Assembly: GCA_944323785.1 (NCBI GenBank) | Contig: CALUTU010000019.1 | Location: forward strand, 1 to 32,402 | Length of the DNA: 32,402 nt | Reading direction: 5' to 3' | Source: an uncultured Bacteroidales bacterium | GTDB lineage: Bacteria; Bacteroidota; Bacteroidia; Bacteroidales; UBA932 | Shown here: positions 1 through 32,402 of the stretch, one piece after another | How positions within the stretch are numbered: position 1 is the first letter of the stretch | How the letters are laid out: each line of letters opens with the position of its first letter | Made by a program: the position numbers and the translations under genes | The notes under the pieces: model-generated | What the model saw: only the letters and a program-made list of their open reading frames with translations | Told to the model about the DNA's origin: nothing | Databases searched by the model: none

Positions 1-576
1 GGTACAGGCGGCTGGGATACAGTGATTGCATCGCTGACAGTCTCAGTGCCGTTGTAGGTGTACGTTACAGTGATGGTAGCCTGTCTCTCCTCTTCAGTGT
101 CATTTGCGGCTACGCTGAAAGTTATGACTCCATCAGTATCGCAGTTGATGTCTGTAATCCAACCGGCGTCTCCTGCGTCCGCGGATATGCTTCCATCCTC
201 GGCGGGATCTGTGATTTCGTACTCAATGGTGTAGGAGCCTCCGTCCGCGGCCAGAGCCAAGGGCTCCTCTGTGGTAATGGTGATTGTGGGTACAGGCGGC
301 TGGGATACAGTGATTGCATCGCTGACAGTTTCAGTGCCGTTGTAGGTGTACGTTACAGTGATGGTAGCCTGTCTCTCCTCTTCAGTGTCATTTGCGGCTA
401 CGCTGAAAGTTATGACTCCATCAGTATCGCAGTTGATGTCTGTAATCCAACCGGCGTCTCCTGCGTCCGCGGATATGCTTCCATCCTCGGCGGGATCTGT
501 GATTTCGTACTCAATGGTGTAGGAGCCTCCGTCCGCGGCCAGAGCCAAGGGCTCCTCTGTGGTAATGGTGATTACG
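1..576 (-). repeat. Two in-frame 288-bp tandem repeats inside the lipoprotein gene
   Basis: Bases 1-288 and 289-576 match at every position except three by eye (40/328 and two adjacent bases near 285/573). The unit is exactly 96 codons. The differences give one synonymous change and one Thr/Val exchange. The first domain of the protein (577 onward) is diverged, so the array grew recently by unit duplication. More units may lie beyond the left edge. Confidence 0.95.
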
Positions 577-971
577 GGTACAGGCTCCTCACCGGGCTGC
601 ATTACAGCCTGAGACACATTTACTACGGCATTGACGGTCTTGTCTTCACCGTATACGTATGTGAGCGATACAGTGCCCTCGCGGAGCTCTTCAGTCTCAT
701 TGGCCTCGACACGGAAGCGGACTTCATCATCGGTGGTAGTGAAGTCGCTCATCCATGTGTCAGACGGTTCTGCTTCGAGACGACCGTTTTCTACAGGATT
801 GTCTATGCTGTAGACGAAACTGGTACTTCCCCCTGCGGGAGGAAGCTCTATGACGGTCTCGGTGTCAACATTGATGATAGGATCTGGCACAACTTTCTGC
901 TCTTCATTATCACAGCCAGCCAGAAGAAGGGCTGTGATTGCCATTGCGGCCGTAATTCTTAATTTTTTCAT
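1..971 (-). CDS. BACON-like repeat surface lipoprotein (partial, C-terminus outside window)
   Basis: Open from an ATG at 971 to the window edge (323 codons, no stop). The N-terminus is a lipoprotein signal ending LLLAG-C20, followed by DNEE, an acidic run of the kind that directs Bacteroidota lipoproteins to the cell surface. A first immunoglobulin-like domain of about 95 residues resembles BACON domains (motifs such as PAGGSTSF, and a domain end like VNVSQA). It is followed by at least two almost identical 96-residue domains (motifs GGSYTIEYE and AITVSQPP). BACON-type domains are usually non-catalytic binding or spacer modules on surface glycosidases and adhesins; a catalytic domain could lie beyond the edge. 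The DNA is less GC-rich than the genes to the right. The fold call rests on pattern only, so the function stays open: adhesin, stalk or glycan-binding protein. Confidence 0.75.
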   Translation of the reverse strand, partial: MKKLRITAAMAITALLLAGCDNEEQKVVPDPIINVDTETVIELPPAGGSTSFVYSIDNPVENGRLEAEPSDTWMSDFTTTDDEVRFRVEANETEELREGTVSLTYVYGEDKTVNAVVNVSQAVMQPGEEPVPVITITTEEPLALAADGGSYTIEYEITDPAEDGSISADAGDAGWITDINCDTDGVITFSVAANDTEEERQATITVTYTYNGTETVSDAITVSQPPVPTITITTEEPLALAADGGSYTIEYEITDPAEDGSISADAGDAGWITDINCDTDGVITFSVAANDTEEERQATITVTYTYNGTETVSDAITVSQPPV

Positions 972-1031
972 ATTGTTGTATTTATGGTAAATGTAAGCAT
1001 ATGAGTAAAACTTCAAGAAGATATCTTGAGC

Positions 1032-1063
1032 CAAAGGTACAAAGAATTATTGAGATTCTGAAA
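1032..1063 (-). promoter_or_regulatory. Probable Bacteroidota housekeeping promoter for the repeat lipoprotein
   Basis: On the minus strand a TACCTTTG box (1032-1039) fits the TAnnTTTG -7 consensus, with a weak -33 match TTTC (1060-1063) 20 nt upstream. Transcription would start near 1025, leaving a leader of about 50 nt before the ATG at 971. Confidence 0.5.
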
Positions 1064-1246
1064 TAAAATATCTAATATCCAAACTGGGAATTTTGCGGTT
1101 CTTCAAATTTGTAAAATGCTCTGCAGCGTTCTTCATGCTCCGGCAACACGTAAAGAAAGAAAATCCGGTATTTGTGAGATACGGACAACGGTGCATTTGA
1201 CGAATGCGTGTTCAGCATACAGCTCTTATATTGCAATGTGTAGGAT

Positions 1247-1414
1247 TCAGTCGCTTTTTTTGGAGGGGAGGCGGCCGGCACGGCGAAGGGCGTCATCGAT
1301 GAGCCACTGGAGCTGGCCGTTGATGGATCGGAACTCATCAGCGGCCCATTTCTCCAGCGCCTCCATCGTGGCTGTGTCTATGCGGAGAACAAAACTTTTG
1401 TTTAGAAACGGCTT
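1247..1414 (-). pseudogene. Decayed copy of the 58-residue ribbon-helix-helix gene
   Basis: The minus strand reads SFVLRIDTATMEALEKW and continues to GRLPSKKSD and a stop at 1247-1249. It is nearly identical to residues 10-56 of the intact gene at 15153-15329. The normal start region is gone: an in-frame TGA lies at 1415-1417, and the spacing from the SPFH stop to the conserved core is 37 bp instead of 45 bp. Only an internal ATG at 1366 remains, which would remove the DNA-contacting beta strand. I read it as a remnant left by partial duplication. Confidence 0.8.
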
Positions 1415-1433
1415 TCAGGACTGACAACAGATG

Positions 1434-1900
1434 TTACTGATACAGCGAGCCGGTATTGAGCACTGGCTGGGCAGATTCGTCAGCGCAGAGGACTACGAGC
1501 AGGTTGCTTACCATGGCGGCTTTTTTCGCGTCATCCAGTTCCACGATATCCCTTTCGTCTATCTGTCTGAGTGCCATCTGGACCATTGATACAGCTCCCT
1601 CGACTATCTTCTCGCGGGCGGATATGATGGCCTCGGCCTGTTGGCGGCGCAGCATGACGGCTGCTATCTCAGGGGCATATGCCAGATAGTTGATACGGGC
1701 CTCAAGTACCGATATCCCCGCCATCTCTAAACGTTCATTGAGTTTCTCGACCAGTTCGTGATTGATGGTGTCACCGCCGTTACGCAGGGTCAGTGTGTCT
1801 GCCGGCTCGGAACCGAGGGTGTCGTAGGCGTAGTTGCCTGCCACCTGACGGAGGGCGGCATCGCTCTGTACCCTGACAAAAGACTCAAGTGCCGACATCC
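1434..1900 (-). pseudogene. C-terminal half of a second SPFH/band-7 gene
   Basis: The minus-strand translation from about 1898 to the stop at 1434 matches residues 169-322 of the intact SPFH protein at 15348-16316, including NERLEMAGISVLEARI, VMLRRQQAEAIISARE and the identical end ADESAQPVLNTGSLYQ. The membrane segments and the first half of the SPFH domain are absent. The homology stops abruptly at about 1900, where a piece of a Crp-type gene begins on the other strand. The frame stays open through the junction to 2123, but that N-terminal extension is antisense to the Crp piece and is not a real domain. Substitutions are spread along the copy, so the duplication is not recent. Confidence 0.85.
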
Positions 1901-1904
1901 GTCC

Positions 1905-2159
1905 GGAGTTTCTGTCAACCGCGCCTGCCTGTTGTCCGCTGAATTTGCCAGGTGGATGCTTTCCCTGACTACTGCCCAGATATGCATATGCGAGAGAAAG
2001 CTGTCCATCATCAACGGTTCGGCCCTTGAACGTTACAAGTCGGTGCTGGAGAACCGTCCCGAAATCATAGAGGCCGTTACCAATAAGGTGCTCGCCTCCT
2101 ATCTTGATATCGCGCCCCAGCACCTGTGCCGCCTCAAAAAACAGATCGACAAAGATTGA
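1905..2159 (+). pseudogene. C-terminal fragment of a Crp/Fnr-family regulator
   Basis: The plus strand from about 1905 to the TGA at 2157-2159 reads LSAEFARWMLSLTTAQ, then ERYKSVLENRPEIIEA, and ends VLASYLDIAPQHLCRLKKQI. This resembles the helical linker and degenerate helix-turn-helix end of cyclic-nucleotide-binding-domain (Crp/Fnr) regulators common in Bacteroidota (compare IASYLGITPETLSRIRK-type ends). The cyclic-nucleotide-binding half is missing, replaced by the oppositely oriented SPFH remnant. No native start can be assigned. The family call is based on the C-terminal pattern only. Confidence 0.6.
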
Positions 2160-2171
2160 TATGTATTTCTT

Positions 2172-2772
2172 TTATGCCCATACTTCAAGATATTGTTTAA
2201 GTGTGTTTCGGATTCTTAGTTTTGCTGCGTAGTCCATCAGCTTTGAGATATTTTTGTCGGGACGTTTAAGGTAAGTTTGCAGGATTTCAGCCATCACGTC
2301 TATACCGACTTTATACCTGTATTTGATGGCATCACACACTGAACGTTCCAAATCAGAAACAGGTACGTTAAACCTTGTACAGTCTTTTCGGTCAATCCAA
2401 TTTCAAGCAGTTTGGCTGATTGATAAATCAACTGAAATTCAGGGTAATCCGGCAAGGTTATTTTTCGGGTGCGCTCAATGGCAACATAGTAGGCATCGGG
2501 TATTTGTGTGGTCAGATTATGGACAGACCATGCAGGCCAAAGGCAAAGCACACCGTCAGGAATAATCATCCGAATATTTACCATCGTGTTTGCCAGGCAT
2601 CAATATCTGCATATACGCCGTTTTTAAGACGTATGGCCTCACCTTTGCGCACAGCAGCCTGCAACTGCTGTGCTTGCCAGGCACTTAGTTCTTTGGTAGA
2701 GACAAAGCTTTTTTTCAGTTTATCCGTTATGAGCATATCATAATACACATTTGCCTTGTAAATATACTGCAA
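2172..2772 (-). pseudogene. Frameshifted AbiEi-type antitoxin / transcriptional regulator
   Basis: Three consecutive minus-strand segments in different frames together make one protein. Segment 1 (2772 to about 2578) is the N-terminal winged-helix region with KKSFVSTKELSAWQAQQL and RLKNGVYADIDAW. Segment 2 (about 2584 to 2350) contains IIPDGVLCLWPAWSVHNL and PDAYYVAIERTRKI. Segment 3 (about 2350 to the TAA at 2172-2174) contains VSDLERSVCDAIKYR, KVGIDVMAEILQTYL and LRIRNTLKQYLEVWA. The order and motifs match AbiEi-like proteins (type IV toxin-antitoxin antitoxins), whose usual length is about 200 residues. Two frame changes, near 2580 and 2350, break it. No AbiEii nucleotidyltransferase partner is present. 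Sequencing error at two sites is possible but unlikely given the broken neighbours. Confidence 0.7.
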
Positions 2773-2829
2773 ATATTTGAATATGCAGAGCTTTTTATAG
2801 GTGTTTTATCTGTAGTTGCGTGTCACTAT

Positions 2830-3063
2830 ATGGAGATGTGGAACGGCCTGAGAGGCAGGAAACAACAATATAAATGCAAGGATTGCGGCCGCCAATTTTT
2901 AGGCGGTATCCGGCGCGGCAAGTCACAGGTCATCTTGGAATGCATCGAGGGCAAACAGACACGGAAACAGCTAGCCGCAAAATATGGCGTGTCAGTCAGG
3001 ACGATAGAGCGGGACCTGGAGGGGCTGCGCAGACCCTTCCACTTTTCCCGAGGAGTTCCTTGA
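2830..3063 (+). pseudogene. Transposase N-terminal fragment (zinc ribbon plus helix-turn-helix)
   Basis: The 77-codon frame contains the second half of a zinc ribbon (YKCKDCGRQF) and then a helix-turn-helix (KQTRKQLAAKYGVSVRTIER). This pairing is typical of zinc-binding variant transposases (IS1-like InsA, IS1595-like or the IS256 zinc-binding variant). The first CxxC of the ribbon is missing upstream and the DDE catalytic domain is missing downstream, where another frame (about 3044-3163) carries an unrelated acidic peptide ending PSFRME. No terminal inverted repeats were seen. It is a dead fragment; the exact IS family cannot be decided from this piece. Confidence 0.55.
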
Positions 3064-3195
3064 CGAGTCCGGAATGCTTAAAAATCCGGAGTATAGCGCA
3101 GTCTCACCGCTGGTGATGCAGATGCCCGTAGAGATAGAACTGCCCTCCTTCCGCATGGAATAGATACACAAAAAATTGATTCCCATTAATACCGC

Positions 3196-3235
3196 AGCTG
3201 CTTTCCCGTGTTATATCATGGGGGAACAGCTTTTT
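3196..3235 (+). terminator. Hairpin with T-run between the scar and yfcC
   Basis: Arms AGCTGCTTTCCC (3196-3207) and GGGAACAGCT (3222-3231) pair with a 2-nt bulge, followed by TTTTT on the plus strand. This fits a plus-strand intrinsic terminator and also provides a 3' hairpin just beyond the stop of the convergent yfcC-family gene. Confidence 0.45.
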
Positions 3236-3240
3236 CAGGA

Positions 3241-4827
3241 TTATTGGAAGCCGTTGAGCGGCATCAGCACGGTCGGCAGCAGCAGGAGGAAGCCCAGGAC
3301 AATGAGCACCAGGATGAATTTCCAGACCCACCTGACCCACTTGGCGTAGGGTATGCCGGCGATGCCGAGGACGGCGATGAGGACGCCGGAGACAGGGGTA
3401 ATCATGTTGGTGAAACCGTCGCCGAACTGGAAGGCGAGGACGGTGGCCTGGCGGGAGAGTCCGATCAGGTCCGAGAAGGGGGCCATGATGGGCATGGTGA
3501 GGGCGGCTTTGGCAGTGGCCGAGGGCATGAAGAGGTTGATGCCGGTCTGGATGCCGTACATGGCTGAGAGCGAGCCGATCTTGCTGCCCTCTCCGAGACC
3601 GGAGGCCATCGAGTAGAGTATGGTGTCGATCACCCGGCCGTTCTCGAGGATGTGGATGATGCCGGCGGCCAGGCCCACGACGAGGGCGGCGGAGAAGATG
3701 TCCTTCGCCCCTTCGAGGAACTCCCGGGCGATGCGGTTGGCATTGTACCCGGCGGCAATGCCAGAGAGGATGCCGAGGGCGAGGAACAGGGCCGCAATCT
3801 CCTCGATGTACCACGAATAGCCGAGAGCCCCGACGATGAGGTACAGCACCGAGAACAGCAGCATGGTCAGGATGAAATACCGGACATTGCGCCTCAGGGC
3901 AATAAAGGACAGGGCAATATAGCAGAGCGACACGGCGGGCAGGAGCCACGCGGCGCGGTAGGTGCCGTTGCCCACGCTTATAGTGCAGTCGTCCGCATAG
4001 AAAATGGAGAAGAGCACTACGGCCGCCGAGGACAGGGCGAAGGCTATCCAGGAGGAGCGGGTCCGGAGCACATCGGGCTTGGAGGAGGCGTCGGCGGCCT
4101 TCTCCCTCCAGCGGGCGTCCGCCTCATACATCACCGACCGCCGCGGGTCCCGGTGCACCTTGTGCGCGTAGCGGAGGACGAATATGATCATGGCCAGATT
4201 GAGCACCGCCCAGCACACGAGCCGGTACTCAAAGCCGGAGAACATCGGCAGTCCCGAGAGATTCTGCGCCACCCCGACCGTGAACGGGTTGAGGACCGCC
4301 CCGGCAAAGCCCACATGCGCCGCCACATACACCATGCACACCCCGACTATCGAGTCGTAGCCCATGGAGATGGCCAGCGGCACTATCAGCACCGTGAAAG
4401 CGATGGTCTCCTCGCTCATCCCGAAGACCGCCCCGAAGACCGAGAACAGCAGCATGATCAGCACCAGGACGATATTGTTCACGCCGACCGCCCGCAGCAC
4501 CCGGAACCTCTCCAGCCGCGAGGTGAAGGCCAGGAACGAATGTATCCCCGCATCCACCGCCTTGGCCGAATTGACGATCCAGAACGCCCCGCCGATGATC
4601 AGCAGGAAGACGATGATGCCCGCCTGGGCCGTGAATCCCTCGTAGAGCGAGGTCATGATCTGCCAGGTCTGCGGCACGGACTCCTGCGGGACGAAGGTCA
4701 CCCCGTCGTCCCCCGTCACATATTCCCCGCCGGGGACAAACCAGGTTGCGGCCGCGGCTAGGAGCGTCACGGCGAAAATAATTACATAGGTGCTCGGAAA
4801 TTCCAGCTTTCGGTTCAGCAGTTTCAT
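3241..4827 (-). CDS. yfcC: YfcC-family integral membrane carrier
   Basis: A 528-residue, strongly hydrophobic protein with about 12 membrane segments. The N-terminal pattern FPSTYVIIFAVTLLAAAATW then FVPGGEY is characteristic of the YfcC/DcuC-like (C4-dicarboxylate or basic amino acid carrier) family. Further conserved stretches are GGAFWIVNSAKAVDAGIHSF, FGAVFGMSEETIAF and, near the C-terminus, GINLFMPSATAKAALTMPIM. Members are inner-membrane secondary transporters; substrates proposed for the family include arginine/ornithine and dicarboxylates, and the sequence does not decide between them. Length is close to the family norm. It begins 38 bp after the stop of the pullulanase gene on the same strand, so the two are probably co-transcribed. 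The reverse strand carries a long open frame caused by GC-rich third positions; it is a shadow. Confidence 0.85.
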   Translation of the reverse strand: MKLLNRKLEFPSTYVIIFAVTLLAAAATWFVPGGEYVTGDDGVTFVPQESVPQTWQIMTSLYEGFTAQAGIIVFLLIIGGAFWIVNSAKAVDAGIHSFLAFTSRLERFRVLRAVGVNNIVLVLIMLLFSVFGAVFGMSEETIAFTVLIVPLAISMGYDSIVGVCMVYVAAHVGFAGAVLNPFTVGVAQNLSGLPMFSGFEYRLVCWAVLNLAMIIFVLRYAHKVHRDPRRSVMYEADARWREKAADASSKPDVLRTRSSWIAFALSSAAVVLFSIFYADDCTISVGNGTYRAAWLLPAVSLCYIALSFIALRRNVRYFILTMLLFSVLYLIVGALGYSWYIEEIAALFLALGILSGIAAGYNANRIAREFLEGAKDIFSAALVVGLAAGIIHILENGRVIDTILYSMASGLGEGSKIGSLSAMYGIQTGINLFMPSATAKAALTMPIMAPFSDLIGLSRQATVLAFQFGDGFTNMITPVSGVLIAVLGIAGIPYAKWVRWVWKFILVLIVLGFLLLLPTVLMPLNGFQ

Positions 4828-4865
4828 GTCACAAAAATAGCAATAAACCTGTACGGGCAGCCTGT

Positions 4866-6872
4866 TTATCGGCCGACGATGAGGGCCTGCTGGGGGCCGA
4901 CGGTGAGGACGGGACCGGTGATGGTGCCGAGGCCGTCAACAGAGATGCGTCCGTCCCGGCAGTAAACAGTGTAGGTGTTATTATTGTCGGCATCAGGTAA
5001 TGCCACCGATACGGCCTCCTTGCGCGAGTTGATCACCACGACGAGTTCCTCGCAGGGGTCTCCGCCGGCATGTCCGGTCAGACGCCAGGCCACGGCTCCG
5101 TCAGGTGCATCCAGGAACTCCAGGTGCTCCCGTACCAGGTCGGCGTTACCGAGGCGGAAGGCGGGATGGGCCTTGCGAAGGGCAATCAGTCCGCGGTAGT
5201 AGTCGTACAGGTCGGCGTAGCGGGTCTTGAAGGACCAGTCGATGGCGTTGATGGAGTCAGGACTGTTGTAGCTGTTGTGTACACCCTGCTTGGTGCGGAA
5301 GATTTCCTCGCCGGCATAGATGAAGGGAATGCCCTGGGAGGTGAACACTACGGTCTGGCCCAGTTTGTCCAGGCGCAGCAGCTCTGCCTCTGATGCACCG
5401 GGCAAGGACGCCGCCAGCCTGTCCCGCAGGCACATGTCGTCGTGGCATGAGATGTACGAGATCATCTGCACCGGCTCCAAGGCCCAGCAGGTGTCCGAAT
5501 AATTGACTGCGGAGTAGTCAATGCCAGGATGCTGTACGGCTCCGGCCACACCGAACTTCACGCTTTCCTCCAGCCTCGGCTCGCCGCCGAGGAATCCGGC
5601 CTGTGAGTCATCGCTGAACGGTCCGCGGAGGGCATCGCGCATCTCGTCGGAGAAGGCGGCTATGCCTGGCATCTGACCTGTGTTGGCCTTCATGGCCAGC
5701 AGCGAACCGTCGTAGAGGGGAGCCGAGGCAGCCCAGCCCTCTCCGTAGATGAGTACAGTAGGATCTATCTCGTCCACAGCGGCCCGGATAGCATTCATCG
5801 TCCCGATGTCATGTATGCCCATCAGGTCGAAACGGAAGCCGTCGATGTGATATTCCTCGACCCACCGGCATACGGACTCCACCATGAAGCGGCGCATCAT
5901 CTCTCTTTCCGAAGCGGTCTCGTTGCCGCATCCGGAGCCGTCCGCAAAGCTGCCGTCCTCCTTCATCCGGAAGAAATATCCCGGAACAGTCCGTTCAAAA
6001 GCGTGGGAGGCCGCATCAGCCACATGATTGTAGACCACATCCAGTATGACCCGGATACCGGCTTGGTGCAGGGCCAGTACCATCTCCTTGAACTCGCGGA
6101 TGCGGCAGGCGGGGTCGTAGGGGTCGGTGGAGTATGAGCCGTCCGGCACATTGTAGTTTACCGGGTCATAGCCCCAGTTGTAGACATTGTCTCTCAGCCG
6201 GGTCTCATCCACAGATGCGTAGTCGAAGGAGGGGAGGATGTGTACGTGGGTCACTCCTAGCTCCACCAGATGGTCTATGCCGGTACTTACTCCGTGGGGG
6301 CCATGTGTGCCGGACTCTGTCAGAGCGGGGAATTTGCCACGGTGTTCAGGAGATATCCCGGAATTCTCCGCGATGGAAAAATCCCTGTGGTGCATCTCAT
6401 AGATCACTGCGTCAGCGGGCGACCGGAGCTCCGGTCTGCGGTCCTCGGCCCATCCTTCGGGGTCGGTGGTGCTCATGTCCACGATAGCGGCGCGCTGTCC
6501 GTTGATTCCCACTGCGGTGGCGAATATGCCGGGAGTCTCCTCGAGCCACCGTCCTTCAACGTGGACTCTGAATGTGTAGAACCGTCCAGCCAGGTCTCCG
6601 TAGGCAGCAGCATGCCATGAACCGTCAGAAGATGTCCTTTGCATCTCCATTACCTCATACGGATTGTCCTGAAAAGCGTCTTTGTAGAGCATGACGCGGG
6701 CTGAGTCGGCAGTAGGAGCCCAGAGGGAAAAATGAGAACTTTGAGGGGTGTAACGGAGTTCCTGGAGGGTGCCTTCCTTAGGTGTGAAAGTGTCGGATGA
6801 CGGCTTGCAGCCGGACATTGTAATAACAACGGATACAATCATAAAAGAGAATAGAGAGAGGGTGTGTTTCAT
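4866..6872 (-). CDS. pulA: Type I pullulanase-like GH13 surface lipoprotein
   Basis: I take the ATG at 6872 (668 residues) rather than one at 6896, because it gives a compact lipoprotein signal (MKHTLSLFSF... with VVITMSG-C22). A CBM48-like N-terminal domain covers about residues 40-125. The GH13 barrel follows, with the type I pullulanase signature YNWGYDP (231-237), region I DVVYNH (278-283), nucleophile Asp349 in GFRFD, acid/base Glu378 in YGEGW and transition-state Asp478 in SCHDD. All catalytic residues are present and the length is normal. It should cleave alpha-1,6 links in pullulan, glycogen or starch debris at the outer membrane. Promoter elements lie in the 116-bp divergent region shared with the efflux operon. 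The carrier gene follows directly downstream. Confidence 0.93.
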   Translation of the reverse strand: MKHTLSLFSFMIVSVVITMSGCKPSSDTFTPKEGTLQELRYTPQSSHFSLWAPTADSARVMLYKDAFQDNPYEVMEMQRTSSDGSWHAAAYGDLAGRFYTFRVHVEGRWLEETPGIFATAVGINGQRAAIVDMSTTDPEGWAEDRRPELRSPADAVIYEMHHRDFSIAENSGISPEHRGKFPALTESGTHGPHGVSTGIDHLVELGVTHVHILPSFDYASVDETRLRDNVYNWGYDPVNYNVPDGSYSTDPYDPACRIREFKEMVLALHQAGIRVILDVVYNHVADAASHAFERTVPGYFFRMKEDGSFADGSGCGNETASEREMMRRFMVESVCRWVEEYHIDGFRFDLMGIHDIGTMNAIRAAVDEIDPTVLIYGEGWAASAPLYDGSLLAMKANTGQMPGIAAFSDEMRDALRGPFSDDSQAGFLGGEPRLEESVKFGVAGAVQHPGIDYSAVNYSDTCWALEPVQMISYISCHDDMCLRDRLAASLPGASEAELLRLDKLGQTVVFTSQGIPFIYAGEEIFRTKQGVHNSYNSPDSINAIDWSFKTRYADLYDYYRGLIALRKAHPAFRLGNADLVREHLEFLDAPDGAVAWRLTGHAGGDPCEELVVVINSRKEAVSVALPDADNNNTYTVYCRDGRISVDGLGTITGPVLTVGPQQALIVGR

Positions 6873-6913
6873 ATCAGTTAAGAGCCTGTTTGTCAAAATA
6901 AGAAATGTAAGTG

Positions 6914-6945
6914 CAAATTTAGGAAATTTCGGTCATTTGGCACAA
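6914..6945 (-). promoter_or_regulatory. Probable housekeeping promoter of the pullulanase gene
   Basis: The minus strand has TAAATTTG (6914-6921), an exact TAnnTTTG -7 box, and TTG (6943-6945) 21 nt upstream as a partial -33 element. The start would lie near 6907, about 35 nt before the ATG at 6872. It overlaps the sigma-54 element of the divergent efflux operon. Confidence 0.55.
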
Positions 6946-6953
6946 TCGTTGCT
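6937..6953 (+). promoter_or_regulatory. Sigma-54 (RpoN) promoter of the RND efflux operon
   Basis: TTGGCAC-N5-TTGCT matches the -24/-12 consensus TGGCAC-N5-TTGCW perfectly (TGGCAC 6938-6943, TTGCT 6949-6953). The predicted start near 6965 leaves a leader of about 25 nt before the adaptor ATG at 6989. The position exactly upstream of the first gene in an intergenic region argues against chance. An enhancer-binding protein is required; none is encoded in this window. Confidence 0.75.
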
Positions 6954-6988
6954 AGCACGGACTCAGAATTTTTAAAGAGTTATTATAT

Positions 6989-8113
6989 ATGCGTTATCTG
7001 AAAATTGCGGTTTTGGGCCTCTGTGCCGTTATCGGCATGACATCATGCAAGCAGAAGGCTCAGGGCCAGATGGAGGCGGTTACGTATCCGCTTCTTAAAG
7101 TATTTCCCGAGGACAGATCCCTGTCAGTCAGCTACTCTGCTGTCATAGAGGGAAAACAGGATGTGGAAGTGAGACCCCAGGTTTCAGGATTCGTTACGGA
7201 TGTCTTGGTAAAGGAGGGGGCCAAGGTTAAGAAAGGGCAGACGCTGTTCGTGATAGACACTATCCCCTATGCCGCAGCATACAGGCAGGCCAAGGCCGCT
7301 GTCGCTACTGCTGAGGCCCAGCTGGCTACAGCCGAGCTCTCCCTGGAGGGAAGCGAGGACCTGTATGCCGACAAGGTGATTTCGGATTTTGAGCTCCAGA
7401 CGGCCCGCAACTCGTACAACAGCGCGGTCGCCGCTCTCAGACAGGCTGAGGCCGCTGAGGCAAGCGCGGCTCAGAACCTTTCCTACGCTATCGTGAAGAG
7501 CCCTGTCAACGGTTCGGCCGGCATGACTTCGGTGAGAGTGGGAGCGCTGGTGAGCGCGTCCATGGCGGAGCCCCTGATAAGTGTTTCGGACAATTCCCAG
7601 ATGTACGTATATTTCTCCCTGCCTGAGAAGGAGGTGCTCTCAATGACCCGTCAGTACGGCTCCATCGACAACACCGTGGACTCTTTCCAGCCGGTGTCGC
7701 TGACTATGGCCGACGGCTCCACTTACGAGCATCAGGGTCATATCGACGTGATCAGCCGTATCGTGGACAAGGGTACCGGTGCGGTGAGCGTCAGGGCCGT
7801 GTTCGACAATCCTGACGGCCGTCTGATGAGCGGCGGCTCAGGCCGTGTCAATGTGTCGTATGACAGGACGGGCTGCATCGTAATTCCTCAGGAGGCGACA
7901 TATGAGATACAGGACAAGATATTTGTTTACAAGGTGATTGACGGCAAGGCGGTGTCCAGCGAGATAAAGGTGTTCCGTCTCAACAACGGTCGGGAATATA
8001 TCGTTGAGAGCGGTCTGTCCGAGGGCGATGTGATAGTGTCCGAGGGAGCCGGTCTGCTCAGGGAGGGCACTCCGATAACCGGTACGCCTGTCAATTCTAA
8101 CGAAGGAGAGTAA
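6989..8113 (+). CDS. RND efflux periplasmic adaptor (membrane fusion lipoprotein)
   Basis: A 374-residue AcrA/MexA-type adaptor. The lipoprotein signal ends GMTS-C20. The lipoyl/barrel-sandwich half (VEVRPQVSGFVTDVLV, then GAKVKKGQTLFVID) begins near residue 60. An alanine-rich alpha-helical hairpin spans about 95-160 (AVATAEAQLATAELSLEG and AALRQAEAAEASAAQ). The second lipoyl half (AIVKSPVNGSAGMTSVRVG) and beta-barrel and membrane-proximal domains follow. It bridges the inner-membrane pump and the outer-membrane channel encoded immediately downstream; the pump ATG begins 3 bp after its stop. The operon lies behind the sigma-54 promoter at 6937-6953. The exported compound cannot be told from the sequence. 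Confidence 0.95.
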   Translation: MRYLKIAVLGLCAVIGMTSCKQKAQGQMEAVTYPLLKVFPEDRSLSVSYSAVIEGKQDVEVRPQVSGFVTDVLVKEGAKVKKGQTLFVIDTIPYAAAYRQAKAAVATAEAQLATAELSLEGSEDLYADKVISDFELQTARNSYNSAVAALRQAEAAEASAAQNLSYAIVKSPVNGSAGMTSVRVGALVSASMAEPLISVSDNSQMYVYFSLPEKEVLSMTRQYGSIDNTVDSFQPVSLTMADGSTYEHQGHIDVISRIVDKGTGAVSVRAVFDNPDGRLMSGGSGRVNVSYDRTGCIVIPQEATYEIQDKIFVYKVIDGKAVSSEIKVFRLNNGREYIVESGLSEGDVIVSEGAGLLREGTPITGTPVNSNEGE

Positions 8114-8116
8114 CGT

Positions 8117-11100
8117 ATGAATCTAAAGACGTTCATAGACCGGCCTATCCTGTCGGTCGCAATATCGACATTCCTGGTGCTGGTGGGTATCATTGCGCTG
8201 GCAATTCTGCCTATCGAGCAATACCCGGATATCGCACCTCCTACCATCCGCGTATCCACGACCTACAGCGGTGCCAATGCTACGGCCGTGCAGAACGCGG
8301 TGATAGCTCCTCTGGAGGAGGCCATCAACGGTGTGGAAGACATGACCTATATGACTTCCGAGGCAAGTAACTCCGGAAGTGCTTCCATTACAGTATATTT
8401 CAAGCAGGGAATTGACCCTGATATGGCTGCGGTCAACGTACAGAACCGCGTGTCCAGAGCCACATCCCTGCTGCCGGCGGAGGTTACCAGGGTCGGTGTC
8501 GAGGTGTCCAAGCGTCAGAGCAGTACCCTGAAGGTATTTGCCCTTGTGTCGCCTGACAGCACCTACGACGAGACCTTCCTCACCAACTACCTTTCCATCA
8601 ATGTGAAGCCTCAGATCCAGCGTATCTCCGGAGTGGGCGACTGCAACGTGATGGGCGGAGACTATGCGATGCGTGTGTGGATGAAGCCTGACGTGATGGC
8701 CCAGTACGGTCTGATACCTTCCGATGTCAGCGCGGCTCTGTCCAGCCAGAACATCGAGGCCTCGACCGGTGCCATAGGTGAGAATTCCGACAACGTCTTC
8801 CAGTACACCCTCCGTTACAAGGGCCGTCTGTCCACCGAGGAGGAGTTCGGAGAGATAGTCATCAGGGCCTATGACGACGGCCGTGTCCTGAAGCTGAAGG
8901 ATATCGCCGACATCGAGCTCGGTGCGGTCTCCTACAACTTTGAGGGCCGTGTGAAGGGTGCTCCCGGTGTTACCTGTATGATCAACCAGACTGCCGGAAG
9001 TAACGCCAACGAGATCATCAAGGAGATAGACGCATATCTGGAGACGGTGAAGGCTGATCTGCCCAAAGGTATTGAGATAATAGACATCATGAGTACCAAG
9101 GACTTCCTCGACGCCTCCATACAGGAGGTGATAAAGACTCTCTTCGAGACCATCCTGCTCGTGGTACTGGTGGTGTACATCTTTCTGCAGAGTCCGAGGG
9201 CGACCCTCATCCCTACGATATGTATCTTCGTCGCGCTGATTGCGACATTCGCATTCATGATAGTGGCCGGCTTCACCATCAACCTGATCACCCTCTTCGC
9301 GCTGATCCTGGTTATCGGTACGGTCGTGGACGATGCCATAATAGTCGTCGAGGCGGTGCAGGCACGTTTCGACATGGGTTACAGGTCTGCATATAAAGCC
9401 GCGATGGACGGTGTCGAGGGTGTGTCCGCAGCCGTCGTGTCCGCGACGCTGGTCTTCATGGCCGTGTTCATCCCCGTATCCTTCCTGGGCGGTACCTCCG
9501 GTCTGTTCTACAAGCAGTTCGGTCTGACTATGGCTGCAGCGGTAGGTTTCTCGGCCATCAACGCCCTTACTCTCTCGCCCGCGCTTTGCGCCCTGATCAT
9601 GAAGCCCAACGAGATCGTGGCTCCCGGTGAGAAGCCCAAGCAGTTCTCGACCAGGTTCAGAATCGCTTTCGAGGCATCATTCGGACGTATGATCACCAAG
9701 TACAAAGGCGGAGTGAAGTTCTTCATCAAGCACAAGTGGGTAGGTGTAGGTACTCTTGTTGCGGCTTGCGGTCTGCTTGTGTACTTCATGGCCACGGCGA
9801 AGACATCCCTGGTGCCCAACGAGGATACCGGTTCGCTCTTCATCAGTGTGGACGCGGCTCCCGGTACCACTCTTGCCGAGACCAATGACATTCTGACCGA
9901 GATGCAGAACAGCATCAAGGACATCGAGGAGATCCAGACCTACAACCAGGTGGCCGGTTTCTCCTTCTCCGGTAGCGGTGCCTCGCACGCCATGATGATG
10001 ATACGTCTCAAGGACTGGAGCCTGCGTCCCGACAAGGACCAGAGCTATACTGCGGTCATTGAGAAGATATACGCCAATACGGCCCATATCAAGAACGCGC
10101 AGATCTTCATCTTCGCACCTCCTATGATTTCCGGTTACGGTACCGGTAACAGTTTCTTCGTAGACCTTCAGGACCGTTCGGGCCGTGGCATCGATGCGCT
10201 GGAGGAGGTGACCCAGGGCTTCATAGCCGCTCTCAACGAGAGACCCGAGGTGCAGATGGCCTACACCTCGTTCAGCTCCGATTTCCCTCAGTATCAGATA
10301 GACGTGGATGCGGCCAAATGTATCCGTGCCGGTACTACCACAGATGCGGTGCTCTCCGTGCTGTCGGGCTACTACGGCAGTATGTACGTGTCCAACTTCA
10401 ACCGTTTCACCAAGCTCTATCGTGTCATCCTGCAGGCTCCGCCCGAATTCAGGGACAATATGCAGTCGCTCGATGACGTGTATGTGCGCACGACTGACGG
10501 TATGGCTCCCGTAAGCCAGTTCGTGACACTGACCAAGATATACGGAGCCGAGGTGCTCAACCGCTTCAACATGTTCACCTCCATCACCGTGCAGGGTATG
10601 CCTAACCCGGGGTACAGTTCGGGAGACATCATCGCCGCCATCGAGGAGGTCAGCAAGGAGGCCCTGCCTACCGGTTTCGGCTACGAGTTCTCCGGCATGA
10701 CCCGTGAGGAGGCCGAGCTGGCCGAGTCCAATACCACGGCCATAGTGTATGTGATCTGCGTGATATTCATCTACCTGATCCTCTGCGGTATGTACGAGAG
10801 TCTCTTCCTGCCGCTCGCGGTGCTTTGCTCGGTGCCGTTCGGTCTGATGGGAAGCTACTTCTTCACCAAGCTGTGCGGTATGGAGAGCAACATCTACACC
10901 CAGGTCGGTATGGTCATGCTGATCGGTCTGCTGTCAAAGACGGCGATTCTGATTACCGAATACGGCTCGCAGCGTAGAAAGAGGGGCATGTCCCTCAGTG
11001 CGGCGGCTCTGTCCGCAGCCGGAGTGCGACTCAGACCTATCCTTATGACAGTGCTTACCATGGTGATCGGTCTGCTGCCTCTGATTACCGCTTCCGGTGT

Positions 11101-11260
11101 CGGTGCCAACGGTTACCGCTCCCTCGGTATCGGTACAGCCGGCGGTATGGTGGTCGGGACCATCGCCCTTATGTTCATCACGCCCATGTTCTTCGTCATC
11201 TTCCAGTATGTGGAGGAGAAGGTAATGGGTAAAAGAAAGGAGGAAAGAGCAGCATTATGA
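8117..11260 (+). CDS. RND (HAE1-type) multidrug efflux pump
   Basis: A 1047-residue AcrB/MexB-type proton-driven pump of normal length. It starts NLKTFIDRPILSVAIS, the usual RND N-terminal segment, and shows ILPIEQYPDIAPPTIRVSTT. The proton-relay Asp pair is present at 405-406 (GTVVDDAII), and the partner Lys at about 941 lies in GLLSKTAILITEYG. Two large periplasmic loops separate the two halves of the 12 membrane helices. The pump works with the adaptor upstream and the channel downstream, whose ATG overlaps its stop by 4 nt (ATGA at 11257-11260), showing translational coupling. Intact relay residues mean it should be active. The pattern fits hydrophobic or amphiphilic substrates (drugs, bile acids) rather than metals. 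Confidence 0.97.
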   Translation: MNLKTFIDRPILSVAISTFLVLVGIIALAILPIEQYPDIAPPTIRVSTTYSGANATAVQNAVIAPLEEAINGVEDMTYMTSEASNSGSASITVYFKQGIDPDMAAVNVQNRVSRATSLLPAEVTRVGVEVSKRQSSTLKVFALVSPDSTYDETFLTNYLSINVKPQIQRISGVGDCNVMGGDYAMRVWMKPDVMAQYGLIPSDVSAALSSQNIEASTGAIGENSDNVFQYTLRYKGRLSTEEEFGEIVIRAYDDGRVLKLKDIADIELGAVSYNFEGRVKGAPGVTCMINQTAGSNANEIIKEIDAYLETVKADLPKGIEIIDIMSTKDFLDASIQEVIKTLFETILLVVLVVYIFLQSPRATLIPTICIFVALIATFAFMIVAGFTINLITLFALILVIGTVVDDAIIVVEAVQARFDMGYRSAYKAAMDGVEGVSAAVVSATLVFMAVFIPVSFLGGTSGLFYKQFGLTMAAAVGFSAINALTLSPALCALIMKPNEIVAPGEKPKQFSTRFRIAFEASFGRMITKYKGGVKFFIKHKWVGVGTLVAACGLLVYFMATAKTSLVPNEDTGSLFISVDAAPGTTLAETNDILTEMQNSIKDIEEIQTYNQVAGFSFSGSGASHAMMMIRLKDWSLRPDKDQSYTAVIEKIYANTAHIKNAQIFIFAPPMISGYGTGNSFFVDLQDRSGRGIDALEEVTQGFIAALNERPEVQMAYTSFSSDFPQYQIDVDAAKCIRAGTTTDAVLSVLSGYYGSMYVSNFNRFTKLYRVILQAPPEFRDNMQSLDDVYVRTTDGMAPVSQFVTLTKIYGAEVLNRFNMFTSITVQGMPNPGYSSGDIIAAIEEVSKEALPTGFGYEFSGMTREEAELAESNTTAIVYVICVIFIYLILCGMYESLFLPLAVLCSVPFGLMGSYFFTKLCGMESNIYTQVGMVMLIGLLSKTAILITEYGSQRRKRGMSLSAAALSAAGVRLRPILMTVLTMVIGLLPLITASGVGANGYRSLGIGTAGGMVVGTIALMFITPMFFVIFQYVEEKVMGKRKEERAAL

Positions 11261-12657
11261 GAAAGACTATATTGATATCAATGGCGGTGCTGATGGCCAG
11301 CGGATGCTCCATCTACCGCAAATACGAGAGGCCTGAGAACATAGTCCCGATGGACAGTCTGTACAGGGCTGAGCTGGTATCCCCGGATGATGCAGCCGCA
11401 GCGGCCGACAGTTCCTCTTTCGGCTACATGCCATGGGAAGAGATGTTTACAGACCCTCATCTCCAGGAACTTATCCGTACAGGTCTGGAGAACAACACCG
11501 ATCTGCTCAGCGCGGCTCTCCGCGTACAGCAGGCCCAGGCCCGTCTGAAAGCCTCGAAGTGGGCTTATTCCCCTTCGCTCAATCTGGGTCCTCAGGCAGG
11601 GTACAATTACTCCCTTAGCGGTGGAGCCGGCACAGGCTCAGGCTCCTACAATCTCGGCGGCTCAGTCAGCTGGGACATCGACCTTTTCGGCTCGCTGCTC
11701 AACGCCAAGCGCGGAGCCCAGGCTGCTCTCCTGCAGCAGGAGGCTTATCAGCAGGCCGTGCGCTCCCAGCTCATAGCCACTATAGCCAACACCTACTATT
11801 CGCTTCTGATGCTCGATGAGCAGGTCAGGGTCAGCGAAGAGAACGTGGCTCTGTGGGCAGAGCAGATAAGGTCCATGGAGTCAATGCTGAAGGTGGGTCG
11901 TGTCAATGAGAATGCCGTTACCCAGTCCCGTGCACAGCTTTATGGTCTGGAGGCGTCGCTGGCCGATATGAAGCGTCAGCGTCAGGAGGCGGAGAACGCT
12001 CTCTGCTCCATCCTGGGCTCAGTATATACCAGGATAGAAAGGAGTACCATCGACGAGCAGGCTCTTCCTCAGGATTTCTCGGTGGGAGTGCCTCTGGAAC
12101 TGCTCTCCAACCGTCCCGACGTCTATCAGGCGGAGATGGCCCTGGCCAGTGCGTATTATTCCACCAACCAGGCCCGCTCGGCCTTCTATCCCAAGCTCAC
12201 CCTTTCTGGCAGTGCCGGATGGACGGGAGCATTCGGACAGGCCGTGGCCAATCCCGGCGGACTGATCATCAACGCCCTGGCCCAGCTCGCCCAGCCTATT
12301 TTCAATAAGGGTCAGCTCACATCCAATCTGCGCGTGGCCAAGGCTGAGGAGGAGATAGCCAGACTGACTTACAAGCAGACCCTGCTCGATGCCGGAGAGG
12401 AGGTCAACAACAACCTCTACGCCCTTGAGATCTACGACGAGATGCTCCGGAAGCACCAGGCCCAGCTTGATGACCTGGAGCGCACCGTTGAGACAGCGGA
12501 GTCCCTTTACCGTAGGAGTTCCAAGATGACCTACCTTGAGGTGCTGACCGCCCGTCAGTCCCTGCTCACGGCACAGCTCAACGTGGTGTCCGACAAGTAC
12601 CTGCTGCTGCAGACCACAGTCAACCTGTACCGCTCCCTCGGAGGAGGAAGACAGTAA
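11257..12657 (+). CDS. Outer-membrane efflux channel lipoprotein (OprM/NodT type)
   Basis: A 466-residue TolC-superfamily channel. The lipoprotein signal ends VLMASG-C17, followed by IYRKYERP, as in the OprM/NodT group. Two repeated coiled-coil and beta-strand halves are visible: LQELIRTGLENNTDLLSAAL starts the first, and LSNRPDVYQAEMALASA begins the second, the normal marker of this family. It shares an ATGA overlap with the pump gene. A GH29 fucosidase gene begins only 6 bp after its stop, so the transcript probably continues into that gene. Confidence 0.95.
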   Translation: MRKTILISMAVLMASGCSIYRKYERPENIVPMDSLYRAELVSPDDAAAAADSSSFGYMPWEEMFTDPHLQELIRTGLENNTDLLSAALRVQQAQARLKASKWAYSPSLNLGPQAGYNYSLSGGAGTGSGSYNLGGSVSWDIDLFGSLLNAKRGAQAALLQQEAYQQAVRSQLIATIANTYYSLLMLDEQVRVSEENVALWAEQIRSMESMLKVGRVNENAVTQSRAQLYGLEASLADMKRQRQEAENALCSILGSVYTRIERSTIDEQALPQDFSVGVPLELLSNRPDVYQAEMALASAYYSTNQARSAFYPKLTLSGSAGWTGAFGQAVANPGGLIINALAQLAQPIFNKGQLTSNLRVAKAEEEIARLTYKQTLLDAGEEVNNNLYALEIYDEMLRKHQAQLDDLERTVETAESLYRRSSKMTYLEVLTARQSLLTAQLNVVSDKYLLLQTTVNLYRSLGGGRQ

Positions 12658-12663
12658 TGTGAT

Positions 12664-14088
12664 ATGAGACGATACAAGATATTCATGACAGCCGTCGCCA
12701 TGCTTGTGGTGGCGGCTTCTTGCAAGGAAGGCAAGGCTCCTGAGCCATACGGCCCGCTGCCTACAGCCGCTCAGCTGGAGTGGCAGAAGATGGAGTATTA
12801 TATGTTCGTACACTTCGGTCCCAATACATTCACCGACAGTGAGTGGGGAACTGGCGAGGAGGATCCGGACGTGTTCGCGCCCACGGCTCTGGACTGCAAC
12901 CAGTGGGCCAGGATAGCCAGGGAAGCCGGGATGAAGGGCATCATCATCACGGCCAAGCACCACGACGGCTTCTGTCTGTGGCCCAGCAAATACAGCCGGC
13001 ATACCGTAGCTCAGAGCGCATGGCGGGACGGTCAGGGAGACGTGTTGCGCGAGCTTTCCGACGCCTGTGCCCGATATGGCCTTAAGTTCGGAGTGTATAT
13101 CTCGCCGTGGGACCGGAATCATCCCGCATACGGTACCGAGCAGTACAACGAGGTGTTCGCCGGCACCATATCCGAGGTGCTCAGTGAATACGGTGATGTA
13201 TTTGAACTATGGTTTGACGGTGCAGATGACCGCCAGGGAGACGCTCCAAGCACTTACAGGTGGAAATATTTCAATGCTACGGCTACGACTATTCAGCCCG
13301 ATGTGGTTATCTTCAGTGACGTCGGCCCGGGATGCCGCTGGGTGGGCAATGAACGCGGCTACGCCGGGGAGACCAACTGGTCCAGACTGGATGTGGATGG
13401 TTTTGCACCGGGACGGCTTTCTCCCTCATGGGATACTCTCAACACCGGCAATGTCCACGGCAGCCGGTGGCTTCCTGCCGAGGCCGATGTCTCCATACGT
13501 CCCGGCTGGTTCTATTCTCCCTCCACCGATGACAGGCTCAAGACGGTGGACGAGCTGATGGACATCTACTATGCTTCCGTAGGCCGCAATGCCAACCTGC
13601 TGCTCAACGTTCCGCCCGACCGCTCGGGCCGGATCAGCCCCGTGGACTCGGCCCGTCTGATGGAGTTCCGGGATGCCCGCGAGGAGGCTTTCCATGCCGA
13701 CTATGCCAAGATGTCGCGGGCCTATTCCGAGTCAGTCCGGGCCAACTCTCCCAAGTATGCCGCCGCTAATGCGGTGGACGGCCGCTATTCGACTTATTGG
13801 GCCACCGATGACAGCGTGACCTCGGCCTCCTTTACAGTGTATTTCCGCAGGGACAGAGAGGTCAGCTCCGTGATGATTCAGGAGTATATACCTCTGGGTC
13901 AGAGGGTAAAGGAGTTCAGTGTCGAGTGCAGGCTGGCAGGTACCGGAGAGTGGAAGGAGGTGTGCCGCGGAACCACCATAGGCTATAAGCGCATCATGCG
14001 TTTTCCGGCCGTCAAGGCTTCCGAGGTGCGTTTCAACATCCTGGATGCCTATGCCAGTCCGCTCATCAACAATGTCGCGATATATTGA
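12664..14088 (+). CDS. GH29 alpha-L-fucosidase lipoprotein with C-terminal carbohydrate-binding domain
   Basis: A 474-residue exported lipoprotein (signal ends VVAAS-C20). The GH29 barrel runs from about 35 to 345, with FVHFGPNTFTDSEWG, ITAKHHDGFCLWPSKYS and the catalytic nucleophile Asp185 in ELWFDGADD; the sequence looks closest to GH29 subfamily B. An F5/8 type C (discoidin)-like domain occupies about 350-474 (AVDGRYSTYWATDD). It should remove fucose from mucin-type or Lewis glycans near the cell surface. It begins 6 bp after the efflux channel gene, an unexpected partner; no fucose catabolic gene is nearby. No clear terminator was seen between it and the ferritin gene, which has its own upstream region. 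Confidence 0.93.
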   Translation: MRRYKIFMTAVAMLVVAASCKEGKAPEPYGPLPTAAQLEWQKMEYYMFVHFGPNTFTDSEWGTGEEDPDVFAPTALDCNQWARIAREAGMKGIIITAKHHDGFCLWPSKYSRHTVAQSAWRDGQGDVLRELSDACARYGLKFGVYISPWDRNHPAYGTEQYNEVFAGTISEVLSEYGDVFELWFDGADDRQGDAPSTYRWKYFNATATTIQPDVVIFSDVGPGCRWVGNERGYAGETNWSRLDVDGFAPGRLSPSWDTLNTGNVHGSRWLPAEADVSIRPGWFYSPSTDDRLKTVDELMDIYYASVGRNANLLLNVPPDRSGRISPVDSARLMEFRDAREEAFHADYAKMSRAYSESVRANSPKYAAANAVDGRYSTYWATDDSVTSASFTVYFRRDREVSSVMIQEYIPLGQRVKEFSVECRLAGTGEWKEVCRGTTIGYKRIMRFPAVKASEVRFNILDAYASPLINNVAIY

Positions 14089-14193
14089 CGGAGTGTCCTG
14101 CAGTTGTGACATTGTGGTGACATTCTGTCCGCATATCCTGACGTGGTATCGGATTTGCAGAGGCATAAGTCAGAAATTTTAAAATTTAAAGTT

Positions 14194-14676
14194 ATGATTA
14201 CCGAAAAATTACAGAATGCGATCAATGATCAGATAATTGCTGAGATGTGGTCGGCAAACCTCTATCTTTCCATGTCTTTCTATCTTGAGAAAGAGGGTTA
14301 TGACGGACTGTCACACTGGATGAAGAGGCAGTCTCAGGAAGAACTGGAACATGCATACGATATGGCTTCGTTCCTTCAGAAGAGAGGCGGTACAGCCAAG
14401 GTCAGCATGGTGGACGTGGTTCCTCAGGGCTGGGGCAGCGTTCAGGAAGTCTTCAAGCACGTATATGAGCACGAGTGCCACGTGACATCCCTGATTGACA
14501 AGATCGTGGACATCGCCCGTGAGGAGAAGGACAAACCTTCCGAGGATTTCTTCATGGGATATATCCGCGAGCAGGTGGAGGAAGAGGCTACTACGCTCTC
14601 AATCTACGAGAAGGTCCAGAAAGCCGGCGAGGCCGGTCTTCTGATGCTGGACAGCAAGCTCGGCGAGCGCAAATAA
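14194..14676 (+). CDS. ftnA: Ferritin (bacterial, non-haem)
   Basis: I choose the ATG at 14194 (160 residues) over an in-frame ATG at 14143, because MITEKLQNAIN aligns with the normal ferritin N-terminus. The ferroxidase ligands are all in place with E. coli FtnA numbering: Glu17, Glu50, His53 and Glu94, and Gln127 and Glu130 of the third site. The protein forms a 24-subunit cytoplasmic iron store that oxidises ferrous iron. It is a single gene between the fucosidase and a strong terminator. No clear -7 box is seen upstream; two direct copies of GTGACATT, 11 bp apart (14106-14124), may be an operator. Confidence 0.97.
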   Translation: MITEKLQNAINDQIIAEMWSANLYLSMSFYLEKEGYDGLSHWMKRQSQEELEHAYDMASFLQKRGGTAKVSMVDVVPQGWGSVQEVFKHVYEHECHVTSLIDKIVDIAREEKDKPSEDFFMGYIREQVEEEATTLSIYEKVQKAGEAGLLMLDSKLGERK

Positions 14677-14697
14677 TCACAGCTGACTGAAAAGAAC

Positions 14698-14730
14698 AAA
14701 GGGCTGACCCTCTGCGGGCCGGCCCTTTTT
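14698..14730 (+). terminator. Intrinsic terminator after ferritin
   Basis: Arms AAAGGGCTGACCC (14698-14710) and GGGCCGGCCCTTT (14716-14728) form a 13-bp stem with one G-U pair and one mismatch around a 5-nt loop, followed by further T residues. The opposite strand also ends in a T-rich stretch, so it can serve the convergent HicB-like gene as well. Confidence 0.9.
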
Positions 14731-14745
14731 CGTATCAGCTATGTC

Positions 14746-15087
14746 TTATTGGTACTTGCCTAGTTCGTCTATAATAGCGGTGTTGATAAAGCCGTTTATG
14801 GTCATTCCGAGTCCTGCTGCTGTGGTTGCGACTCTGCTATGAAGGTCTGACGGCATACGGAGAACAAGTCTGCCACTGTATGGTTTCGCAGGCTTGACGC
14901 CACGGGCTTTACAGCTGCTGAGATATTCATCGACAGCTCCTTCAAAATCAGATACCAGTTCTGAAACCGTTTCCCCCTCATAGGAGATGCAGTCCTTTTT
15001 CATCCCGAGAACTTTTCCATAAAGGCAGTTGTCCTCCTGACTGAACTCTACGCTGCCGGTATATCCTTTATAATTCAGTAAGCTCAT
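14746..15087 (-). CDS. HicB-family antitoxin-like protein (orphan)
   Basis: A 113-residue protein. Residues 1-65 carry the HicB partial RNase H-like fold (LNYKGYTGSVEFSQEDN, GKVLGMKKDCISYEG, FEGAVDEYLSSCKARG). Residues 72-113 are a ribbon-helix-helix domain (GRLVLRMPSDLHSRV, GMTINGFINTAI). HicB normally neutralises a small HicA RNA-cleaving toxin and represses its own operon. No HicA-like frame (double-stranded-RNA-binding-like, about 60-80 residues) is visible on either side: 65 bp separate it from the next upstream gene and the ferritin terminator lies downstream. It may be a solitary regulator, or partner the SPFH/ribbon-helix-helix pair upstream on the same strand. Confidence 0.85.
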   Translation of the reverse strand: MSLLNYKGYTGSVEFSQEDNCLYGKVLGMKKDCISYEGETVSELVSDFEGAVDEYLSSCKARGVKPAKPYSGRLVLRMPSDLHSRVATTAAGLGMTINGFINTAIIDELGKYQ

Positions 15088-15152
15088 TGTTTCATGCTTT
15101 TTAAGTTAGTATTGTCAATCAAGTACGTCATAATCTGCCTCATTGCGTTGGT

Positions 15153-15329
15153 TTACTGTGGCTTTTTGGCGGGGAGGCGGCCGGAGCGGCGCAGGGCGTC
15201 GTCGATGAGCCACTGGAGCTGGCCGTTGATCGAGCGGAACTCGTCGGCGGCCCATTTCTCCAGGGCTTCCATCGTGGCGGCATCTACGCGAAGCACGAAA
15301 CTCTTGGTCTTGGACTGTTCCTTAGGCAT
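15153..15329 (-). CDS. 58-residue Arc-like ribbon-helix-helix protein
   Basis: A short gene, ATG at 15329 to TAA at 15153-15155. The protein opens MPKEQSKTKSFVLRVDAAT and continues EALEKWAADEFRSINGQ. A basic N-terminal beta strand (KSFVLRV) and two helices match the Arc/MetJ ribbon-helix-helix fold; the C-terminal tail is basic (RRSGRLPAKKPQ). It starts 18 bp after the SPFH stop on the same strand and is therefore almost certainly co-transcribed with it. The same pair occurs as a decayed copy at 1247-1900, and similar pairs are, to my knowledge, common in Bacteroides genomes, where the small protein is often labelled Arc-family or toxin-antitoxin. DNA binding and repression of its own operon are plausible but unproven. 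Confidence 0.85.
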   Translation of the reverse strand: MPKEQSKTKSFVLRVDAATMEALEKWAADEFRSINGQLQWLIDDALRRSGRLPAKKPQ

Positions 15330-15347
15330 GGCTATTGGCTTATGCCG

Positions 15348-16316
15348 CTACTGGTACAGCGAACCGGTGTTGAGTACAGGCTGGGCGGACTCGTCGGCGC
15401 AGAGAACCACGAGCAGATTGCTGACCATGGCGGCTTTCTTCGCCTCATCCAGCTCTACGATATCCTTGTCGTTTATCTCTTTGAGCGCCATCTGCACCAT
15501 GGATACGGCACCTTCGACTATCTTCTCGCGGGCGGAGATGATGGCCTCGGCCTGCTGGCGGCGCAGCATGACGGCCGCAATCTCGGGTGCGTAGGCGAGG
15601 TAGTTGATGCGGGCCTCGAGTACCGATATGCCGGCCATCTCCAGGCGCTCGTTGAGTTTCTCGACCAGCTCGCTGTTGATGGTATCGCCTCCGCTGCGCA
15701 GGGTAATGGTGTCGGCCTGCTCTATGCCGAGGTTGTCGTAGGCGTAGTTGCCGGCCACCTGGCGCAGGGCTGCGTCGCTCTGTACGCGGACGAAGGACTC
15801 GAGGGCTGTCATTATGCCTTCTTTGTTGATGGCGATGTTCTGGGTGTCTATCTCGAAGATGGCCTTGTAGACGTCCTCGACCTTCCATACGAGGATGAGG
15901 CCGACGAGGATGGGGTTGCCGTTGCGGTCATTGACCTTGATGGGGTCCACGTTGATGTTGCGGGCGCGGAGCGAGACTTTCTTCTTGGAGTAGAAGGGAT
16001 TGACCCAGAAGAAGCCGGTGCGGGTGAAGGTGCCGCGGTATTTGCCGAAGAATACCATGGCCCTGGCCTGGTTCGGCTCAAGGATCATGAGACCTATAAG
16101 GAGTACGGGAGAAATGATGAAGAGGAGAATGGCGGCTGTGCAGAGAATGCTGTAGACAGCACTGCCGATGGCGGTTTCATAGGTCTCTGCGATGTAGACG
16201 AAAGCGATGCCGGCGGCAATCAGGAGGATGCTGATAAAGATCATCAGAAATCCGTTGCATGCATGTCCCTGGAAGGGAGTGTCCTTTGTAATCTTGGAGT
16301 CGGAATGAGTTTTCAT
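15348..16316 (-). CDS. SPFH/band-7 (stomatin-like) membrane protein
   Basis: A 322-residue protein. Two hydrophobic segments lie at about 22-44 (GFLMIFISILLIAAGIAFVY) and 52-78. The SPFH domain follows from about 80 (PNQARAMVFFGKYRGTF, VSLRARNINVDPIKVND, ALESFVRVQSDAALRQV). A helical region rich in Ala and Glu (LRRQQAEAIISAREKIVEG) precedes a short conserved tail, LNTGSLYQ. SPFH proteins form large ring-like membrane assemblies linked to membrane domains and protein quality control; no NfeD or protease partner is present here. A near-perfect promoter lies directly upstream. Its C-terminal half is duplicated at 1434-1900. Confidence 0.93.
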   Translation of the reverse strand: MKTHSDSKITKDTPFQGHACNGFLMIFISILLIAAGIAFVYIAETYETAIGSAVYSILCTAAILLFIISPVLLIGLMILEPNQARAMVFFGKYRGTFTRTGFFWVNPFYSKKKVSLRARNINVDPIKVNDRNGNPILVGLILVWKVEDVYKAIFEIDTQNIAINKEGIMTALESFVRVQSDAALRQVAGNYAYDNLGIEQADTITLRSGGDTINSELVEKLNERLEMAGISVLEARINYLAYAPEIAAVMLRRQQAEAIISAREKIVEGAVSMVQMALKEINDKDIVELDEAKKAAMVSNLLVVLCADESAQPVLNTGSLYQ

Positions 16317-16343
16317 GGTTTATATGATATTAAAATAATATCA

Positions 16344-16375
16344 CAAAGATATGATAAATTCCCGATAAAGCAAAA
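16344..16375 (-). promoter_or_regulatory. Strong Bacteroidota promoter for the SPFH gene
   Basis: On the minus strand TTTG (16371-16374) is followed after 19 nt by TATCTTTG (16344-16351), an exact TTTG/TAnnTTTG promoter. Transcription would begin near 16337, inside a perfect inverted repeat GATATTA-aaa-TAATATC (16326-16342), about 20 nt before the ATG. The inverted repeat is a good candidate operator or 5' hairpin. Confidence 0.8.
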
Positions 16376-17108
16376 AATAAAAATAATTATCCGCAAAGAT
16401 TCCCCCAATCCCAGATTGCCGCTCCGTGGCGGACTTCATCTGTCTAAGACAAACCCGGGCCGGATTGCTGTTTTGAGGCACTGATACCTGTCGCTGCCCT
16501 CCGCAGCATCCCGAACAGCGAGAGGATTACCCATGAAGCACCGTATGAATCATTAAGACTCTGATTCCCAGGTGTATTCCTCTGACATAGGTGCCCTATG
16601 GCCTGAAAAAACAGACCATAAGGCAACCGTCATATTCAATAGTGGCTGATTGGCAGCCGGTTATGACTGATGCCGGTGCCTTATGGGTAAGGTTGAGAGC
16701 CGCTGGATACTTACGGTCAATGGTCAGGGCGCAATCCCGCCGGTGCAATATACTGCTCCCGGTATCCAGCAGCCAAGAACGACCGCCCGGCCCATCTCTC
16801 AGCCCCATTCTTCCGATCCAATCCTCCCGGCATTCTCACGTTGCTTTTTAGTTGTATCTCAACCGCCTGATTGTCCGGGCATTGAAGCAATGTCGGATGT
16901 CCAGTCGGCTGCGGGGACCTGTCTTCGGACTATCTTTGGTATATGCTTAATAAACATCGAGTTGCTTCTATAGGAGCACTGGACAGGTGTCGCGGGTGTG
17001 GTCCTGGACTTGAATGGAAAGTATAGATAAAGGTGCTGATGGATAGGAAAAATCCGACATAAAAAAGATTGTAACGAAAATTTAAAATAGTGTATTTATA
17101 AAAAGTTA
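16376..17108 (+). other. Gene-free region with several inverted repeats
   Basis: No frame here has family motifs or coding character. Inverted repeats stand out. TGCCCTATGGCCTG (16592-16605) faces CAGACCATAAGGCA (16612-16625) around AAAAAA; on the minus strand the two mismatches become G-U pairs, giving a continuous 14-bp RNA stem. TGCCTTATGG (16677-16686) can pair perfectly with the same middle arm, so two hairpins exclude each other. CTGGATAC (16703-16710) pairs with GTATCCAG (16762-16769). A TATCTTTG box at 16931-16938 has no good -33 partner. It may hold a non-coding RNA or be an eroded element. Confidence 0.5.
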
Positions 17109-17116
17109 TATCTTTG
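17109..17116 (+). promoter_or_regulatory. -7 box of the nuclease/receptor operon
   Basis: TATCTTTG matches TAnnTTTG exactly, in an AT-rich stretch 52 bp before the ATG at 17168. The -33 element is weak (TTTA at 17081-17084, 24 nt away). The predicted start near 17123 leaves a leader of about 45 nt. No other plausible promoter separates the seven following genes. Confidence 0.65.
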
Positions 17117-17167
17117 CGCCAAAAAGGTAAAAGAACGTAAGGTTAATCTTTTATAAATTTTTCAGGT

Positions 17168-19390
17168 ATGTTAAAGATTTTAATGAAACTAGCAGGTGCG
17201 GTCATGATTCTGGCTGCAATCGCGTCCTGCAAGGAAGAAAAAGAGGATTTTGGTGTTCCGAGTATCGGAGTGAGCACCAACTCTGTAAGTTTCTCAGAGG
17301 CAGAGGGACGGCAGACTGTCAAAATCCTTTCCAGCCGCGACTGGACAGTTGAAATTGATTATGCAGTGGAGGTGGAAGAAGACTGGCTTGTAGTCACTCC
17401 GGCTTCCGGTAGCGCATCTCATGATTCTGTGGAGGTGGTGCTTTCTGTGCTAGCCAATTCTGCTGAGGACAGATCTGCAAGTGTAACATTCAATGCCGGA
17501 GCGTTAAGCGCGACAGTTTCTGTATTCCAGAAAGGTGAGGTCGCCAAGGAATATGACGCGATAGAGGATGTTAGAGCACTTTATCAGGGTGAGAATGTCA
17601 CTATCTCTGAGGACTGGACTATCTGCGGTACGGTAATCAGCAACTATCGTCACTCTGAAAGCGGTGGACTCAACAACGCAACATCACAGAAATCTGTGGT
17701 TATTCAGGACGAGACCGCCGGTATTGTTCTGTTCCTTGCTGAGAACAATAAGGAACTGGCGTTGGGAGATCGCATAGAGGTCAAAGTCAACGGTTTAGTA
17801 CTTCAGCGTTTCGACAATGGCTCTCTTCAGATAAATGCCGTGCCGATGGATAGAATCACTAAGATTACAACTGGTTCTCAGGTTGAGCCCAAGACCATAT
17901 CGGCATCAGAACTGGTAACAGGTGAGTATGAATCTCAATATGTGGCAGTGACAGATGTGCAGGTTGTGGATTCAGACCTCGGTAAGACATTCGTAACTCA
18001 GGATGGCGAAGGTAAAGACAGGCACACTTCTATCAATTTCATTTCAAGAACAGGAGTTAGATTTTTGCTGTTTTCATCCGCATATTCCACTTTCGGTGAC
18101 GAGCTCGTGCCGGAGGGCAGCGGAACACTAAAAGGTATAGCAGCTGTTCATGGTGGTGACTATCAGATAAGCATTACCTCAACAGATGATTATGCTGAAT
18201 TAACTGGAGAGCGTTTCGATAATTCAGGATTTGAACGTCCTCAGCCTACTAAAGCTACTATTGCAGAGGTGCTTGCAGCTTCTGTGAGCGGTTCAGTGTG
18301 GTATGAGATTACTGGAACCATCTCCAATATCGAGGCTTCGGATTATGGTAACTTCACTATTACGGATGAGACTGGTTCCATCTATGTGTACGGTCTTACA
18401 AGTGAATGGCGGGCTGATGGTAAGAATGATCAGTCTTTCCCTGAACTTGGTCTGAAGGCTGGTGATATACTTACGCTTGCCGGAACCAGAGATGAGTACA
18501 AGGATGAGCCTCAGATAGGAGGTCCTGCTTATTATATCTCACATAAAGATGGCGGCGGTGAGGATCCGGATCCTGATGAGCCTGGAGACTTGAAGGTGGC
18601 AACTATCGCAGAGTTCCTTGCAGCTCAGCCGGGTGACGGAGTGTGGTATCAGCTCACAGGAGAAGTGTACGACATCTATAATACCAGCTTCGGCAATTTC
18701 TGGATAAGGGATGATGCCGGTAATCAGGTTAGAGTGTATGGTCTTACCAGTACAAAGCAGGAAAGTAATGACCATTCGTTTGAGACCATCGGACTGAGTG
18801 AGGGTGATATTGTTACCATTGCAACACTTCGTGCCGAACATAACGGAGAGGCTCAGGCCGGCGGAACTCCTCCTGCATACTACATCTCTCATGAAGAGGG
18901 TGAGGAGCCTGAGGTTCCTACGGGAGACCCTACAGCCCTTATTATCTCTGAATATGTCGAGGGCAGCAGAAATAATAAGTATTTAGAGATTGCTAATATC
19001 TCAGACAGCGAGATAGACCTTGCTGCTTATACTCTGAGAAAGTATGTGAACGGTGCCGAGGACAACTTTGATGATATGACACTTAGTGGGACACTCGCTT
19101 CAAAGGCTGTAAAGGTATTCCGAATAAATACATCAGAACTTACATTGCCGGAAGGTGTTACAGCTGAGGTTACTAACAGTCAGGTTCTTAACTTTAACGG
19201 AGATGATCCTGTCGCATTGATATGCAACGGAGAAGTAGTGGATCTGTTAGGAGTGTTTGGGGATGTGGATTTCGGAAAGGATGTTACACTCAGACGTAAA
19301 TCGTCTGTGACAGCACCGTCGGCAACGTATAATGTTGATGAATGGGATACGCTGGAGCAGGATGATGTATCGGGTCTCGGTACTCTTTAA
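17168..19390 (+). CDS. Surface lipoprotein: BACON, DUF5689, two OB-fold-like repeats, lamin-tail domain
   Basis: 740 residues; the signal ends AIAS-C21 followed by KEEKED, a strong surface-export pattern. Domains in order: BACON (about 31-122, SSRDWTVEI, SVFQKG); DUF5689-like (about 126-347, with WTICGTVISNYRHSESGG and YVAVTDVQVVDSDLGKTFV); two related OB-fold-like units (about 362-459 and 477-575; VWYEITGTISNI and VWYQLTGEVYDI, each ending AYYISH); and a lamin-tail domain (about 587-735, ALIISEYVEGSRNNKYLEI). Lamin-tail and OB-fold-like domains are frequent partners of secreted nucleases, and DUF5689 is confined mostly to Bacteroidota. It has no evident catalytic site, so I infer a nucleic-acid-binding surface protein. 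It is the first gene of the operon, 13 bp before the nuclease. An ATG at 17183 is an alternative start. Its DNA is visibly AT-richer than that of its neighbours. Confidence 0.85.
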   Translation: MLKILMKLAGAVMILAAIASCKEEKEDFGVPSIGVSTNSVSFSEAEGRQTVKILSSRDWTVEIDYAVEVEEDWLVVTPASGSASHDSVEVVLSVLANSAEDRSASVTFNAGALSATVSVFQKGEVAKEYDAIEDVRALYQGENVTISEDWTICGTVISNYRHSESGGLNNATSQKSVVIQDETAGIVLFLAENNKELALGDRIEVKVNGLVLQRFDNGSLQINAVPMDRITKITTGSQVEPKTISASELVTGEYESQYVAVTDVQVVDSDLGKTFVTQDGEGKDRHTSINFISRTGVRFLLFSSAYSTFGDELVPEGSGTLKGIAAVHGGDYQISITSTDDYAELTGERFDNSGFERPQPTKATIAEVLAASVSGSVWYEITGTISNIEASDYGNFTITDETGSIYVYGLTSEWRADGKNDQSFPELGLKAGDILTLAGTRDEYKDEPQIGGPAYYISHKDGGGEDPDPDEPGDLKVATIAEFLAAQPGDGVWYQLTGEVYDIYNTSFGNFWIRDDAGNQVRVYGLTSTKQESNDHSFETIGLSEGDIVTIATLRAEHNGEAQAGGTPPAYYISHEEGEEPEVPTGDPTALIISEYVEGSRNNKYLEIANISDSEIDLAAYTLRKYVNGAEDNFDDMTLSGTLASKAVKVFRINTSELTLPEGVTAEVTNSQVLNFNGDDPVALICNGEVVDLLGVFGDVDFGKDVTLRRKSSVTAPSATYNVDEWDTLEQDDVSGLGTL

Positions 19391-19403
19391 TCAGACCTGT
19401 TAG

Positions 19404-20606
19404 ATGTTTCATAAGCATAAAGTTTTGAGGATTGTGATACTGCTGGCAGTGATGCTGCCGGCAGTATTATTGTCTTCATGTACCGAGGATGAGGGGCGTG
19501 AGGTCATGGGGGAGAAGGCGGTGAGGCTGTCCCGCGATACTGTCGCGTATGACCATACGGGTCAGTTTGTGACGATAGAGTCCTCGGTGGACTGGAGCAT
19601 ATCGCTCAGTTATGCCGGAACGCAGGACGGCTGGGCCAAGGTGTCGCCTGAGTCCGGAAGCGGCAGTGTCAATAATGTGATGCTGACTTATTCTGCCAAC
19701 GGGAGCGGTGAGTCGAGGGAAGTGGCCCTGAATGTGAGTTTCTCGGACGGCGAATTGGTGACAGTGACTCTGGTACAGACTGGAGATCCGAACGCTTCCG
19801 GCGGAGATGATCCGGACCCGGATCCCGATGACCCGTGGCCTGGTCTGGAGTCCGATCCGTATCAGTCAGGCTGGATGGAGCTTCCTGCAGTGGAAGATGA
19901 GGAGGGCAGGGCATTCATATACCATACAGCGGAGGTGGACGGACAGCAGAAACGCAATTATTCCATGCTGTATGATGCGGCCGGGAGGATTGCCTTATGG
20001 GTGGCATACCCGCTGTGCGGCGACTATATAGGCAGCGGGCGAACGGACGCATGGGGATATGACCCCAAGATACCGGACGAGTATGAGCCGCTGCTCAATC
20101 ACGGCTGGCCCGAGAGAGGCTTCGACCGGGGGCATCAGATACCCTCCGGCTCCCGCAACGCCAACACGGCCATGAACCGTCAGACTTTCTACTATACCAA
20201 CATGACGGCTCAGGTATCCCGTTTCAACCAGGGGTTGTGGGCCAATCTGGAGAACAGGGTCAGGGGTTTTGTCAGTGTCTGTGACACGCTCTATGTGGTG
20301 ACAGGTCCGATATTCGATTCGGGAGAGCCTGAGCGCTGGACAGAGGACAATGCCGGCAATCCGGTGGCAGTCCCCGACGGTTATTTCAAGGCCGTATTGA
20401 GTTACAGCGTCTCCAGTTCTGCATATTACTCCGTGGCATTTGTCTATGATAACGAGGAGTACAGCCGCAGCAACCCGACGGCTTCGGACATGTGCTCCGT
20501 CTCCGAGGTTGAGGCAATTACAGGATTTACATTTTTCAACAATCTGCCCCAAAGCGTGGCCCGGTCTGTGAAAAACCAGTGCGAGCCGGAGCGGTGGGGA
20601 CTCTAA
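19404..20606 (+). CDS. NUC1-type DNA/RNA non-specific endonuclease lipoprotein with BACON domain
   Basis: 400 residues. The signal ends VLLSS-C26 followed by TEDEGRE, suggesting surface display. A BACON-like domain covers about 38-126 (SSVDWSISLSYAG, VTLVQTG) and an Asp/Pro linker follows (GGDDPDPDPDDPWP). The nuclease domain (about 150-400) shows the beta-beta-alpha-metal signature DRGHQIPS with catalytic His244, metal-site Asn275 in RFNQGLW and Glu283 in NLENRVR. All key residues are intact, so it should cut DNA and possibly RNA in the presence of a divalent metal without sequence specificity. It sits between the DUF5689/OB-fold lipoprotein and a second nuclease, with gaps of 13 and 17 bp. 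Confidence 0.93.
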   Translation: MFHKHKVLRIVILLAVMLPAVLLSSCTEDEGREVMGEKAVRLSRDTVAYDHTGQFVTIESSVDWSISLSYAGTQDGWAKVSPESGSGSVNNVMLTYSANGSGESREVALNVSFSDGELVTVTLVQTGDPNASGGDDPDPDPDDPWPGLESDPYQSGWMELPAVEDEEGRAFIYHTAEVDGQQKRNYSMLYDAAGRIALWVAYPLCGDYIGSGRTDAWGYDPKIPDEYEPLLNHGWPERGFDRGHQIPSGSRNANTAMNRQTFYYTNMTAQVSRFNQGLWANLENRVRGFVSVCDTLYVVTGPIFDSGEPERWTEDNAGNPVAVPDGYFKAVLSYSVSSSAYYSVAFVYDNEEYSRSNPTASDMCSVSEVEAITGFTFFNNLPQSVARSVKNQCEPERWGL

Positions 20607-20623
20607 CTTGATAGACCAACAAG

Positions 20624-21658
20624 ATGAGGAAATTGATTCTGACCGCAGTGTTGCTTTTGGCTGTCTTCACCCTCAGGGCTGAGGACAAAAGCTATATAGT
20701 GACATTCTACAATGTCGAGAACTTCTTCGACATCTACGACGACCCCGCGACCAGGGACGAGGAGTTCACTCCTGACGGTCCCAAGGAGTGGACTCAGGCC
20801 AAGTATGACAAGAAACTGGCCAATATATCGCAGGTCCTGTACGGGATAGCTGCGGCCAATAAGAACTATCCGGCGGTTATCGGACTGTCGGAAGTGGAGA
20901 ACCGCAGGGTGCTTGAGGACCTGGTGTCTTCGGAGAAGCTGCGCCCGGCGCGTTACCAGATTGTACAATATGACTCGCCGGAACCCAGGGGCATTGATGT
21001 GGCGCTGCTTTTCCGCCCCGATGTGTTCACTCTTGAGTGGAGCGATGTCTTTCAGCCGGTGATACCGGAGATTCCGGATTTCAAGACCCGTGACATACTT
21101 GCCGTGTGCGGCACGATAGAGGGTGAGAGGTTCTGTTTCTTCGTCAATCACTGGTCGTCGCGCAGGGGCGGCTCGGCGGCCTCGGAGTTTTTGAGGGTAG
21201 GCTGTGCGGAGACAGTACGCCGCTATGCCGACTCGCTTCAGACCGTGTACCCGGATATCAAGATAGTGATAATGGGCGATATGAACGACGACCCGTACAA
21301 CAAGAGCCTTTCCGAGACGCTCGGCGCAAAGGAGAAAATCTCCGAGGTGGAGCCGGGGGGGTATTTCAATCCCATGTGGGCCATGCACAAGGCCGGCTAC
21401 GGCACTCTCGGCTATCAGGACGCCTGGAATCTCTTTGACAATATAGTTGTAAATTATAATCTGCTGGAGGAGGGCAGCGGCTCTCTTCACATCCGGCCAT
21501 CGGAGCGGAACGGCCTGTACGGCAGGGTGTTCAAGCGCAGCTACATGATTCAGCAGAAAGGACGTTACAAGAACTATCCCCTTCGCTCGTTCAGCGGTAA
21601 TTCTTTCCTCGGAGGATACAGCGACCATCTTCCGGTATATATAGTAATAGGTAAATAG
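20624..21658 (+). CDS. Exported endonuclease/exonuclease/phosphatase-fold nuclease
   Basis: 344 residues with a cleavable signal peptide (MRKLILTAVLLLAVFTLRA, cleavage near 19). The fold's motifs are complete: Asn30 in FYNVENFFD, metal-binding Glu90 in GLSEVEN, RGIDVAL (123-129), His176 in FVNHWSSRRGG, Asp219 and Asn221 in GDMNDDP, and Asp334-His335 in GYSDHLP. This superfamily includes DNase I-like nucleases and phosphodiesterases; the NHWSSR and SDHLP pattern is the one usual in Bacteroidota proteins annotated as endonucleases. It lacks a lipid cysteine, so it is probably periplasmic or secreted, where it could shorten fragments produced by the surface nuclease. A run of seven G near 21355 lies within the coding sequence. 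Confidence 0.92.
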   Translation: MRKLILTAVLLLAVFTLRAEDKSYIVTFYNVENFFDIYDDPATRDEEFTPDGPKEWTQAKYDKKLANISQVLYGIAAANKNYPAVIGLSEVENRRVLEDLVSSEKLRPARYQIVQYDSPEPRGIDVALLFRPDVFTLEWSDVFQPVIPEIPDFKTRDILAVCGTIEGERFCFFVNHWSSRRGGSAASEFLRVGCAETVRRYADSLQTVYPDIKIVIMGDMNDDPYNKSLSETLGAKEKISEVEPGGYFNPMWAMHKAGYGTLGYQDAWNLFDNIVVNYNLLEEGSGSLHIRPSERNGLYGRVFKRSYMIQQKGRYKNYPLRSFSGNSFLGGYSDHLPVYIVIGK

Positions 21659-21675
21659 AAGAATACAGACAATTT

Positions 21676-24471
21676 ATGAAAATCAAGACAGCTATTGTTG
21701 CGTTTATGCTGATGCTGGCGGCCCTTCCTGCTCTGGCGCAGACCGGAGGCGTGAGGGGTACGGTCATGGACAGGGACTTGTCCCGGCCCGTGAAAGACGC
21801 CAAGGTGACCTTGTTCTACACGGACAAGGAGATGTTCGTGTATACCGGAGCCGACGGAGTGTTTGAGTTTGACGGCATAGAGGACGGAGTGTACAATATG
21901 GAGATATCCGCCGCCGGATATCTGAAGACCCAGCTCAGTGTGCGGGTAAGCGGAGGAGAGGTATACGACCTCATGAACGTGTCCATCACACCGGATGTGC
22001 CTATGACGGACTTCATGAGCGATGACATGTTCGCGGACTTTGAGGTGGAGGACGAGTCCGGCTCGGGATACGAGGACGTGCCGTCGGTGCTTTCGGCCTC
22101 AAGGGATGTGTTTGACAACATCGCCTCATTCAGCTTCAGCCAGATGCGCTTTCTCAACCGAGGCTATGAGAGCGGTATGTCCGATATCTATATCAACGGC
22201 ATAAAGTTCAACGACGCTCTTAGCGGCTATACTCCGTATTCTCTGTTCAGCGGTCTGAATGAGGCTACCAGAGAGAAGGAGGCTGTAGGAGGAATGGCAC
22301 TTTCCGATTATGGCGTGAGCGGTATCAACGGACTTACCAATGTCAACGCGTATGCTTCGTCGGTGGCGAAGGGTTACCGCTTCAGTGTGCTGACCAACAG
22401 CTCCACCTACCGTCTGCGCCTGATGGCCACGTACTCCACCGGCCTGATGGACAACGGCTGGGCGTTTGCGGCCTCGGTGTCTACGCGTCTGGGCGGCAAC
22501 GACTATATCACAGGCGTGTACTACAATGCCTTTGCATATTTCCTGGCGGCTGAGAAGAGGCTGAACGACCAGCACCGCTTCTCGCTGACTCTTTTCGGCT
22601 CGCCCGTACAGCGCGGAGCGCAGAACGCCTCTACCCAGGAGGTGTACGACCTGATGGGCAGCAACTACTACAACTCCAACTGGGGCTACCAGAACGGCAA
22701 GGTGCGCAATGCCCGTGTGAGGAACAACCATGAGCCGGTGCTCCTGTTCAACTACGAGTACACTCCGTTCGATGACCTGAAAGTGACGGCCGGCGTGTCA
22801 TGGCGTTTCGGCCGCAACGGCTACTCGGCTCTCGACTGGTACGATGCTCCCGACCCTCGTCCGGACTACTACCGCTATCTGCCGAGCTATTTTGACGATG
22901 ACCCCGACAAATACGCGTGGGCCGTGGACGGCTGGAGATACAACAGCAACGTGCAGCACATCAACTGGGACAGGCTATATGATGTGAACCGCAACAGTAC
23001 ATTTGACGAGGGTATAGATTATAACCCGGCCATAGACGTGACCAATGCCTCACGCTCCAAGTACATCCTGGAGGAGAGACGCACGGACCAGAACGACATC
23101 AACGTCACCGGTCAGGTGACCAAGAGTTTCGGCTCCATACTGAAAGGCTCGCTCGGATACAATTTCCGCTGGAACCGTACCGAGTACTACAAGATAGTCA
23201 AGGATCTGCTCGGCGGTGACTACTGGCTCAACATCGACCAGTTCGCCGAGAGGGACTTCGGCTCGGATCAGGATGCTTACCAGAATGACCTGGACAATCC
23301 CAACCGTCTGGTAAAGGAGGGAGACAAGTACGGTTATGACTATTATGCCCATATCCGCAACCACAGGCTGTGGACGGCCTGGGACCTGAATGTGGGCGGC
23401 TTCGAGGCCACTCTCGGCGCGGAGCTGGGGTACAATACTTTCTGGAGAGAGGGTCTGGTACGCAAGGGCCTTTTCCCCGACAACTCTCTCGGCAATTCCG
23501 AAAAGTTGAATTTCCTGACATACAAGGCTAAACTGGGCCTTTACTACAAGTTCTCACCTCAGAACATGATATACGCCAATGTAGGCTACATGACGCAGGC
23601 CCCCTATTTTGAGGAGGCGTTCCTGTCGCCGAGAACGCGTAACAGTGTGGTGGACGGCCTTACGACCGAGAAGATATTCAGCGCGGATATCAACTATATG
23701 CTGAAAACCTCGTGGATATCCCTCCGCGTATCGGCGTTCTACACCACCATCAACGACCAGACGGACCTTATCAGCTTCTATGATGATATCCAGAGAGCTT
23801 TCACCAACTTCTCCATGACCGGTATTGACCAGCGCAATTACGGTATCGAGGCCGGAATCAAGGTGCCTATCTGGGGCGGTCTGGCATTCGAGGGCGCTGT
23901 AAGCTGGGGCAACTACGAGTACACCTCCAACCCCAATTTTACCCAGACTGTGGACAACAGCGCGAGGACAGTGCTGGAGAACCAGACTGTGTACTGGGAG
24001 GGCTTCAAGGTGGCGCGTACCCCTCATCTGGCCTCATCCATCGGCCTTACATGGGCCGGCCCGGGCTATCTGTTCGCCGGTATCGAGCTTAACTATTTCG
24101 ACGGCATGTACATCTCCATGAACCCCCTGCGCCGTACCGACTATGCGTTGGAAGGAATGGATGCATCCACCGAGGAGGGTATGGCCCTGATTAACGCCAT
24201 GAGGGAGCAGGAACAGTTTCCCCACGCCTTCGTGCTCAATGCCAACATCGGCAAGTCATGGTACATCGGAGGCAAGTATCTGCTTGGAGTCAGCGCCAAT
24301 ATCAACAATATCCTCAACAACCGCAATATCAAGACCGGCGGTTACGAGCAGATGCGTCTTTCCCGCGTAGAGGACGCTCAAGGTGAGTTCATGTACTATC
24401 AGCCGTTTGATACGAGGTATTTCTACCTGCACGGCATCAACTATATGATCAATGTATATTTCAGATTCTAA
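21676..24471 (+). CDS. TonB-dependent outer-membrane receptor
   Basis: 931 residues. The signal peptide ends near Ala21 (ALPALA-QTGG). A carboxypeptidase-regulatory-like domain (about 24-108, GVRGTVMDRDLSRPVKDAKV, AAGYLKTQ) precedes a plug-like region (DVPSVLSASRDVFDN, FLNRGYESGMSDIYINGI, about 137-240) and a long beta-barrel ending in the aromatic signal INVYFRF. The barrel is rich in Tyr, Asn and Asp in the style of Bacteroidota SusC-like or OmpA-plug receptors, but no SusD gene follows; a DUF5689 lipoprotein starts 12 bp downstream instead. With two exported nucleases directly upstream, its likely cargo is oligonucleotides or nucleosides, taken up with energy from TonB/ExbBD encoded elsewhere. 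Confidence 0.9.
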   Translation: MKIKTAIVAFMLMLAALPALAQTGGVRGTVMDRDLSRPVKDAKVTLFYTDKEMFVYTGADGVFEFDGIEDGVYNMEISAAGYLKTQLSVRVSGGEVYDLMNVSITPDVPMTDFMSDDMFADFEVEDESGSGYEDVPSVLSASRDVFDNIASFSFSQMRFLNRGYESGMSDIYINGIKFNDALSGYTPYSLFSGLNEATREKEAVGGMALSDYGVSGINGLTNVNAYASSVAKGYRFSVLTNSSTYRLRLMATYSTGLMDNGWAFAASVSTRLGGNDYITGVYYNAFAYFLAAEKRLNDQHRFSLTLFGSPVQRGAQNASTQEVYDLMGSNYYNSNWGYQNGKVRNARVRNNHEPVLLFNYEYTPFDDLKVTAGVSWRFGRNGYSALDWYDAPDPRPDYYRYLPSYFDDDPDKYAWAVDGWRYNSNVQHINWDRLYDVNRNSTFDEGIDYNPAIDVTNASRSKYILEERRTDQNDINVTGQVTKSFGSILKGSLGYNFRWNRTEYYKIVKDLLGGDYWLNIDQFAERDFGSDQDAYQNDLDNPNRLVKEGDKYGYDYYAHIRNHRLWTAWDLNVGGFEATLGAELGYNTFWREGLVRKGLFPDNSLGNSEKLNFLTYKAKLGLYYKFSPQNMIYANVGYMTQAPYFEEAFLSPRTRNSVVDGLTTEKIFSADINYMLKTSWISLRVSAFYTTINDQTDLISFYDDIQRAFTNFSMTGIDQRNYGIEAGIKVPIWGGLAFEGAVSWGNYEYTSNPNFTQTVDNSARTVLENQTVYWEGFKVARTPHLASSIGLTWAGPGYLFAGIELNYFDGMYISMNPLRRTDYALEGMDASTEEGMALINAMREQEQFPHAFVLNANIGKSWYIGGKYLLGVSANINNILNNRNIKTGGYEQMRLSRVEDAQGEFMYYQPFDTRYFYLHGINYMINVYFRF

Positions 24472-24483
24472 AACGACAAATCG

Positions 24484-25305
24484 ATGATGAGAGATATTAT
24501 AAAATATTCAGCATCCCTGCTGCTGGCCTGCCTGGCCCTTTCCGGCTGCCAGAAGTTCACCGAGCCTGAGCCTTATCAGTTTGCTGATATGGAACCGACC
24601 ATGACGCTGGCGGACTTTAAGGCTCTGTACACCGGCTCTCCGACAGAGATAACCGATGCTTCCATAGTCCTTGAGGGCAAGATTATCAGTTCTGACCGCA
24701 GCGGCAATGTCTACAGGACTCTTTATATCGAGGACAGTACGGCAGGACTCGAGGTCAAGATAGGCAAGACCGGCCTGTACAATGACTACAAGCTGGGACA
24801 GACTCTGTATATAAAGCCGCAGGGCCTTTATCTCGGAACTTACGGCGGCAGCGTGCAGTTGGGCGCCAGATCATACGAGGACAGGTACGAGACTTCGTGG
24901 ATAGACGTTCAGGGGCTTATAGACAAGACGATATTCAGAGGTGAGTTCGGAGACCCCCTGCCTCCCACCGACATAGACACGCTTACCGATAATATGGTGT
25001 GCCGCTATGTGCGTCTGAGCAATGTGTCCTATCAGGGCGGCTCTGACGGACTCCGTACATGGGCGGTCAGCAATGACCCGTATACAGGCCGCGAGGCTGC
25101 CTACGGAGAGCAGAACTTCGGACTGGATGATGCCACTGTCGTGGTCCGTACCAGCGGTTATGCCTCTTTCGCGGATACGGAAGTGGCGGAGAGCGGCATT
25201 ACCGGTCTGGGTGTCAGGTGCAATCTTACCGGAATACTTACTAAGTTCAATAGTACTTACCAGCTCGTTCTTTTGGACCTGGACGGGGTGGAGGTACTGG
25301 AATAA
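24484..25305 (+). CDS. DUF5689 lipoprotein paired with the receptor
   Basis: 273 residues; the signal ends LALSG-C22. Most of the mature protein resembles DUF5689 (TLADFKALYTGSPTEI, VLEGKIISSDRSGNVYRTLY, VRLSNVSYQGG, LTGILTKFNSTYQLVL), related to the central part of the 17168-19390 protein. The beta-rich repeats look OB-like. No catalytic motif is visible. Sitting where SusD sits in polysaccharide loci, it may act as the surface lid or substrate-binding partner of the receptor; that role is inference. Two ATG codons open the gene and either can be used. The next gene follows after 15 bp. Confidence 0.85.
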   Translation: MMRDIIKYSASLLLACLALSGCQKFTEPEPYQFADMEPTMTLADFKALYTGSPTEITDASIVLEGKIISSDRSGNVYRTLYIEDSTAGLEVKIGKTGLYNDYKLGQTLYIKPQGLYLGTYGGSVQLGARSYEDRYETSWIDVQGLIDKTIFRGEFGDPLPPTDIDTLTDNMVCRYVRLSNVSYQGGSDGLRTWAVSNDPYTGREAAYGEQNFGLDDATVVVRTSGYASFADTEVAESGITGLGVRCNLTGILTKFNSTYQLVLLDLDGVEVLE

Positions 25306-25320
25306 AAGCAGGTAGTGACG

Positions 25321-25728
25321 ATGAAAAAGGTATTGACAGTAATGGCTCTGGCAGTGGTGTGCGCCGCTGTCCAGAGCTGTGCTGACCGTCAGGTACGGGA
25401 AGCCGGAGCTATGGCGGAAAGCTTTGTGAAAGCGTATTTTGCGGCCGAGTATGACAAGGCTGCGGCGATGTGCGGGGATGATCTTCGTGCCAAGGTGGAG
25501 GAATCCGCAAGGCAGATAGAGACCCTGCCGGACTCGCTCAAGTCGGCATTTCTGGAACTGGCTGCGGAGCTGGAACCTCAGGCCGGCGAGGTGTACGAGC
25601 TGAGCAGGGACTCGGTGATGGTCGATTTCGACATCCTGGTGCCGGATGAGATTGAGCCTATGCGCAACAGTGTGCTGGTGGTCCGTAATTCCGAAACCGG
25701 AGTATGGAGCGTGGAGGAGATAAGGTAG
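25321..25728 (+). CDS. Small lipoprotein with NTF2/DUF4878-like domain
   Basis: 135 residues from the ATG at 25321; a GTG at 25315 is in frame but would only add two residues before the signal. The signal ends AAVQS-C20. The mature part (ESFVKAYFAAEYDKAAAMCG, ELSRDSVMVDFDILVPD, VWSVEEIR) has the helix-then-sheet layout of NTF2-like DUF4878-type proteins, which have no known enzyme activity. Its stop is one base from the start of the PHP gene, so translation of the two is coupled. I cannot assign a role; a periplasmic helper of the operon is possible. Confidence 0.75.
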   Translation: MKKVLTVMALAVVCAAVQSCADRQVREAGAMAESFVKAYFAAEYDKAAAMCGDDLRAKVEESARQIETLPDSLKSAFLELAAELEPQAGEVYELSRDSVMVDFDILVPDEIEPMRNSVLVVRNSETGVWSVEEIR

Positions 25729-25729
25729 T

Positions 25730-26566
25730 ATGAAAGGCGGATTGTTCGACAACCACAGTCACTCGTATTTTTCGGCTGATTCCCGCATGGATATTGTGGA
25801 TGCGGTCAAGACGGCGTATGAGAGAGGTCTGAGCGGTCTGTGTCTTACGGACCATCTGGATTTTGACCCTCCGGTGGGAGTGGCCGACTTCACGTTTGAC
25901 GTGCCGTCCCAGCAGGCGGCCATAGATGAGGATGTAGAGTACATGGGCATTGGCCGCAGTGGTGGAAAGTACGGGGATTTTCAGTTGCTCAAGGGGGTGG
26001 AGATAGGCCTGCAGGACAAGAGTATGTCTACTATACGGAATGTTCTGGCCGACAATAGATTTGACTGTGTGATAGCATCCCTGCATCTGATAGACGGCCA
26101 CGATCCCTATTTCGGGGACTACTACAGACCTTATGACTGGAAATATGCCTACGGACACTATCTGGAGGAGTTTGACCGTCTCATAAGGGTCATGCCGGAC
26201 TTTGACATACTCGGACATTATGACTATATCGTCCGTTATCCGGACTATAAGGAAGTGACGATATACTATTCGGACTTCGCGGATGTGCTGGACTCAATCC
26301 TGACTTTTCTGGTGCAGAACGGCAAGACCCTGGAGATAAACACCAAGACCTATCAACTGTACCGTGGAAGGCATCCGGAACTGGATATCAACATTCTGAA
26401 GCGTTTCCGGGAACTTGGGGGCGAGGCCGTGTCCTTCGGCTCGGATGCCCACAACATCACACGCATAGCCGACCGTTTCGACTGGTGCCGTCAGACGGCT
26501 CTGGCCGCCGGCCTCAGATATGAGGTCTACTATAAGGACCGCCATCCCGGTTTTGTGGCTCTTTAG
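25730..26566 (+). CDS. PHP-domain phosphoesterase (histidinol-phosphatase-like)
   Basis: 278 residues, no signal peptide, so cytoplasmic. The full trinuclear metal set of PHP enzymes is visible: His9 and His11 (DNHSHSYFSAD), Asp41-His42 (LTDHLDF), Glu91 (GVEIGL), His119 (ASLHLIDG), His163 (LGHYDYI), and Asp239 with His241 (FGSDAHNI). Overall it resembles HisJ/HisK-type histidinol phosphatases of about 270 residues. However, no histidine genes are nearby, and it closes the nuclease/receptor operon. PHP proteins also include oligonucleotide and nucleotide phosphatases (YciV/TrpH group), so a role in dephosphorylating imported nucleotides deserves consideration. The strong terminator at 26570 follows. 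Confidence 0.88.
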   Translation: MKGGLFDNHSHSYFSADSRMDIVDAVKTAYERGLSGLCLTDHLDFDPPVGVADFTFDVPSQQAAIDEDVEYMGIGRSGGKYGDFQLLKGVEIGLQDKSMSTIRNVLADNRFDCVIASLHLIDGHDPYFGDYYRPYDWKYAYGHYLEEFDRLIRVMPDFDILGHYDYIVRYPDYKEVTIYYSDFADVLDSILTFLVQNGKTLEINTKTYQLYRGRHPELDINILKRFRELGGEAVSFGSDAHNITRIADRFDWCRQTALAAGLRYEVYYKDRHPGFVAL

Positions 26567-26569
26567 TAT

Positions 26570-26611
26570 AGCCCGTATGGCCTATTCTTTTTCGGCCTTA
26601 CGGGCTTTTTT
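26570..26611 (+). terminator. Intrinsic terminator of the nuclease/receptor operon
   Basis: Arms AGCCCGTATGGCC (26570-26582) and GGCCTTACGGGCT (26594-26606) form a 13-bp stem with one mismatch and an 11-nt loop, followed by TTTTTT. The right arm and the loop lie in the last codons of the convergent gene at 26582-27019. Confidence 0.9.
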
Positions 26612-27019
26612 CTCGGCCTTCTCTATGGCTTTGAGGACTTTCAGCTCTTCCTTGCTGAGCTTGCCGATATCCCGGCGGTATATCATATATTGATACTCCG
26701 TCAGGACTTTTCTGTACGAACTGTCAATCTGGTCTGCCCATCTGTCCTGAACCTGTTTGTATACAGTGTATTCCTGTGTCCCGGATGTCTTGAGGGCCTC
26801 TATCTCATCGTGCAGGGCTTTCATGTCGTGCTGCAGTATGGAGTCTATGAAAAATGTCTGGTGCGGCTCCAGTTTGAGCAGTCTCTCAAGGCGGTTGGCC
26901 TCCTCTGTTGCTATCTCTTCCGGAGTCCTTTCTCCTTCCCCGTTCTGTGCGCGGAGTACTGTCGTGGAGGCAAGGACGGCCAGTGTGAGCATCAGCTTGA
27001 TGATAATGTCCCGTGTCAT
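26582..27019 (-). CDS. Small exported helical protein (possibly Spy/LTXXQ-like)
   Basis: 145 residues with a cleavable signal peptide (IIIKLMLTLAVLASTTVLRA). The mature protein is predicted to be almost entirely helical and highly charged (ATEEANRLERLLKLEPHQ, LQHDMKALHDEIEALK), ending in a Lys/Glu repeat tail (KAEKKARKAEKE). The layout recalls periplasmic Spy/CpxP-like chaperones, but the LTxxQ motifs are not clear, so I leave it as a hypothetical periplasmic protein. It faces the nuclease operon and its last codons are part of that operon's terminator. A TACATTTG box at 27066-27073 lies upstream. Confidence 0.7.
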   Translation of the reverse strand: MTRDIIIKLMLTLAVLASTTVLRAQNGEGERTPEEIATEEANRLERLLKLEPHQTFFIDSILQHDMKALHDEIEALKTSGTQEYTVYKQVQDRWADQIDSSYRKVLTEYQYMIYRRDIGKLSKEELKVLKAIEKAEKKARKAEKE

Positions 27020-27022
27020 CTT

Positions 27023-27054
27023 TTTGTATATGAATTTAAAAAGTGTTACTTTTG
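27023..27054 (+). promoter_or_regulatory. Promoter of the C69 dipeptidase gene
   Basis: TTTG (27023-27026), 20 nt, then TACTTTTG (27047-27054) matches the Bacteroidota -33/-7 pattern. The start would be near 27061, about 34 nt before the ATG at 27095. Confidence 0.7.
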
Positions 27055-27065
27055 AATTTATTTTG

Positions 27066-27073
27066 CAAATGTA
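27066..27073 (-). promoter_or_regulatory. Probable -7 box of the small exported protein gene
   Basis: On the minus strand TACATTTG matches TAnnTTTG. The -33 region is weak. The predicted start near 27059 would give a leader of about 40 nt, and the two divergent start sites would almost coincide. Confidence 0.45.
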
Positions 27074-27094
27074 TACAAAATCAGAATAAACGAC

Positions 27095-28804
27095 ATGAAT
27101 AAATTCCTGAAATCAGCACTATGCGCCGCTTTTGCCATGATGTCCGTGCAGAGCGGTCTCGCATGTACTAATGTATTGGTAACCAAGGGTGCCTCCAAGG
27201 ACGGATCCGTGCTTGTGACCTATGCGGCCGACTCGCATCAGCTCTACGGAGAACTGTATTTTACCCCTGCGGGCTTCTTCAAGCCGGGTGTCATGCTCAA
27301 TGTGACCGAATGGGACACAGGCCGTTTCCTCGGCCAGATACCCCAGATAGGCCGGACCTATCAGACAGTGGGCAACATGAACGAGCACCAGGTCATCATC
27401 ACCGAGACTACATACGGCGGCCGTCCCGAGCTCTATGACCCGGACGGTATCATGGACTACGGCTCGCTTATCTATATCACCCTGCAGAGGGCCAGGACAG
27501 CCCGTGAGGCCATTCAGATCATAGCGGACCTGGCCAATGAGTACGGCTATGCCTCCAGCGGCGAGTCATTCTCGATAGCCGACAAGGACGAGGTGTGGAT
27601 CATGGAGCTCATCGGTAAGGGCAGCAAGCTGGACAAGAAGGGCCGCAATGTCCGTAAGGGCATCGTATGGGTGGCAGCCCGTGTCCCGGACGGATATATC
27701 TGCGCCCATGCCAACCAGGCCCGTATCACCAACATCAACTTCGATGACCCTGAGAACTGGCTCTACTCTGAGGACGTGGTGGATTTCGCCCGCGAGATGG
27801 GCTACTTCGAGGGTACCGACGAGGAGTTCAGCTTCTGCGACGCATATGCTCCCCTGAACTTCGGAGCCCTGAGAGGCTGCGAGGCCAGGGTATGGTCGGC
27901 TTTCAACATCCTCTGCGACGGTATGATAGGAGACCGTCCGGCCGATGAGTATCTGGATTTCGCCATGGGTTACAATGCCGACAACCGTCTGCCTCTCTTC
28001 GTGAAGCCTTCCGAGAAGGTCAGCCTGAAGGATGTGGCCGACGTGATGCGCGACCATTTTGAGGGCTCGCCCATGGATATGACCGTTGATGCCGGTGCCG
28101 GCGGACATCACACTCCCTACAGGTGGAGACCGATGGAGTTCGAGTATGACGGCAAGACTTATGTCAATGAGCGTGCCATCGCCACCCAGCAGACCGGATT
28201 CTGGATTGTATGCCAGAGCCGCAGCTGGCTGCCCGACGAGATCGGAGGCGTTATATGGTTCGGTACGGACGATGCCGCTACTTCCTGCCTGACTCCCGTC
28301 TATACCACAGTCAATGAGATTCCTGGCTGCATCAAGGTCGGCAACGGCAGTATGCTGGAGTATTCCCCCACATCCCTCTTCTGGGTCACCAACCGTATAG
28401 CCAATTTCGCCTATATGCTCTATGACCGTATCGAGCCAGAGGTGCGTGAGGTCATCGATGCCCGTGAGAATGCAGCCATAGAGGAACAGCCGGAGATAGA
28501 TGCCGCCGCTCTGAAGATTCTGGGCGAGACTCCTACCGAGGAGAGCATTGCGGCTACCCGCGACTTCCTGACCAGTTACAGCATCGCTCAGGCCCAGAGT
28601 CTGTTCGATACATGGAAAGAGCTAGATATCTACCTGCTCGTCAAGTATATGGACGGCAACGTGAAGAAGGAGAACGGGCACGGAACATTCCTCAATAACG
28701 GATATTCCGACCGTATTCCCGCCTCTCCCGACCAGCCCGGCTACAGTGACAAGTGGAAAGAGGTCGTGGCCAAGGATGCAGGCGAGGTCCTGGAAGTAAA
28801 GTAA
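27095..28804 (+). CDS. Exported C69-family dipeptidase
   Basis: 569 residues. The signal peptide (MNKFLKSALCAAFAMMSVQS) ends at Ala23, directly before Cys24 in CTNVLVTKGAS, the N-terminal nucleophile of C69/PepD-like (U34) dipeptidases. Also visible are NEHQVIITETTYGGR, GSLIYITLQRARTAREAI, WVAARVPDGYICAHANQAR and WFGTDDAATSCLTPVY, all usual in the family. It belongs to the Ntn-hydrolase superfamily and should release amino acids from dipeptides in the periplasm. Length is close to Bacteroidota relatives. It has its own promoter; cdaA follows after 15 bp and may be read through. Confidence 0.95.
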   Translation: MNKFLKSALCAAFAMMSVQSGLACTNVLVTKGASKDGSVLVTYAADSHQLYGELYFTPAGFFKPGVMLNVTEWDTGRFLGQIPQIGRTYQTVGNMNEHQVIITETTYGGRPELYDPDGIMDYGSLIYITLQRARTAREAIQIIADLANEYGYASSGESFSIADKDEVWIMELIGKGSKLDKKGRNVRKGIVWVAARVPDGYICAHANQARITNINFDDPENWLYSEDVVDFAREMGYFEGTDEEFSFCDAYAPLNFGALRGCEARVWSAFNILCDGMIGDRPADEYLDFAMGYNADNRLPLFVKPSEKVSLKDVADVMRDHFEGSPMDMTVDAGAGGHHTPYRWRPMEFEYDGKTYVNERAIATQQTGFWIVCQSRSWLPDEIGGVIWFGTDDAATSCLTPVYTTVNEIPGCIKVGNGSMLEYSPTSLFWVTNRIANFAYMLYDRIEPEVREVIDARENAAIEEQPEIDAAALKILGETPTEESIAATRDFLTSYSIAQAQSLFDTWKELDIYLLVKYMDGNVKKENGHGTFLNNGYSDRIPASPDQPGYSDKWKEVVAKDAGEVLEVK

Positions 28805-28819
28805 TCAATAAGTCTCCGG

Positions 28820-29614
28820 ATGTTTGACTTCATCAACATATCGGTCATTGATATTATCGACATCATCCTGGTAGGTCTTCTGATCTACCAGATGATGCGG
28901 ATAATACGCGGCACTTCGGTGTTCAACATCGTCACCGGCATATTGCTGTTCTATCTGGTATGGGTAGTGGTGAAGGCCTTGAACATGAAGCTGCTGTCCT
29001 CGATTCTGGGTCAGATTCTCGGAGTCGGAGTGATAGCGCTGATCGTCATTTTCCAGCCGGAGATACGCCGTTTTCTGCTGCACATAGGGAGCAAGTACCT
29101 CTCGTCGTCCCGCAACAATCTTCTTACCCGTCTGCTGCTGGGACGCAATGACAAGGAGATACAGGCCACGGCCCTGGACGAGATTACCCAGGCCTGCCGC
29201 AGGATGGCCGACACCCGCACCGGTGCTCTCATCGTATTGCAGCACAACTCTTCCCTGGAGTTCGTCACAGAGACCGGGGACCGCATAGACGCGGCGGTCA
29301 ACAGGCGTCTGATAGAGAATATTTTCTATAAGAACACACCTTTACATGACGGGGCGATGGTCATCGACGCGGACCGCATAATCGCTGCCCGCTGCACCCT
29401 TCCGATAGTGGACAACCCTGATATCCCGCCGCAGTATGGCATGAGGCACAGGGCTGCCGTCAGCATCACCAAGGATACCGACGCGGATGCCATCGTGGTG
29501 TCTGAGGAGACGGGCAACATATCTTTCGTAAGCGGTGGCGAGATGAAGACCATCACCAGTATGAGCGAGCTGAAGCTCTCGATTGAGAATTCCTACCGTA
29601 AGGAGAACGTATGA
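28820..29614 (+). CDS. cdaA: Diadenylate cyclase CdaA
   Basis: 264 residues. Three N-terminal membrane helices (about 1-75; DIILVGLLIYQMMRIIRG, FNIVTGILLFYLVWVVV, ILGVGVIALIVIFQPEIRR) precede the DAC/DisA_N domain. The active-site motifs are complete: Asp177-Gly178-Ala179 in LHDGAMVI and Arg209-His210-Arg211 in GMRHRAAV. It makes c-di-AMP from two ATP at the inner membrane, which controls potassium, osmotic balance and envelope stress. The usual neighbours glmM and ybbR are absent. Its stop overlaps the mutS2 start by 4 nt (ATGA at 29611-29614), so the two are translated together. Confidence 0.97.
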   Translation: MFDFINISVIDIIDIILVGLLIYQMMRIIRGTSVFNIVTGILLFYLVWVVVKALNMKLLSSILGQILGVGVIALIVIFQPEIRRFLLHIGSKYLSSSRNNLLTRLLLGRNDKEIQATALDEITQACRRMADTRTGALIVLQHNSSLEFVTETGDRIDAAVNRRLIENIFYKNTPLHDGAMVIDADRIIAARCTLPIVDNPDIPPQYGMRHRAAVSITKDTDADAIVVSEETGNISFVSGGEMKTITSMSELKLSIENSYRKENV

Positions 29615-32211
29615 CAAATGAGGTAAAGATAGAGGCCAAGCTGGGTTTTGACAAACTCCGCGGTAGTGTCGCCGCCCGTTGTTCCACCGGTTATGGCCGG
29701 GAAAGGGCGGAGGGCGAGATTGTGTCCGTTGAGCCGGCGGAGATAGAGCGTCGTCTGGGTCTGGCCGACGAGATGCGGGTGATCCTGATGTTCGAGACGG
29801 CCTTTCCCAATTCTGGCTTCGGGGACTGCATTCCCTTTCTGGTGCCGCTGCGCAGTCCTTACTCGCATATCGACCTGCCTTCGCTGATAGTGCTGCGCGG
29901 CTCTCTGGATGCCCTGCGCAGGATTCTGGCATTTTTCAGCGGCTGTAAGGAGGGGCAGTATCCGCTGCTGAGGGAGATGGCCTCTGCAGTGCTGTCTTTC
30001 CCGGAGGTTCTGCGGAGGATAGATGAGATTCTGGACAAATACGGGGAGGTGCGCGACAATGCCTCCGAGGAGCTGTACGCCATCCGCCGGGCCATCAAGG
30101 ATAAGGAAGGGGCTGTGTCGCGGCGTATTCAGGCCATATTGCGTAAGGCTCAGGAGGAGGGCGTGGCTGATGCCGATGCCTCTGTCTCTGTACGCGAGGG
30201 CAAGGTTCTGATACCGGTATCCTCCAGCAATAAGAGAAAGTTGCCGGGCATAGTTTACGACGAGTCGGCTTCGGGCAGGACCTCGTTCATCGAGCCGATG
30301 GAGGTGGTCGAGCTCAACAATCAGCTGCGCGAGCTGCATTTCGAGGAGCAGAGGGAGATACTTCGGATACTGACGGTGTTTACGGATTTTCTCAGACCTT
30401 ATATCGACGATGTCATCGAGTCGCAGAAGTTCATGGGCGAGCTGGATTTCATTATGGCCAAGGCCTCTGTGGCTTCCCGCTTCAAGGGCGGCAAGCCGGT
30501 GCTTTCCGACAGGGGCGAGCTGATTCTGCGCCAGGCCCGTCATCCTTTGCTGGAGGAGGCTCTGACCAAGGAGGGCAAGAAGATAGTGCCGCTGGATATC
30601 GTGCTGACTCCGGCCAAGCGCATCCTGCTGATATCCGGGCCCAATGCGGGCGGCAAGTCGGTATGCCTCAAGACTGTCGGCCTGCTGCAGTACATGTTCC
30701 AGTGGGGTCTGCCCGTGCCGGCCTCGGAGAGTTCGGAACTGACGGTCTTCCACGATATGTTCGTGGACATCGGCGATGACCAGTCGCTGGAGAACGACCT
30801 GAGTACCTACAGCTCGCATCTGCTGAACATGAAGGAGGCCGTTACCTTGGCCGATGACCGTTCTCTGGTGCTCATAGACGAGTTCGGCTCAGGTACCGAG
30901 CCGGCGGCCGGAGGCGCGATAGCCGAGGAGATACTCAGTGAGTTTGAGAAAAAAGGCTGCTACGGGGTCATCACCACCCATTATACCAACCTGAAATTCT
31001 ATGCCAGCAACAGCAGCCGTATCGTCAACGGGGCGATGCTCTTCGACGTGCAGAAGATCCAGCCGCTGTTCCGTCTGGAGATAGGGCTGCCCGGCAATTC
31101 CTTTGCCTTTGAGCTGGCCCGGAAGATAGGACTTCCGGAGAGTATCGTACACGGAGCCGAGGAGAGGGCCGGCAAAGATTATGTGGCCGTGGAGCGCAAT
31201 CTGCGCAAGATAGCCCGCAACAAGCGCGAGCTGGAGGAACGGCTTGTGCGTGTCAAGGCAGCCGACCGTACTCTGGATTCCATGACGGAAAAATACGAGA
31301 AAGAACTGTCCGAGATAAAGGCCCTGCGCAAGAGCGTGCTCGAAGAGGCCAAGGCCCAGGCCGCGGAGATAGTGGCTCAGGCCAACAGACAGATAGAGCG
31401 GACTATACGGGAGATACGCGAGTCCCAGGCCGAGAAGGAGCGGACTCAGCTGGTGCGTTCCGAGCTGCGGGACTTCGCCGCGTCGGTAGCCGATGACTCG
31501 GCGGCCCGCAGCGAGATGGAGGCCCGCATCGAGCGGAAGATGGCCCAGATAGTGGAGCGCAAGAGGCGGCAGGAGGAACGCCGTGCCCGTCGCGCCGCCT
31601 CTGGAACCCCGGATGGTCGGCCGGGAGCTTCGCCAGGTGTTTCCTGCAGTTCTGTCGCACCTTCAGGGCTTGGCTTCTCCGGCGGAAATTCCGGCGGCGT
31701 ACCTGGAGCCGGTGCCCCGGATGATGCTGCACCTGAAAGTATCAGACCCGGTGCATATGTACGGCTTGAAGACAGCGGCATGACCGGCGAGGTGGTACAG
31801 GTCTCTGGCAAGAAGGCCACTGTGGCCGTAGGTGAGATACTGACCCGTGTGGATATTTCCAAACTTGCGCTTCTGTCGGCCAACCAGTACCGTGCCTCGG
31901 TAAAGTCTTCCGCTTCGGTCAAGTCCGGTGTGCGGCTCTCGTCTTCCATCTCGGAGCGCAAGCTCAATTTCAAGCCCTCGATAGATGTCCGGGGTATGCA
32001 TCTGGAGGAGGCCATACCGGCAGTCACCGACTTTATCGACGATGCCCTGATGGTCGGGGTCTCCGAGGTGTCCATCCTCCACGGCAAGGGGGCCGGAGTC
32101 CTCAAGGAGGAGATCCGCAAGTTCCTGAAGATCACTCCTGGTGTAGTCTCATTCGCCAACGAGCACGTCGAGCGCGGCGGCGCCGGCATCACTGTCGTCA
32201 AGTTGGCTTGA
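29611..32211 (+). CDS. mutS2: Endonuclease MutS2
   Basis: 866 residues, somewhat longer than the usual 780-830. The core and clamp regions (LGFDKLRGSVAARCSTGYGR, PGIVYDESASGRTSFIEP) precede the ATPase with Walker A GPNAGGKS (343-350) and Walker B LVLIDEFGSG (Asp423, Glu424). A long coiled coil spans about 510-660. The C-terminal Smr nuclease domain starts near 791 (DVRGMHLEEA) and contains HGKGAG (824-829). The protein binds branched DNA, suppresses recombination and in some bacteria rescues collided ribosomes. Odd: a Gly/Ser/Ala/Pro-rich linker of about 48 residues (about 664-712) sits between the coiled coil and the KOW-like segment (GAYVRLEDSGMTGEV). Confidence 0.97.
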   Translation: MTNEVKIEAKLGFDKLRGSVAARCSTGYGRERAEGEIVSVEPAEIERRLGLADEMRVILMFETAFPNSGFGDCIPFLVPLRSPYSHIDLPSLIVLRGSLDALRRILAFFSGCKEGQYPLLREMASAVLSFPEVLRRIDEILDKYGEVRDNASEELYAIRRAIKDKEGAVSRRIQAILRKAQEEGVADADASVSVREGKVLIPVSSSNKRKLPGIVYDESASGRTSFIEPMEVVELNNQLRELHFEEQREILRILTVFTDFLRPYIDDVIESQKFMGELDFIMAKASVASRFKGGKPVLSDRGELILRQARHPLLEEALTKEGKKIVPLDIVLTPAKRILLISGPNAGGKSVCLKTVGLLQYMFQWGLPVPASESSELTVFHDMFVDIGDDQSLENDLSTYSSHLLNMKEAVTLADDRSLVLIDEFGSGTEPAAGGAIAEEILSEFEKKGCYGVITTHYTNLKFYASNSSRIVNGAMLFDVQKIQPLFRLEIGLPGNSFAFELARKIGLPESIVHGAEERAGKDYVAVERNLRKIARNKRELEERLVRVKAADRTLDSMTEKYEKELSEIKALRKSVLEEAKAQAAEIVAQANRQIERTIREIRESQAEKERTQLVRSELRDFAASVADDSAARSEMEARIERKMAQIVERKRRQEERRARRAASGTPDGRPGASPGVSCSSVAPSGLGFSGGNSGGVPGAGAPDDAAPESIRPGAYVRLEDSGMTGEVVQVSGKKATVAVGEILTRVDISKLALLSANQYRASVKSSASVKSGVRLSSSISERKLNFKPSIDVRGMHLEEAIPAVTDFIDDALMVGVSEVSILHGKGAGVLKEEIRKFLKITPGVVSFANEHVERGGAGITVVKLA

Positions 32212-32248
32212 CAACTGTAATACCGTGCGGCAGTCATTTTGCGGTAAA

Positions 32249-32402
32249 TTTGCATTGCTCTCGGCTTCTGCGTAATTTGGACTTCGTCCACATATACTGT
32301 TGCGCCTCGGCAATTGCAAACAAGCTTGCATTGCTCTCGGCTTCTGCGTAATTTGGACTTCGTCCACATATACTGTTGCGCCTCGGCAATTGCAAACAAG
32401 CT
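32249..32402 (-). repeat. 76-bp tandem intergenic repeat, at least two copies
   Basis: Bases 32251-32326 and 32327-32402 are identical, and the second copy ends exactly at the window edge, so more may follow. Each unit contains outer arms TTTGCATTGC (32249-32258 in copy 1) and GCAATTGCAAA (32310-32320) that pair with one bulged T, and an inner hairpin TGGAC-TTC-GTCCA. The repeat begins about 40 bp after the mutS2 stop. On the minus strand it stays open in overlapping frames, but 76 is not a multiple of three, so it is not a coding repeat. I know similar units from other Bacteroidales intergenic regions, without a settled function. Confidence 0.9.

Follow-up and report, generated by a model that had tools for sequence, protein, structure and literature searches.

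An operon of seven genes in an uncultured gut Bacteroidales bacterium probably, if by no means certainly, encodes a TonB-powered outer-membrane importer of nucleic acids that captures them, cuts them and brings them into the cell. The operon lies in what we call the window, the whole stretch of 32,402 nucleotides analysed here, and its features are collected in Table 1. In the scheme that we propose, two exported lipoproteins with tandem OB folds (the 740-aa and the 273-aa DUF5689 proteins) would hold DNA at the cell surface and the nucleases NUC1 and EEP would cut what has been captured; the TonB-dependent transporter, together with the 273-aa lipoprotein, would pass strands or fragments through its barrel, and proteins of the periplasm and the inner membrane whose genes lie elsewhere (an HHH protein, ComEC), or general nucleotide salvage, would take over. 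We infer the surface placement of the operon's proteins, the use of TonB by this receptor and import itself.

Table 1. Features of the operon in the window.
Feature	Coordinates	Strand	Basis
Candidate Bacteroidota promoter -7 element, TATCTTTG	17109..17116	+	read by eye
740-aa lipoprotein: BACON, DUF5689 (residues 132-341), two more OB-like repeats, lamin-tail domain (LTD)	17168..19390	+	family profiles
NUC1, lipoprotein DNA/RNA non-specific endonuclease, sub-threshold BACON-like N-terminal domain	19404..20606	+	PF01223, 8.4e-46
EEP, exported endonuclease/exonuclease/phosphatase-family enzyme, Exo_endo_phos_3	20624..21658	+	PF19580, 2.5e-110
TonB-dependent transporter, N-terminal CarboxypepD_reg domain, orthologue of RA0C_RS04915	21676..24471	+	fold model
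273-aa DUF5689 lipoprotein, two OB folds	24484..25305	+	PF18942, 2e-45; predicted model
Small lipoprotein, family-less, accessory	25315..25728	+	lipobox-like VQSC by eye
PHP-domain phosphoesterase, HisJ family, accessory	25730..26566	+	PF02811, 8.1e-22
Intrinsic terminator	26570..26612	+	stem 26570-26606, then T run

The operon and its parts

In the ORF listing the operon spans 17168-26566 as seven open reading frames on one strand (+), separated in order by 13, 17, 17, 12, 9 and 1 bp, and the neighbouring long frames that we take as genes (15348-16316 and 26582-27019, both -) run on the opposite strand. These coordinates bear out the sequence-only reading, made earlier on this DNA, in its claim of a seven-gene operon with gaps of 1-17 bp. 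A single promoter for the whole operon is plausible, because the element at 17109-17116 fits by eye what we take to be the Bacteroidota -7 motif, TAnnTTTG, while a sigma-70 scan gives nothing at these positions. The one terminator of that reading also stands: its strong stem (-22 kcal/mol, z -3.88, with 1 of 200 shuffles equally good) is followed by a T run and reaches into the convergent frame 26582-27019 at the latter's 3' end.

Both nucleases belong to the families assigned to them. NUC1 scores 156.8 bits against Endonuclease_NS (cut-off 23) and matches the Serratia nuclease at 1.1e-18, and EEP scores 368.8 bits against Exo_endo_phos_3 (cut-off 27), with nothing found for it among PDB sequences at 0.001. 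Across 87 aligned copies of NUC1, the window's own included, G243, N275, W279 and H244 are kept in every one (H244 and N275 being the catalytic residues) and R242 in 86; across 129 aligned copies of EEP, which include those of the window and of Riemerella, E90, G218-D219, N221-D222 and D334-H335 are invariant, so that the catalytic motifs (E90, GDxND and DH) are retained in Riemerella and in other members of the class. Two exported nucleases with intact active sites, as had been claimed, are therefore present. We do not carry over the claim of RNA as a substrate, whose basis here is the family name of NUC1. In a plasmid search, relatives of EEP appear in 10 records, every one less than 60% identical.

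The receptor has no match to the Pfam plug or barrel at E 0.05, and its identity as a TonB transporter therefore rests on the fold model, in which a plug and a large beta-barrel form the TonB-transporter fold; the receptor of the sequence-only reading is borne out in this way. The TonB transporters in the fold-match lists carry small ligands, judging by their titles.

The two DUF5689 lipoproteins are likewise recovered, one of them with OB-like and lamin-tail domains. The 740-aa protein carries DUF5689, BACON and LTD, with its OB profile match below threshold; its OB-like repeats are 47% identical over 106 columns, and its lipobox, IASC, is followed by KEEKED. Its LTD part matches the ExeM model at 2.4e-36 and its DUF5689 part, weakly, the replication factor A model at 7.7e-4, both below the curated cut-offs. 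The model of the 273-aa protein (pLDDT 93) consists of two OB folds in tandem, with the DNA-binding RPA and HIN proteins and SSB as its best Foldseek matches, and its lipobox cysteine, C22, is invariant across 37 rows. RPA and HIN-200 proteins share this tandem arrangement, whereas the window's DUF5689 protein is an exported lipoprotein, and the DUF5689 profile finds nothing among PDB sequences at E 1. The source genome (G000) holds two DUF5689 genes, both inside the operon. We consider the 273-aa protein a probable DNA-binding surface protein, DNA being suggested as its ligand by the predicted OB fold together with the phenotype in Riemerella described below.

The last two genes are local extras. 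The small lipoprotein matches no family over cut-off in the profile search; only 3 of the 80 named loci contain a relative, as do 8 of 20 loci of another set (with genomes partly shared). The PHP phosphoesterase scores 110.1 bits against TIGR01856 (cut-off 90.2), shows no signal peptide by eye and has relatives in 3 of the 80 named loci and 6 of those 20, a distribution that lends no support to a conserved finishing step.

Conservation of the gene neighbourhood

We call a locus testable for a neighbour when its contig reaches far enough to show that neighbour. Among 80 named Bacteroidales loci, NUC1 stands alongside the receptor in 73 of 73 testable loci, EEP in 77 of 77 and DUF5689 in 78 of 78, in the last case directly downstream on the same strand. 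With the same gene set in 73-78 of as many testable loci a chance neighbourhood is untenable, and the conservation in relatives on which the sequence-only reading had made its proposal depend first is what the named loci display. In a second Bacteroidales set, 5 of 18 testable loci are without NUC1 and have a divergent EEP. Across the phylum, DUF5689 lies directly downstream of the receptor in 36 of 40 testable loci (among the four exceptions, L176 carries a DUF5689 frame that overlaps) and EEP adjoins the pair in 33 of 39; NUC1 is found upstream of the pair in 2 of 38, and downstream of it in a third locus, L184. The carriers of the operon include the termite-gut species Bacteroides reticulotermitis (locus L126).

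Clustering the neighbours over 121 loci, a procedure that favours long frames and so yields counts that are lower bounds, returns one family in at least 44 of the 80 named loci, identified as an M3 peptidase. In 41 of the 75 named loci that are testable for it, its gene comes immediately after DUF5689; the window itself is without one. This recurrence speaks against a purely nucleic-acid picture. Six other families recur (a TonB receptor, a sugar isomerase, GH92, iPGM, ROK and one matchless family). Of two further clusters, one resembles antisense frames by eye.

Orthology to a transformation pair of Riemerella anatipestifer

The receptor and the 273-aa lipoprotein have counterparts with a phenotype. 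In Riemerella anatipestifer, RA0C_RS04915 and RA0C_RS04920 are adjacent, and markerless deletion of either one singly abolishes natural transformation (PMC8459023); the authors describe the pair as without similarity to known transformation proteins and put forward a speculative model, and in the passages covered here the EEP gene beside the pair appears only as an upstream gene. Riemerella tonBA and tonBB mutants are impaired in transformation, partly via iron. In our literature search (preprints and most subscription journals lie outside its scope), DUF5689 is named in no other article, nor, within titles and abstract starts, is this pair; the OMP71 study (PMC11481396) is, in the passages covered, not about this pair.

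The two receptors are reciprocal best hits and hence orthologues: that of the window finds its match in the Riemerella genome (G497) at E 2.3e-109 (runner-up 4.7e-19), and the Riemerella receptor finds its match in the source genome at 2.2e-109 (runner-up 4.9e-4). The receptor tree groups them against three paralogues with SH-aLRT 100. The Riemerella genome has a single DUF5689 gene, which immediately follows that of the receptor, and the 273-aa protein is orthologous to the DUF5689 part of RA0C_RS04920. The gene order in Riemerella, RecA...ComEC-x-x-EEP / receptor-DUF5689, agrees stepwise with the tags RS04870, RS04895, RS04910, RS04915 and RS04920, and the domains agree with the published annotation. 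The window's EEP is 40% identical over 303 aa to RA0C_RS04910, the EEP beside the pair.

The two loci thus share an orthologous receptor with the same CarboxypepD_reg domain, a DUF5689 gene directly downstream and an adjacent EEP. They differ in that the Riemerella EEP gene is divergent, whereas the window has everything in one operon; in that neither NUC1 nor the LTD/OB lipoprotein occurs in the 20 kb examined there, so that transformation in that species can do without NUC1; and in that the Riemerella DUF5689 protein bears a C-terminal DUF5017-like part (weak, 4.2e-5), which was not found in the 273-aa protein.

Comparison with other known systems

The layout had been likened to a Sus locus. 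Like Sus-type SusCD loci, the operon joins lipoprotein, enzyme and TonB-dependent transporter, but nucleases replace glycosidases, and none of the seven proteins matches the SusC, plug and TonB-receptor models or the SusD family at E 0.05; we reject membership and keep the resemblance as an analogy. The partner fold in BtuB-BtuG of Bacteroides is, we take it, not OB. That system (PDB 8blw, 8bmx) further differs from the window in its ligand, vitamin B12. In ExeM, LTD, OB and EEP stand together in one protein. In the window, the LTD part and EEP each align with a portion of the ExeM/NucH extracellular DNase models, EEP weakly, but they belong to two separate proteins beside a TonB transporter and score far below the curated full-length cut-offs (125.1 of 1300 and 32.2 of 300 bits required).

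Feeding, gene transfer or another role

Nucleic-acid scavenging, the purpose given by the sequence-only reading, holds up in its parts: the tandem OB folds fit capture, the kept residues cutting and the plugged transporter TonB import. That reading missed the link to transformation, and the orthology to the Riemerella pair leaves scavenging as just one of two purposes still in play. The core that the two loci have in common serves transformation in Riemerella. In this gut Bacteroidales feeding (on phosphorus, nucleosides or carbon) seems somewhat likelier than gene transfer, because exported nucleases are co-transcribed with the gate, and the same gate may serve both.

That the operon is above all an apparatus for natural transformation, in which NUC1 and EEP would produce one entering strand at a Riemerella-type gate before HHH protein, ComEC and DprA take it on, we think unlikely. 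Pneumococcal EndA, which belongs like NUC1 to Endonuclease_NS, acts in this way. The orthology to an essential pair favours this account, as do the retained catalytic residues of EEP in Riemerella and in other class members, a source genome that encodes ComEC, DprA and an HHH protein, and the absence of a PilQ-type secretin (PF00263) from 6 of 6 genomes, including the source genome (87% complete) and that of Riemerella, in a search whose control gave matches in 6 of 14. Against it, a pair of exported nucleases made from one transcript would cut transforming DNA shorter, NUC1 is rare upstream of the pair across the phylum (2/38) and not beside it in Riemerella, and ComEC, present in 380 of 392 genomes and in all 65 with a full-length receptor, is too nearly universal to discriminate. 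The HHH protein is no better a marker. PF12836 finds a match in each of 8 genomes examined, its best one falling in a frame of roughly 710-750 codons, which we take to be another protein, Tex; the HHH protein of Riemerella (447 aa, with three stretches of HHH) is only 27% identical over 102 aa to a 278-aa protein of the source genome. The locus and comEC are close neighbours in Riemerella and lie no more than 30 kb from each other in G111 and G165, but in single-contig genomes, G087, G256 and G366 among them, a long distance separates the two. Titles and abstract starts yielded no transformation studies in these gut genera, which also counts against a transformation apparatus; the passages and titles covered do treat Porphyromonas gingivalis, an oral species of the Bacteroidales, as transformable.

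We give a small chance to the nucleases targeting extracellular DNA for other ends (biofilm or mucus DNA, host traps) while the transporter imports a product set free by them, such as nucleotides, or an unrelated ligand, for example peptides, in place of DNA strands. The ExeM-like LTD part and the weakly ExeM/NucH-like EEP would suit such a role, as would the small ligands in the titles of the fold matches and the M3 peptidase gene in 41 of 75 loci, but the orthologous Riemerella transporter is required for transformation by added DNA without an adjoining NUC1, and the partner lipoprotein is a tandem OB protein. It is very improbable that the Riemerella phenotype is indirect (an envelope defect, for instance), with OB folds that bind another ligand and a loose nuclease link: the screen also hit the envelope genes for apolipoprotein N-acyltransferase and lysophospholipid acyltransferase (PMC8459023), the OB fold is promiscuous and the proteins are acidic, but each of two adjacent genes gives complete loss on markerless deletion, and EEP, with its catalytic residues kept, neighbours the pair in 77/77 testable named loci and in 33/39 testable loci across the phylum.

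Beyond the nucleic-acid importer itself, we offer as a tentative extension, which could well prove wrong, that the Bacteroidia may own a class-wide, secretin-free and TonB-driven DNA translocon (plugged transporter, the tandem OB-fold surface lipoprotein DUF5689 and EEP), present in gut Bacteroidales and in Riemerella with its kin, that moves strands rather than small nutrients and would make gut members competent; part of the Bacteroidales would have acquired another nuclease, in many cases along with a peptidase, to give a combined machine for feeding and gene uptake. How DNA passes the outer membrane in this phylum is an open question, and the Riemerella pair can now be tied to folds. New here are its link to a plugged TonB transporter and to tandem OB folds for DUF5689, and its link to an adjacent nuclease and to operons that many gut Bacteroidales have equipped with nucleases. 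If true, this would provide three testable DNA-uptake proteins, a route of nucleic-acid feeding in the gut and possibly a route of gene exchange there.

The operon and its gene neighborhood

The host draft genome is 1.97 Mb in size and 87% complete, and the window is an entire contig of it (C19, 32,402 bases); its closest named-record relatives among the matches listed are uncultured Bacteroidales bins and Candidatus Coprenecus. The seven reading frames of the operon run head to tail, separated by 1 to 17 bp, genes on either side lie on the opposite strand, and the promoter is a candidate motif only, read by eye.

Features of the window and of related loci (L### coordinates are within that locus stretch)
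Feature	Location	Strand	Content
Seven-gene operon	window 17168-26566		
740-aa lipoprotein			BACON, DUF5689, two OB-like repeats (47% alike), lamin-tail domain
NUC1			Endonuclease_NS lipoprotein
EEP			exported Exo_endo_phos_3 enzyme
Outer-membrane transporter			931 aa
DUF5689 lipoprotein			273 aa
Small lipoprotein			
PHP/HisJ-family phosphoesterase			
LTD/OB lipoprotein and separate EEP	window 17168-21658	+	make-up of the ExeM/NucH DNase, as if split
Terminal hairpin and T run	window 26570-26606 (hairpin)		-22 kcal/mol, z -3.9
RND efflux operon	window 6989-12657	+	HlyD-type adaptor, AcrB-type pump, OEP outer-membrane protein
Alpha-L-fucosidase	window 12664-14088	+	F5/8 type C domain; directly after efflux genes
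Genes 3' of operon	window 27095-32211	+	C69 peptidase, CdaA-type diadenylate cyclase, MutS domain V/Smr (MutS2-like) protein
Huge proteins upstream of relatives' operons	L033:266-4654; L039:1415-4654		1462 and 1079 aa; DUF5689/OB and LTD stretches
Second EEP gene after DUF5689	L042:5072-6094; L043:12198-13223		two genomes of the window's family
M3-family peptidase	L124:13980-16190		directly after DUF5689, as in 40 other named loci; lipobox-like start in L124
HHH protein gene	L224:1-2445 (genome G095)		adjoins a frame resembling a ComEC start, by eye

ExeM combines LTD, OB and EEP parts in one protein. All 129 aligned EEP copies, those of the window and of Riemerella included, retain E90, GDxND and DH. 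NUC1, which matches structures of Serratia nuclease and EndoG, keeps G243, H244, N275 and W279 in 87/87 aligned copies (the window's included) and R242 in 86/87; the first D of its DRGH motif occurs in only 41/87. NUC1 and both DUF5689 proteins carry lipoboxes (LSGC of the 273-aa protein was read by eye), followed in two of these three lipoproteins by an acidic stretch, of the kind we take to act as a surface-export signal. Because of these features, these three lipoproteins are probably surface exposed.

Conservation of the gene set

The sequence-only reading had suggested looking for conserved co-occurrence of DUF5689, NUC1, EEP and a TonB receptor in Bacteroidota genomes, and the combination does recur in named Bacteroidales loci. 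Our scan of named genomes gave at least 588 confirmed transporter hits, of which the best 80 were kept, so that the counts are biased to close relatives. Among these 80, wherever the contig reaches far enough to be testable, DUF5689 directly follows the transporter (78/78), EEP lies upstream on the same strand (77/77) and NUC1 lies at most 3.2 kb upstream (73/73). An LTD- or DUF5689-like gene sits farther upstream in 35/62 testable loci, and the small lipoprotein and PHP genes accompany the set in 3 of the 80. An M3-family peptidase gene, absent from the window, comes directly after DUF5689 in 41/75 testable loci, in most cases separated from it by no more than 10 bp.

A second set comprised 20 loci of order relatives, picked for a DUF5689 hit and sharing some genomes with the named set. 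Here the transporter adjoins DUF5689 in 20/20, all 18 testable loci have EEP upstream, on the same strand in 13 and divergent in 5, and NUC1 lies upstream in 13/18. Across the phylum, where at least 90% completeness was asked for, full-length transporter homologues (over 630 bits) occur in 65 of 392 genomes, own genome counted; all 65 fall within the window's class, and the top score outside it is 247 bits. For 40 of the other 64 we inspected the locus: DUF5689 follows the transporter in 36/40, the misses being L176, where an overlapping frame is present, and L180, L193 and L195, which have none by the DUF5689 profile. EEP adjoins in 33/39, of which 32 are divergent, and NUC1 is upstream in 2/38. 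Anywhere in the stretch, NUC1 was found in only 3/40, all from the window's order, and it is absent from the 37 stretches outside that order. From the neighbor counts in these three sets, the widespread core is transporter, DUF5689 and EEP, with NUC1 added in part of Bacteroidales. DUF5689 itself is patchy, with any copy in 30 of 59 genomes (own genome counted) and in 12 of 18 other genomes of the window's genus, several of which are incomplete drafts.

Relation to a transformation pair of Riemerella

The only paper we found naming DUF5689 used a transposon screen to look for genes of natural transformation in Riemerella anatipestifer. It describes RA0C_RS04915, which has a CarboxypepD_reg domain and is predicted to lie in the outer membrane, and the adjoining RA0C_RS04920 (DUF5689 and DUF5017), each essential for transformation by markerless deletion (PMC8459023). 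We located these genes among 296 genomes of one family via a comEC primer given in PMC8383284, which matches exactly in two genomes, both of one genus. The order there is RecA, DinB-like, succinate dehydrogenase genes, ComEC, two genes, EEP, transporter and DUF5689, with ComEC marked by comEC primers and RecA, DinB and succinate dehydrogenase assigned by reading N-termini. This order fits the locus-tag numbers step by step, and the transporter and DUF5689 proteins carry the domains that the screen describes for them.

The window and Riemerella transporters are full-length reciprocal best hits, 30-32% identical, and the next hits are at least 90 orders of magnitude weaker in E-value. A tree places the two in one group against three paralogues with SH-aLRT 100; some inner forks are weaker (87 at the fork with the window side). 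The EEP proteins are 40% identical over 303 residues, and the Riemerella genome (G497) has one DUF5689 gene. Unlike in the window operon, no NUC1 was found near the Riemerella pair in the 20 kb inspected. One passage of the screen limits RS04915 homologues to Flavobacteriaceae and another extends them to the phylum at large (PMC8459023); our transporter profile extends to the whole class.

Proposed mechanism and use

We consider a TonB-powered nucleic-acid importer the best reading of the operon, by a modest lead over even chances. OB-fold lipoproteins would hold DNA, NUC1 and EEP would cut it, and the TonB-driven transporter would draw it through. In Riemerella, tonBA and tonBB mutants showed reduced transformation, the tonBB effect being put down to iron by the authors (PMC8383284).

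Several points count against the importer. Because many relatives have an M3 peptidase in the operon, peptides or nucleoprotein may be cargo too, and finding this enzyme lowered our confidence slightly. The DUF5689 proteins are acidic, the transporter plug would have to move to give DNA much room, and no nucleoside-use gene appears among the identified recurring neighbor families of operon loci. We also count here Flavobacterium johnsoniae, which has homologues of the pair yet failed to show competence in the conditions of the screen paper (PMC8459023); this species has pilus-like homologues as well.

No secretin was found in the host genome, four relatives or G497. Because the host genome encodes ComEC and DprA, together with an HHH protein bearing a hydrophobic stretch at its N-terminus, DNA could have a complete path into the cytoplasm, though ComEC is so widespread that it is no argument for such a path. 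The operon would fit either feeding or transformation. We favor feeding as the probable main use of the window operon, since the gate shares its transcription unit with two nucleases, and since NUC1 is missing both next to the Riemerella pair and from the 37 stretches outside the order.
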